The notes under the pieces are model-generated. The model made no database searches. It was not told the origin of the DNA and saw only the letters and a list, made by a program, of their open reading frames with translations. From Blattamonas nauphoetae (taxonomy: Eukaryota; Preaxostyla; Oxymonadida): a DNA stretch of 64,000 bases. Below, in pieces: positions 1 to 64,000 of this stretch (position 1 is the stretch's first letter; each line of letters opens with the position of its first letter). A program made the position numbers and the translations under genes. Where the stretch lies: contig JARBJD010000086.1 of assembly GCA_033064195.1 (NCBI GenBank), positions 1 to 64,000 of the forward strand. The letters are read 5' to 3'.

Positions 1-1
1 G

Positions 2-580
2 AACATTGATCCTACATTCGATAAGTTCAAATTGGTTTTACTGAACGTTCCTTATGTGAAAGTGAAATACGATGATGCACTTCCATTTCTGTTGGAACTC
101 TCTGAATCGAAAGCTGCATATGAAGAGATTATTGACAACCAATGGCAGAACAGAATCACAGATGAATGCAGAGAGAATCTCTTTGACTCACTTTACATTG
201 AGGACTTCTCAGTGAAGAATCTCCAAACGATTATCCTTCTTGATGACTGTCGTAGAATCCTTGGTGAACGGAGAGCATCCAAAAATAGAATGACAATGAT
301 GGACTTATTATTGGAAAATCGACAACCAAAGTTCACATTCTTTCTGACGATGCATGAACTCTTCAGTTTGTCAGCAGACATGAAGTCAAACATTGATTCG
401 ATGTGGGATTTTGGAGGATTCAACAAAGAACGAATCAGTCGAGTCTATCCTCAGTTGAACTCACCAATTGATATTCGACATTTTGGAATGTCTATCAACG
501 AAAACAGAAATGTGAAGCAATCATTCTTCGATACAACACAGATGGAGTTGCACTCACAGAGATCAACAAAGAAGGGTTAA
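2..580 (+). CDS. Polinton packaging ATPase, C-terminal part
   Basis: The frame is open from the window edge, so the N-terminus with the Walker A motif is outside. A hydrophobic strand ending in acidic residues (TIILLDDC) fits a Walker B motif. It is followed by a strand and an HE-containing segment (TFFLTMHEL) and then a helical tail with conserved-looking FNKERISRVYPQLN, the layout of A32-like genome packaging ATPases of Polintons and large DNA viruses. In that family the enzyme pumps the genome into the capsid. It is convergent with the small ORFs on the other strand. The family call rests on motif recall without a search. Confidence 0.7.
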   Translation, partial: NIDPTFDKFKLVLLNVPYVKVKYDDALPFLLELSESKAAYEEIIDNQWQNRITDECRENLFDSLYIEDFSVKNLQTIILLDDCRRILGERRASKNRMTMMDLLLENRQPKFTFFLTMHELFSLSADMKSNIDSMWDFGGFNKERISRVYPQLNSPIDIRHFGMSINENRNVKQSFFDTTQMELHSQRSTKKG

Positions 581-937
581 ACCAGACTGTCCGTGAACTC
601 TTGAATGAAGTTACCGATTGTATCGTCAAGACTTCGAAGCCTCATGCTGAGAGTATCTGTCAACGCTCGAATTGATTCTTCAATGTCTGATAATCTTTGA
701 TCAATCGATAGTGAATTAGGAGGAGTGGAAGCATCGACATATCGTTTCCTCAGTGCTATCTCACCTCTTATTTTTTGTGATTCTGTATCCATCGATTTGA
801 ATCATCCTATTCAGTTTCTGAGTTGTGTACTCATTCAGTTCTTTTCTATTCTTCTCCAAGTACCTCTGAAAGTCGTGGATGTTAGTGAATTCTTTCTGCT
901 CAGGATCAAACGGTTCTAATATTTTCAGTGATGTCAT
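577..937 (-). CDS. Two small overlapping ORFs of the Polinton
   Basis: A 58-codon ORF (937 down to 761) starts in a TAAATG context like the other genes of this element and encodes a charged helical peptide (starts MTSLKILEPFDPEQ). It overlaps a second ORF (792 down to 577) of 71 codons with a heptad-like helix. I do not recognise either product. Either could be a small virion or DNA-binding protein; the start context is the only sign that the first is expressed. Confidence 0.35.
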
Positions 938-1164
938 TTAAGTGAAATAACAATATTTGAAACATTATTGAAAACGAACAAAGTTCTCAGATCGAAGATC
1001 GCACTACGCTAGATTGAAGCGAACGAAGTTCTGAGGTCAGAGAAGACCGAATTCCGCAATGAATTCTGGAGTTAAATCGTCAATTGAGTCTGCATGGAAC
1101 TTTGTGTGTTGAATTGGAACGTAGACAACTTTTGACAGACACGTGAGACCATTCAGTAGAGTAG

Positions 1165-3086
<1,922 letters not shown>

Positions 3087-3260
3087 TTATACAAAAATAA
3101 AGTTTGTGTTTATTCTATAATATAATCAGTTGCTTTCAGTCCATGAATGAACGGAGGACATGATTCATTTTCAAGTACGATTGCTTTCAGATGAATTCCA
3201 CTGAGACTGAGTTTCTGTTGTTGTATTTTGCTATCTCAAATCCATTTGTATTCTCTTCGC

Positions 3261-6200
3261 TCACGATTCTTCTCGTCTGAAACGCATCATTCTGATGCTT
3301 GAACCGTTTACGGTGAAGTTCAATGTTGTAGTCACAGTTTTCTCTCCATTCAGACACTTCACATAATCGTCACTTGTGATATTTGTTTTCTTTAATGACA
3401 CTCCTTTGATTTTGCATTTCTCATCGAGAGAGTAACACTTGGGTGCAAGACAGATCATCTGTTCACCTTCCTTCTCAATTGCTAATCCCAACAGCTTCTT
3501 CTCATCATCGACACCCTTTTCAGGATTTGGAAACCATTCATATTTGTGAGCATCATAGAATTCCTTGTCAGCAATCACGTGTTCAAATTGTTGATGAATA
3601 CCAGCATTCGGATCACCTGCAATTGCCCAATCTGCAGAGTCAGTGTCTCCCTCACAGAAGTGAATCTTGTTCATATCTAGACACTTGTACATGAAATTGT
3701 AGATGAAATTCAGATACCAGAACTTCGCATTGTCGAGTGTGAAAACCGCTTCTTGCAGACAAGTTTTGCATGATGCTTTCTCTCTGTCCTCAATCACAAT
3801 GTAGTTGTCCTCATTGATCTCTCTCGTAGCCACAAATCCTTTCATCATTTGTTTCAAGTATGTTCTCTTCTCATTGCAGATTGTGATTGAGTTGTACTTC
3901 TCAGTGTTCATTCCATCGTATCCGTAACTTCCATTGAGGTTCGTCTTACAGAATTGTTCTTTTCCCTTGTTTCCAACCTTCATTGCTTCTATTCTGTCAT
4001 TCATAAATGAAGTCACAAATGGTTCAAATCCAGCATGTCTCGAGAACACCATCACACTCTTTACGTCATCAATAATGAAGTGGCAATAGTCGATGAGGAA
4101 CCACAGATAGTATGTCGAAAAGAACATATACTGATCGTGTGTGCTCAAGAGTTGAGTCAGCTTCCGTTGTTTGTCATCAGTCTTTAATCCATGTTTCTTC
4201 ATCAAAGAATAAGTCTTCTCTCCAATGTTCTCTTCAGTCGTATTGACCACGATGTTCCTGAAGATTGGTGGGAAGTTAATGAAATCATTGATGTGCTTCT
4301 CGTCTATGTGTCCCTTCAGTTCTGCTACGAATAGTGTCTTCTGATTCTTGTCTTCGATAATCTTTCGACATTCTTTATCTCCTGTTGCGGTGAATAAGCA
4401 TCGTCCTGGCATGTACATTCTGTGTTTGGTGTATGGATTGTTCTTGTTCTTGATTGATGAGAAAGCACTTGGATAGAGGGAATTAAAGTCAACACCACAG
4501 ACATGAGTCATTTTATGTTCTGTATCAGTGGAGACAACTTTTCCATCTTCATACTTGAAGTGATTGATTGGTGTCACGTCTTTGATGTTCTGTCGATGTT
4601 GAACATTCGATAGTCCACCAGTCACTGCTGCTCTCAACTTGTGATATGTTTGCTCATGTGTCAGAGTCATTGGAAGTGATTTCCAGATGCAATACTTCTT
4701 CCGTTGAATTCTCAATCTTGTGAGATGCTCATCTTTGTCTGACTTATAGGTGTTGCAGAAATCACAGCAGATCTTAACGTTCTCTTTTGAATGTCCTTTT
4801 GAATTGTCGATTCTATCTAATGTTGGTCGCACTGCTTGTGAGAAGTGACTCTTGCAGATATAGCACACTCTCTTGCACTGTTGAACGAACCACTCATAGT
4901 CTGCTTCAGTGACATTTTTATCAGTACTGGGATGAGCTTTCTGGTCTTGATAAATGTACGACGCAACCTTGTACTTCCAGTATTGCTTGGTGATTTTTAT
5001 TTCTCCAGATTGATCCACTCCATTGAAATCATCATCGATATCAAAGTCTTTGTAGGCACATGCATACTTGATTGCTGAAGCATTCGCTGACAATGAGAGA
5101 TTGTGCAACATATCCACTTTGTATTGGAAGTTCAAATCAATGAGATTATCCAAAGGTGCAATCATACATTCGACATCTCTAATGTTGTAGAACTTGAGGT
5201 ATTCCCATCTGTTCTTAAATCCTTGTTTGTTCCAATCATCAAGGTACAAATGGAAATCACTGTCAGACATTTCACTGTTGTTCAGACTGGAATAGAATTC
5301 ATATTTGGAGAATGGTTCTTGTTTGTTCAATACTGTGTCGTAGTCTGATGAGTCGAATGATTCGTAAGCAAAGAAAGATTTCTGAAGTGTAGTGTTTCCA
5401 CCAAAAGCCTTTACTGCATTATCCAATGTCATTGGTCCAGTGTATGACATCATGTCTATGAATCGAAGCACCTGTTGTGATCTCTCATGTCTGATCAACA
5501 CTTGTTTGTACTTTGTTGTGGATCCAAGAAAGCTCACCACTTTCCAATCCTTGTCAACGAGATCACGAAAGATGAGATTGATGTCGAATCTAGAACTGTT
5601 GAATCCAATCACACTGACTTCATTTTGTGAGGGGATTTCAGGGTCTTCGTAGTAGTTATCTTCTCGAACTGTCTCGGCATATTTGAAGAGTTGTCTGATC
5701 CATTGCTTCACAAAGTCCTTTCCATCTCGAAGATCAAAGTAGATTGACTTCACCCCTGATTTTGTTTTGATTGCTGATGCAACTGACAGAGGTTTCAAGT
5801 GTGAGATCAATTGAGTGTTGTCATCAGAGAAAAGATTGTCAAGAATGAGATCTTCCATTGTTTCAAAGTCATAAGTGATGTAGTATTGTGTTGGTTTGAA
5901 TTCGTCTTGTCTCTTATGTGCCATCAGAAATTCAAACGTTCTGTTGTTGAGGATATGTGGAACGTATGGTCTTGGTGTCTTATCAAGGGAGATCTTCTTC
6001 ACATGTTTTCCATCAAGCTCTTTACACTCTTTGAGATGCTTCTCGTAGTATGTCTTGAAGTGAGAATCCTTGACTTGGAATCCTCTTGACTGACAATAAG
6101 GACAGAGTTTGTATCCAGTGATTTTCTCAGGATCAACAATGAACATCACATGAACGAGAGTTGCAGTAAGTGGAATCATCAAGATGGGAAGAACTCTTGC

Positions 6201-7499
6201 ATCATCATTTTCGTTGACATACGATTGGCTCAGGAAGTAGCGTTTCTTGTCCTCATCGTATTCGTAAATGTGAACTGTGATGTTGTGTCTAATCATTTCT
6301 TTCTCCAAATCACAAGCAATATCAAATCCAGGATAATTGCGTAAGTGTTCAGTAAGTTGATGTGGCTTCAGGTGAGTTAGATTCATTGATTCTGCGAACA
6401 ATCTCTTTGCTTCAACGTTTCTCATGTTGATTGAGATCTTCTTCCCAGGAACCTCAGGAAGTGTGAGGAATGATAGTGCTTGAAAGAAGCAGATGTTGAA
6501 CTCAGAATCGATGTACCGAACGTTTCTCGTTTTAATGTGTTCAGTGAGAATTGCATTTGCTTTTCCTGCGACTGGGAATCGATAGACTGCAACTAGAATG
6601 GAGTGGAATGCTATGTACATTGTCTTCGTATCCATCAGTGTTCTCTCTTGAGATTCTTTGATAAGATTGATTGCATACTTCGAATACTCATTGATGTCTC
6701 CAGCACTTCTTATCACTGTTGGGAAACTCTTTGATGTGTTCTCCAGTTCTGGTCTGAAGTCATTGTAAGTTGTCTCATCTTTGTCCTTTCTTTCGATGAT
6801 CTTTCCAAAGTCAATACTAATTTTGAATGGATGATCCTTCTCTTTGTCGAACACTGCTTTGATGAAGGTTGTAATTTCCTCAACATTTTTCAGGTGATTG
6901 TGGAAGTACAACTGATATGGTTTTCCATTATCTTCAACCTTCTCAACCTCATTCTTTTTGAACTTCCTTCGTGCATTCATCAGACAAGAATTGAATGCTG
7001 CTTTGTCACGTGGTTCAGCGAGTAATATGCATTCTTCAAATCCATCAAAGGTCTGCACTTCTCTTTTTTCCATTTGTTCATTTTTCTTTTGAATGATCAA
7101 CAGATTCTTCATCCAATGATCCATCAGTTTCTCTTCAATTGATTTCAATTTCCACGTCATTCTGAACACTTGCTTTTTCAGTTCGTCTTTGTTCACTCTT
7201 GGATTTGCTTTCATGTTCTCAACAATCATTCGGTGAGCGAGTCGATCTTCTGACGCCATCTGTTGTCGAAGTTTAACTTGTTCAATAAAATCTGGAATGA
7301 GATTGAGATCGAGATTCTTTGTTGGATGTGGAAACTCGAGATCTGTGCGTTGTAGCATATTCAGAAGAAATGATCTGTGATGTTGATAATTCTTAATGTC
7401 AGGATTGTAGATTCGACCATCACTAAATTGAAATTGTGTATTCGGAAAGAGGTCTCGAATTTCTTGAATTCTATTTTTGATTGGTTTTAGCAGTGTCAT
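3261..7499 (-). CDS. Protein-primed DNA polymerase B of the Polinton, with OTU-like and HNH-like modules
   Basis: A whole 1,412-codon frame. Visible motifs in order: an OTU-like cysteine protease signature at about residues 330-460 (SEFNICFFQAL with candidate Cys, LVHVMFIVD with candidate His); a Cys/His finger (CPYCQSRGF, HLKEC) near 470-500; exonuclease I (YDFETMEDL) near 546; exonuclease III (YNIRDVECM); an HNH-type zinc module near 875-930 (CYICKSHF, LDRIDNSKGHSKENV, CCDFCN); polymerase motif A (DFNSLYPSAF) near 1005; a motif B-like NGSYGYDGMN; and motif C (EGDTDSADWAI) near 1285. The spacing fits a pPolB that replicates linear DNA with a terminal protein. The start lies in a TAAATG context. 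Confidence 0.93.
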   Translation of the reverse strand: MTLLKPIKNRIQEIRDLFPNTQFQFSDGRIYNPDIKNYQHHRSFLLNMLQRTDLEFPHPTKNLDLNLIPDFIEQVKLRQQMASEDRLAHRMIVENMKANPRVNKDELKKQVFRMTWKLKSIEEKLMDHWMKNLLIIQKKNEQMEKREVQTFDGFEECILLAEPRDKAAFNSCLMNARRKFKKNEVEKVEDNGKPYQLYFHNHLKNVEEITTFIKAVFDKEKDHPFKISIDFGKIIERKDKDETTYNDFRPELENTSKSFPTVIRSAGDINEYSKYAINLIKESQERTLMDTKTMYIAFHSILVAVYRFPVAGKANAILTEHIKTRNVRYIDSEFNICFFQALSFLTLPEVPGKKISINMRNVEAKRLFAESMNLTHLKPHQLTEHLRNYPGFDIACDLEKEMIRHNITVHIYEYDEDKKRYFLSQSYVNENDDARVLPILMIPLTATLVHVMFIVDPEKITGYKLCPYCQSRGFQVKDSHFKTYYEKHLKECKELDGKHVKKISLDKTPRPYVPHILNNRTFEFLMAHKRQDEFKPTQYYITYDFETMEDLILDNLFSDDNTQLISHLKPLSVASAIKTKSGVKSIYFDLRDGKDFVKQWIRQLFKYAETVREDNYYEDPEIPSQNEVSVIGFNSSRFDINLIFRDLVDKDWKVVSFLGSTTKYKQVLIRHERSQQVLRFIDMMSYTGPMTLDNAVKAFGGNTTLQKSFFAYESFDSSDYDTVLNKQEPFSKYEFYSSLNNSEMSDSDFHLYLDDWNKQGFKNRWEYLKFYNIRDVECMIAPLDNLIDLNFQYKVDMLHNLSLSANASAIKYACAYKDFDIDDDFNGVDQSGEIKITKQYWKYKVASYIYQDQKAHPSTDKNVTEADYEWFVQQCKRVCYICKSHFSQAVRPTLDRIDNSKGHSKENVKICCDFCNTYKSDKDEHLTRLRIQRKKYCIWKSLPMTLTHEQTYHKLRAAVTGGLSNVQHRQNIKDVTPINHFKYEDGKVVSTDTEHKMTHVCGVDFNSLYPSAFSSIKNKNNPYTKHRMYMPGRCLFTATGDKECRKIIEDKNQKTLFVAELKGHIDEKHINDFINFPPIFRNIVVNTTEENIGEKTYSLMKKHGLKTDDKQRKLTQLLSTHDQYMFFSTYYLWFLIDYCHFIIDDVKSVMVFSRHAGFEPFVTSFMNDRIEAMKVGNKGKEQFCKTNLNGSYGYDGMNTEKYNSITICNEKRTYLKQMMKGFVATREINEDNYIVIEDREKASCKTCLQEAVFTLDNAKFWYLNFIYNFMYKCLDMNKIHFCEGDTDSADWAIAGDPNAGIHQQFEHVIADKEFYDAHKYEWFPNPEKGVDDEKKLLGLAIEKEGEQMICLAPKCYSLDEKCKIKGVSLKKTNITSDDYVKCLNGEKTVTTTLNFTVNGSSIRMMRFRREES

Positions 7500-7542
7500 T
7501 TACTACAAAATAAAAAATCAGAAAATAAAAAAAGTTGAGCGT

Positions 7543-7932
7543 TTATTTCTGTTTTCTCAGATGGGGCTTTTTCTTAGCGGTCAGCCATGCATCAAGTCTA
7601 ATTCTGAACACTTCACTTCCGCCAATCTCTCGATATGTGAATGGAACCAGAACTTTAGTGTACTCACCGACGAGTTCACAATTGTATTTCTTCAGTTCAT
7701 TTTCAACGAATGATTGAGTATAGTGTCGACGTTTCGCAATGTGAGGTCTGTTTCCTTGATTCCACAACTTTGGTTTTATTCTCCATTCAACTCCCTCATG
7801 AACATACGTCACCGGCACATTATTTCTGACATACTCAGAGACTAGTGAACAGTTCTCTTCTCTCATTGATTCAATTAATGCTTGTTCTGAACATACTCGA
7901 CGTCTTTCCTTGTACATCGCAGTTGGATTCAT
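7543..7932 (-). CDS. Small Polinton protein with two degenerate beta repeats
   Basis: A 129-aa protein with two copies of a roughly 60-residue unit: a helix, then ENC.L..EY, a strand ending in EGVEW or a similar turn, and W..G.RPH or similar. It is a paralogue of the larger protein at 9,643. The unit resembles DUF723-type or treble-clef-associated repeats seen in giant-virus proteins, minus the zinc cysteines; that resemblance is from recall. The function is unknown. The start sits in TTTGTATTAAATG, a context shared by the other genes of the element. Confidence 0.6.
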   Translation of the reverse strand: MNPTAMYKERRRVCSEQALIESMREENCSLVSEYVRNNVPVTYVHEGVEWRIKPKLWNQGNRPHIAKRRHYTQSFVENELKKYNCELVGEYTKVLVPFTYREIGGSEVFRIRLDAWLTAKKKPHLRKQK

Positions 7933-9642
7933 TTAATACAAATTAAAAAATTCAGAATTAGATTTTCATTCGTTGTTTTCTCAGTTTTGGATTTTTCGCT
8001 GAAATCGAGGATCAATGGGTTCGATCACTCATTTCTCAAGAGTGCTTGTTTCGTTCTGATTTGTCGCGTTTTGGATTCTCCGGAACTGTAGGATCATCAT
8101 GGTATGCTCCGTTTTTTGAAGATTCCGGACTTTTGCAGAGATATTTGAGGTTTCACAACCAGGTCCAGATCTCGGAAAAAGTATGTATTCTTCACCATAT
8201 CGAGTTCATTTTTATCGTATTTCAGCTTTGTTTTCTCTAGTTTTGATCGAATTGTCACCTAATCTTTGCTCATTATTGTTTCGTTTTTGACCTCACTTCA
8301 GTCCTCATTTTCTCATTGATTATCCTTTTTAACCACTTCATTCATGTTTCTTTCAACTAAACTTTTTCTCAAATTCAACACACTAATTCCCGTTTACAGA
8401 GTTTTCCGGACTTTTGGAGAGATCTCACTTTCAACGGCTCACTTCATATCTCGGAATTTTTCCGTTATCTTCATCATATCACGTACATTTTTGAATCATT
8501 TTCGTTGTATTTAAGAGAGAAAAACCTGAACGCAGACCTAATTTTCACTATTGGCGTCACATTTCACACCGTTTTCACGATCGTCAATTTCCCTCTCAGT
8601 TTCATACTTGCCCGTTTCATTCATGCTTGTTTCGCTTTCATTTACTCTGTTTTTGTGAAAAAGTTGATGAAAAGTTGACTAAAATGATGTGCTAGTGAAG
8701 TGAGAACGGCCCACAAAATGGAAGTGATATGAGCAAAATGAAGAGGAATGGTGAAGAGATCAAATGTGAAATGGGGAGAAAAAGTGATGAAATGAAAGGG
8801 ACTACAGTCGGTTTTGAAGTGACAAAAACGGTCAAAAGTTGAGAAGTGAAAACATGAAAAAGTGACTTTATGGGAGAACTATCCGACAAAATCTCCTCAA
8901 AATTTGAGCACACCTCACTCATACAGTGAGAAAGAAGGATTTGCAGTGAAAATCGGATCAAAAAATCTATAGTGTCAAAATGTTGGTGCAAGTGTTACGT
9001 CAGAGGTGTGATCGAAGAACCAACAAAATGAAACTAAGGAAATGCGCTATACGTCTCGCGTCGACTTATGTTCGTTAAAATGATGTAATAACGGAGTAAA
9101 TGAAGTGAAAGTAGTGAAATGTGAAAATTCATGAAAAAGTGTCCGAATGTAGAGGTATCAAAAGTTTTCAGAGATGAATGACACAAAAGGACGCCAACTA
9201 GCGTTTTCACACCCAAAAACACCGTAAGACGACGAAAAGTGATCAAAAGGACATAGTCCCGAACGTCCATACCTTTTCTGAAAAAATCTCAAAAAACGCG
9301 AAAAAACCTCAATGGGTCGGATCAAACCAAAAATCTCAGAAGTGCTTTTTATCGAAAATCCTACCTTTCAAAATGATTTCCGTCACAATCAAACGTGTTT
9401 GAACACAATTTGAGACATAAAGGTGTTCATAGTAGCAAAATCGGAACATCGACTTTTTTCGTCACTTTTTCGACCTAAGTTCGGTACGCAGCTCAACGAA
9501 TTCCCAACCGATTTTGATCAAACCTCTTTTGATCGATGACCTACATTGTCCCCGAGATTTTAGAATTTTTTTCAGAATTTTTCGAAATGGTTCTCACATT
9601 GGATTTCATTGATTTGTGGTCAAAAATAGATTTTCAGTATTT
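7933..9642. other. AT-rich non-coding part of the Polinton
   Basis: No convincing gene on either strand; short frames here lack codon structure. A diverged direct duplication is visible: the block near 8,110-8,225 (TTCCGGACTTTTG, then GAGAT, ATCTCGGAA, TTCACCATATC) recurs near 8,400-8,520 in the same order about 280 bp away. Confidence 0.6.
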
Positions 9643-10236
9643 TCATGACCTTTCGTGGTACTTTCTCAAGTGAGGACGGTCTCCAAAATACAACCAATTG
9701 TCCAAGCGAACGTAATACTCATTCTTTGTTCGTAAATCGCGATATTTGAATGGCTCAAGTACCTTTGTGTATGTTCCAATGAGTTCACAATTCTCTTTTT
9801 TCAGTTCATTTTCAACAAACGATTGTGTGTAATGTTTTCGTTGACAATTATGAGCTCGATATCCTTTCATCCATTTCGAGGGAATCACTTTCCATTCAAC
9901 TCCTTCGTACCGGTATGTGACAAGTGAATCAGCATACTTGTATTCAGAAATGAGTTCACAATTTTCGTTTTTCATTGACTCGAGAAACTTTGCTTTCGTG
10001 CAACAATTGGATACTTGAATGTATCTCTGGCGATTCGTGTGTGGTCTAGATCCTTTGACAAAACGCTGTAAGTACACTCGATAAATGTCATCTGGTTTAT
10101 CTTCGTGATAATATTCGAAAGTGCTCGATGTGAGATATGTTGTTCCTTGTCGATTGAGAGTTGGTGGAACTTTCATCTTCAAATTTTCTTTGTCCAAAAT
10201 TTCCTGTAGTTGATTTGGTGTTAATACGCAACTCAT
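9643..10236 (-). CDS. Polinton protein with three or so beta repeats, paralogue of the 7.5-kb gene
   Basis: About 197 aa from the ATG at 10,236 (MSCVLTPNQL); the frame is open further upstream but that stretch is low-complexity, and this ATG is preceded by the AT-rich motif and TAAAATG used by other genes in the element. The last 120 residues align with the 129-aa neighbour (shared YTQSFVENELKK, NCEL, YTKVL, RPHLRK), and an extra diverged unit precedes them. It probably arose by duplication within the element. The function is unknown. Confidence 0.6.
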   Translation of the reverse strand: MSCVLTPNQLQEILDKENLKMKVPPTLNRQGTTYLTSSTFEYYHEDKPDDIYRVYLQRFVKGSRPHTNRQRYIQVSNCCTKAKFLESMKNENCELISEYKYADSLVTYRYEGVEWKVIPSKWMKGYRAHNCQRKHYTQSFVENELKKENCELIGTYTKVLEPFKYRDLRTKNEYYVRLDNWLYFGDRPHLRKYHERS

Positions 10237-11229
10237 TTTATCCAAATTAAAAAATTGAATAAAAAAAGAAATCGACTTTGTTTTTGGAAAGTACTCAAAA
10301 AAAGCTTCAAAAAGGACACTTTTCACGAGGTCATTTTTTGGCCATTATTTTCAAATTTAGGGCACTTTTTTGATGTCATCAAAATGTCATAAATTCCTTT
10401 TAATACAAGGTTCAAAATTGGTCAATCGGCGTTGACTTTTAGTTTTGATTTCAAAGACTTTTTCAGATTGGTTCTCTATTCGCTTCTATAACTACTTTCT
10501 TTCTCGAGTAGGTTGCACGTCACCGTTTTAACATATTGTATCCCCCTCAAAAATCTAGTTTAATGGTGTTTCTGAAATATTTGATGAATAGGAGCTGAAA
10601 TGAGACATAAAAGTCAGATCATCACTCTCTTCAAAAATTACACATTTTTTTCTTGCCCATCACGGTATCCTCTCATCGCATCGAGATCCTTGCTTTATAC
10701 ATCGTGTATAGGTGATCACTTGACGTTGGGTGTCACAATCGGATTATAGATCCGAAAAATCGACAAACATGAATGTGTCTGGTTTGTCTGTTTCTCCTCT
10801 GTGTACAAATCAATGTTTGTTGAAATTACATCATCTGATGTATAGGAGCTCTGTTCCCTCTATAGTGGTATTTTGCCATTTTGGACTCTTCTATCCTGCT
10901 TGAAAAACTAAAAAGACATACATTCCGAACTCTGCCATACGTGCCGAACCCATGCCTTAATTCCATTTCATTTCGAATATATTCACCTTTTCTCTTCGTT
11001 TGTTCTCCATCATCAACCAATAAACACTCCAAATCGTGAAATGCACATCGAAACAAAAGTGTTCGAGAAAATCCACTAGTTCCTCCGAATCGATTTTCAA
11101 ATGAAATCATGAAATGATGTAACTCTCTATAAAGTTCAATATTTTCCACAATCCCCCCTCTAATAGTACCTCTCTCTCACACAGTCGCTCCACAACCTAC
11201 AGTCTCCCGATACCCTACAGGGTACATCC
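10237..11229. other. Probable Polinton edge and flank, no clear gene
   Basis: AT-rich DNA grading into host-like composition near 10.8 kb. A 107-codon minus frame at 10,826-11,149 has no recognisable domain and weak codon structure, so I do not call it. No terminal repeat could be matched because the other element end is outside the window. Confidence 0.5.
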
Positions 11230-11372
11230 ATGCCCAGATGTCTGAGAATGGAGGGCCTTGAAGATGTAATCGAGCAACGACACAAAATCGAGAAATTCGG
11301 ACATTTGGGAAGGAAGATTGGTTGGCGGTCGGTCCAATTTAGCAGTTTTCTGGGAGGAAACACCATCCCACT
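11230..11372 (+). pseudogene. Relict C-terminal piece of the ARM-like family
   Basis: The translation CLRMEGLEDVIEQ followed by ....GRKIGW..VQFSSFLGGN lines up with the conserved family end (RMLRMEG.EDVIEEKLQNDK, then W...SIEWN.LLGMN) of the genes at 13.5, 23.9, 26.0 and 28.3 kb. Nothing upstream matches the rest of the family, so this is a 3' fragment left by an old copy. Confidence 0.7.
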
Positions 11373-12726
11373 CAGATTTCGTCCAAACTCAGTCCTCACA
11401 CCAAAGTGGAGATGCTCCTCAAAACGGATCATACATATAATTTTAAGCTCACTTTTGTTTTCTCTCACTGACAATTCTGTTTTTTCCTGTTCTTCATGAG
11501 GTGAGAATGGTGAAAATTATGAAGGATGAAGTCATTGTTGGGTCTTACTGGACGCGCAGGTGATGCGTCGAATGCATTCTTTGAGATAAGACGTTTCCTG
11601 ACTCAACTGAATCTGTGAGGACGTGCTTGAGAAGAATCCAAGTGCAGACGAGAAGAGGATGACGACACTCTGACAAAAAGGATGATCTGTGCAAGGCGTG
11701 CATGCCGACGAAAGTGTAGGTTTGCTCAGTTTGTGTGATTAGGAAGAAGGTGAAGAATCAACGAGAGTGCCACGTGAGGAGTGGAAAGGGTAAATGAGCA
11801 CGGAGATGAACAAGCCGTTGTTGTTGCGAGAAGGATCTGGTTGAAGCCCTTCCGACACGCCACCATCAAACAGGAACACCTGCATCACCAAAAGAGCCAC
11901 ATTCCGACTTTAAATCCGTCCACTCGCGGTCGGCTTTTCGATGTCAATTTCGAATGTTTCGGTCCAAATTGAGGAGTGATCTCGAATGACAAGGGATGAG
12001 TTCGGGGAGAGAGTGGAGTATCATCGCTGCTTACCTCACGCCAGCTGGCCAATCCTCACTCAGCAGGAAAATCAGTATCCATCTATTTCAGTTGAGGGAG
12101 TATTGATGCATGTCTTTCAGTCTGTTTTCATTCCCAATCCAGTCAACGTTGAGTTATCAGACATGAACAGACTCTCAGCGTGTTCGCAGAGTGACTTCTC
12201 TTCGCTGGATGGTGGGATTGAAAGGCAGTGTCTGCGTGCTGTTCCGACCAGTCGTTGGTCGGACAAAAGGATGGTCGTCGGTTAAGAACAGTTGTCGTCA
12301 CTCCTTCCGACCAACACCTACAATCCCACAAACGCGGAGACATCGCGATGGTTGACACAGGGTGTGGGAACACCATCGATGGAGTTGGAGACGAGAGTGC
12401 ATGTTGCGTGAAGATCGACGGAGATCTTCATCAAGTAGCCAGGAATTGCCCCGCTGTTCACTCAGTCGCCCTCAACCCCTCCTGTCGACGGTTCATTCAG
12501 AACAAGTTGTTCAGGACGATCGAGCGGATTAAGACATTCGCTTTCGAAGTACGATCTTTACCATTCGTGTTCTTTTCGATTGTTCATGTCTCGTTCTGTT
12601 AACATCCTGAAGCTCGGAGTTTGTGTGGAATCATGGATGAGGATGGAATGTGGAGGAGGAAGAGAGTCGAGGAGAACACTGTACGTGCTTCGAATGTACA
12701 GCCACCATCACACACCATACCGAGTG
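11373..12726. other. Intergenic stretch with a small hairpin
   Basis: No supported gene. Several short frames overlap with no shared domain. A perfect 7-bp stem with a 5-nt loop (CCGACCA / TGGTCGG) lies near 12,244-12,262. The last 130 bp before the minisatellite are homologous, inverted, to 31,330-31,480. Confidence 0.5.
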
Positions 12727-13412
12727 TGGGTTGGGGAGAGGCAGAGGGGAGTGGGAGGGTGTGGGGGGTGAGAGATAGGCAGAGGGAGTGGGAGGGTGTG
12801 GGTAGTGAGGGAGATGCAGAGGGAGTGGGAGGGTGTGGATGGTGAGGGAGAGGCAGAGGGGAGTGGGAGGGTGAGGGTAGTGAGGGAGATGCAGAGGAGT
12901 GGGAGGGTGTGGGTGGTGAGGGAGAGGGAGAGGAGTGGGAGGGTGTGGGTGGTGAGGGAGAGGCAGAGGGGAGTGGGAGGGTGTGGATGGTGAGGGAGAG
13001 GCAGAGGAGTGGGAGGGTGTGGTGGTGAGGGAGATGCAGAGGGAGTGGGAGGGTGTGGATGGTGAGGGAGAGGCAGAGGGAGTGGGAGGGTGTGGATGGT
13101 GAGGGAGAGGCAGAGGGAGTGGGAGGGTGTGGGTGGTGAGGGAGAGGGAGAGGGAGTGGGAGGGTGTGGGTGGTGAGGGGAGAGGGAGAGGGAGTGGGAG
13201 GGTGTGGGTGGTGAGGGAGAGGCAGAGGGGAGTGGGAGGTGTGGATGGTGAGGGAGAGGCAGAGGGGAGTGGGAGGGTGTGGGTGGTGAGGCAGAGGCAG
13301 AGGGGAGTGGGAGGGTGTGGGTGGTGAGGGAGAGGCAGAGGGGAGTGGGAGGGTGTGGGTGGTGATGGGAGAGGCAGAGGGGAGTGGGAGGGTGTGGGTG
13401 GTGAGGGAGAAT
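12727..13412 (+). repeat. G-rich minisatellite, unit about 38 bp
   Basis: About 17-18 units built from GAGTGGGAGGGTGTGGGTGG and TGAGGGAGAGGCAGAGGG with small unit-length changes. The strand is strongly G-rich with many G-runs, so it could form G-quadruplexes. The same repeat occurs inverted at 30,752-31,329. It starts directly beyond the 3' flank of family gene A. Long proline/serine/histidine-rich frames on the other strand are artefacts. Confidence 0.97.
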
Positions 13413-13532
13413 CACAATCGTTCCCACAAACCAAAACACGAAGTTATGTCAACGTCGAGAACGATCACACAAACAGCGTTGTCAAAACCATGTCAGAAAC
13501 TGTTCGAAACGTTCATTGGCTTCTGTCTGTTT

Positions 13533-14606
13533 CTATTCGTCTTCTGGAAGGTTCATGCCCAGCAGGTTGCTCCATTCAATCGATTCGTCAACAATCCATT
13601 CCCCTCTGTTTCCACTTTTGTCGTTTTGCAGCTTAGCTTCGATCACAGCTTCGATGCCCTCCATTCTCAACATTCGATGTGCTTTCTTCCACATCAATCG
13701 CTTGGGTCCCCTTAGATTGTTCCATTTTCGCTGGGCGTCCACCATGTTAAACAGAAAATAGTGGATTGAGCGTTCACCTTCGATGTAAGTGAGACAACTC
13801 GGAATCGTGACAAAGATGGGCATATTCAGGACGAAATCCATCGTCGGTTGATGATAAGTACATATTCGGAGGATTTGGGTGAGTAGTGCCAGAAAAGACT
13901 TGGATTGTTCGCCATCGACGATCGAAAATCGGTTCACACACAGATGGTAAATGTACTGTTCCGAAGGCACAAGAATTTGTTGGAAAGTTGTCTCATGAAC
14001 AGCTTGTTGTTCATTTCCATCTTCGATTCTGAGTTCGTTCAGTCCAAATGGAGTTGCGGGCCAGTGAGTATTGTGGATGATTGTCATGACGTTGATGTGG
14101 ATATCGACTGCATCTGCCAACGAAAGAGACAGTGGATGGAGAGTGATGATGAGTTGAGGGATCAAGTCAGCTTTGACGAGGGCAAGATCAACTGTTGCTG
14201 AGCAAAAGTCCATCAATGTTTCGAGTATCTTCATTGCTGCTGGGACGACAGCATGACTGGGTGATGAAAGGAGCACCACAATGGACCGTACGAAGTTGGT
14301 CGAAGATTCATCAGCGGTTCGCCCAAATTTGTTGAGAAAAGCATCGGCTGATTTTTCATCATCCAGACCCACAGATTTGAGAAAACTTACAGCTTTAGCT
14401 TCCAGGGAGTCATCAAGTGCAGGCTGAAACTTCACAGTGGCGACGAGAGACTGAAAGACAAGGGCCTTTTCGTCTTCAGATGGAAGCTTTTCTTCACTCC
14501 AATTCAGGAAAGCAGAACAGTCTATAGAATATGACATACAGTGGGAAAATATACCGGAGCAAGAAGAATTCGGAACAGAGGATGAACTCGCATCTAAAGT
14601 CGTCAT
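13533..14606 (-). CDS. ARM/HEAT-like family protein A (346 aa after splicing)
   Basis: An all-helical protein of the expanded family seen here at 23.9, 26.0, 28.3 and 43.9 kb: N-terminal FLNWSEE motif, helical pairs (LVKADLIPQLI, IHINVMTII), CVNRFSIVDG and the terminal LRMEGIEAVIEAKLQ, SIEWSNLLGMN. I start it at the ATG at 14,606 because that matches the starts of B and D. A 33-nt GT...AG intron (14,554 down to 14,522, phase 1) lies just before the FLNW block, at the same site and length as in B and C. Retaining it keeps the frame. A solenoid scaffold is inferred; no enzymatic motif is visible. Confidence 0.85.
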   Translation of the reverse strand: MTTLDASSSSVPNSSCSGIFSHCMSYSIDCSAFLNWSEEKLPSEDEKALVFQSLVATVKFQPALDDSLEAKAVSFLKSVGLDDEKSADAFLNKFGRTADESSTNFVRSIVVLLSSPSHAVVPAAMKILETLMDFCSATVDLALVKADLIPQLIITLHPLSLSLADAVDIHINVMTIIHNTHWPATPFGLNELRIEDGNEQQAVHETTFQQILVPSEQYIYHLCVNRFSIVDGEQSKSFLALLTQILRICTYHQPTMDFVLNMPIFVTIPSCLTYIEGERSIHYFLFNMVDAQRKWNNLRGPKRLMWKKAHRMLRMEGIEAVIEAKLQNDKSGNRGEWIVDESIEWSNLLGMNLPEDE

Positions 14607-14617
14607 TCCTTCAGATT

Positions 14618-14651
14618 CTGTGATGAAGCATTCGTTATGGGTTCGTAGAAC
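14618..14651 (-). promoter_or_regulatory. Conserved leader segment of family gene A
   Basis: A 34-nt stretch starting GT and ending CACAG, with the core CCCATAACGAATG, just upstream of the ATG. Genes B and D carry the same core at the same distance. It may be a leader intron or a promoter element. Confidence 0.5.
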
Positions 14652-14738
14652 AAAAGTATGAAACTGTGACATTGTGATGATGTATTCATCCAAAAAAGCA
14701 GAAACACACATGATATCGTGAATAGTTCGACGATCCAT

Positions 14739-15106
14739 GAGTCATGACGCAGTTTGGATAGAGAACGAGCAGTTGTTGAGAAGTCTGTTCAATGTTCGAC
14801 AGAAAAGTGTGACGGAGTGTCTCTGTCATCGCCTGTTTGCATTTCAGTGATTCACTCCGTGATCGCGTTCAAGTCTTCGCTGGTTCTTGTCGGGTTCTTC
14901 CGAAGACGCGGAAGGTTCAGTCCTTGCTGAACGGACTGTTCGATCAAAGCGGGTGCAGAAAGTGACCACCACGTTCGATACCCACAGAGTGGGAGGGTCT
15001 TCAGGAATTCGTGGGTGTGCATCGAGAAGCAGTCTTTCCTCGTCCTCTCCTTTGCGGTGGCAGTGGCAGAAGGCCATGTGGAGGTGGTTCGCTTGGGCTG
15101 CTTCCA
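14739..15106. other. Intergenic stretch between gene A and a tandem repeat
   Basis: No gene supported. Gene A and the kinase gene at 15.9 kb are transcribed away from this stretch and from the repeat array beside it, so promoter sequence for A is expected here; no specific site is recognised. Confidence 0.4.
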
Positions 15107-15455
15107 CTCAAGTCTGCCAACAGGAACCTCGTTCTTCCTCCACTCAAGTCTGCCAACAGGAACCTCGTTCTTCCTCCACTCAAGTCTGCCAACAGGAACC
15201 TCGTTCTTCCTCCACTCAAGTCTGCCAACAGGAACCTCGTTCTTCCTCCACTCAAGTCTGCCAACAGGAACCTCGTTCTTCCTCCACTCAAGTCTGCCAA
15301 CAGGAACCTCGTTCTTCCTCCACTCCAAGTCTGCCAACAGGAACCTCGTTCTTCCTCCACTCAAGTCTGCCAACAGGAACCTCGTTCTTCCTCCACTCAA
15401 GTCTGCCAACAGGAACCTCGTTCTTCCTCCACTCAAGTCTGCCAACAGGAACCTC
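15107..15455 (+). repeat. 36-bp tandem repeat
   Basis: Nearly ten head-to-tail copies of a unit beginning CTCAAGTCTGCCAACAGGAA. One copy carries a single-base insertion, so no reading frame runs through the whole array unchanged. The unit is exactly 12 codons, which explains long artefact frames on both strands. The copies are almost identical, suggesting recent expansion. Confidence 0.97.
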
Positions 15456-15944
15456 GGACTTCTCTCAACACCCATGTCAGAATCGCCGATGCTTCCCTCC
15501 AAGCTCTTGACAATATCATCCAACGAGATCCACCTGCTCGCACTCTTCTCCCCTCGCCCATCTTCCCATAGTCTTCCCCAAACCAACAATATTCTGGTCT
15601 CACGTACCTGGAGGCTCTGACAAAGTCGTCCTCCCAACTCATCTCACTGTCGACAACATCACCACAACACGCTGCGGTCTCGTTGTCTGTGAACATCAGT
15701 GATGTATTTCTCTATTTGGGTGGCATGTTTAGGATAGTGGTCAACGTGAGAGATCGAAAAAGTGGCCAGAAGATTTGAGTGATTCAGAGTTTGAAATGGA
15801 GATCTTGAGCATTCTAAGAATCATTATGCAATTTATTATTAATTCTTCTTTCACTGAGGAGATCATGGATTTGATAATCAGATCACTTCAATGAACAAAA
15901 CTACCAAACAAAATTTTGAGGTTTGATCTAACTCATCATTGAAA
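15456..15944. other. Intergenic stretch with one copy of the 25-kb minisatellite unit
   Basis: Around 15,655-15,690 there is a single copy of the unit containing CACAACACGCTGCGG and GTCTGTGAACATC that is tandemly repeated at 25,338-25,488. The rest is AT-rich upstream sequence of the kinase gene. Confidence 0.55.
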
Positions 15945-18090
15945 ATGACATCCAAACTGGAATGTATCATCCCTCCTGGATGTTTGTCCTTTCTAAAATG
16001 ATCTCAGCTTTTTCTCTTCATTCATCCCTTTCTTCTTTGTGATTCAGACACAAACGCGAAAAGGATCAGCGAAGGAGCATTTGGACAAGTCCTGAAAGTG
16101 ACTCATGAACGGAGTGGGGTTGACTATGCGGTGAAGGTGCTGCCGGTGCTGAAAGAAGAAGACAAGGAACGAGTTTCTCGTCAAGTTGAGATGTTGACTC
16201 GTTTTGCTCATCCTCGGATAGTTGGTCTTCATGAATCGATTGACATGGGAGGATACCAGGCGATTGTGATGGAGCTTGGATGTGTTTTTAGTTGACGGTG
16301 ATGATTCTGTCTGACATTTGCGAGGGACTTTTGTGGATGCACACCCACTCGTCGGGATCGACAGCTCATGGAGATATTAAGCCGGAGAATGTTCTCTTCC
16401 ACCCAAACAATCGGGCATTTCTGTGTTTGTTCGATTTTTGATTTCTTTTATACGTCATTTTCTGACATCAGGTGATCTCGGTGGTTCAGCCGCCTTCGAA
16501 CAACACTTAACTCAAAGGACAGGAGAATTTGGGACATTCGAGTACAACTCACCGGAGCGCGTGATGGACAGCAATGGAACAGCAACGCCAGCGAATGATG
16601 TTTGGTCGCTTGGAGTACTGGCGTATCGAATGGTAACTGGACGAGGGCTGTTCGATGAATTAACCCTCCCACAGCTGTGTCTCGCATTGGGCCTGTTTTC
16701 TGAATCCAAAATCCCAACCACGATTCCTGCGGCTGTGAGAGGAGTTCTCGTGAAGATGTTGGAACCGGTCTGTTCTCTTTCTTGCTCACCAACTCTTTCT
16801 TTTTTTCGTGTTTTGAACTGATTCTCTCAGAATGCGGCACTTCGAGCAACAACGACGGCTCTTTTGGAAGGAGGTCTTTTGGAGGGAATGCTTGGGGCCG
16901 AAACAGCTCTGTCGAAAATGATGTCGATTCAGCTTGCGACCGGAGTGAACGAGATGAAGGAATTGCTGAATGATGCGAGAGTGAAGGAGAAGACGATGGA
17001 ACTGGAGACGGAAAAGGCGAAACTGCTAAAAGAGACGATAGAATTGGAACACCAACTCACCGCCACACACACCTCACCAATCTCGATCGACCATGAAGTC
17101 AATATCCTCTCAACGAAACATGAAATGCCCCCACTTCAAGGAGACAAAGTGGTGATGGAGGTAAATCCACAATCGACACCAGATATCACTCGCTTCTATC
17201 CGAATGACGACGACTTTACAGACTGGACTGATGACGACAATTCTGAAAACGAACCATCAACTGGATCACCATCGAATGAGACCATCAACAATGAGTTCGA
17301 TCTGATAGTGAAGATCGGAATCGCTGGTGACAAGTACCATTTGAGTGTCTATCCACACAACACCATCATCCAAATCAAAGAAAGGCTCGCTTCTTTCGTG
17401 GGTCAATCAATCGATGACATCTCTCTCATGTACGGTCCGGATTTGCTGAGTGATTCTACAACTCTGTCGAAAATCGACTTTTGTGAGAATCACACCATGA
17501 TCGCTTTCATCAACACTGACGAACAACCATCGACTCAATCCCGATCGAAGGAGAACGTCAATGATGCGTTCAGTCTGATGGTGGAGAACACATCAACTGG
17601 TGACCAGTACAATTTGAATGTGGTTCCATTCAACACCATTCTCGAAATCAAACTAAGACTCGGTCATTATGTTGATGTATGGTATAGAGAAATCTCTCTC
17701 TTGTTCGAGGCTGAAGAACTGAAAGATTACAAAACTTTGTCAGAGATCAACTTCAATGGTCATTTCGTCCTACATCTCTCCATCAACAAACCTAACGACC
17801 AAATCGATGTCACGGCTCATGATGCCAACACTGACGAACAACCCTCGACTGGATCACCATCAAAGGAAGGCAATACACACCACACACCAACCACAGCCTC
17901 TTCATCGACATCGAAAGTGCCTCAGAAACCAAATCCACTCCCAGTGAAAGTGGCCGCTCGAGACCATCCTGCTTACCAGCCGTTCTTTGCGAGACTGAAG
18001 GGTGGAAAAAAGGCTGTGTTCATGGCACCGGAAATGAGGGAGAAAGGGCTGAATCCTGACGCTTTATCAGATCCAGACATGCTCGTGTAA
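15945..18090 (+). CDS. Protein kinase with two ubiquitin-like domains, probably damaged
   Basis: Exons read as 15,945-15,981, 16,048 to about 16,280, 16,292-16,424, 16,472-16,767 and 16,831-18,090, with introns of 66, 47 and 63 nt. The kinase has a Gly loop (SEGAFGQV), YAVKVL Lys, HGDIKPEN catalytic loop, DLG in place of DFG, and SPE. A short coiled coil follows, then two beta-grasp ubiquitin-like repeats of about 75 residues (FDLIVKIGIAGDKYHL and FSLMVENTSTGDQYNL) separated by DEQPST linkers. Compared with the paralogue at 51.7 kb, about 25 residues after VMELG and most of an intron are missing, leaving only about 10 nt. So it is a pseudogene, or the assembly lacks a piece. Tyr/Ser specificity is not readable. 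Confidence 0.8.
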
Positions 18091-18309
18091 ATGTTACAAC
18101 CATTCATAGACCCTCCACAAAACTGGCTAAATTAATACAAACTGGTTTCATTCATCAAAAGGCGTTATATCAAAATGTTTTGCTAAAATTGTCCCCTCTT
18201 AACTCTTAGAAACATGGGAACAGTAGTCTGATGAAGTCAATTTCTGACAAAGCTATGGAATCATCCAGAACATCTTCATCGAACATGGGATCATTGTTCA
18301 GAGCGGATA

Positions 18310-18377
18310 AACGCCCTCACTTCTTCCTGCGAAGGAAGGGTCGGCGTGTTTTGAGGCTGCACGAGCGGTCGGAGTGA
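18310..18377 (+). pseudogene. Left part of a host ORF interrupted by the DIRS element
   Basis: One frame reads PAKEGSACFEAARAVGV up to the element border and would continue in frame as IQYRLLSDG on the far side at 23,146. A stop lies a few codons upstream, so an exon border or another break must precede it. Weak on its own; the in-frame continuation is the support. Confidence 0.4.
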
Positions 18378-18378
18378 T

Positions 18379-18452
18379 TTTACCACCAAACCAGTGCTCT
18401 TCAACAATTGAGACCTGGTGAAGTGGACTATGGGGTGGCCTGATCCAAACTG
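18379..18452 (+). repeat. Left terminal repeat of the DIRS element
   Basis: Starts TTTACCACCAAACCAGTGCT and matches, inverted, the right end at about 23,052-23,120 through GAGACCTGGTGAAGTGGACT and GGGGTGGCCTGATCCAAAC. Confidence 0.9.
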
Positions 18453-18723
18453 GAGACCAACGTGTGAATAAAAACAAATTTGTCTGTTTCCACAAACAAA
18501 ATCCCAACACAGGACGGTGAAGTCACTGTGTTGGTTTGCCCAAGTGGGGGCAGTTGAAGAGCAATCCTGTCCAGAAATCCTCAACGAGGAACAAAAACTG
18601 GACAAAACAGAGAGGTCAAAAGTGACTACTGAGGTGAAAAGAACCAAAAGGTTGTGATGAAGTCGCTCCAGCGACAAAACAAGAGTCCAAGGAACGAGCA
18701 GTTGCTGTGTGGCTGCGTTAGTT

Positions 18724-18805
18724 GTTGAAGAGCACTGGTTTGGTGGTAAAGGATTTCGCTGTTCTCAATCCTCCACCAAACCAGGGCCTTCAACAATTGA
18801 GAGTT
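18724..18805 (+). repeat. Internal complementary region of the DIRS element
   Basis: The first half (GAGCACTGGTTTGGTGGTAA) is the complement of the left end; the second half (GGATTTCGCTGTTCTCAATC) is the complement of the right end. This junction is diagnostic for DIRS-1-like elements. Confidence 0.92.
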
Positions 18806-18885
18806 GAAAAGGAATCATGAGATAAATGGAGAAGAATCAAAGAAATTAAAAGAAAGATTATGTTCTGTTCGAACTCCTTGGACAA

Positions 18886-20577
18886 CTAACTAGAACTCAT
18901 GAGAAGGCCGTGTTCCCGTAAGGGCAGCCACCAGCTGAATGCGAGTTTCGGTGCTTCAGTTCCAATCATAATCGGAGCTGAGTAGAATCGGTCTGCTGTT
19001 GTTGATGTGAGAGACCAGCCCACGTGACTGTTGACGATCTCAAGCGGAACTTTCGCCACTCGCCTGAGGTGGCTCACCGCTGCGTGCTTTATGGTGTATG
19101 GTCCGTAATGACCAGGGACACCGATCTCTCTCAGAACGACTTTCAGCATTGATGCGAGGGCTGGCATCTTCAATGGAATCCCTCTTCTGAAATCAAACCA
19201 TACCTTTGAATTCTCAAAATCTGCCTCCATCCGACCTGAGTGGGCTCTCTCACAATTTGCTTTGTGTGTCTGAAGAGCTTTGAATGCTGAGAATGATTCG
19301 TCACCTTCATCTCGAACGAATCTCATCTCGTCTTCCAGCTGGTTCTGTTTAGCTCTGATTGAAATCGTTGCGAACGATGTCGGGATTAAAGTTGACGCTT
19401 CGTGGAAAACTATATCCCTCCATCGGAGATTAGCAACCTCTGCACGACGGCAGCAAGTCGACGCGAGAATGAGAGCCAATGTTCTCGTTTGCTGAAGTTC
19501 CGCATCATCGCGAGCGACCTCCTGGGTACTCTGCGCCCAACGGAGGAGTAAATCAATATTCCAAATCGAACGATAATGCTTGTTTGACTTGGCCTTTGGG
19601 TGAGTTTTTGAGAGAACTTGTCTGAATGATTGTAGATGAGTATGTTCGTCGTGAAGAGACGGGTGGAAGAGGCCCAATGATCTCACAACTTTAGGAACTG
19701 CCGTATGAGGGAGTTGGTTCGGAGGTGGGAACCGTTCTGCAAGGTCGGCAACAAAACTGCACATAATCTGATCGATGTTTGTTGACTTGGCTACAATGAA
19801 GGAAACGGAATGATTGAACTTTTCACAGAACTGTTTAAAGAGCTTCCAAGCCCGCATCCAAGGGCCCTTGTGTTTGTAAGCGTTCTCTTCATGGGTTCGG
19901 ACATTCATTGGGATTCTGCCTTCATCGCACAGTCTTCTGAAATAATCTCTTCCCTCAATGTTCTCTCTCCCACTAAACAAGCTCGAACCATCCCTGGGGG
20001 TAGGCTCGCTTCTGTCGATGCATCTGTGTGTTTTATCATCGTCGAGTACGGACCCAGTATCATTGAGTCGGTTTCGATTGCTCTGAGTGTCGATGTCCAA
20101 CATTGATTCTTCCAATCCGGGACGATCAACACTCCCAAGATCACTTTCTCGTTCTTCAGTTTCTTCAGAACTCGGGGAAGCAGAAGAATCGGAGGATGTA
20201 TGAGAGGTTGTATCATCCCTGTCCAGTTGACGACGAGGGAGTCTTTTCCAGCTGCTTCTTGTTCCACGCAATGCGAGTAGAATGTTCGACATTGTTTGTT
20301 TCGAGATGTCGCGAACAGATCGATCAGCGGAACGTAGGACCATCGTTCGTTCAACAGTTGTAGAGCTTGCGGTGTTAGCATGTACTCCGCTTGTGGATGG
20401 AGTCTGGACAGAGCATCGGCAGTCGTGTTCAATTGTCCCGGTATGTATTGGATGTCCGCTAGCTTCATTCCGCTTTTCTCGATTGTATCCAGCGTCTGCT
20501 TGGTGATCTGGGCAAGAGATGAGGTTGCTTTCTGATTCTTCACATTTTGGACGGCTGTTGTATGTCGCTGTGGACAA
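18886..20577 (-). CDS. DIRS tyrosine recombinase
   Basis: The C-terminal half holds the recombinase fold: a first catalytic Arg in the TCCRRAEVANLRW block, YTIKHAAVSHLRR (the H-x-x-R box), VGWSLTSTTADRFY with the candidate tyrosine near the end. The N-terminal third is serine-rich and overlaps the RNase H region in another frame, as is normal in this family. In DIRS elements the enzyme inserts the circular DNA without a target duplication, which fits the clean junctions here. The frame looks whole. Confidence 0.88.
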   Translation of the reverse strand: MSTATYNSRPKCEESESNLISCPDHQADAGYNREKRNEASGHPIHTGTIEHDCRCSVQTPSTSGVHANTASSTTVERTMVLRSADRSVRDISKQTMSNILLALRGTRSSWKRLPRRQLDRDDTTSHTSSDSSASPSSEETEERESDLGSVDRPGLEESMLDIDTQSNRNRLNDTGSVLDDDKTHRCIDRSEPTPRDGSSLFSGRENIEGRDYFRRLCDEGRIPMNVRTHEENAYKHKGPWMRAWKLFKQFCEKFNHSVSFIVAKSTNIDQIMCSFVADLAERFPPPNQLPHTAVPKVVRSLGLFHPSLHDEHTHLQSFRQVLSKTHPKAKSNKHYRSIWNIDLLLRWAQSTQEVARDDAELQQTRTLALILASTCCRRAEVANLRWRDIVFHEASTLIPTSFATISIRAKQNQLEDEMRFVRDEGDESFSAFKALQTHKANCERAHSGRMEADFENSKVWFDFRRGIPLKMPALASMLKVVLREIGVPGHYGPYTIKHAAVSHLRRVAKVPLEIVNSHVGWSLTSTTADRFYSAPIMIGTEAPKLAFSWWLPLREHGLLMSSS

Positions 20578-21718
20578 TGAATGCTTGAGTTTGTTTCTGT
20601 TTCAATAGAGGAGTCGCCTTGAGGATTGAGAAACGTATTGCGGCTGTTTCTTTCCAATTGGACGTTTGGAGTTTCTGTTGTTCCGTCCAGATTCCGTGGA
20701 AGAGTGATCTCTCTTCTCCAATCATGACTACACATCCCCAACCCCACGGACTTGCGTCTGTTGTCAGAGATGCCGAGGACGTGACATGTTTGAAGGAGCG
20801 AGGTATGTTCTGTCGAATCGCACAAGTCCAGAACGTCAATTCCCCCAGGTGGAGACGGTTGAGCTGAACATTCGCTTCCCATCCTCTCTGTCTCATGCAC
20901 ATGTCCTTCCACTGGTTCAATTGTTGTAAATGTAGACTCGCCGATGGAATGACAGCCCGAAGGAAGTTGAGCTGACCAATGATTGATGCCAAATCTCTCA
21001 CCCGAATCTCCTGTTGATGAAGGATGACAGCTTTTGCCATCCGTAATTGATTGAGAAGCTTGGACCGTCGAGAGGTGGTGATTGAGATTGACTGTGAGAC
21101 GGAGTTGATGGTCCATCCCAAGAATTCGATTGTTTGGGATGGAATGATGTGACATTTGTCGACAGCGATCTGAAAGCCCAGTTCGGTCAACATCTTGATC
21201 GCTTGTTTTGTTTTGGCGCTCGCTTCCTCCTCGGATGGTGAGATAAGAAGGATATCGTCCAAGTAGAAAATAATCGGTATCTGGAGTGTTTGTCGGATGT
21301 TCTTGATGGCAACCCGCATAATCTTTGTAAAAGTCCGAGGCGCGGTCGATAAGCCGAACGGCATTCCGACATATTGGTAGTATTGATCGTTGAATCTGAA
21401 ACAGAGATACTTCCTGAGTTGTTGAGGGACAATCACATGCTGGTATGCATTCTTCAAATCGATTGTTGTCATCCACTCCCCCCCGTGGATGAACTGCACC
21501 GCCGTGTTGACATCCTCCATTTTGAAATGCTCCACCTTCAGTTCGTTGTTCAGTGGGGTTGCATTCAAGATCTTCCTCCACTTCCCTCCTGGTTTCGGGA
21601 CCAGGAAGGTGTGGAGGGAGAGTACGACATCCGTTCGTGACACTGGAGTCACCACTCCCGACTTCAATTCCTCCTCCAGGAGGTTTTTTGAATGCTTGTG
21701 TCTCCTCCTGGTTCCCAC
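20000..21718 (-). pseudogene. DIRS reverse transcriptase and RNase H region
   Basis: RT motifs are plain: FLVPKPGGKWRKI, TIDLKNAYQHV, MPFGLSTAPRTF and the catalytic FYLDDILL, then the thumb and an RNase H start (TTDASPWGWGC). A later RNase H part carries IPGQLNTTADALSR, a typical DIRS/Gypsy-group RNase H end. The region looks broken at about one place. It copies element RNA in an intact relative. Confidence 0.85.
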
Positions 21719-21880
21719 GGAAAGGAAGAGACCAGGGGAGCTCTTGCAATTTCTGGGGAGATTGTGGGCTTATCCACTCCCACATCGCCCCCGCCAGGAT
21801 CCTCTCCTTCCCCCCTATCTGCTCCCATTTTGTTAAAGAATTCATCAACCTTTCTGGAACTGGTCGATTGGAAGATTCTG

Positions 21881-23089
21881 TTAATGTCGCTGGGGGTTGT
21901 ATTTGTTGTATTGTCCCTTGGGTTGGTTCGGGAGGCGGACTGACCCCCCTCTCTGAGAGAAAGACGACTGATTGTATTGTTGTTGTGAATGGTTGAGGGT
22001 GACTGTTGGACGGGGAGGAATCAATAAGTCGTTTGCTATTGATGCTGGTTGTGTAAGCCCGAGTGTCATAGCGACACGGTCTGCATTGGTTGGGGTAACA
22101 TATCTTCCGTGATGGGAGCAGGCAGCCGCATCTGCTGCATCCAAAATACTTTTTGAAATAACTGGAAGAATATGTTTAGGAGGTTCACCGTTCGAAACCA
22201 TGTCGTAGGCCTCCGCCATGTGACCAATTGAAGAAAAATTGGATTGCGTCGCGATCACCAAGGCTTGATCCTGAATTCTCTGCGCTTTCGAAAGGATCGC
22301 GCTATTTGGTGCAATTTCAATTGGTATGCCCAAGAGATTCTTCATGTGGGAGGTATGCGAATGTGTCAAATCACGTTGCTGATTTGGCAAAGTAGATTGC
22401 AACCAATTCTTGTTAAATGAAGGTTCTTGTTTCTTCATCTCTCGAAAAGTTCTTTTGAGCTTCTCCTGTCTTCTTCTGCTGTTGATCCCACCTCGTCGGT
22501 GTGGTCTGGATTCACTTGACGATTCTGTTAATGTATGGGAATATCGATGGCGGTTTCTTCTCTTTTTGTGATTCTTGATTGTTTTCGACTTTCTTTTTCG
22601 AAGTAGCTCCTTGAGATATGCAATCTCATCTTCCGTTGAGGAGGGTTCTGATGTTGTGATTGATGACTGATATGATTCCGATGAATCGTCGCTACTTGTC
22701 TCGAATAACTGATGTTGATAAGTATGTCTCCTCTTTTGATGGCGATCGCGTTTTCGTTGACTTTTTTCATCTCGGGTCACCAGTCTTCGATTTGCTCCAG
22801 ACGAAGAATGTCGTTTGATTTTATTGATACTTTCATCTGAGTGTCCTGCCGCCGGCTGGACCTGACGTACAGTTGATATGTTTTCTGCTTTTGGCTCCTC
22901 TGGACGTGTTTTAGACCGTGACGATAGTTGTGTGAGGATCTGTGGAATCGCATCGATTATTTGCATTGTGACTGCATTCACGAGATCTGGATTGAGATTA
23001 GACGAAGATAGTTCTTCGGATTGGAGCAATATTGACGGCTCGTTTGGTTGTAACATGTTTGGATCAGGCCACCCCATAGTCCACTTCAC
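21881..23089 (-). CDS. DIRS gag-like first ORF
   Basis: A 402-codon frame beginning within the right terminal repeat. It is basic and Ser/Arg-rich in the middle (SSDDSSESYQSS, RKRKSKTIKNHKKRRNRHR), then has a conserved-looking helical part and a Pro/Gln-rich tail. Its position as the first ORF fits a DIRS gag-like protein; there is no zinc knuckle. Some of the start may be terminal-repeat sequence and not translated. Confidence 0.65.
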   Translation of the reverse strand: MKWTMGWPDPNMLQPNEPSILLQSEELSSSNLNPDLVNAVTMQIIDAIPQILTQLSSRSKTRPEEPKAENISTVRQVQPAAGHSDESINKIKRHSSSGANRRLVTRDEKSQRKRDRHQKRRHTYQHQLFETSSDDSSESYQSSITTSEPSSTEDEIAYLKELLRKRKSKTIKNHKKRRNRHRYSHTLTESSSESRPHRRGGINSRRRQEKLKRTFREMKKQEPSFNKNWLQSTLPNQQRDLTHSHTSHMKNLLGIPIEIAPNSAILSKAQRIQDQALVIATQSNFSSIGHMAEAYDMVSNGEPPKHILPVISKSILDAADAAACSHHGRYVTPTNADRVAMTLGLTQPASIANDLLIPPRPTVTLNHSQQQYNQSSFSQRGGSVRLPNQPKGQYNKYNPQRH

Positions 23090-23145
23090 CAGGTCTCAAT
23101 TGTTGAAGGCCCTGGTTTGGTGGAGGATTGAGAACAGCGAAATCC
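23047..23145 (-). repeat. Right terminal repeat of the DIRS element
   Basis: Inverted copy of the left end, extended outward by GGAGGATTGAGAACAGCGAA and ending in ATCC; the extra outer part is found complemented in the internal region at 18,750-18,800. Confidence 0.9.
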
Positions 23146-23477
23146 TTCAGTACAGACTTCTTTCAGACGGGATGCAGTTTCTTCCACCAGTGTTTTCAGA
23201 CACGTTGTCCCACAACTTTCGAGTAGACCGCAGAATTCCCAAACCCGACCAAGCCAATCATCCTGTCGATCTTCTGCTGCTTAACCAGCGAACTTATGTC
23301 TCCAGAATTCAGCGCCGACACAAGTTCCAGGATTTCCACGAGAACCAAGCTCCAGTCGTCGGGTTCTTGCTGCGCGGAGGTTGTATCGACCTGACTGAGC
23401 GCGTCGCAACGTTTCTGAATGTCAAAAAGCGTTCGGTTGGCAAATTTTCAGTGAAAGTGCATTCAGCACATGTCTGA
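23146..23477 (+). pseudogene. Right part of the host ORF interrupted by the DIRS element
   Basis: About 110 codons with host-like codon use: IQYRLLSDGMQFLPPVFSD, then DQANHPVDLLLLNQRTYV, VVGFLLRGGCIDLTERVATF and a stop. I do not recognise the family. Its frame joins that of 18,310-18,377 across the element, indicating an insertion into coding sequence. Confidence 0.5.
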
Positions 23478-23892
23478 AGCTCATCAAGGATGGAACAATG
23501 CACAGGGAATGAATGTGAACATGCTGAAATCGAGTGGATATGTTTTTTGACGCTTCAAAGTCTGACAAGCAGCGTCCTTCTCATTTTCACACTCTCCGTC
23601 TCGAACTGCATCGTTTGCTCTTTTGTCGTTGATTTCTCTTTTGTTGAAAATGGGGATGGTCGTCCGACAGAGACGTTGGAACATTCGTATCTATGATTGA
23701 TTTTGTGTTGTGTGATCTGCCTTCAGGACCAGTTTGTCTCTTTTCATTGTTCTTTGACGAGCGTATGTTATCTTCCGCGTCGTCCCCTTCACAGGCTCCA
23801 TCTTCATTTATGGATCATTTCAGTTTTGGTCGATTGATTTTTTCTTCCTTGTGGATGATTCTGTCATCACACTTTCATTGTTTCTCTCGTTT
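23478..23892. other. Upstream region of family gene B
   Basis: No gene. The last 130 bp are homologous to the upstream region of gene D (GATTTTTTTCTTCCTT and flanks), part of the duplicated unit. Confidence 0.55.
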
Positions 23893-23925
23893 GTTTTCTG
23901 ACCCATAACGAGTGATTGACCACAG
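23893..23925 (+). promoter_or_regulatory. Conserved leader segment of family gene B
   Basis: 33 nt, starting GT, ending CACAG, core CCCATAACGAGTG, twelve bases before the ATG at 23,937. Same element as upstream of A and D. Confidence 0.5.
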
Positions 23926-23936
23926 AAAACGAAAGA

Positions 23937-25007
23937 ATGACAGCCTCAGACACGACAATATCAACCTTAACTGATTATTCTTGCCATGGTAACTCTTCCC
24001 TCCCCTTTGCATGTTCTCTAGAATGCTCACCGTTCCTAGATTGGAGTGAAGAAGGACTTGGATCTGAACACGAAAAGGCCGTTGTCTTTCAGTCTCTCGT
24101 TGCCACCATTAAGTCCCAACCCGCACTTAATGACTCACTGGAAGCGAAGGCCGTTGAATTTCTAAAATCTGTGCATCCGACTAAGACAACATCATACGAA
24201 GCTTTTCTCCGCAGCCTTCCATCGTTCTCTGATGATTCTTCAGCAGACTTCGTACATTCTTTTGTGGTGCTCATTTCTTCGCCCAGTCAGACAATCGCCT
24301 CCACAGCAATGGAGATCCTCCAAACTCTGATCACTTGGTGTTCTGCTAAAGGACGCTATACCCTCGTCCAAGCTGATCTGCTCCCTCAGCTCATCGCTGC
24401 TCTCAATCCACTGTCTCTTTCTTTTGCAGAAACAGGAAACATCCACGTCCATCTCTTGAAAATCCTCCAGGAATCTCTCTGGTTCGCAACTCCGGATAGT
24501 CTCACACTCCTCGGAAATGAAGATGAACATGAGCAACAAGCTGTTCACAAGACGATTTATCAGCAAGTTCTCATGCCTTCGGAGAAGTATGTAAGGCATT
24601 TATGCGTGAACCGATTTTCGATCGTCGATGGAGACCAATCCTATAATTTTCTGGACCTTCTCACCCAACTGCTCAAAATATGTCTATACCATCAGCCAAC
24701 AATGGAATTTGTTCTTCATTTGCCAGTCATTCTCACGATCCCAAGTTGTCTCTCATTCTTCGAAAATGAGAGCTCAATCTGGAATTTTCTGGCTCAGATG
24801 GTTGATGTCCAGCGGGAATGGAACGACGAAGGCGGAGAAGCGCGAGAGATGGGGAAGGAAGTGTATCGAATGTTGAGAATGGAGGGCATGGAAGAAATGA
24901 TTGAGGAAAAGCTGCAAAACGACAAAAAAACGCTTTCCGGAGGATGGATTGTTATCAACTCGATTGAATGGAACACTCTGCTGGGTATGAACATCCGACA
25001 ACGTTGA
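23937..25007 (+). CDS. ARM/HEAT-like family protein B (345 aa after splicing)
   Basis: Member of the local family. I chose the ATG at 23,937 (MTASDTTIS), which matches gene A; the frame is open seven codons further but lacks an ATG there. A 33-nt phase-1 intron (GTAACT...CTCTAG, about 23,989-24,021) removes 11 codons before CSPFLDWSEE. The protein is helical throughout with LVQADLLPQLIAALNPLS, CVNRFSIVDG and the terminal LGMN. A 160-nt block (24,345-24,504) is identical to gene D although the flanks differ, and a 65-nt block (24,760-24,824) is identical to gene C. Confidence 0.87.
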   Translation: MTASDTTISTLTDYSCHGNSSLPFACSLECSPFLDWSEEGLGSEHEKAVVFQSLVATIKSQPALNDSLEAKAVEFLKSVHPTKTTSYEAFLRSLPSFSDDSSADFVHSFVVLISSPSQTIASTAMEILQTLITWCSAKGRYTLVQADLLPQLIAALNPLSLSFAETGNIHVHLLKILQESLWFATPDSLTLLGNEDEHEQQAVHKTIYQQVLMPSEKYVRHLCVNRFSIVDGDQSYNFLDLLTQLLKICLYHQPTMEFVLHLPVILTIPSCLSFFENESSIWNFLAQMVDVQREWNDEGGEAREMGKEVYRMLRMEGMEEMIEEKLQNDKKTLSGGWIVINSIEWNTLLGMNIRQR

Positions 25008-25960
25008 TAGAACAGACAAGAAGCAGCGACACTTTCGAACTGTTTCTAACTGCTTTTGGACAAAACAAACCTGATTTGAGTGTGATCTTTGTGGGCTCTG
25101 GAATCACTTCATGGTCTCGTTTGTCGAACGATTGGGATTCTCTCTCGCCAGTCTCGCTCGATGGTCGCCACACTCTCATTCGCCTTCGCCACCTCTCTCG
25201 CACTGCTCGCCCTCATCGTTTGTGGAAGTCGATGCGTTGTTCGATAGTTGCCACTCTCCTTCTCTTCCATCGCCGTCGCCGACAACCAGAACAACTTCTC
25301 CGAAACCGTCGTCCTCCAAACTCATCTCACCATCGACATCATCTCCACAGCACGCTGCGGCCTCGATGTCTGTCACCATCACCACAACACGCTGCGGCCA
25401 CGATGTCTGTGAACATCACCACAACACGCTGCGGCCTCGATGTCTGTCAACATCCCCACAGCACGCTGCAGCCTCGATGTCTGTCGACCGAAACACGATC
25501 TTCACTTCCGCTTCCTGTGTTATTTCGGCCCTCTCCTCCGCACCCCACCGACTTCAAATTGATCATTCCAATGCCGGCCGTTACTGTCAGCGAGCCTCTG
25601 TGTGCCGCTCCAAATGTCGATGAGAGTTTTGGGAAGGGGCTGAGTGGAAAAGAGCGGAAGGTAAATCAACTTGGAGACTTCAGGTCGATCAGTGTCGGGG
25701 ATTATCTTGTTTCCTGGATTCTAATTGCATTGTTGAGTGAAATTCTGTTGATTTTCCATTTTAATTCTAACTTTTTGGAGCTAATTGATTGATTTCCATT
25801 TGTTGTTCATCTTTTTGCCGAGTAACGTGTCATATCCTGTTTAAAAACGTTCTAAAACCGTCATCTCCCTTCTCTTGGTGATCTTCACATTTGGGATTGT
25901 TAGCTTGTTGAGTCATTCCACGCAACCCACAATTGTCTGGACTCCAAGCAGCTGAAGACA
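25008..25960. other. 3' flank of gene B and spacer
   Basis: The first 200 bp are homologous to the 3' flanks of A, C and D (AACAGACAAGAA, then CTGTTT.TGTGTGATC, then CGAACGATTGGGATTCTCTC). The rest includes a four-unit minisatellite and AT-rich upstream sequence of gene C. The 274-codon frame across it is not supported. Confidence 0.6.
25338..25488 (+). repeat. About 36-bp minisatellite, four units
   Basis: Units of CAT.ACCACA.CACGCTGCGG followed by CCTCGATGTCTGT. One isolated unit is at about 15,655. Confidence 0.9.
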
Positions 25961-27028
25961 ATGGCTCTTCCTTCGTCTGATATTTCGAGTTCACTTGAAC
26001 ATATTCTCCCTGGTATGTGAAATTTTGTCATTCACAGTGATCTAGAGGACTCAAAGTTCCTGAACTGGGATGGTTCTTTTGTGAAGACTCCATTGAACCA
26101 ATCTATGATGTTCCTCTCGCTTGTATCGATGCTCAGACACGGCCATTCCTTTGGAACTTCATTGGAGCAGAACGCAGTCTTGTTTCTTTCACACTTGTCG
26201 CATTCGTTCAATGATCGCGATGACTTCGTTTTTCACACTGTATCATCCTTATCAGATGCTTCTATGCTCAACTTTGTGACCACACTCAGTGTACTATTTT
26301 CTTCTGCAAGCCTGTCCATCACTACCGTAGCAATAAAGATGATCGATTCTCTGATCAGGCACTGTTCAGCGAAGGTTCTCATTGCTCTCCTCAAAGCTGA
26401 TCTGATCCCTCAACTTGTCATCATTCTCCATCCACATTCTCTTCCATTCACCGAAGCTGTTGAGATCCACACATCTCTCATGTCTATCATTTTTTCAACA
26501 GTCTGGCTCACAGGACCAAATTGTCTCGAAGATCTCGAAATCGAAGATGGCGATGGACCACAAGATATTCATGAGACGGTTTTGAAGCAAGTTCTGGCAC
26601 CTTCGGAGAAGTATATTTGGTATTTGTGCGTGAACCGCTTCTCGATCAAGGATGCATCGTTATCGACAGGATTCATGACTTTTCTCGCAAATCTCATCCG
26701 ACCCTGTCCGTATTATCAACCAACATTAGAATATTGTCATCATTTGCCCATATTTCTCACGATCCCAAGTTGTCTCGCATTCATCGAAAATGAGAGCTCA
26801 ATCTGGAATTTTCTGGCTCAGATGGTTGATGTCCAGCGGGAATGGAACAAACACAGCGGAGAAGAACGACAGAGGTGGAAGACAGTGCATCGAATGCTGA
26901 GAATGGAGGGCTCCGAAGATGTGGTTGAGGAAAAGCTCCGAAACGACAAAAGCACAGACATAGGGCGCCAGATTGTTGTCATATCGGCCGAATGGAACAA
27001 CAAGCTGGGCATGAACATTCGATATTAG
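25961..27028 (+). CDS. ARM/HEAT-like family protein C
   Basis: Exon 1 25,961-26,012 (MALPSSDISSSLEHILP), a 33-nt intron 26,013-26,045 (GTATGT...ATCTAG), exon 2 26,046-27,028, giving about 344 aa. The splice joins LP to EDSKFLNWDG, aligning exactly with the FLNW block of A and B. Unlike in A and B, this intron contains stops, so splicing is required. The rest follows the family: LLKADLIPQLVIILHPHS, CVNRFSIKD, LRMEGSEDVVEEKL, LGMN. Function unknown; helical scaffold inferred. Confidence 0.85.
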
Positions 27029-28223
27029 GAAGAGAAACAGACAAGAAAAATCGAACCTTCCGAGCTGTTTCTGTTTTCTTTTGGGCAACAAACGCTGTTT
27101 GTGTGTGATCGTTGTCGGCTCTGGCATCGCCTCATGATTTGGCCTTCCGGAACGATTGCGATTCTCTCTCGTCAGTCTCGCTCGCTGGTCGTCTCACTCC
27201 CCTTCTCCTCCGCCACCTCTCTCGTCCTGCTCAAGCTGCTCATCCGTGGAAATCAATTCGTTTATCGATGGATGGATGATGTCGATCGAGAGAAAGAACT
27301 GAACACGGAAGACGAAAAGAGTGAGGCGAGAGTCGGAAGAGTGGAAGGGTGAGATGAAGGAAGAAGCGGAGAAAGCCAGCCAAGCATGAGTTGAACGGAA
27401 AAGACGAGAGGACGAGGAGGAAGAGCTGCGAAGGAACTCGAAGTGGCCGAATGCTGGACAAGCAGGACACATCCTCAGGACATGGTGTGAGGGAGGGAAG
27501 GAAGAAGAGAAGAAAGGAAAGGAAGAATGTGAAGACGAGAACTGGAGGAAGCGCACGACTCCCCTCTGAACATCTGTCTGCCTGTCTCCTCCATCGTCGA
27601 CGAATCTCAGTGTCGCATTTCGTCGCTCTCGCCGACGACACCGCAATTGATGACCAGCTGTCCTCTCACTCTTCGCCAAAGCCAACCCTAAATGCACTCG
27701 AGGGAAGGACTTGATTGCTGTTGACTGACTTGAGCGGAATTGGCACAACAAACGCGACGACGTTCGGACAGACAGACAGAACACCGACCCAGCCGACCTG
27801 GCGAATTGCCACGTCGTCTCCGCTGTTGCTGCGAGTCTGGCCGGACACACATGACATCGTCGCTTTCGCTCACTCCATGCATCGGTGCTGTGTGGTGACT
27901 GGAAGGACAGCTGGCGACACTGAAGTCCCTGTCGAGTGAACGCCAGACACAGAAGCAGGAGCAGACGCAAACGATGAGAGGGCTGTCGGGAGTGAAGAGA
28001 GGGGAGATGCTGCTGAGTGAGTTTCGAAGGGAGTGATGAAGAGAACAACGGAGTGGTTTTGAATTTGATGAGGTCGGCGACTCAGTAGTGTGCAGGGAGA
28101 GACGAAGGGATGAATGTGAGTGCTCATTTATCGCAACATGTAATGGCATCTCAGGTTTTGTTGGTTGATTTTTTTCTTCCTTTTGGACGTTTATTTCATC
28201 TCAATCTCTTTCTTTCACTCTTT
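27029..28223. other. 3' flank of gene C, spacer and upstream of gene D
   Basis: The family 3' flank occupies 27,030-27,215. Bases about 27,830-28,000 are homologous to about 32,070-32,230 (shared GGTGCTGTGTGGTGACT and CTGTCGAGTGAAC). Long frames on both strands (27,194-28,048 and others) have repetitive Ser/Arg composition and are not called. Confidence 0.55.
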
Positions 28224-28254
28224 GTTCTGACCCATAACGAGTGAAGTTGCACAG
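28224..28254 (+). promoter_or_regulatory. Conserved leader segment of family gene D
   Basis: 31 nt, GT start, CACAG end, core CCCATAACGAGTG, twelve bases before the ATG at 28,266. Confidence 0.5.
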
Positions 28255-28265
28255 AATCAAAACGA

Positions 28266-29348
28266 ATGATCGATATTAACATGAAAGTAGACACATCCTC
28301 AAGTACAACACGCTCTGATTTGTCCTCCCGTCCATTTCTATTTTCATTGGGTTGCTCGCCGTTCCTGAATTGGAGCGAAAATGAACTTGAATCCGAATCC
28401 GAAATGGTCGTCGTCTTTCGATCTCTCGTTGCCACATTGAAGTTGCAGCCTGTTCTTGATGGGACTCTGGAAGAGAAAGCAGTGAAACTTCTCAAATCTG
28501 TGGTTCGGAAGAATACCGAATCAGCTGACGCTTTTCTCCACAACTTTGGGCGCAACATAGATGATTCTTCGCCAGATTTCGTACACTCCATTGTGGTACT
28601 TATTTCTTCGCCCAGTCAGGACATCGCCACACCAGCAGTGAAGATGCTGACTGATCTGATCAATTGGTGTTCCGCTAAAGGACGCTATACCCTCGTCCAA
28701 GCTGATCTGCTCCCTCAGCTCATCGCTGCTCTCAATCCACTGTCTCTTTCTTTTGCAGAAACAGGAAACATCCACGTCCATCTCTTGAAAATCCTCCAGG
28801 AATCTCTCTGGTTCGCAACTCCGGATAGTCTCATACTCCTCGGAATTGAGAATGACAATGAGAAACAGGCTGTTCACGAGACGATTTTGAAGCAAGTTCT
28901 CCTTCCTTCGGAGAAGTATATTCGCCATTTATGCGTGAACAGCTATTCGATCATTGATGGAGAACAATCCAGACTTTTCCTGATTCTCCTCGCCAGACTC
29001 CTCCGATTATATCCTTCTTCTCAACCGACAATGGAAATTATTCTACATTTGCCAGTCTTTCTCGCGAAACCAAATTGTCTCACATTCTTCGAAAACGAGA
29101 GCTCAATCTGGAATTTTCTGATTGAAATGAACCATACTCAGCTGGAATGGAACAGAAAAAGGGGAGAACTGCGAAAGATGGGAAATACAGGGGATCGAAT
29201 GTTGAGAATGGAAGGCATCGAAGATGTGATTGAAGAAAAGTTGCAAAATGACAAGAACACTTATTTTGGAGTCTATTTTATTGACAACTCGATCAAATGG
29301 AACAACCTGCTGGGCATGAACATTCCGTATTTGGGCGATTCTCTTTGA
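28266..29348 (+). CDS. ARM/HEAT-like family protein D, 3' end inside a transposon
   Basis: 360 codons, family-wide motifs as in A-C. At the site where A, B and C have a 33-nt intron, D has a related-length coding stretch without GT...AG borders, so the intron has been lost or fixed as coding sequence. A 160-nt block (28,674-28,833) is identical to gene B. The last residues and the stop are supplied by a 860-bp TIR element inserted at the end of the gene: the family end LGMNIPY is followed by LGDSL and a stop read from the element's terminal repeat. Confidence 0.82.
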   Translation: MIDINMKVDTSSSTTRSDLSSRPFLFSLGCSPFLNWSENELESESEMVVVFRSLVATLKLQPVLDGTLEEKAVKLLKSVVRKNTESADAFLHNFGRNIDDSSPDFVHSIVVLISSPSQDIATPAVKMLTDLINWCSAKGRYTLVQADLLPQLIAALNPLSLSFAETGNIHVHLLKILQESLWFATPDSLILLGIENDNEKQAVHETILKQVLLPSEKYIRHLCVNSYSIIDGEQSRLFLILLARLLRLYPSSQPTMEIILHLPVFLAKPNCLTFFENESSIWNFLIEMNHTQLEWNRKRGELRKMGNTGDRMLRMEGIEDVIEEKLQNDKNTYFGVYFIDNSIKWNNLLGMNIPYLGDSL

Positions 29349-30192
29349 AAGGTCGCAAAACACTAATGTGCGTCCCAAAAATTCATTTTTTGCCCAATTA
29401 CCGTTCTTTATTTCAGTAGACAAGAAATAGGGAAATTATTGAATTTTAAGTTCGATCGCGTTCGATATCGTCCTTTTTTGTTGAAGACAATAGTGCACAC
29501 TTTTTGTCACAGAATCTGTTCGAAAACAGAGAAACGATGGAAAACTACATAAAACGCTCATTCTGTGTGAGAGAACCAACACAAAGACATCTATTGTAGA
29601 AAAAGACACGAAAAGTTCTGAATGGCAAAATCAACAATCATGATGAATTTAGTCTTCAAGATTGGCGGAACATGTCTAACAGAGGTGCTTTGAGGTATCT
29701 CTTGATTCAAAACGGTATTTGATGGGAATTAGAGGAAGAGTAGGGCGAACAAAGAGTCAGTGCCCGTTTGTGATCTATAAGACGAGAAATTTGTGAAAAA
29801 AGTTCCGATCGCGAGTGAAAACTGGAGAAAATATCACACAGTGCAAGTGTACAGATTGTCTTCTGGCTGTGAGAAACAATCTGTCTCGCCTCAAAAAAGT
29901 GCTGAGTGTCTGTCAGTGTGAACGAAATATATGACACAAACCAGGAGAATCACATGTAATGCACGGTATTAGGTCGGTTCAATCACGAATCTGACAAATG
30001 AATACCGTGTGATGAAGAAGGAGTCACCTGAACTTGGAATCTGGAAAAAAGTGAGTGAAAATGGGAAAATCTGGTAATTCAAACCTTAAACGGGGAGAGA
30101 GAGGATGTTTATGTGAACTCTGCTGTTTTCTTTACGATATATAGAGTGGGGATGGAGATAAAACGGAGGCGACCTTTCATTTAGAATCGCCC
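29333..30192. mobile_element. MITE-like non-autonomous DNA transposon, 860 bp
   Basis: Terminal inverted repeats of 24 bp with about three mismatches; each begins GGGCGATTCT and ends GAAAGGTCGC. They are flanked by ATTT on both sides, a candidate 4-bp target duplication. No ORF of note inside. Genes A, B and C lack this insertion at the same point, which defines it independently of the repeats. Superfamily not assigned. Confidence 0.8.
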
Positions 30193-30751
30193 ATTTTCAA
30201 TTGAAACAGACAAGAACCAGCGACTCTTTCGAACTGATTCGGCCTGCTTTTGGGCAACAACCACTGTTTGTGTGATCTTTGTCGACTCTGGCATCACCTC
30301 ATGGCCTCGTTTGTCGAACGATTGGGATTCTCTCTCGCCAGTCTCGCTCGATGGTCGCCACACTCTTCTTCTCCTTCGCAGCCACTCTCGCGCTTCCGAA
30401 GACGATTCGGAAAGGTCAGGAGCTGTCGTCGCTCAGTTCACGGCCATTCTCGATTCCCGCTCTCTCACTGCTCGTTTCTGAAAGATTATGTATCAGCGGA
30501 TGGATGGTGACAGTCGGTGGGAGCTTGTGTTTGCGTGATTGTTTGGTAATTATTCTCCAAAACGTTTTTCTCTTGATTGATTGCATTGATGAGAATGACC
30601 ATCAACAACAAACTGTTTTGAATTCAAGTCATTCTGGATCTCTCACGCTCACCAGCTGACACTTCCAACGCCTATTCGGAGGGATCGAACAATGAGCTCG
30701 CAAAAAAGATGACCGTTCTCGATCCTTACTCCGTCACCCCCACGCCTTCCC
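30193..30751. other. Displaced 3' flank of gene D
   Basis: 30,200-30,375 is the family 3' flank (GAAACAGACAAGAACCAGCG onward), pushed 860 bp away from its gene by the TIR element. No gene. Confidence 0.6.
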
Positions 30752-31329
30752 ATTCCCCTCTGCCTCTCCCTCACCACCCACACCCTCTCACTCCCCTCTG
30801 CCTCTCCCTCCCCATTCACACCCTCCCACTCCCCTCTGCCTCTCCCTCACCACCCACACCCTCCCACTCCCCTCTGCCTCTCCCTCACCACCCACACCCT
30901 CCCACTCCCCTCTGCCTCTCCCTCACCACCCACACCCTCCCACTCCCCTCTGCCTCTCCCTCACCACCCACACCCTCTCACTCCCCTCTGCCTCTCCCTC
31001 ACCACTCACACCCTCCCACTCCCCTCTGCCTCTCCCTCACCACCCACACCCTCCCACTCCCCTCTGCCTCCCTCACCACCCACACCTCTCACTCCCCTCT
31101 GCCTCTCCCCTCACCGCCCACACCCCCCCCTCTGCCTCTCCCTCACCACCCACACCCTCCCACTCCCCTCTGCCTCTCCCTCACCACCCACACCCTCCCA
31201 CTCCCCTCTGCCTCTCCCTCACCACCCACACCCTCCCACTCCCCTCTGCCTCTCCCCTCACCACCCACACCCTCCCACTCCCCTCTGCCTCTCCCTCACC
31301 ACCCACACCCTCCCACTCCCCTCTGCCTC
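30752..31329 (+). repeat. C-rich minisatellite, unit about 38 bp, inverse of the 12.7-kb array
   Basis: About 15 units built from CTCCCTCACCACCCACACCC and TCCCACTCCCCTCTGCCT. Same unit as the array downstream of gene A, in the same orientation relative to the family gene. Flanks on the far side also match (GATGGTGGC and CGAAGCAC blocks). Confidence 0.97.
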
Positions 31330-32402
31330 GCTTCTCACCTCACTCGGTGATGCGCGTGATGGTGGCCGTTCGTTCGAAGCACATGCAGTGTCAACCTCGT
31401 CTGTCTTCCTCCTTCGCTTTCTTTGACTAATCGTCGAATTCTTCGCCATTCACTCCTCTCTTCTTTCGTCATCCAAGATTCCACACCAAACTGGACAGCA
31501 AGAAAATGATGAGAAGAATGGGAACGAGGACATGAAGAGTCAACGAGAAGAACAAACTGGGCGACATCTGGCGATTCTCAATCGACAGACATTGGCGAAG
31601 TGCGATCTTTGTCTCGTCTGGGCTGGCATCAGCGAGATCGATCAATCGATCCTGACCATCGTCGACATCTTCCTGACCATCGTCGAAATCTTCCTGACCA
31701 TCGTCGAAATCTTCATCGCTTCTTCATTCTCGCTCAACCAAAACTTCATCCTCATCAGCCCCTTCTCCTTCCCATCCTCTGCCTTTCCCAAAAACCCAAT
31801 CGATTTTGTTTCTAGCAATTTCGGCGTGGAGGAAGGGCTTCAAGCGGATCCCACTCGCACCAACATCTGAATGTTCATCTCCATCCTCACTGACTCTTTT
31901 CACCCTCTTTTCACACGTTCCACTCGCTCACATCACTCTGACAGTCTGAATTCAACGCACACTTTGATCATCCTTCCTCCTTCGTCAAGCCATCCGTCGG
32001 CTTCAGACTGACGGACGAGACTCCGACTAAGCTGACCACGCGACTTGTCACGTTCACTCACTCGTTGCCGCGAGTATGGCTGGACACACATGAAATCGTC
32101 ACGTTCGCTCACGTCAAGGGTCGGTGCTGTGTGGTGACTCGAAGGACAGCTGGCGATGCTGGAGTCTCTGTCGAGTGAACATCAGACGCCGAAGCAGGCG
32201 CAGACGATGAGAGGGCCGTCCAGAGTGAGGGAGAGGGAAGGTGTTGATGTGTGTTTTGAACAATGTGATGGCCGCGAACAAGCGTCTCGTGTTGAAGGTG
32301 AAGCAGGAGCAGGCGAGACAATGACAGCTTGTTTTCGGAAAAATGGATCAAACATGTCATTAGGAAACAATTGTACGGTTGAATCAGTTTCATGAACCAG
32401 AG
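31330..32402. other. Spacer with duplicated blocks
   Basis: 31,330-31,480 matches the far flank of gene A's minisatellite; 32,070-32,230 matches the far flank of gene C. A 21-bp unit (TTCCTGACCATCGTCGAAAT) is repeated three times at about 31,650-31,712. No gene supported. Confidence 0.55.
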
Positions 32403-32410
32403 CTTCGTGG

Positions 32411-34405
32411 TAGGCTTGTCTGACCGGCACTGACCGGTCAGTTTTCATCGAAAAGTACTGACGGTCACTGACCGGAGAAATTTCGGAACCCACAATCGAG
32501 ATTTACCATTATTCCGAAGTGAATTCAAGATGAACCGAGAATGAAGTCTTCTTCCTAATTTGTGACCGAAACCAGGAACGAGGTACTGAAATTACTCTAT
32601 TCATGACAATTTCATCACAATCAACAGGAAAGAACGCTCAGACACCTGAAGTTAGAGTGAGAAGAGAAAAAGAGTGATCAATGGGTTCGATCCGACTGAC
32701 TTTTCACCTACAAGTGTTTTCGTGAAAAATACGAGTTGAAAACAGCTTTTCAATTGGTATGATGACTATTTTTGAAGTGAGAGAATCGGAAAGCGTGAAA
32801 AACTGCCTCATCTGTCCGGTCGGTCTGTCGGGAGTTAATACCGAAAGGGCGTGCTTGTTCTTGTTTTGGAACGGCCCAGATTGGATGATTGTGACAAAGA
32901 GGTTGGGAAAGAGGGAGAATCTTGATATTGTGACGGCGGATACATGTTTGGCGACTTGGGTGAGATGGTATCGAATTCAGATCTCATCATCCCTACAAAC
33001 TTCGTGATTCTCGGTCAGGACATCAATTTTGATGTTAGTCTCTTCTTTCTGTGGAAGGGCGTTCAGGAATATCAACGGGGTGAGTTGGTTGAAAAGTCTG
33101 GGTGATTCTTTCTAGAACAGTCCTCATTGAACCTGTAACGTTTCGGGTTCTCGGTTGAATTGTCGAATCAGCTTTTGCTGTCATCGGCAGCTTCGATGGG
33201 AGCTTCTTCTTCCATTTCAGGACTCTGTTCCAGATTTTGGTTGTCATTGAATAATAAAAATCCTAGATTCGACTTAACGAGATAATTTGTCGATCTGATA
33301 CCACTTGACATCGATTTGATGCCAGTTGCTTCAAGGAGGTCATCTTTGTGCTAATGATTAATGCCCGTTCGGTTGGGAGTCCCTGCTTCTCGATTTTGAC
33401 TTTGAAAACGTTTGTCATGACTGGAAGTTTCATGAACATGAGTGAGCACTTCTCTGGATCCACATAACTTCTAAATAAAGTGAGAATCAGAGCAGTTACA
33501 GAATCCTGGTTTGTGAATCTCTTCAAGTCATGTAAAGTGGATATGGTGGGATCGATTATGAGAAATGGAAGAGTAGAAGTGACGATGTGCCTGTTGACGG
33601 TTCCGACATTCAAATTTTGCTGTTGGGGGAGCCAGGTATGGCAGGTGATAGCTGTGAATGCGTTGGGGAGAACAGAAGCTTGGGGAGGAATGAGACAGGT
33701 TAGTTCTTGCTCAACAGAAGTCAAAAGGTACATAGATCGAGGGGATATGGCCCAGACAATGTGGAAATAGGCCGAAACGATTGATTCACTAAACCATGCT
33801 GGAGGATCACTGACGACATCGAATGGATTGTGCGACTGGAACTCGTTGGAGATACAAGTATATCGCAGGGATAGTGCTGAAGTTGGATGTTCTTGTTGAG
33901 AAATAATGGAAGGAGGGAGAGAAGAGACTGTGTTTGGTTCATGTTCTGTGTCGAGTAAATAAGAGAAGAGCAGATGTTCATCGTCACAGTTCACTTTCCA
34001 ACTAGGCGTTTTTCCTTCAGTAACAGCAGAGACTGATGGTGAGAGCTGTCCAGTTGCGATGAGACACTCTTCCAGTTCTCCTTTCTGATTTGGGCTTCTT
34101 CTTGAACTTTGACCTCTTTTCGTTTCCTTTTGTGATCGACTTTTGCAACTGTGTTTCAAATTCAAGTCTTCGCTTAAGCCAACTTTCGCGAGACAGCCCA
34201 GATCAACCCGTCATTTCTTTCTAAATGCAGAACCACTTGAGAGAAGGCAGCCAAACGATTTCATTCAGCAAATGTTGACGTTTATATCTTCTAGCGTGCC
34301 AGTCTCACGTTCTTAACATGCGGCTTGATGGAGTAGTGAGATCTGACCCTTTGAAGAATTCGACACTGACACTGACCGGCACTTTTGGCCGGTCAGACAA
34401 GCCTA
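32411..34405. mobile_element. hAT-like non-autonomous transposon, 1,995 bp
   Basis: Terminal inverted repeats start TAGGCTTGTCTGACCGGC and are flanked by a perfect 8-bp duplication CTTCGTGG (32,403-32,410 and 34,406-34,413). Eight bp is the hAT hallmark. Subterminal CACTGACCGG motifs recur at both ends, as expected for transposase binding sites. The single sizeable ORF inside does not resemble a hAT transposase, so the element is non-autonomous. It sits about 100 bp upstream of the large receptor gene. Confidence 0.88.
33263..34165 (-). CDS. Hypothetical protein carried inside the hAT-like element
   Basis: A 300-codon frame with a basic N-terminus and a mixed body (SYLLDTEHEPNTV, ISPRSMYLLTSVEQELTCL, LKRFTNQDSVTALILTLF, VFKVKIEKQGLPTERALII). 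Codon use looks like real coding sequence. No hAT dimerisation or DDE motif is seen. It could be a host gene piece captured by the transposon, or an element-specific protein. The function is unknown. Confidence 0.5.
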   Translation of the reverse strand: MNLKHSCKSRSQKETKRGQSSRRSPNQKGELEECLIATGQLSPSVSAVTEGKTPSWKVNCDDEHLLFSYLLDTEHEPNTVSSLPPSIISQQEHPTSALSLRYTCISNEFQSHNPFDVVSDPPAWFSESIVSAYFHIVWAISPRSMYLLTSVEQELTCLIPPQASVLPNAFTAITCHTWLPQQQNLNVGTVNRHIVTSTLPFLIIDPTISTLHDLKRFTNQDSVTALILTLFRSYVDPEKCSLMFMKLPVMTNVFKVKIEKQGLPTERALIISTKMTSLKQLASNRCQVVSDRQIISLSRI

Positions 34406-34512
34406 CTTCGTGGACAGTTGAAATCGGTTTGTCTTCCAGATTAAGCTGGATAACCGAGTTGGAGGTAATGGCCATTTCGAAATCGAAAGAATGGGTCGAT
34501 CAATTTACCTAA

Positions 34513-37500
34513 ATGAGGTTCTTTCTGGTCCTTGTTCTGCCGGGTCTCACCACAGACGTTCAAATACACCTGGCTGCATCACATCAGAATGTGGAACAGT
34601 TACCAGATTTGGAGCAGTTCATCACCATTCACCAAAAGAAGATCGTCAATTCTCCCACACAAAGCATCCGAACGCCGAATCAAGTTTTCACAGGATCGAA
34701 CATCGAAGTGGCATCTCAAACCCTGTCATTGTTTGGAGACACGACCACCATCCTCTGTCGTCCGGATGGACTTGGCTCGCATGCACGTCCTGCCCAAGAA
34801 AATACAACCAATTCACATCCGAACCATGATTCTCCCACAACCATCTTTTCCGTTCGGAACAGCTCGCTGTCACTCCATAACCTGGCCCTGTCTGTCTCTG
34901 ACATGACACAGACAATCTGTTCTGTTTTAGAGTCTTCAATACTTGTCCAAAACTGTGAAATTACATCATCGACGACCATTTCGCCATTTTTGGCTTTGCA
35001 AAATCCATATTCTGCACCGATCTCGATTACAATCATCTCGACGTTCCACAGGACCACAAGTTGTGGAATTGTCCAACCCCATGTGAGTTTTTCGTCTTCC
35101 AACTTTCAAACTTCCTCCAACGATAAAGAACTTGAAATTATTGATGGGGGAATTTCTGTCTCCGGCATCGGACTGCATTTTGAGGACTCCGAGTTACTTC
35201 ATTCGTCTGGACCTCTCTTCTCGTTCCATACCATCTCACCCGAAACTGGCACCAAAATTGGTCGAATCCGGACATTTCTTTCGCACACAACGTTGGTGAA
35301 TGTGACGACCACTCCGCATCGTCCACACTTTGTGAATCTCGCCTCGATGTCTCAGACAGTCAGCGGCTGTGATGTGGATGAATGCATGAACCACTTTTCG
35401 GGAACAGCAGTTCACGAAATCAATTTTGGAGGATCCACGCTTTGCGCAAACTCCTCGTTCGCGAACTGCCACTCGACAACTCTCCTCGCCTCTCCTCGTA
35501 CTTCCGAAGCGACTCCAAACGAAGATGTGGAGTACACAGATGAAGACTACGAGAATAGTGTCGGTCAAATCCTCAGCCCAGTCACTTCCACCGAATACAG
35601 AGTGATTGTCGTTCGATGCACTTTTTGCGATATGACATCAACATTCGGAGCTGCAATATTCATCTACAATAAGACAGTCCAACTCAGTGTGTCTTCATCC
35701 TCCTTTGCTCGGTGTCGAACGAATGTGGGGAGCGATGGAGATGGTGGAGCGATCTATGTTAGCCAAGCATCAATTTCTCCCGATCATCCTGGCATCTCCT
35801 CCATCGATAAATGTAGTTTCTCCGATTGTTCAGCAACCGATGCTGGTGGTTCTGCGTGTCTCTGCAAGACCAACAAACAAGTCACCGACTCTTATTTCGA
35901 AGACTCTTCAGCGAAGCGTGGGGGTGGACTCTTCTTCGAGGATGCCCACGTCACAATCTCGAATGTCTCTTTCATTGCATGCCATGCAAGTCGTGCAGGA
36001 GGTCTGCACTATTCGTGGTGGCTGACAGCTTCTTACACAGCCAGTCTTAGTGTCAGTTCAGTCAGTTACAGAGATTGTTACGCAACTGAATACCTTGATT
36101 CACGAGACTTCTTCACAGGTGCAGCTGTCACGGCTATTCTAACAACAGACGAAATGAAAGACTGCGATTCTTCGTCCGGTTTGGACAACACTTGGTCATT
36201 CTACTTGAACAAACCGCATGACCGATCACTGATTCCGCTGGTCGAGAAGGGGACGACGATTGTTGGGAAGAGCGTGACAGTTGCAGGCAACGTGGCGACG
36301 ATCGAAGTGGAGACGGAGAAGAAGATGAGTGGGACAATGGCAGTTCTTTTGAGTGGACCAGCAGTGCCCCGTTTGGTGTTCATCGAGTTTGCTGACTCGA
36401 CAATTGGGAGTGGAACAGCGGCAGTTGGATCAGGACAGATTCTGCCAGCTGACACAGACTTTGAAGTGAAGTCAGTTGTGATGCCTGGATGGACATTCGA
36501 CAATTTCGTCTTTGGCGGATCGAGTACTCTTCTGGATGCGAACACGACTGAACTGACGCTGAATGGAGTTGGGCTTCGAGAGGGAAACTATTGGATGCTA
36601 ATCTGGGATGGATCATCGTCATCGTCGGAAGTTGAGGTGTCGCTGACTCTTTCTGGAACAACGACGCTGACGGGAAGAGCACCGCTCTATCCATCGACAG
36701 CAGTTGGACTCGTTGGGTGGGGGACGAAGTACAGAGTGATCGAAGTTGGTCGAGAGTTGAAAGGAGAGAAACGGACGATTGTTGTGAACGGTACAGTTGA
36801 GTTCACGACACCAGTGGAACCAGCTCGAATTGAAGAAGCGAGATGTTCTCTGAATGGAAGAAAGGACGAAGTGATTGTTTGTCTTGTTGGGAGACAGCTG
36901 AGTGATGGAAATCATTTACTTTTTCTTCGTCACTCTGGAATTGAAATGCCAATGAACACCGAGATCTTCAATGTGAGTGAGACCCGCTTCTTCGCGAAGT
37001 TTGGAGTTGGATGGAAGGATAACAAGACGCATCTGGAGTATGGAGCGGAATATGAAATCTTCACCGTGACGAACGGGACATCTTCGTTTGACACATCAGC
37101 TCAGCCGATGTTTATTGTTCCTCAGCCTCCGCTGATCTTGTCGATCGATGTTCCTCAGTCTGTCTCTTCGTCATCGTTTGTGTTTGCTGTGACAGGTAGT
37201 GATCTTCCTTCTGGAAAGACTTATTTGGTTTCACTGTCTTCGGGGCATTCGTTCTCTCTCACATTCACCTCAACAACTGAAGGATGCTCGACAGTACCGA
37301 TTGGTGGAAGCGAAGATGTGAAATTTGGGACAGACGACAAAATGACTTCCGTGATTCTTGTGGAAGCAGGAAAGGAATGGGAATTTGTCCTGTTCAACGC
37401 AACATCCTTCACCACCCCGGCAGGACCTACTCTTTCTTTGATTTCTTGTGATTTCGCTCCATCTGACCTGAACAGTGTGATTCTGTCGCTTACCACTCGT

Positions 37501-40500
37501 CTGATGCCTTCCGAGACATTCACTCTTCGCTTGTCATTGACATTGACTCCATCGAAGACTGTGGATGTTCCAATCTCATTCACATCAGCCGACTCTGGAA
37601 TAGCAAAAGTTGAAGTGTACAACACATCGGATTCACTTGAATATGGTTGCTCGTATTCGATTGTTGAGATGTGGAGTGAGAATGTTGTGGCAGTTGTGAA
37701 TGCACCAGCGTTCTCACTGCCTCCCTCTCCCGTGAGGATTGAAGGGGCGTCGTGTTCGCTTGGAGGAGAGAAGAATCAGTCAGCGATTGTTCTTCTGTCT
37801 GGAGTGAAATTGGGAGGAGGTAAGAAGTTCAATTTGACAGTCCAGAAGATGATTGGATCGACACCGTCTTCGCCTAACATCGTTCTGTCTGGAACACTGA
37901 CTGGAAATGGATTATCGACAACTCATTCGCATTGTGAATTGATTTTCGGTGAATCGCCTCCTCTCCTCTCTTTTGGGACGACGTATCTGTTGACAGATTT
38001 CGCTGTGGAATCCTCGATTTGTGTTATGAATTCAGGACTCAATTTCACTGTGCCGTTGGAACCGAGTAGGTTGATAGAATTGGACGAAGATGTGAAATAT
38101 GGATCGGGGGACAAGACAATTGAGGTGTCATTGTCTGGGATTGGTCTGGATGGAGAATACGAAGTGATCTTCTCTGTGAATGGAAGTGAGACAGCCATAG
38201 TCGCACTGAATGCGACATTCGACTCGAGTAGCAAAGGAAAGCTGAAAGGAACACTTTTCGATACGTGCTCGCCTTCTCTCGTTGACTTGTCGTACAGCAC
38301 GAATTATTCTGTGATCGGAGTGAGTTTCGGGTCGATACCGATTCTTTTCGAAGATGGATTGTCGTTCAAGACAATTGCTGAACCCTCTCGTCTTGTTCGA
38401 ATTGAAGCGAGTGAGTTTGTTGATTCTCTGAAGACGACGATCAAGCTGTCGTTCTCTTCAGTTGCCCTTCCAATCAAAAACACTGTGACACTGACATTGG
38501 AATCAGATGATTTGGGTGCGACAAGCTCTGATGATCGCGTTCTGATGATAGAAACCGACGAGAATGGTCAATTGAAATTGATATCAGCGAAACTGAATCC
38601 ATTTGAGACAGACTCGTTTAAGAAATCAAGTCAACTGGAGTTTGGTCGGAACTACAAAGTGAAATCGTTGTCGACCACGTCGTTTGGATTGATTCACTTT
38701 GAGAAAGAAGAGACGAGATTCATCACTCCATCTGAACCATCGCGAATTGTTGGGGTTGTGGAAGTGGAACAGTCCAATGTGAACAAGATTGAACTGAAAC
38801 TGAAAGGAAGAATGATGTCAGCAGGCCAGGTGACGATCACGTTGAAGAACTCCCAATCGAGCAAGCGGACAGTGTCATTCGCTGGAGGGCAAGACTCAGA
38901 TGAATCGACATCGTTTTCATTTTTGTTGTTTGGAGAAGACAAAGAACTGGAGTATGGAACTCGATACGATGTCGTCTCTGTTGTCTCAACAGTAACCTCA
39001 CAACCGATTCTTATGGACGAGGATGTGGGCTTCTCAACGTCAACCGAGCCGTTCCGAATTGTGGATGGAGAAGCGACACTGAACTCGCAGCGAACTCGAG
39101 TGATCATGAGACTGTCCGGGCGCTGCATTCCTGACTCGTCGTTCAATGTTATTCTGAACGATGGAAGGACGAACAGTGAAGTGGTAGTTGGGGGTCGAAA
39201 GGAAGAAGGAGAGATTGTGATGGAAGGATGTGTGGATGGGAGCGAATTACCTCGATTGGTTTGTGGTGTGACATATTTCGTGACTCGAGTTGAGAAAGTT
39301 GGAGGTGAAGTTGGGAGTGAACTCTCGGCAGTGATTGAGGAAGGAGTGAATGTGACTATTCCGTTCCCTCCGAAAGTGTTGAGTGGTCGATTTGTGAATG
39401 TGTCGTCGCTTTGGACAGAAGCGGAGCTGGAATTGACTGGAGAATGGCTGGATCTTCGTGGTGTATTCGAAGTGTGTCTGAACAACACGATGACGATCGA
39501 TGCTCTGTTCACTGATGCGAGTTCTGGCGGATCCGTATCGTCTTTCCGATTTGGAAGGAAGGGCGAGTTGGAGTTTGGGAAAAGCTATTCACTTGAATGG
39601 ATCCGGAAGAAAGGAGATCCGAATGAGATTGTTGTTTGTGATGGAGTGACTCTCGCAGCGATTGCCAAACCGGAGTTATTTGTGATTCATTCAGACGAAT
39701 CATCGCTGGACACATCTGATTTCTGTGGAACGAAAGAGAAGGCATGTCATTCGATTTCAGATGTGTTCCGAATTGTGCGTGGGATTGGCTTCTCTCAGAT
39801 TGAGGTAATTCTTGACACTCTGAGTGAGATTGGCGAAGGGATTGACTTAAACGGAGGATCATTGAGTTTCGAGCGTGGAGGGATTGGGGAACCAATGCTT
39901 CTTGTTCCTTCATCGGCAGAGTCGTCGTTTGATGAAACGCCTGGTTCAGGACTGATTCATGTGGGTGGAGGGATGTTCGAACTTCGTGATGTGGATGTGA
40001 ACATTTCGGTGTCATCGTCGTCGTTCGTGTTTGTGTCGGTTGTGGATGGGACGTTGATGATCAGAGACAGTTCGCTCTTCCTCTCGTCGTCACCCTCTTC
40101 TCATCAGTCCATTTCGAAGGAATCTCTCTGCAGTTGGAAGAGTGGAGTGATCTCCGTTTTGAACACATCGACTCAGATTTCTCGAACAGTTCTGCATTCG
40201 CTGTGGTTTGGTGGGATTTCGATGAGAGGAGGGAACATGACAGTGGAAAGCACGACATTCCGAGACAACTCGCCTGGCGATTCTGAGTTCCCATCTTGTC
40301 GGCAAAACATTGCCTGTTCGGAAGGAGGAGAGATTGTGATTGGGAGTCTGAATGGAGGAGATGGGTCCACTGAAGGATCGTCGTCGTGGATTTCGGCGTT
40401 GGACTGTTCTGTGAAGTCGTCAGTTGTGTCTGAGTCGTCTCCGCTGTTCATCCCGTCACTTTTGTCGTCGTCATCTTCCGTGTCTCTCCGAAAGAAGGAG

Positions 40501-42045
40501 AAATCGTTTGTGTTCGATCTTGTTGGGACGGAACTAATTCCTTGTGGTCTTTCTATTTTGGTGTTTGAGTTTGATGGAAAGACGAACCGAACTGGGAATT
40601 GGGTTGAATTCTCATCAGATTCTTTATCGGTGTCGAAATGGAATGAATCGAACGTGATCTTTACACTTCCTCAATCGTCTCTTGCAAAGCTGGACAGTTC
40701 GATGGAATGGCGCAGTCATTTTGTGTTTGGATCGAACGAATCGACATCAGCGGTTGTTGTTCAGATGAGTTTGTCAGACAAACGAGCTCAGAATGCCGTG
40801 AAGTCGCTTGTTTGGGTAATTCCTGTGATCTGTTCTGTAGTTGCTCTTCTGATTGTGATCTTCGTTGTGGTTCTTTGTTGTCGAAAGAAGACGAAAGGGA
40901 AGAAAGAACAGAAAGAGATGAAATCAGAGCCCGATGAAATGGACGACGAAAAATACGAAGTTGAAGACACACTTGGAGAATCGTCAGTTGGAGCAATTCG
41001 AAACAACACAGCGGAAGGGCAGATGCAGAAAGACAAGTCGGACGAGAAGACGTCGGAGATTGGGAGAGGAGTGGGAGGAGGTGAGATGGTGTGTGTGATG
41101 GCGTGTGAGGGAGAGTTCAAGACAGAAATGAGACCTCGTTGCGAGACGCTGTTCTCTCGACTTCACAAACAGAGTTCCGGAACGAGTGGAATGAGCAGGG
41201 CGGAGAAGGGAGCGATTCTGGCGAAGATTGTTCGTGGCTTGCGGATGGCTGGACAGTCGAATGTGACGAACTGGATTCTGACGAACGTGTCTCCTCACAA
41301 CATTTCGATTGATGGATCGGACAGAGTGTTCCTGAAGATGAAAGAACCTGAACTAAGCCATCCCCAAGCTGGAATTCCTGTTGTTCTTCCTTCTCACGAA
41401 CAACAGATCGAGAGACCTGAAATATGTCCGGCGACCGAACAAGGCAAGTTGGGAATCGGAGAGAGTGGGGCTGGGAACCAATCACTTCTTCCGTCTGACG
41501 CGACTGTTGATCGAGCGCACTCGTCGAACATGGCTTCGATTCTTCCTCAGAACGATTCATTTTTTCGTGGCCTCGAAGGAATGAAAGGAGTGAGTGGAAT
41601 GCGTGGATTGAATGGAATGACAACAGAAAATGGAGTTCGAAGAGACGGAGGATCTGGAATCACATTGGAAGGATCCTCGCTGCTGAATGAGAAGTCGAAC
41701 GAAGATGTGCGCTGGGCGTCACCAGAAACAACAGACAAGCTGGCAGTTGTGGACCAAGAGAAGGCGGCAGTGTTCAGTCTTGGGATTCTGCTATGGGAGA
41801 TGGAGACGGAGGCAGTGCCGTTTGGGGAGCTGGATGGGATGAACGCGCATCGTCAACTGGGAACAGGTGCTGAACTTGATATGACGAAAGTGTCATCGTC
41901 GCAAGCTGAAGTGATCCGACAGTGCATGCGACTGAATCCAGTTGAGCGTCCTTCGCTTTCGACAGTGGCGTCGCTTCTTGGGATCTCGCTTTTGGACTCG
42001 ACGAAAGAAGAGACAGAACAGACAGTTGCTCACATCACAAATTGA
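34513..42045 (+). CDS. Large receptor-like protein: beta-helix, about nine beta repeats, TM, kinase-like tail (2,510 aa)
   Basis: Short hydrophobic start (MRFFLVLVLPGLTT) fitting a signal peptide. Residues about 50-530 are Ser/Thr/Asn-rich with Cys and short beta strands typical of pectin-lyase-like helices (GGAIYVSQAS, RGGGLFFEDAHVTIS). About 530-1700 hold repeats of 110-120 residues ending L.YGT.Y.V..V and starting PSRI or a variant. About 1700-2090 are a second beta-helix-like part. One TM segment lies near 2097-2122 (WVIPVICSVVALLIVIFVVV), then basic KK. The cytoplasmic tail has a TKL-like C-lobe (WASPETTDK, FSLGILLWEMETEAVPFGEL, RLNPVERPSLSTV), but the catalytic loop reads NVSPHNISID with no HRD Asp and there is no DFG. 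I infer a pseudokinase receptor. Confidence 0.85.
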   Translation: MRFFLVLVLPGLTTDVQIHLAASHQNVEQLPDLEQFITIHQKKIVNSPTQSIRTPNQVFTGSNIEVASQTLSLFGDTTTILCRPDGLGSHARPAQENTTNSHPNHDSPTTIFSVRNSSLSLHNLALSVSDMTQTICSVLESSILVQNCEITSSTTISPFLALQNPYSAPISITIISTFHRTTSCGIVQPHVSFSSSNFQTSSNDKELEIIDGGISVSGIGLHFEDSELLHSSGPLFSFHTISPETGTKIGRIRTFLSHTTLVNVTTTPHRPHFVNLASMSQTVSGCDVDECMNHFSGTAVHEINFGGSTLCANSSFANCHSTTLLASPRTSEATPNEDVEYTDEDYENSVGQILSPVTSTEYRVIVVRCTFCDMTSTFGAAIFIYNKTVQLSVSSSSFARCRTNVGSDGDGGAIYVSQASISPDHPGISSIDKCSFSDCSATDAGGSACLCKTNKQVTDSYFEDSSAKRGGGLFFEDAHVTISNVSFIACHASRAGGLHYSWWLTASYTASLSVSSVSYRDCYATEYLDSRDFFTGAAVTAILTTDEMKDCDSSSGLDNTWSFYLNKPHDRSLIPLVEKGTTIVGKSVTVAGNVATIEVETEKKMSGTMAVLLSGPAVPRLVFIEFADSTIGSGTAAVGSGQILPADTDFEVKSVVMPGWTFDNFVFGGSSTLLDANTTELTLNGVGLREGNYWMLIWDGSSSSSEVEVSLTLSGTTTLTGRAPLYPSTAVGLVGWGTKYRVIEVGRELKGEKRTIVVNGTVEFTTPVEPARIEEARCSLNGRKDEVIVCLVGRQLSDGNHLLFLRHSGIEMPMNTEIFNVSETRFFAKFGVGWKDNKTHLEYGAEYEIFTVTNGTSSFDTSAQPMFIVPQPPLILSIDVPQSVSSSSFVFAVTGSDLPSGKTYLVSLSSGHSFSLTFTSTTEGCSTVPIGGSEDVKFGTDDKMTSVILVEAGKEWEFVLFNATSFTTPAGPTLSLISCDFAPSDLNSVILSLTTRLMPSETFTLRLSLTLTPSKTVDVPISFTSADSGIAKVEVYNTSDSLEYGCSYSIVEMWSENVVAVVNAPAFSLPPSPVRIEGASCSLGGEKNQSAIVLLSGVKLGGGKKFNLTVQKMIGSTPSSPNIVLSGTLTGNGLSTTHSHCELIFGESPPLLSFGTTYLLTDFAVESSICVMNSGLNFTVPLEPSRLIELDEDVKYGSGDKTIEVSLSGIGLDGEYEVIFSVNGSETAIVALNATFDSSSKGKLKGTLFDTCSPSLVDLSYSTNYSVIGVSFGSIPILFEDGLSFKTIAEPSRLVRIEASEFVDSLKTTIKLSFSSVALPIKNTVTLTLESDDLGATSSDDRVLMIETDENGQLKLISAKLNPFETDSFKKSSQLEFGRNYKVKSLSTTSFGLIHFEKEETRFITPSEPSRIVGVVEVEQSNVNKIELKLKGRMMSAGQVTITLKNSQSSKRTVSFAGGQDSDESTSFSFLLFGEDKELEYGTRYDVVSVVSTVTSQPILMDEDVGFSTSTEPFRIVDGEATLNSQRTRVIMRLSGRCIPDSSFNVILNDGRTNSEVVVGGRKEEGEIVMEGCVDGSELPRLVCGVTYFVTRVEKVGGEVGSELSAVIEEGVNVTIPFPPKVLSGRFVNVSSLWTEAELELTGEWLDLRGVFEVCLNNTMTIDALFTDASSGGSVSSFRFGRKGELEFGKSYSLEWIRKKGDPNEIVVCDGVTLAAIAKPELFVIHSDESSLDTSDFCGTKEKACHSISDVFRIVRGIGFSQIEVILDTLSEIGEGIDLNGGSLSFERGGIGEPMLLVPSSAESSFDETPGSGLIHVGGGMFELRDVDVNISVSSSSFVFVSVVDGTLMIRDSSLFLSSSPSSHQSISKESLCSWKSGVISVLNTSTQISRTVLHSLWFGGISMRGGNMTVESTTFRDNSPGDSEFPSCRQNIACSEGGEIVIGSLNGGDGSTEGSSSWISALDCSVKSSVVSESSPLFIPSLLSSSSSVSLRKKEKSFVFDLVGTELIPCGLSILVFEFDGKTNRTGNWVEFSSDSLSVSKWNESNVIFTLPQSSLAKLDSSMEWRSHFVFGSNESTSAVVVQMSLSDKRAQNAVKSLVWVIPVICSVVALLIVIFVVVLCCRKKTKGKKEQKEMKSEPDEMDDEKYEVEDTLGESSVGAIRNNTAEGQMQKDKSDEKTSEIGRGVGGGEMVCVMACEGEFKTEMRPRCETLFSRLHKQSSGTSGMSRAEKGAILAKIVRGLRMAGQSNVTNWILTNVSPHNISIDGSDRVFLKMKEPELSHPQAGIPVVLPSHEQQIERPEICPATEQGKLGIGESGAGNQSLLPSDATVDRAHSSNMASILPQNDSFFRGLEGMKGVSGMRGLNGMTTENGVRRDGGSGITLEGSSLLNEKSNEDVRWASPETTDKLAVVDQEKAAVFSLGILLWEMETEAVPFGELDGMNAHRQLGTGAELDMTKVSSSQAEVIRQCMRLNPVERPSLSTVASLLGISLLDSTKEETEQTVAHITN

Positions 42046-42356
42046 GCAAGTCACATCACACACTCAATCACACCCAAATGCTCTCCATCTCAATCTCTCA
42101 AACACATCAAGCTCACACACATTCACCAAACGCAACATTCCTGGCGTCGAGACACCTCATTCTTCTTGACCAGAAGCTCACGTCATCTCTCTTCCTTCAT
42201 CATCATCTGACCACAGATGATCCTTGGTTCGCCGATTATCATCTCTTCTATCATTCACGTCACTTCTTTTGTTTTCACTCCGATTCGACAATTGTCAGTT
42301 CTCGTGAGCATCGTTGTTCGCTTCTTGACAACATTGCTCATCGTTTCACTCGCTGA
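42046..42356. other. 3' flank of the receptor gene
   Basis: A/C-rich stretch after the stop with no gene; probable 3' UTR and spacer. Confidence 0.4.
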
Positions 42357-43329
42357 TAGTCCTCCGATTAGGCCGGACTTGTTCATCAGGTAGGACAACA
42401 ATACTTTCTAGTTGCATGATAATTTCTTCATTTCGATATGCGAGTGTTGAGTAAAAATTGGTATTTCTGAGAAGAAAGACACGATCAATGGGTGCTTTTT
42501 CAAATCCGAACCTGAATGGACATGCATCACAGTTCTCGGAGGTCTAAACTCACATCAGCATTGATGTTAGTGATGTGTCTCCACGCTATATTCATAATGT
42601 GCACCTTGACAGACCAATTTTGAGGTTGAAAATGTTCTTGTTTTCATTCTACGAAGGTCTTCTCCGACCCGCAAGAATCACGCATCCGACGACCTTTCTG
42701 CAGGATAAAGGTCTTTGGATGTTTGTATCTCTCATTCCTCTCAATAAGATGGAATCTGTTCACTTCCGGAATGGCATGCTCAACAAGATCTCCAATGGCA
42801 TTCATCCCAACTACTTGGATCTTGGAATGATGGTGTGTTCCTCAAACTGCCTTATGATTGCAATTTTAAGGTTTCCTCACTTTTTCACAGTAGATCCGAG
42901 ATGAGGCAAACAGAATCTCATTCACATTCTCCATTCCAAGCAAAAATGATACAAGTCGTCTGAATCCGCTTCAATTGGTTGCGAGAGGCTGAAAACAATC
43001 AATTGGCACCCACAAAACTCTCCGTCGTCAACTTCTTCTTCGATGGATCCATTCTCATCCTCGATGGGGGGATGAACTGAACATACATCTAAATAGTTCC
43101 AAATGTTATTTAATCACTTCACCTCTTTGCTCGATTGGCTATTGTGTGAGAATAGCAAAAATGGATGAGGGAAGTGAACAAATACAATGAATGGTCTGAT
43201 CGTTCTCAAACTCTTTGTTGAAGCCGTAAAGCGATTATCAATCAACTTTACAGTCAAATAAGGAGGTATCCTTGACATACCTACCCTTTGTCCGACTTGA
43301 TGAACAAGTCCGGCTTGGTCGGGGAACTA
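42357..43329. mobile_element. TIR transposon without transposase, 973 bp
   Basis: Terminal inverted repeats of 42 bp with seven mismatches (both contain GCCGGACTTGTTCATCA; outer ends TAGT). TGA flanks both sides, a possible 3-bp duplication. A 109-codon frame at 42,575-42,904 inside has no recognised domain. The superfamily is unassigned; a 3-bp duplication would suit CACTA or PIF/Harbinger. Confidence 0.72.
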
Positions 43330-43861
43330 TGACCATTTCTTCCGTCTCGTTGCTGTCGAACAACACTCCAACATCCGCAACCACCCACACTCAGACATTC
43401 ACACCACATTGGCTGACATCGCTTGTCATGTCCGTTTTGCTCGACCTCTCATCTGATCTGGTCGTTTCACGTTGCACCTCACTCAATTTTGGGATTTCGT
43501 TCAGATTCCAACTTCCTCTTCGTTTCTCCTTGTTTCGTCTCGACTTTCTTGCTTCTCTTTGATTGACTGGAGATGGTGAGATGTCCATCGCCCTTCTTGA
43601 TTCTCCTCACTTCGCATGTCTGCATTCTGGTTTTCACTTCGCTCATCATTTGGACAGTTCTTCAATCGTTTTTCTGTCAGTTCGCTTTGAGAAACAGAAT
43701 GAATAATTGTGCTTCTGCAATCCAAAAGAACGAGATCTTGAAATCTCAACACACTTGAACCTCATGTGAATGACAATTGTGATGAGATGGTGAAAAGGGA
43801 AAAAGGCCCAAGGCTTACATATTCGCATTGAGATTTCTTTCAGCTTCCTGTGGTTTCTTCT
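43330..43861. other. Spacer
   Basis: No supported gene. This is the 3' side of family gene E; short frames overlap without domain structure. Confidence 0.4.
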
Positions 43862-44974
43862 TCACCACCTTTTCGTATTCGTTCCCAGCAATCTGAGTAT
43901 TTCCACACTTTTGACAATCAGAGCGATGCCGTGATGGACAGTCTTGTTGCTCTTCAACACCATTTCGAGGGAGTCTTCAAAGCCTTCCGAAATCAGAGCT
44001 TGCATCATCTGTTTCCCAGATTGTGCTGCTTCTGGGCCTTGTGTCTTCAATTCATTGGTCGATTTGTGGATTTCGAAGAGAAGATCATGAGATGAATAAC
44101 TTTCTTCAGCAAATGTGAGAAAATCTTGGCTGGTGATCACAATTGGAGAATTGAGAACAAATTCCAATGTTGGATGATGAAACGGGCCGATGTGAAGGAG
44201 TCGACCCAAAAGTGTCCCAAATCCTGCTCCCAAATCTCCGGTGGCAATCAGAGAAAACTGTTGATGGAGAAATGAGAGATATTGAGAGGAAGGTTGGATC
44301 GCTCGCTGAAGGACGAGTTCGCGATGACTATTTTGAGCTGCTGGCTCTATGATTCCCAGTGCTCTCACTGTGGTTGATTCTGCGAGGCGGATCGATGAGA
44401 TGAGAATCCAATTCAGCAAATTGAAAATAATCTCATTTCCAGAAATGGGAAGGGTCAGCGGATGAAGAATTGTGAATAATTGGGAGATGAAATCAGTCTG
44501 AACGAGATCGATTTTGTGATCTGGACTTGACAGCATCAATGACTCATGTAGGAGCCACAGAGAGGCTACCACAATTTTTGGGTGTGAAGATGATAACAGA
44601 ATGCAGATAGTGCAAATGAATCCAGACGATGATCGGTTTGTGGATGGAACAAGTTCGGAGATGATTCTGTTGGCATCGGGTTCTTTCAAGCGAGGTTGGT
44701 GGAGAGATTGTAGAAAAGTGGCGGCTTTGTCTTGGAGAGCATCATCTAACTCACAATTTCCTCGAATAAGGGAGACAAGAGAACAATAAATCGCGGATTT
44801 GTCTTCGAATGATAGTTCTACGTTCGGGACGAATTGCAGGAATGCTGACGACTCCATTCCAATTGGTACTTCAGAATCAGATGTATGCATTGATTTAGTC
44901 GTGCTTACAGATGGTGAATCAACAGTTTCTTCTTCAATTGACATGACGTTCAGATCATCCCATTTATCCTCCAT
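43862..44974 (-). CDS. Diverged ARM/HEAT-like family protein E (370 aa)
   Basis: Uninterrupted frame. It matches A-D in length and order of landmarks: SAFLQFVPNVELSFEDK in place of the FLNWSEE block, LVQTDFISQLFTILHPLTLP, IQPSSQYLSFLHQQFSLI, FHHPTLEFVLNSPIVIT and an end with EGFEDSLEMVLK...LLGTN. No intron is apparent. It lacks the leader segment seen upstream of A, B and D. An older member of the family, outside the duplicated cluster. Function unknown. Confidence 0.75.
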   Translation of the reverse strand: MEDKWDDLNVMSIEEETVDSPSVSTTKSMHTSDSEVPIGMESSAFLQFVPNVELSFEDKSAIYCSLVSLIRGNCELDDALQDKAATFLQSLHQPRLKEPDANRIISELVPSTNRSSSGFICTICILLSSSHPKIVVASLWLLHESLMLSSPDHKIDLVQTDFISQLFTILHPLTLPISGNEIIFNLLNWILISSIRLAESTTVRALGIIEPAAQNSHRELVLQRAIQPSSQYLSFLHQQFSLIATGDLGAGFGTLLGRLLHIGPFHHPTLEFVLNSPIVITSQDFLTFAEESYSSHDLLFEIHKSTNELKTQGPEAAQSGKQMMQALISEGFEDSLEMVLKSNKTVHHGIALIVKSVEILRLLGTNTKRW

Positions 44975-45207
44975 GAGAACCGGTTCGAAATGTTTGGAAA
45001 GATAACGATATTTTGATCATTTAAATAGCATGCAATCATTGAACATAATTCATTCAATCTTCAAAATCGTGGATGGCTGTGGAACCATCACAACAACACA
45101 AATCCGAACCGATCATTTTGATGAGATGTGAAAAAGTGAAGGAAAACAGAACTCAGATGATCAATTTTCCTGATCTACCACTTCTGAGCTTTATGTTTTC
45201 CATTCCT

Positions 45208-48200
45208 TCAGCATGAGGCGGATTCGAGGGAGAGAGAATGTGGAGGAAGATCCCTGTTCGATCGCAGTTCACAAACACAAGGAGAAGATGAGCTCATCTG
45301 AAAACAGTGAAAATAAAGCAAGCAAACTGAGAGTGTGTGTGGGAACAAGACCTTTTCTTTGATTGTGTGAGATTCTTTGTTTATTTTGAACACGATCTCA
45401 TCACGTCGGACTGTCAGCGTGATCTTTGAAAAAGGTGTCATCACTCTTTTGAGGCGGTCTGGAGTTGGGGTGGACTTTCCATTGAAGGTGATGGTTCTTG
45501 GGGTGATTTTGATAGTGTCTGTCTTGCGTTTCATTTCGAATCGAAAAGCGACATCGAAGGGGGATCGATCGGGACGCTTGAGGTGGCAAGAAACTTCATA
45601 CTCACTTTGGTGATTTGTCTGGGGGTTTTTCTGTCTATCATTGTCTGGGCAATCGACGACAAACCTGTTTATCAGTTCTCTCTTCTGAGGAGAAGGCGAT
45701 CGGTTTGGGGATTCGTTCGGAGATCGCAAATGAGAAGGTGGAGTATGTATGGAAAGTGTCGAGGGATCGTGCGGGTGAGGTGTTTGCATTGCGATGATCG
45801 CCTGATCGGTTGGATTCCTGTGAAAGGTGGAGATGTCTGAAGGTGTGTTTGGTGCTTTCCTGAGTGGGGTGAGAAGCCTGTAATTCTGTTCTGACTGTTG
45901 TGTGTCTGGAATGTAGAAGGTATGTGGGGGTGGCTTGGGGACTGGGGAATGAAGAGAAGGAATCACAAACAGGATCCAGAAGTGACCTGTGCAAACGTAC
46001 TCCACGTCACCCCGCTCCTGGCATCTTCCTCGAACTGCTTGAAGAATGGGAGTTCGAGGGCTTCCCTGGCTGATGGTCTTTGAGCCGGTGATTTGGACAG
46101 AAGAGCGTTGATGGCGTCTGTGCAGTGTTGGGAGAGATCACGTCGAGTGATATTGTGTACGTTGTGTTGGATGGACATGTACAGCTGATGTGTCGAGGTC
46201 CCTTCGAACGGGTATCTGCGAGAGTGATGAAAAGCAGAGCAAACGAGCGACAGAGAAGAATAAACAGCATGACTCCGATGGCCCAGATGTCAGATTTGTG
46301 TGAATAACGAGGTGAAAGATAGACAATCTCGGGTGCGAGGTAGACAGGAGTTCTGAGAGCAGAGAAGAAAGGGTGTCAGAAAATGAGAGGGTACCCCACG
46401 ACGTCCATTGACAAAGGAGCTTCTGAGTCTGAGATTAGCAAATCATATTCTGCAACTTGTACGAAAACCGAGTCATCTCCATCAAAAGGGAGAAAGATGT
46501 TTTCTAGTTTCAAATCTCTGAAGTCGATGTTTTGTGAAAAAAAACACAAACCGATGAAGGAATCCATGGTCTGAGAACTCCGCAATACAGAGTACTACAT
46601 TTAATGATCGAAGAGAGAAATTTGTACAGACAGATTTGGCGGATGAAAATTCCAACGATGTTTTCCGGAAGTGGAGGAAGTCTGCCATCGATCAAACGAT
46701 TCAAGGCCTACAAATTGTGAAATTGTGGTTCGAAGTCAAACTGGCAGGTTGGCGTAATCCATCATCAGAATTGAGTGACCTTCAATTTGTGTTGTGAGTC
46801 GAATTCGAATATAGAATGGATTTTTGATCCCTTTTCTACAAAAATGAAAAAAGATGGAGCCTGCATACTCGAAAAAGGTCGCAGCATGTCTCTGTCCCCC
46901 TTCGATGTCCTGACCACGCGATAAGATTTTCATTGCCGCCAATCCTCCCTGACATTCAACAAGATCGACACTAGAGCACATAAAAGCCTGAAAATAATCC
47001 AAACGTTCCAGAGGCTCCTTGTCCAGATGGATAGTTCTTGGATGGAGATATGTGGGTTTGACGCATTCCTTCAATGGCGTTTTCGTAAGAAGATTTATGG
47101 GGAGAGTTTGGATATCCTGAATGGTTTGTCAAAGGTGAAGTGAACAGTGGACGTGGGCCCCTGTAGAGTATGGGAGATGTCGGATAGAGATCATCAATTT
47201 TGAGCTTGAACATTGTTTCCTCGTGTTGAGTCTTCATTAGTTGTTCTTGCTTTGATCGCTGTTCATATTCTCTAAGATCTTTCTGATGGCATCGCTCTTG
47301 TGCTTTGATCTGCGATTCAAGAGTTTGATTTCGATTCGAGATGGACGTGTGTTCACGTGGTTGTATCACAAGCTGACGCTTCAGTTCTGAGATCTCTTTG
47401 TTTCTCTTCTCCAGTGTTGAATTGAGAGATTGAATCTGCTGCACGTGTTTGTCATTTTGAGTCTGGGTGAAAGGGGATTGAGGGGCTTGACGTGGATTTA
47501 TCTCCTCTTTGTCTTGATTTCTCTCTCGCTGCAGGCCCTCTCCCCTCCTTTCCACTTGGCGAAGTTGAGACTGGACTTCAGAGAGTTTCGTTCGAAGACT
47601 TTCCGCGTTTTCCTTTTCTGTTTGGAGGTGTCTCTGAATGATTTCGACTTTATTCCTGAGGTCTTCGTTGCTTTTTTTAAGTTGATGCATCTCCAATTGA
47701 TGCTTGGTTTTGTAATCCTCGAATTCTCGCTGGAGCCTCTCTCGTTCTCGTTCTTCTTTCTTCAAGTTCTCAACCATCTTCCGTTGTTCCTCTTCCGACT
47801 GTGCCGCTGTTCGTTGTGCCGTTGTAGTCTGCCTTTTCTGATCTTCCAGTTCTTGTCGGAGTCGATCCATGTCCTTCTCCTTCTCCGCTTTGAGTTCGTT
47901 CACAATTGTGTCAGTATCCTTCTCCAGGGTTTTGAACCGGCTCTCAAATAGATTCCTTTCGTGGGTGAGGGTGTCAAGTGCATTTTTATGATCGTTTTCT
48001 TGTCTTGCCATTTCCTGTTTTGATTCATCCAACTCCTTTCTTCCATGCTCCACTTCCCTCTTTAACACTGCGATCTGGCTATTCGTATCTTCTTTCTCAT
48101 TCTCCAGTCTCCTCCATTTTGCTTCCAAGTCTCGGGATCTGTCATTTGTTTGCTCCAATTGTGCTTTTAAATGGTTCAGTTCTGTTCGATTGTGCCTCAG

Positions 48201-51200
48201 TTCTTCATCTTTCTTGCGATTCATCTCTGCTTCTGCTTTTCTTGCATCTTCACTCTTTTGTAGCTCGTTCTGAAGTGTCCTGATTTGACTCTCGAGCTTT
48301 TGGTTGTCTGGATGAAGTCGAGTGAATCTGTCTTGTGTTGCGTTCAGTGTGCCTTTCTCCAATTGATGCTTTGTTTTGTAATCCTCAAATTCTTGTTGGA
48401 GCCTCTCTCGTTCTCGTTCTTCATTCTTCAAGTTCTCAACCATCTTCCGTCGTTCCTCTTCTGACTGTGCTGATGTTCGTTGGGATGCTGCAGTCTTCCT
48501 TTTCTGATCTTCGAGTTCGCTTCGAACTTCTGCCTTCTCGCACTCCATTTTTCGAAGTTGACGTCGATGATCTTCCCTTTCTTGGATCAGTTGAGATTCT
48601 GTGCGTTGAATCTTGTCCTGCTGCAATTTGATGTCCCTCTCAAACCGAGTCCTTTCGTTTGTGATCTGGTTCTTCAAGTCTGCCATCTCTCTCTCCAGCT
48701 TCGTTGTCTTCGGTTGAGCTTGTTCAGCATTTTTGAGTTTGTCATTCAAAGCCAAGACAGTTTGGTTCAATCGGTTTCTCTCATCTTCGATTGCGTTGTT
48801 TCTGTTCTGGAGGTCGGTGGCTTTCCGTGTAAGATCATCAATCGTTTGTTGACCGTTCGTGTTGTTCTCTTCCGCTCGTCTCAGCTGAGTCTGAAGATGA
48901 TCACATTGTTGCTTCAGAGAAGCAATTTCCGACTGCATTCTGGTTGAGACCGTCTCTTTCATGGCGATCCGGTCAGCATGCGAATTCTGCACGTACACCA
49001 GACTCTTCGCAGAATGGTCGACTTCCCTCCCGTCCACCACTCCACCAAACTGCCCCTCGATGGCTTCGCTCTCCTCCACCTTCCGAATCGTCTCGTCGTT
49101 GCACTCAAACCATTCCCTCGTTCCGAGCGGGCGAATGAACGAGTAGTGATGGCCCAATCTGGGAGTTCCTGAGTGGACTTCCACAGCGAGGAGTGAATAG
49201 CGGAATGACTGCGAATAGAACGACCCGGTCTTCTGCTTGGCCATCCACGCCTGTTCCTTCTCCGGCTCGCCCAGCCCGCTCAGTTCGGAAGAGTAGACAA
49301 GTTGTTGGGCAGCGTGTCTCGGCTCGTTGAAGGCGAGGGATTGTTGGAGTTGAGGTGATTGAGGAGATTGAACAGAGGGAGCTTGTCCTTTCGCTTTCTT
49401 GATCTCTTTCTTCTTTTGGATGGCATTCATCTTCTCTGCGAGTGTGAGTGGCTCGATCAAACGAGCCAAGTCGAGAGAGGTCGGGAAAGCGAATCGTTTG
49501 TTGTTCTTCATCTGTCCTCCCTCACCAGCTCTCCATCTGACGAGATCCACAAAAAGAACAGGAGGGAGGGAGTAGATCTTTTGGGTCTGAGACGGACGAG
49601 AGAATGGAGGACGGGAGAATGAACAGGGTTGCGAATGTCATACGTTTCCGTGTTGATCGGGAAGGAGGAGTTTGGGCAACACGTCTTTCATTCCACGTCC
49701 CAGTTCGACCGGTACTCTGAGGGACCAGAAGTGTTCAGGGTGGACAGACACACTTTTCCGACCGTTCTGTTCAAGTGTTTCCTTGCGGACGAGTCGTCCA
49801 CTGAGGAGAGACGAGACCAGCCCGCGAAGGGGAGTGTTCTGTTTGACATTTTGAAACAGAGACAAAGCTCAATGATTGAAGAACGGCAGACCTTCAGCTC
49901 AGAATTGAGTCCATTGACAAGTCGATAGAAGAAGTCTTGAGTATCGTTCATCTGGCGAACGTCAAATTGGGGAAAGTGGATGGTTTGGGTGAACACACTC
50001 GTGTTGACTGGAGTCTGCGAGTCGAGCATGGCTTGGAAGAGTCTGTGGAGACCGACACGAAGTGGATCCCTTGCGGAGGGTGATGGGGAGAGTGGGAGAG
50101 AAAGGAGAAGCTGAAGAAGAATGACGAAGGGAGATGAGGGTGAGAGAAAGGTGCTCACACATTTCGGAAGAGAGGGATGTGGAAGAGCGACTGGACAACA
50201 ATGTTCAGATAGCATTGGAGACCCGGATTCACCAGTCCCACAAACTTCAGACGAGCTGCTTCTCGCAGAGCAGCTGCGTGTTCAGATTCGGCCAGGTTGT
50301 GCTCGCTTTCTTTGTGCAGTCGCATCTGTTCCATCGGCACAGTCTTTCCGCAGATCTCGCAGACCTGTGCAAGGGGATAATTCTGTCGAGTCGGGAATCG
50401 AGTTCCGTGTGGAATCAGTTGGAACCTGCTTTTGTGAAGTGAAGGACCATTCTCGTCGGCTCTTTGGGCTTGTTCTGCTTCATTCAGCTTCCACATTCCT
50501 TCAAGTGTGTTCACAATGCATCTGAACGACTTGGAGAGTCGCAGCTGGCGACAGGTTATTCGAGATTCTGGACTCTGATCAAAATGATTGAGGAAATGAG
50601 AAAAGGAGGGATGAACAAAAGATAAGAGGAGGAGAGAAAATGAGGGATGACCAAAAGAGAAAAGGAGGAGAGATAAGGGAGATATAATCAAAAGAGATAA
50701 GGGAGAGAGGAAAGGAGAGATGAAGAATTGTGAAATATGGGAAGACTTTGTCCATCATTCGCATCAGCAAGGCTCGTTCGTCTTCTCCGCATAAATTTGG
50801 GATCATTGTCGGTTTGAATGACGTGATCTCTCGAATCAACTGCGCAGGATTCTTCGCTTGGAATGGTGGCTCTCCGAACAGCAGCCAATACAGCACAACT
50901 CCCAACGCCCACATATCTGCCTCGCACGTCGCTTTTCCTGTCTCCGACTCGATCCGTTCCGGTGATACATACATCTGTGACACCACAGAACGAGAGCTGC
51001 TCACATTTTCCGATTCCGCAGCTCCAAAGTCACCTGTTTGAGGAACGAAGATCATGAGAGAAAAGCGAAAAGAATAAGATAGAAAAAAGAGGGAAACAGA
51101 GTTTTGCGTGTCCATCCCTATCAATCAGAATATTATCTAGTTTCACATCTCCATGTGCTGTCTTTCCGCTTTCGTGGTTGTGCATCAATTCCAGTGCTGA

Positions 51201-51709
51201 CGAAATATCCTCCATAACTCGGTATACTTCCTGACAACATCAACACATTAACGATATAAAGACAATAAGCAAACAAAAAATGAAGAGTAGGAAAAAGATC
51301 ACGAATAAAATGTGATTGATAAACACACATCGCGAGGCATCAGAACTTTCCTCTCTGTGAAATCCTTCATGATTTCAGCAAGAGAATGTCCTCCCAGTTC
51401 CATCACCATTACTTTCGTGTTCCCCATCGATGCCAATTCTTTCAATTTCACAATTCGAGGATGGGCGAAAATCTGAAGTCGATTAACTTCACGATCTATT
51501 CGTTCTTTGTCTTTTGTTGTCAAGCATTGCACCATCTTGCCTGCATAGTGGACGTTGGTTGATTTTTCAATCATTTCCACAACCGTTCCAAAACCACCAG
51601 AGTTGATGATGCGAACACATGAATCTGAACAGCAAACACAAACGAAATGCATTCATTAGGAACAAGAACATGACAAACATCCTTCAGGAACTTCGATACC
51701 ATCATCCAT
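45208..51709 (-). CDS. Kinase - zinc finger - ubiquitin-specific protease - coiled coil - kinase-like fusion
   Basis: Start ATG 51,709 (MDDGIEVPEG). Introns read at 51,678-51,625, 51,328-51,231, 51,097-51,034, 50,746-50,575, 50,160-50,111, 49,891-49,839, 49,643-49,587, 47,004-46,971, 46,741-46,708, 46,631-46,595, 46,551-46,518 and 46,394-46,353, with more toward the 3' end; frame is kept across the listed ones. Kinase 1 (residues 10-275): NSGGFGTV, YAGKM, HGDVKLDN, CDFGAAE, SPESRIT. C2H2 finger near 321 (CEICGKTVP). USP: Cys box GLVNPGLQCYLN (Cys near 370), QMNDTQDFFYRL, LPPVLFVDL, His box VHSGTPRLGHHYSFIR (near 672), CNDET. Coiled coil about 740-1320. Kinase 2: SGQGASGTV, AAMKIL, HRDLKLENIF, YLAPEIV, no DFG. 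The C-terminal tail has a beta-rich part. Alternatively two adjacent genes split before kinase 2. Confidence 0.82.
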
Positions 51710-52105
51710 ATTCAACAAAGAATCTTTCTTCGATTTGGCTAATCGACGGATCAACCCACACAAAAATCGTTGGGACTCCTCCTTTTTATCGGAGTGCTTT
51801 CAGTATTTCATCTTCGTGCTGACTCATTCATGCCGCATCTTGAACAGGAATCTGTACTGGATTGTCGATGGTCCCTGTCTCCATGCTCAATCTCCCTCGT
51901 CTTCGCATTCTGTGTCAAAATTCGCTGTCCTGTCAGAAAAGTCGTTTGTTTGGTATTCACTTTCTACCATTAATTCATCATTTTTTGCACTTTTTGTCGT
52001 TTTGTGATCTGTTCTCTCATTGTCTCGCAGACTTTTCAATTCAGTTCTGAAGTCTTCTTCAAATCAATCATATCAATGAGTGAACAGACTTTTCCTTCCC
52101 ATCTG
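51710..52105. other. Spacer upstream of the fusion kinase gene
   Basis: No gene supported; T-rich sequence. It should hold the promoter of the gene on the minus strand, but no motif is recognised. Confidence 0.4.
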
Positions 52106-52489
52106 TCAATTGCTTCTACCTCCACGGAGCGTGACCATAATCCTGTGGGGAATATTACACTTTCTCAGTTGATAAAGACAGTCTCTTTCCCATTGTATCT
52201 CTTGCGTTTTAAAGCCTGTACTCAACATGTCTATTGGACCGTCTGTTCTTTCCACATTTTTTAACATTCTGCAGAGATTGATAGAATATTTTGCTGAAGC
52301 AGTAATCGGTATCGACATCATTCGAAAAAAGCGCATCTCAGAACCTCCTCTGACCCTTGAAAATATCCGAATTGACACATCCTCCACAATTCTTATCGGT
52401 TTTCTCTCTTTTTCAGATTTCATCATCTGAATAGCTTTTCCCTCCTCGTCAGACAAATCACCAATCGCTGGTTCTCTCTCTTCCGACAT
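52106..52489 (-). CDS. Small hypothetical protein (127 aa)
   Basis: Starts MSEEREPAIGDLSDEEGKAI, acidic and helical, then a mixed basic part (VEDVSIRIFSRVRGG, KECD-free). Codon use looks plausible up to about residue 60; the remainder may include an unspliced intron. Divergent from the host gene at 52,599. No recognised domain. Confidence 0.4.
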   Translation of the reverse strand: MSEEREPAIGDLSDEEGKAIQMMKSEKERKPIRIVEDVSIRIFSRVRGGSEMRFFRMMSIPITASAKYSINLCRMLKNVERTDGPIDMLSTGFKTQEIQWERDCLYQLRKCNIPHRIMVTLRGGRSN

Positions 52490-53703
52490 CTTCACCCTCT
52501 GCCGTTTCTTTCTGCACACCCATCCAACTCTCAAGGAATAAAATCGATTAATCTTCACACTTGATCCGGAACAGAAGGATATTGTCTTCTCGCGCATCAT
52601 GGTTGCTCTCGTCGAACATTTTGTGGCTTCTGGAGATCTCATTCTCCCAAATTCGTCTCCAACCGATCACTCGCAGTATTTTGCAGAATGTTTTCTTGGT
52701 CTTGACAAGACTGAAACGGCATATTCCAATACATTTCTCCTCCACAATCTCGCCTCTTTTTTCACACACTTTGTTCTTCACCCAAACAATCACAGCTCCT
52801 TGACTGTGCCAAACCACTCATTCCTCCGCTGGAATGATGCTGAATCTTCAGAAAAGCTTCTCAATACCGTGAAGGAGATCAAAGAAACGAACTCGCTGGA
52901 GACAGTCCGGAATGCGCATTCCGATTGGAAAGTGTGGATGAAGATGATGCTGATGGTGGTCCAGGGTGCGGAATCATTGGTCTGTCTTCGTTTTTCACTC
53001 ACCGTTCGCTTCAGAGTGATCTTTCCATCCTCCAATCTCGCTGTCTTCGAGCCTCTCTCCTCTCCCTCCAAACGAAACATCAACTCAGAGCCATCCCACC
53101 TCACACCGAAGAGAACGACAGAACGGTAGTCTCGTCCGACGAGATTGCCCCACACATTCATCATCTTCCTTTCAATCCCGATGTGAGCACGAATTGGATG
53201 AATGTCGACACTTCACTCCTCTCCTCGACCATCTCCACCGAAACATCCCTCCCATCGCCCCTTCTCTCTTCTCTCGACCACCGAACTTCATCGACTGACA
53301 GCTCTTTTTACACCAACCAAGGCCCACCAACATTTGAGACCGGTGACGTGTATTTAAACAATGGGTGGCCATCGATCAGCCAAACAAACAAAAGAGTTTA
53401 TCTCAATTTTGTCTGTCCCATCAAATAAATAATCGCAACAGAGGACTTATAAAAGACACAGGGTTGCTTGTTCCCATGTGGGGGCGGTTGGTGGACAAAA
53501 ATAGTAGGGCTTGGAACCCATATCTCCAGAAAGAGCCCCCAACGGGGGAGAGAAAACTGGAGGCAACTGAGAGGCCTAAAAAGGCAAAGCGAAGTGAAAC
53601 AACCGAAGGGTTTAACTATAAACCACGCCTCGACTGCGTGAGCTCAATTCCGCCGGGGGGAAGAGTTGGCTGCCTCAAGCACGCTGCACTGTTGTGTGAC
53701 AGG

Positions 53704-53795
53704 GCTTGAGGTTGGTGGGCCTTGGTTGGTGTAAAAGGATGTCGTGCCTCCATCCGACAACCAACCAAGGCCACCAACATTTGAGTGTTGAAAGG
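53704..53795 (+). repeat. Internal complementary region of the degraded DIRS-like element
   Basis: GGTGGGCCTTGGTTGGTGTA is the complement of the left end; GGATGTCGTGCCTCCATCCG is the complement of the right end. Confidence 0.9.
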
Positions 53796-54855
53796 ATCCG
53801 ATCAAGAGATACTCAAAAGAGTGAAGAGAAACAAGAGTAACATATCTTTGCAAGTGTCTTGTCATCTTACGATTTCACTGAAATCTGGCCGTGATCCCGC
53901 TCGGGCTGTCACCAACAGCCAGCTTGCTTGAGAGCAGTCTGTCCGATGCGACGTGAGGAAAAGGCAGCTCTCTATTCAATCAGCCACCAATTGCCAGAAG
54001 TGAACAGTCTCCTTGATGGCCAGTACTCCCCGCTGTCTTGAGATGCCAAAAGTGTACAATGGCTCTCACTGCCGGCTGAGCAAGCCGATCGGGGATGGTG
54101 ATCCTCCTGAGTCCGCTGTGTGTGCGTGTGTGTGTGCCGAGTGGGAAATGGTCACTTCTCTCTCTTTGAAAGAGGATGATGTTGTTTCTGCAAATGTTCC
54201 ATTGTCACATGATGGGAGATTCACTCGTCTTGGCAGGCAATTGCTTGATAAATCTTGACTGTCGTGAGTAATTCGTGAGAGTGCGAGACGAGCCTAGGGT
54301 AATTCAGCCGGAAGAGTGAGCAATGGCATCATCGTGGACCACATTGCTGTTCCTTCTAGTAGCGATGCGGGATTCTGATGACCCCAGCGACCTTTCTGAA
54401 GATCTGGACTGGTTTTTCATCTCCATTGGTATCGTGAAGTGAATTGGACTGAGTGAATCAAAACAATGTCGACACTGACTAGATGGAGTCGCTTCGGGGC
54501 TGTTTGTAGTGATCGTCACAATCTCCTGATATACATTTCTGCTTACGATCGTGAACCTCTCCAACGGTGTCCTGTGAAGAAAATGAAGTTCGCTTTCGTT
54601 CAGAGTTCTTCCCAAGCGACTGTGAGGCATTGCCATGGTCAACCACAGTGTCGAACTTTTATTGGAAGGTCCGAGTTAGACCTGGTGGATAGAGCACGAT
54701 CCTCGAGACTTCTGATATGGAGAGCGAGAGTTGTGTCGTGAACGTGATTGGTTCTTCATCCGGTAGTGCTGTCGGTTGGGGGTCTCGTGTGAATTAGAAT
54801 CAGAATTGTGTGTCGAAATGTCACTATCCGATTGAGGCTGATCCCGGCTTCTGCC

Positions 54856-55239
54856 TCAATTGACTTTCCTATGTGAAGCTGTCGCGGAGGACCGACTTTC
54901 GCGACGGGATCGATTGAGAGACCTGTTGTTTTGTGACACGATGGAAGTTGAGTGTCTGGACTCCTTTTTTGCTTGTTTCTTCCGAAGTAGTCTGTTGTTC
55001 TCTCTCATATCTTCAATCTCCTTCGAAATCCGATCTGTCTCACGATTTGTCTCAAGACGGCCTGATTCTGCTTCTTTCCTGGTCTCGCAGATTGGACACT
55101 GTGTAGTGAATCCGTGAAGTGAGTTGGGACAGGTATTCTTCCGATTCTTCAGATATTCCACGATGGTATCTGAGTCAGCAGGTTCGGTTGGGTATGGGTG
55201 CGGCAGTGAAGTGTGTGATACCCATGACCTTTTTCTCAC
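54856..55239 (-). pseudogene. Element-internal ORF remnant with a CxxC pair
   Basis: 127 codons with CPNSLHGF, CPICETRKEAE, then a basic Ser/Arg-rich helix (NRSLNRSRRESRSS). Composition resembles the gag-like ORF of the other DIRS element but no alignment is obvious. It lies in the degraded interior. Confidence 0.35.
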
Positions 55240-56548
55240 CCTTCTTGTCCTTTCTGGACCTCATTTGTCTGTTCTGAAACTTGAGCTGGATTGGCCTTTG
55301 CTGATTGTAACTTCTTGAAATCCTAATCTTCCAACAGAATCACTTCTTCTGTTCCCTCCTGAACAATCTCTGTCTCCTTCTGTCTCGCTGTGGATGCTGC
55401 TTCGCTTGGTGAAGTGTAAACTGATTCTTGTTTCGGCGTCACTTTCGGTTCTGGTTTGGGCTTCAGTGCGGCTTTCGTCTTTGCTTCTGAACTGGCTTCG
55501 TCTCTTTCTTTCTATTCCACTGGAGATGCCACTAGTGATTCAATTGGTGGTTCTTCCGTCTTTTATTCTTCCTTCGTCTCCACTCTCGGTTCCACTAACT
55601 ACTAAGGAATCGATTCCGTCGCCGCTTGTTTCACTGTCTTTACAGCCTTTCTTTTTGAATGTTGGTGGTTTTTGGAGGCTCTGGTGCGACTGTAAAATGC
55701 TATCTTTCTCATTTTTCGCGGTGGGCGTGTGGGATTCGGATCGCCACTTGTTTCGCTTGACCTCGTTGCTCCTGTTTCGGATCCTATGGCGCCTTGACAA
55801 ACCCGATCGATCTGTCTGGTGGCTAAATCGGAAATTGGTCTTTCCTTTTTCAAATTGGCAGTGTGTACACAGTTTACAGAAAAAAAGAGATGAAATTGTG
55901 GAGTGCCGACAACTTGGTGCGGAACTTTGGGTTGACCGTCGAAGTGTAGTTGAGTGGTGCCAGACAATCATCAGCGTTTTTTTTTTTCAACGATTGATAG
56001 GTGCGACGATGTAGTTTGCTTGTAGGTTCAGGGAGTTCGCAAGTGATTCACTTAACGCTGAAGCTATTGGAGATTGGAGCGATTCATTCTGGAATGAATT
56101 GCAAGTATTCTCAGAAAGATAACTAGGGTGTCGTATTCGTTGACGACGATTGAAAATGTCTGCCCAAAATATCCACATGTCGATGTGCATTCCCATGTTC
56201 CAATTTGGATGACACTCTTCCTTCAAATAAGTCTGAGAAGGACACCAAAAAGTGCGAGAATTTTCCCTCCGAGTGGGCGTGGTGCATATTTGTTGGTGTG
56301 ATCAAACATCGCCTGCATTCGAATAAATCAAGGAACGGAGTGCCAAATGAAATTAGTTGAAAACATGGTCAGCAGCGGGCACATCTTGAGTCCATCTTCC
56401 TCGGCTTTAACCAGATCCTTCAGCATGTGCATGGAGATTTGTTCCCGACGTTTGTTAGAGTCCAAAGGTAATGTTTAAGAGGATTGGCACGATCACCCGA
56501 TCGTCAACAATTATTTTGGTAAACTTTTTTTTTTTTGTACCATGTCCG

Positions 56549-56567
56549 CCACCTGAGTAAGGTGGCT
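56549..56567 (+). other. Hairpin GCCACC-TGAGTAA-GGTGGC
   Basis: Perfect 6-bp G/C stem with a 7-nt loop after a poly-T run, inside the degraded DIRS-like element. Role unknown. Confidence 0.4.
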
Positions 56568-59500
56568 TTTCCGTATGGATCCATTCCGCATGTGCGGAGA
56601 GTCGTTGTTCAAACTTGCGTGATATCCGCACCAGGGCTCACGAGATTGGCACTGTCTTGAGTGCTGTTGAACATGTCTACTACAGAATTGTTTCTAGGTT
56701 GAAAGTGTGAAGGTGTGAGAGTGGAGGGATGAACAGTGTCCTCCAAATAATAATCCAGGATTAAGTTTGCGATGGAGAAATACAATATGTTCGATTGCCT
56801 GAACAAAGCTAGGACCTTGTCTTGCGGTATCAGATGATATGGTTGGCTCGAGATTTCTGTTCGGGATCTGTCAGTTAACTCCTTCAAATGATGAAAATAT
56901 GCGGATGAATCACTCCTCTTGGGTCTTTTCCCAGGCTATTTTGAATCTGACCGGAGTTAATCAAGTTGAAGACATCTTTTTTTTTTGCATCTTATCAACT
57001 TCATCCCGAATGGAGTGTAGAGGTGATGCTTAGACTGACGACCCACAGTTTATTCTCCCTTGTGACACTGTCTTGAGTGCTCTGAACAACTGTTGTGACT
57101 CCTTTCGTCTCTGTTGGGTACAGGGGAGAATGTGCTTGTGAGTGGTGAAGTGATGCATTGCAATCTTCATTCTGCTATCGGGATTGTGCAGGAAATGGAT
57201 ATTGTAGTCCTCTGTGAATAGTTTGAGTTTCGCAAATATAATTGGTTCGGCGAGGATATTGTGGAGCAAATTGCTGAATGGTGAAATGAGGCTCCGTGAG
57301 AGGTAATCCGCTTCTATTCCGTCTCAACGCTATCATATTTTTAGGCTTGATGGTGTATGTCTCCTCCTCGTCAGCCATTGCCTTTCTTACTAAGCCGGAC
57401 CCTTTGAGATTGCCGGTGCTTCCCGTCAACTTTCCCGTCGGTTTGACAGTTTTGCGAGATCTTAAAGCGATAAAGGCAATTAGGTCACCATGTGTTCCCT
57501 GTCTTGAGTGATTCCTCGCAGATTGAGAGATGATAGTTGCCTTGTGAAGTGCATTAGAGGACAGAAATTGTTGGCAAGTGAAATGAAGTGCTGAGTGAAT
57601 AACTTATGATTTCGATAAATCAGAGATAAAATATCTCCAATCAAAGAGAGATGGCAATGGTATAATAGACGAGGAGGTCTAATATTTTGTTTGAAAGTTT
57701 GATCGATGGCACCCCATTGTTTAAATACACGTCACCGGTCTCAAATGTTGGTGGCCTTGGTTGGTTGTCGGATGGAGGCACGACATCCAGGCCACACATC
57801 ATCCATCTCCACCCAGCTCTCTCACCTATTCACTCAGTCGTCTTCCCATTCTCAAAATATCGCTTCTGACCAGTTCGTCTTCCTTGCTTCATCAATCGTT
57901 GGTCATACGCGACAGATCCTCTCCTCCATTCATCTCATCCTCACTCGACCACCTCCCCCTGCCGTCTCGTGGTTAAGCCATCCATTTCATCCTTCAGATT
58001 CTGAACTCGACACTCTTTTTGTTCCCCCTCCTCAATCCGTCGATGAAAATGAGACATTCACCGTCTCGCTGTTCGACGAGACAGACGATGTGAAGCTGAT
58101 AACTTCACTCAATCGATGTTTGGCAGTTGTCACAGCGACGAAATCCGCAAAGTGCATTGATGACATCGACGCTTTCCGCACCCGCCTTGTCTCCGGTCTC
58201 CACTCATCAAATCTCGCTGTCCAATCCCACTGTCACCGTCTCTTCTTCCAGTTTGGAGACATACTCCGAATTGTTGATGATCCCCACGATGACCGTTTTG
58301 CCAGTCTCAGCACAGCAATCAACGACGGATCAACAATGGAGAAGAGCACGCTGCTGGAAGTGTGGGGAGCGATGGCTGGTGTTCATGTACGAGTGTAGAG
58401 ATGGACAGATGATGTCGAAATCGGATTTCAACTTCCGCGCGTTTCTGGCTGTAGACATGAGCTCATCTCAGCTGTTCGACACTGCTTGTCTGTTCGTCTG
58501 GCGAGTCCTGCTCAGCAACGTGGGTTGGATGTCCGAGCATTGGAAGATGGACTTCCTGCTGCAGTTTGAGAGGCGGAATCAGATGATCTCGAAACTCTCC
58601 AGCGATCCGAGTTCGTTGTTGAGGCCGGAACAATCAGAACACTTTCGAAGTCCCATCGCGACGACTCTCGGCTCGATCTTGTCTGTCTTTCGTGGCTTCG
58701 ATTTCCCAACTGTACTGACAGAACTCATCAGAACTGATCTCGACCCAAATCCGAAAAAGTTCTCACATTGGGTGAACCCAGCGTTCTTTCTCAACCACAC
58801 CTTCATCGCCCCTAAACACACACTCTCCCTCTTCCCGATGGATCTGTTGTTCGAGCGATATCTCCGCACTGACCCAGACGCGTTCCTCAGAGAATGGCCT
58901 GATCCGACTCTCTGCACTTCCAGCAAGTTCCTCCACAATCCCTTCGTTGGCCTGTACTCGCTCCTTCTTCGATATCCCAATCTCCATCTCGATCTCCGAG
59001 CGTTTGACCAAATCGTCGCCATGTTCTTCTTCGAAACAGATCATCCAGCCACACAGGCGCTCATTCACCAACTCTTCTGTTATCTGCCACCTCCCCGCCT
59101 CACCCACACCCTCCTCTCCTCTCCATCCATCGTCAAAGTCAATTATTCCTTGTGGCTGGCCTTTCTCAAAATCTTCTGCGAGTATTGCGTCTTTTGCGCT
59201 CCTTTCGGAGCTTGTTCGTCTCTCGCTGAAGTCTTCAAGATGCTGTCTCCGTACGATCTGAACTTGGATCAAGGCGAGCTGGTATCGTTGAGTGTTGCTG
59301 GAGAGACTGTTGTGTCTCTTCACTTGCTCAGCATTCCTGCTCACTTCGACTCTCCACTCATCTCCGATCTTCCTTCTCTCGCTGCTGCTCAGCGAGGCAA
59401 CCTCCAACATCTCCCACAAGTCAGCTTGCATCGAAAAATGGAGGGTTGATCAGAGCATCATTGTCCCTGGGGACTGAGCCGTTTGGGGATGGATTGATGG

Positions 59501-59623
59501 AGACACATTAGGAATCTCTGTCACGTATTCACTGTTTCTCTGATTGACGATGGTTTTGAGAAGAGTGGAATTGAAAGAAAGATGTGTGAGGTGAAAGCGA
59601 GTGTGAGGAGATAAGAGCGCGGA

Positions 59624-61470
59624 TCAGTCCATCACCACTTCCAAACTCCCTCCAACCATCGATGCCTCTCCAAGTACTTCTGTCGAAACAATCTCAACCG
59701 AATTCCCTTTTACATATGGATGAACAACGAATCGGAAGGGAACAGGAATGTTGGAGAAGAAGACAGGTTGTGTCTCTCCATCTTGCGACAGCTTCAATGT
59801 TCGCTTTCCTTCTCGTCCATCTGCCTCCATCACCACTCGCTGTCCAGCTGCTCCTGTTTTGCATGCTGATCCTTTGTGGGATGAATTGCCGTTCTGTTCC
59901 GAATAACGATAGTTAGAATGACAATTCCATCCAGCTCCTCCTTTCATGTTCATGAACCAACTCTGTGCTGTCTTTGCCTGTTCTGTCAGATCTGTCGAGA
60001 TCAACCCATAATATAAAGAACCGTTGATGGTTCGAATGATAACAGTGATTCGCACGACATCAGCTCCGAATGAATGCGAGAGAAGATGATGATATGAACT
60101 ACTTTCTGTGTTGGTGAACACATTTCCAGCGAGAGTGAACTTGTCTTGTTGGAACACTTCGATTGCTGCTGCTCCTTCCTTCGCATTCCTTCGTCGCTCT
60201 TCTTCTTCTCTCTTCATCTCTTCCATCTCTCTCATCTTCCTCGAGAACTCTGCTTTCTCCTTCTCTCTTTCTGCTTCCATCTGTCTCATTTTGTCATCCA
60301 TCTCCCTTCGAACAGCTGCCAAGTCAATCCCAATCGATCCAATCTCTTTCTCAGAGGGCGACTGTACAGATGACGAGAAATGTCGGAGAATAACTCCGCC
60401 CACTTTTTCCTGAAACTGACGAGTCCTCTCGTCGGCACTTTGTCTTCCGAGCGAGTGGCCAAGTGTCAGAACTGCCTTTTCAATCCGAGCAAGTGCGAAT
60501 CCACAGCGACGAGTCAGCGAGAACGAATCTTCTTTCCATTCTTCATTCTTCTGGTCTGTTGATTCCGAACGATGTTCGTTGTCAATGTGAGATCGAAGGC
60601 CACTGCACAATTGGTCCAAAACAACAAGTGTCGCAAGAACATCCACTGACCCACTTTCACTTTCATCTTCACTTCCACTTTCAATTCGAGTGCAAAGTCT
60701 CTCAACAATTCCCGAACTCAACACTCCCTCCACTTCCACACACGAAAGACTTCCTCCACACAGAAGACTCCAAACACAAATCAAATCAGAACAAAAGCGA
60801 GCAAAACAGTTGGAGAGAGAAAGAGAGGGGAGGAAAGAATGATGATGAAGAGAGAAGAGATCAAACCCAAGCGAGCGAGTGGCTGGTGTCGACAACGAAC
60901 TGTCGGAATGCTGATCAACCAAACAACAATCACAACATGAAGGAGGAGAAAGAGAAGAAATGAAGAAAGAGAGGAACAAACGGAGGAGAGCGCAAGCAGA
61001 GAAGGAATCAAGTCACTCCGAAGTCGAGGGCGTCCTTCCGACACCGATGTCACCATCACGACAATCACACTCGACAGAACTCCCTGAATACACACAATCC
61101 ATCACAAAATCAATCAAAAAGAGAATCAAGAAGAGAATCAGAAATATCATCATATGGAGAGAAAAAGAGAGACACACAGAAAGAATGGACGAACATTCCG
61201 AAGAAAGTCGTTCCGAAAATCTCTCCAACAATCCACTCCGAATCCCAATCGAACTTCGTTCTTTCATTTTTGATGGTTCTGAGATATCACATTGAAGGAA
61301 GAAATCATCAATCCAAATCAAAAGTATGCGTTAACAAATAATCCAACAAACATGTGAAAATTATGCAGCAGACCTGATGTGAGAATGGTGAGGACAGAAT
61401 GAGTGATCTTGAATTGGACAGTTTCATCGCCATTCTTGAACTCACTTTCACATCTCCTGAATTCCTCCAT
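59624..61470 (-). CDS. ARM-like, coiled-coil and SPRY-like protein
   Basis: Exon 1 starts at ATG 61,470 (MEEFRRCESEFKNGD) and ends near 61,374. Exon 2 is about 61,278-61,179 (EPSKMKERSSIGIRSGLLERF). One or two short exons follow (GVLSSVIVVMVTSVSEGRP; FRQFVVDTSHSLAW), then the large last exon (GVLSSGIVERL to the stop). Introns are T-rich. The N-terminal half is helical and ARM-like; a coiled coil (EAEREKEKAEFSRKMREMEE) follows; the last 180 residues (AAIEVFQQDKFTLAGNVF, GGAGWNCHSN, VVMEADGREGKRTLKLSQDG, FVVHPYVKGNSVEIVS) look like a SPRY/B30.2-type beta sandwich common in oxymonad proteins. A scaffold role is inferred. Confidence 0.75.
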
Positions 61471-61883
61471 CTGAAAGAAAAGATATGCAAGATGAGTCAT
61501 GATCATTGAGATGAAAGATAAAGTCATTGGAAGGATTGGAAAATGAACGAGAATGAATCACAAAATGAAGTCCCGTAGGAGAATTCAAATGAGGCAGTGT
61601 TGATTCATACAAGTCCGTCAGAGGTATGACTAGTGTATACAGGGTTTGAAATTGTTGATTGCGCTTGAGTTGGAAGCATCAAGTGGAAGAAAACCTTCAA
61701 TGGTTAGATCCATCTCATTCACTTCTTTTCTTGAAGCTATGAACTATCAGAAAAGATTGTTCAATTTCATTCGTTTACAGTGGTTTTCAAGCATATCTTG
61801 GTCGAAATAGCTTCCATAATCTTTATTTTCCCATTCTCTTCTCTCTTTCGTCCAAGTAGTCTTTGTACCAATCCACGTATCTG
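61471..61883. other. Spacer
   Basis: No gene seen; upstream region of the minus-strand gene ending at 61,470. Confidence 0.4.
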
Positions 61884-62236
61884 TCACTTTTCAGAATCTT
61901 TTGTTGTCCTGTGGAGCAGGACATCTTCCATCCGTGGAGTGAATAGTGTGTCATTCATGTTCACGGCAATCCGACGAGTTGATTCACTGTTCGTGTTGTC
62001 CAACCCTCTCTCAATGTTTGCCTGTTGTTTGACGAAGAGTGGAGAGAATGAAGAAGAGTGAAGTGAATATGAGTGAGAAGAGAGACGAGTTCTGATTTGT
62101 CGATCACCACTTCCATTCACGACACCAACAGAAATCATAACAAAATCCGCTTCAACGCCATGAGGAAAGATAAGATGAGATGAAGGGATGAGCGAGAGTG
62201 AGGTGCGAGGAGTTCGATCTACAGAGGTACAGCTTG
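61884..62236 (-). CDS. Hypothetical exon, start uncertain
   Basis: An open frame with a beta-rich look (SLSLIPSSHLIFPHGVEADF, VMISVGVVNGSGD) and then NTNSESTRRIAVNMNDTLF. Its upstream limit meets a TIR element at 62,237, so the true start or previous exon is unclear. No recognised domain. Confidence 0.35.
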
Positions 62237-62722
62237 CAGTCATGGACAAAAGTGGTCGGCAGGAAAAAGCTCAAAGTCTGGTGTGACGAATTAGGAAAGG
62301 AGTTCGATGCTGAAACTTCACATGTGTGGAGGTGACATGACATCGACACGCATCGAGGTTGGTAGACTTGTCTACAGTTTGTGGGTGAGAAATGCGAACC
62401 TTTCCACTGTAGAAGTTTTTTTGCGAATGTTCGCTTTTTCTTGCGGAAGAGTCGGAGGATCTCGTATATTTCGGCAAAAATGATCTAATCTCTTCACAAC
62501 CTCTCACTGTGTGAAAAATGGTCGATTGTGGTTGAGCACATATTTTTGTCACTTTTTTTCAGACTCTTCGTTCCTCTGTATCTCCACTACGAAACAACCG
62601 TTCGCTCTGGTTTTCTCGCCACAATGTTCTTTTTGGATGATGAAGTGTCCGACTAAACAAAAACGAAATCTCACCACTCAGTGTTTCTGGACAGGAAAAC
62701 CGAAAACTTTTGTCCATGACTG
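62237..62722. mobile_element. 486-bp MITE-like element with Tc1/mariner-style ends
   Basis: Inverted ends of 23 bp with two mismatches, beginning CAGTCATGGACAAAAGT and ending TCGG. TTG flanks each side, a possible 3-bp duplication; a TA target, expected for Tc1/mariner, is not seen. No coding capacity. Confidence 0.72.
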
Positions 62723-62774
62723 TTGAATATGAGGAAGAGTGAAGGATGTTGGTTTGATTGATCACCAACCTTGA

Positions 62775-63128
62775 TCAGAGCTCGTCAACATTCAATCCCA
62801 GCTCGAGACAGAATCGTTTTGTGTCATATTGCATGTCCCAATCGCTGTTCGCATCGACTCCCACAACTCGCAGTTCAAAGGCATCGTCCCACCCTTCGTC
62901 TCTTAAAAGTCTTTCTCGTATCTTCTGTCGCTCTAGCAGGTTTCGATTCCATTCAGATGTTCTGCTCAACAAGCTCCGGAAGACAATCTGAAAACGGTTT
63001 TCGTTCTCCATCTCGACCATTGTTCGCATTTCCCATTTCACTAGCTCTGTTATTATGTCAGCGTCGTGTTCGTCTGATCTCATGTTTGGAAAAGCGAGGA
63101 AGAGTGAGAATCCTTCTGCATCTGAGGT
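62775..63128 (-). CDS. Last exon of a helical host protein
   Basis: Opens after a CTCAG acceptor near 63,129 (AEGFSLFLAFPNMRSDEHD) and runs through ELVKWEMRTMVEMENENRF, LLERQKIRERLLRDEGWDDA and ELRVVGVDANSDWDMQYD to a stop. The LLRDEGW.D..ELRVV end is a pattern I associate with oxymonad ARM-like proteins. Upstream exons are not identifiable, possibly displaced by the element at the right edge. Its first residues overlap one arm of a 33-bp inverted repeat. Confidence 0.5.
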   Translation of the reverse strand, partial: TSDAEGFSLFLAFPNMRSDEHDADIITELVKWEMRTMVEMENENRFQIVFRSLLSRTSEWNRNLLERQKIRERLLRDEGWDDAFELRVVGVDANSDWDMQYDTKRFCLELGLNVDEL

Positions 63129-63407
63129 GAGAAGTTTGGTAATGGGTTAGATTCTTGGGAGAAGGAAAGTGAGATGCGATGAGAGCTGAAGGAGTTTAAT
63201 ACAAGAAGATAAGCAACTCAACCAAAGGCAGGTACCAGCTCAAAGACAGACAACGTGAAAACATAAAAGACCAGACGATAGCCAAGTAAAGTCAACACAC
63301 AAAAAGAACTTCTGAAGATAGATGAATGGAATGAAAGCAATGATGATGTGCGAACCGTTGGGGTGGGTGGGTGGCACTCTTCCTCGCTTTTCCAAACATG
63401 AGATCAG
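63074..63407. repeat. 33-bp perfect inverted repeat pair
   Basis: Arms 63,074-63,106 and 63,375-63,407 (CTGATCTCATGTTTGGAAAA and onward), about 270 bp apart. Next to the recombinase fragment they could be a terminal repeat and internal complementary region of another DIRS-like element. Confidence 0.75.
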
Positions 63408-63417
63408 TCTGCACTGA

Positions 63418-64000
63418 TCATGTTCGTCTGAGCTCGGAAGAGTGAGGGCTTGGGAGAACTGCTTCAGACTCATCGTGGATTTCACTTTCCGACTGAGGGT
63501 TGCATTGTGTGTCGGCGAGTGTTGGGAGTAGATAATGCGTTTCCATGACGCCAGACTTTGCGGACAGGCGCACTGAATGCGCAGTGGACCCAATTGACTC
63601 CCCACTCATGACCCGAGACGAGATTCCTGCGTGTTTCAGCGAATACGGTGAAAACTTGGTGACGTCTATTCCCGCTGATTGCATAAGAGGTCTGACCAAA
63701 CCTCTAACCTCCTCCACTTTCCTCTCCCGCATCGTCACGTCATTGAAGAAGATCGATGTTGTCTCCCAACCTGTTGGTCGGAGAGAACGAATGCGTTGGC
63801 TCGTCCTCTGAAGAACATCTCCAACGCGGAGCTCGCTCGGAAGGTTGTCTTCCCTCAAAACTACACGCGAAAGTCCGACCTGAACCTTTAACTCAGCCAG
63901 GAGAATCACTGTCTGTCCCCCTTCTGCTACCTGGATTCTCCCACAAAGGACTGAAGTCATTTCAGTGAACCTCATTCCATGTTGGAGGATGAGGCTGACT
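63418..64000 (-). mobile_element. DIRS-like tyrosine recombinase end, cut by the window
   Basis: A 186-codon frame with the recombinase C-terminal signature: FSPYSLKHAGISSRVMSG with the H-x-x-R-type box, then VRLSAKSGVMETHYL with a candidate tyrosine. It differs clearly in sequence from the 18.9-kb recombinase, so it belongs to another lineage. The rest of the element lies to the right of the window; whether it is whole cannot be judged. Confidence 0.7.

Follow-up and report, generated by a model that had tools for sequence, protein, structure and literature searches.

A Blattamonas nauphoetae gene predicted to join two kinase domains, a deubiquitinase domain and a coiled coil in one chain

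Structure of the gene

The stretch of DNA analysed here (64,000 nucleotides, referred to as the window) represents contig C823 of Blattamonas nauphoetae. A spliced frame of 1883 amino acids, assembled from 17 exons separated by 16 GT-AG introns, runs along its minus strand from 51709 to 45208 and comprises, in this order, a kinase domain (K1), a weakly UBZ-like C2H2 finger, a USP domain, a coiled coil, a second kinase domain (K2), a Pro-rich linker and an all-beta C-terminal domain. The single frame spliced at GT-AG introns that had been proposed in an initial annotation of the sequence was borne out, with its parts in their expected places. The features are the following.

45208..51709, minus strand: whole gene, a continuous frame after splicing, compared with GenBank model P0121
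50518..51709, minus strand: K1, exons 1-5, amino acids 1-268, HGD at 135 and DFG at about 155 (Pkinase, 2.8e-46)
50299..50361, minus strand: C2H2-type finger, C-x2-C-x11-H-x4-H, amino acids 321-341, weakly UBZ-like
48987..50250, minus strand: USP domain, exons 5-8, about amino acids 358-725, with Cys370, His671 and Asn688 (UCH, 5.7e-33)
47202..48986, minus strand: coiled coil, exon 8, about amino acids 726-1320 (from amino-acid composition)
47022..47201, minus strand: coiled-coil tail, in frame into the Gly loop of K2, matching the C-terminal tail at C824
46971..47004, minus strand: intron 8, 34 nt, within the Gly loop of K2, with an in-frame TAG when retained
46011..47024, minus strand: K2, exons 8-15 (Pkinase, 5.1e-33)
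45682..45941, minus strand: Pro-rich linker (PKPPP...), of the kind that joins K2 to the finger in paralogues P0122-P0124
45328..45681, minus strand: C-terminal domain, about 118 amino acids, all-beta in a weak predicted structure

Introns 1-7 measure 50-172 nt and introns 8-16 only 29-42 nt, and retention of nine of the 16 would introduce an in-frame stop. Exon 8 is free of stops in its own frame, whereas its other two frames contain 26 and 36. As initially annotated, exons 1-8 taken up to the in-frame TAG of intron 8 add up to a multiple of three (4191 nt, 3 x 1397), and the Gly loop of K2 is formed by the removal of the 34-nt intron 8 (47004..46971). An intron occupies the identical position in all nine K2 copies compared (lengths 32-47 nt), so that support for intron 8 comes from comparison, not from cDNA.

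The gene is already deposited in GenBank, as an unremarked kinase. Members of the family are named there ‘putative serine/threonine protein kinase’ or hypothetical protein, and the kinase names conceal the deubiquitinase part. The deposited model of the window gene, P0121 (1305 amino acids), has 1290 of its 1305 residues in common with an earlier version of our spliced model; it presents part of K1, the USP domain, the coiled coil and K2 as a single chain and passes from the coiled coil to K2 across the same 34-nt intron. It starts 114 residues later than our model, skips ten residues at intron 4 and 222 in the coiled coil, and does not include the C-terminus. In the region of intron 5 P0121 has 14 residues vs one in our earlier model; our first choice of this intron was dropped because P0121 and the paralogues retain residues like LLLSLPLSPSPSAR there, and the final model adopts the reading of P0121. 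An end of the protein at VTSGSCL, as in P0121, was likewise abandoned, since P0122-P0126 run on to FPKPP at that point. In nucleotides the 222-residue gap measures 666, and two direct repeats of 163 nt in the coiled-coil region lie that far apart; we considered this gap as a sign of transcript data and rejected the idea; a GC-AG intron is possible there. The published assembly comprises 879 contigs (88.5 Mb), gene prediction in it used PASA and EVM together with intron hints from RNA-seq, and the word ‘ubiquitin’ does not occur in the main text of the genome paper (PMC10703272).

Domains of the predicted protein

The complete-looking first kinase of the initial annotation is confirmed by a Pkinase match covering amino acids 13-261 (numbering of the earlier spliced model) and by the presence of HGD and DFG. 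With this match, the Lys, the catalytic Asp and the DFG motif, K1 would by its sequence count as an active protein kinase, Gly replacing the Arg of HRD. The family to which it belongs is very large, with at least 247 exon matches (136 of 1108 candidates scored), and the closest annotated relative among the matches listed is 77% identical. Among the 12 paralogous loci fetched, a K1 match above 70% identity occurs only at L044 (contig C108); weak matches at C490 and C46 (23-30%) coincide with the K2 of these loci. In GenBank models as deposited, K1-type kinases are joined to HECT (P0016 and P0058), RhoGEF, thymidine kinase and LysM domains, the kinase not being N-terminal in the thymidine kinase and LysM models.

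The finger shows the C2H2-type pattern that had been noted, and its likeness to UBZ is weak: the zf_UBZ profile is reported for all four fingers of the family and is the best match for two, with E values of 0.0004-0.05, all below the Pfam cut-off. For the USP domain, the UCH profile matches amino acids 361-689 (earlier spliced model) with 115 bits vs a cut-off of 23.9. The motifs known in USP enzymes as the Cys box and the His box align with those of USP7, and Cys370, His671 and Asn688 stand in the expected order, in agreement with the ordered boxes initially described. Judged by profile and catalytic residues, the domain is a predicted C19-type deubiquitinase. The profile search suggested with the initial annotation thus recovered both UCH and Pkinase, the latter twice, and a failure of the USP profile was not seen. 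The coiled coil, put at 580 residues before, spans about 595 by composition.

K2 had been described as a second kinase lobe. The Pkinase match upholds its kinase nature and extends to a whole domain, not one lobe; the Gly loop, the Lys and HRD are retained and the DFG site reads EYD (46450..46442). Its nearest solved relatives are NEK1, CDPK and CaMKII. The DFG-type Asp for Mg is absent from K2 of both the window and C108, and on this ground K2 would not count as an active kinase; it is probably an impaired kinase, i.e. a pseudokinase in which the Mg-binding Asp has been replaced by Glu. The predicted model of the C-terminal domain is all-beta with a pLDDT of 54, a comparison of this domain with PDB sequences returned matches at the level of noise, and in the genome contigs it recurs only at C62 and C108.

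Paralogues and the origin of the domain order

The genome searched for paralogues comprises 837 contigs (88.3 Mb). The part of the USP domain encoded by exon 8 is 82-88% identical at C108, C62, C824, C490 and C114 and 59% identical at C46, and weaker USP relatives lie at C116:45k and C563. K2 is found upstream of the USP domain at seven loci (C62, C824, C490, C114, C46, C116 and C512) and downstream only at C108 and in the window; at C187 and C812 the USP domain occurs with no K2 match. From this distribution we infer that the usual order of the family is K2-linker-finger-USP-coiled coil, and the order K1-USP-coiled coil-K2 looks derived. The position of K2 goes with the state of its DFG site, which reads DYG (six) or DFG (one) in the seven upstream copies and EYD (window) or EFD (C108) in the two downstream ones. 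GenBank models P0122 (C824), P0123 (C62), P0124 (C490) and P0126 (C46) likewise combine a K2-type kinase, a USP domain and a long coiled coil, the first three also having the finger; they differ from the window gene in the upstream position of K2, the DYG motif and the lack of K1. The chain of P0123 ends in the C-terminal domain.

The locus on C108 (L044, P0125) resembles the window in its order K1-USP-coiled coil-K2, in the altered motif of K2 (EFD) and in a remnant of the C-terminal domain, and in the GenBank models of both loci a single chain spans the USP domain, coiled coil and K2. The two loci are nevertheless not identical in order, because C108 has no finger between K1 and the USP domain and carries a transposon in intron 4; their junctions between coiled coil and K2 differ as well. 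The intron, about 1.7 kb long, contains an uninterrupted 363-residue frame (L044:7561-8649, minus strand) with a DDE_3 transposase match (1.2e-06), which we take to be mariner-like, and P0125 begins downstream of this frame. Elsewhere on the same contig, USP fragments of about 77% identity occur apart from the other domains (C108:104873-105695 and C108:125690-126001).

At C62, C824, C114 and C46 K2 begins with a short start exon. At C108 this exon stands in frame after the coiled coil, with CTG where C62 has ATG. In the window the start exon has no good match (best E value 0.17); here the tail of the coiled coil, which over 66 residues shares 76% identity with that of C824, passes into the Gly loop around TCTGGACAAGGA. 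Given junctions so unlike, the rearrangement may represent two events, or the junctions may have been altered by conversion. A tree of the nine K2 copies, without C187 and C812, separates the window and C108 from the other seven (ultrafast bootstrap 97%). The USP tree has little resolution, and C108 groups there with C62 (71), not with the window; cassette exchange or gene conversion would explain this conflict. In each tree, no close paralogue has a branch as long as that of the window (0.12 for K2, 0.10 for the USP domain). A likely history, as read from these sequences, is that a new kinase was captured while the old one moved and became a pseudokinase.

Selection on the parts of the gene

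Substitutions between the window and C108 were counted on exons of the earlier spliced model, with E1, E12 and E17 left unscored. In K1 (E2-E4) the differences amount to 23.4 among 158 synonymous sites and 29.6 among 553 nonsynonymous sites (dN/dS about 0.34; Fisher p 4e-4), in the USP domain (E6, E7 and part of E8) to 51 among 229 and 47 among 767 (dN/dS 0.24; p 3e-11), and in K2 (E9-E11 and E13-E15) to 37 among 170 and 43 among 560 (dN/dS about 0.31; p 2e-6), the scored exons of all three being free of stops and gaps. By these counts K1, the USP domain and K2 are under purifying selection between the two loci, a single exon of K2 (E11) having a dN/dS of 0.99 on four changes. Values are higher in E5, which includes the linker and finger (0.63, from 60 of its 138 codons, the finger being absent from C108), in the coiled coil (0.59) and in the C-terminal domain (0.67, with gaps), so these parts appear to be loosely constrained.

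Proposed working of the protein and alternative explanations

The architecture K1-finger-USP-coiled coil-K2 is, at the level of sequence, well supported. We consider it rather probable that the locus holds a single gene for K1, finger, USP domain, coiled coil, pseudokinase K2, linker and beta domain, in which K1 was captured, K2 was displaced, and K1 gates or directs the USP domain. In the lineage shared by the window and C108, the N-terminus would have passed to a kinase that is unrelated to K2 and comes from a large family, and the old kinase, now C-terminal to the coiled coil, has Glu in place of its Mg-binding Asp. The coiled coil would self-associate; upon a signal, K1 would phosphorylate the chain or bound partners, and the USP domain would thereby be gated or directed, with the finger helping to hold ubiquitin and K2 serving as a binding or allosteric domain. 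The protein would thus most likely be a deubiquitinase assembled through its coiled coil and gated or directed by K1, the old kinase persisting as a regulatory domain.

It is conceivable that the locus holds two genes, one for K1, USP domain and coiled coil and one for a kinase downstream, which gene prediction alone has fused. K2 does begin its own gene elsewhere in the family, the Gly loop is preceded by an in-frame Met at a distance of about 13 residues, and introns are 50-172 nt long ahead of the junction but 29-42 nt long beyond it. Yet the paralogues, too, typically have short introns in the Gly loop of K2, a search of the window did not turn up the start exon of K2, and C108 has the same join with ATG replaced by CTG. 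Moreover, the first stop beyond the coiled coil is the TAG inside intron 8, past the start of the Gly loop, so two genes would have to overlap. We regard this explanation as highly improbable; the continuous frame, the order at C108, the conserved intron position and the GenBank models all favour the one gene with this domain order that was initially annotated.

Granted a single gene, its working product might comprise only K1, finger, USP domain and coiled coil, with K2 as a passive passenger skipped whenever intron 8 is retained. The in-frame TAG of the retained intron and the loss of the DFG Asp fit such an arrangement, but the dN/dS of K2, the Gly-loop intron kept in nine of nine copies and the splicing of intron 8 in the GenBank model speak against it, and we deem it unlikely. 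That the whole is a non-functional, decaying chimera of tandem paralogues, or a misassembly, seems quite improbable to us. The long branch of the window in both trees, the loose constraint outside the enzymatic domains and the lone USP fragments at C108:104-105k and C108:125k could all be read as decay; against it stand the frame left open across 17 exons, the dN/dS of 0.24-0.34 in the three enzyme-like domains and the order K1-USP-coiled coil-K2 common to two contigs. As for misassembly, the published assembly was polished with both Nanopore and Illumina reads (PMC10703272).

Relation to known proteins

Among solved structures, USP7/HAUSP is the best relative of the USP domain (1.8e-19). In USP7 the USP domain is preceded by a TRAF domain and followed by ubiquitin-like domains; the window protein has kinases and a coiled coil instead, and with no Pfam match to a TRAF or ubiquitin-like domain it falls outside the USP7 subfamily. 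The Blattamonas models P0016 and P0058 also unite a K1-type kinase and a ubiquitin enzyme in one chain, but theirs is a ligase, which adds ubiquitin, whereas that of the window is a deubiquitinase. The Dictyostelium kinase/NEDD4-like E3 mentioned in a review of bifunctional kinases (PMC9138534) similarly pairs a kinase with a ligase, not a deubiquitinase, and the string ‘deubiquitin’ does not occur in the text of that review.

A search of proteins of about 900-2870 amino acids (7993 candidates scored) retrieved ten with UCH, six of which, all from Blattamonas, also have Pkinase, the other four having no kinase; UCH was absent from the best 120 of 323 and the best 120 of 578 further matches. 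The initial remark that no protein with this order had been described agrees with the literature searched, in which we found no described kinase-USP protein among the papers listed; most subscription papers lay outside its scope.

The window protein is a variant of known kinase-enzyme fusions. A more far-reaching idea, which we put forward tentatively and consider possible rather than probable, is a family of kinase-deubiquitinases in two generations, in which a captured kinase drives the enzyme and the ancestral one acts as a C-terminal pseudokinase regulator, both the addition (HECT) and the removal of ubiquitin being under the control of a kinase in cis. The phosphorylation that controls deubiquitinases is generally ascribed to separate proteins; the chain described here, if real, would couple phosphorylation and deubiquitination in cis. 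The paralogues also form a natural series, from a kinase before the USP domain with DYG, through the addition of a new kinase, to the old kinase moved and altered, and could be useful for understanding how kinase domains are swapped and how pseudokinases arise.

Other features of the window

The first 11,000 nucleotides (1-11000) have a G+C content of 0.35-0.40 vs mostly 0.42-0.56 elsewhere in the window, and contain a 1412-residue frame without a Pfam match. On the plus strand, a 422-residue frame (16822-18090) includes two ubiquitin-family stretches (3.3e-14), and a 2510-residue open frame (34513-42045) ends in a kinase-like C-lobe preceded by a TMEM154-like stretch below the cut-off, so its product is possibly receptor-like. 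In two satellite arrays with units of 37-38 nt (12734-13410 and 30729-31329; 18 and 16 copies), the unit of one array is nearly the reverse complement of the unit of the other. Finally, an RVT_1 match (3.6e-27) at 18886-21769 on the minus strand adjoins a tyrosine-recombinase-like match below the cut-off (2.9e-05), and we presume that the two perhaps belong to a DIRS-type retroelement.
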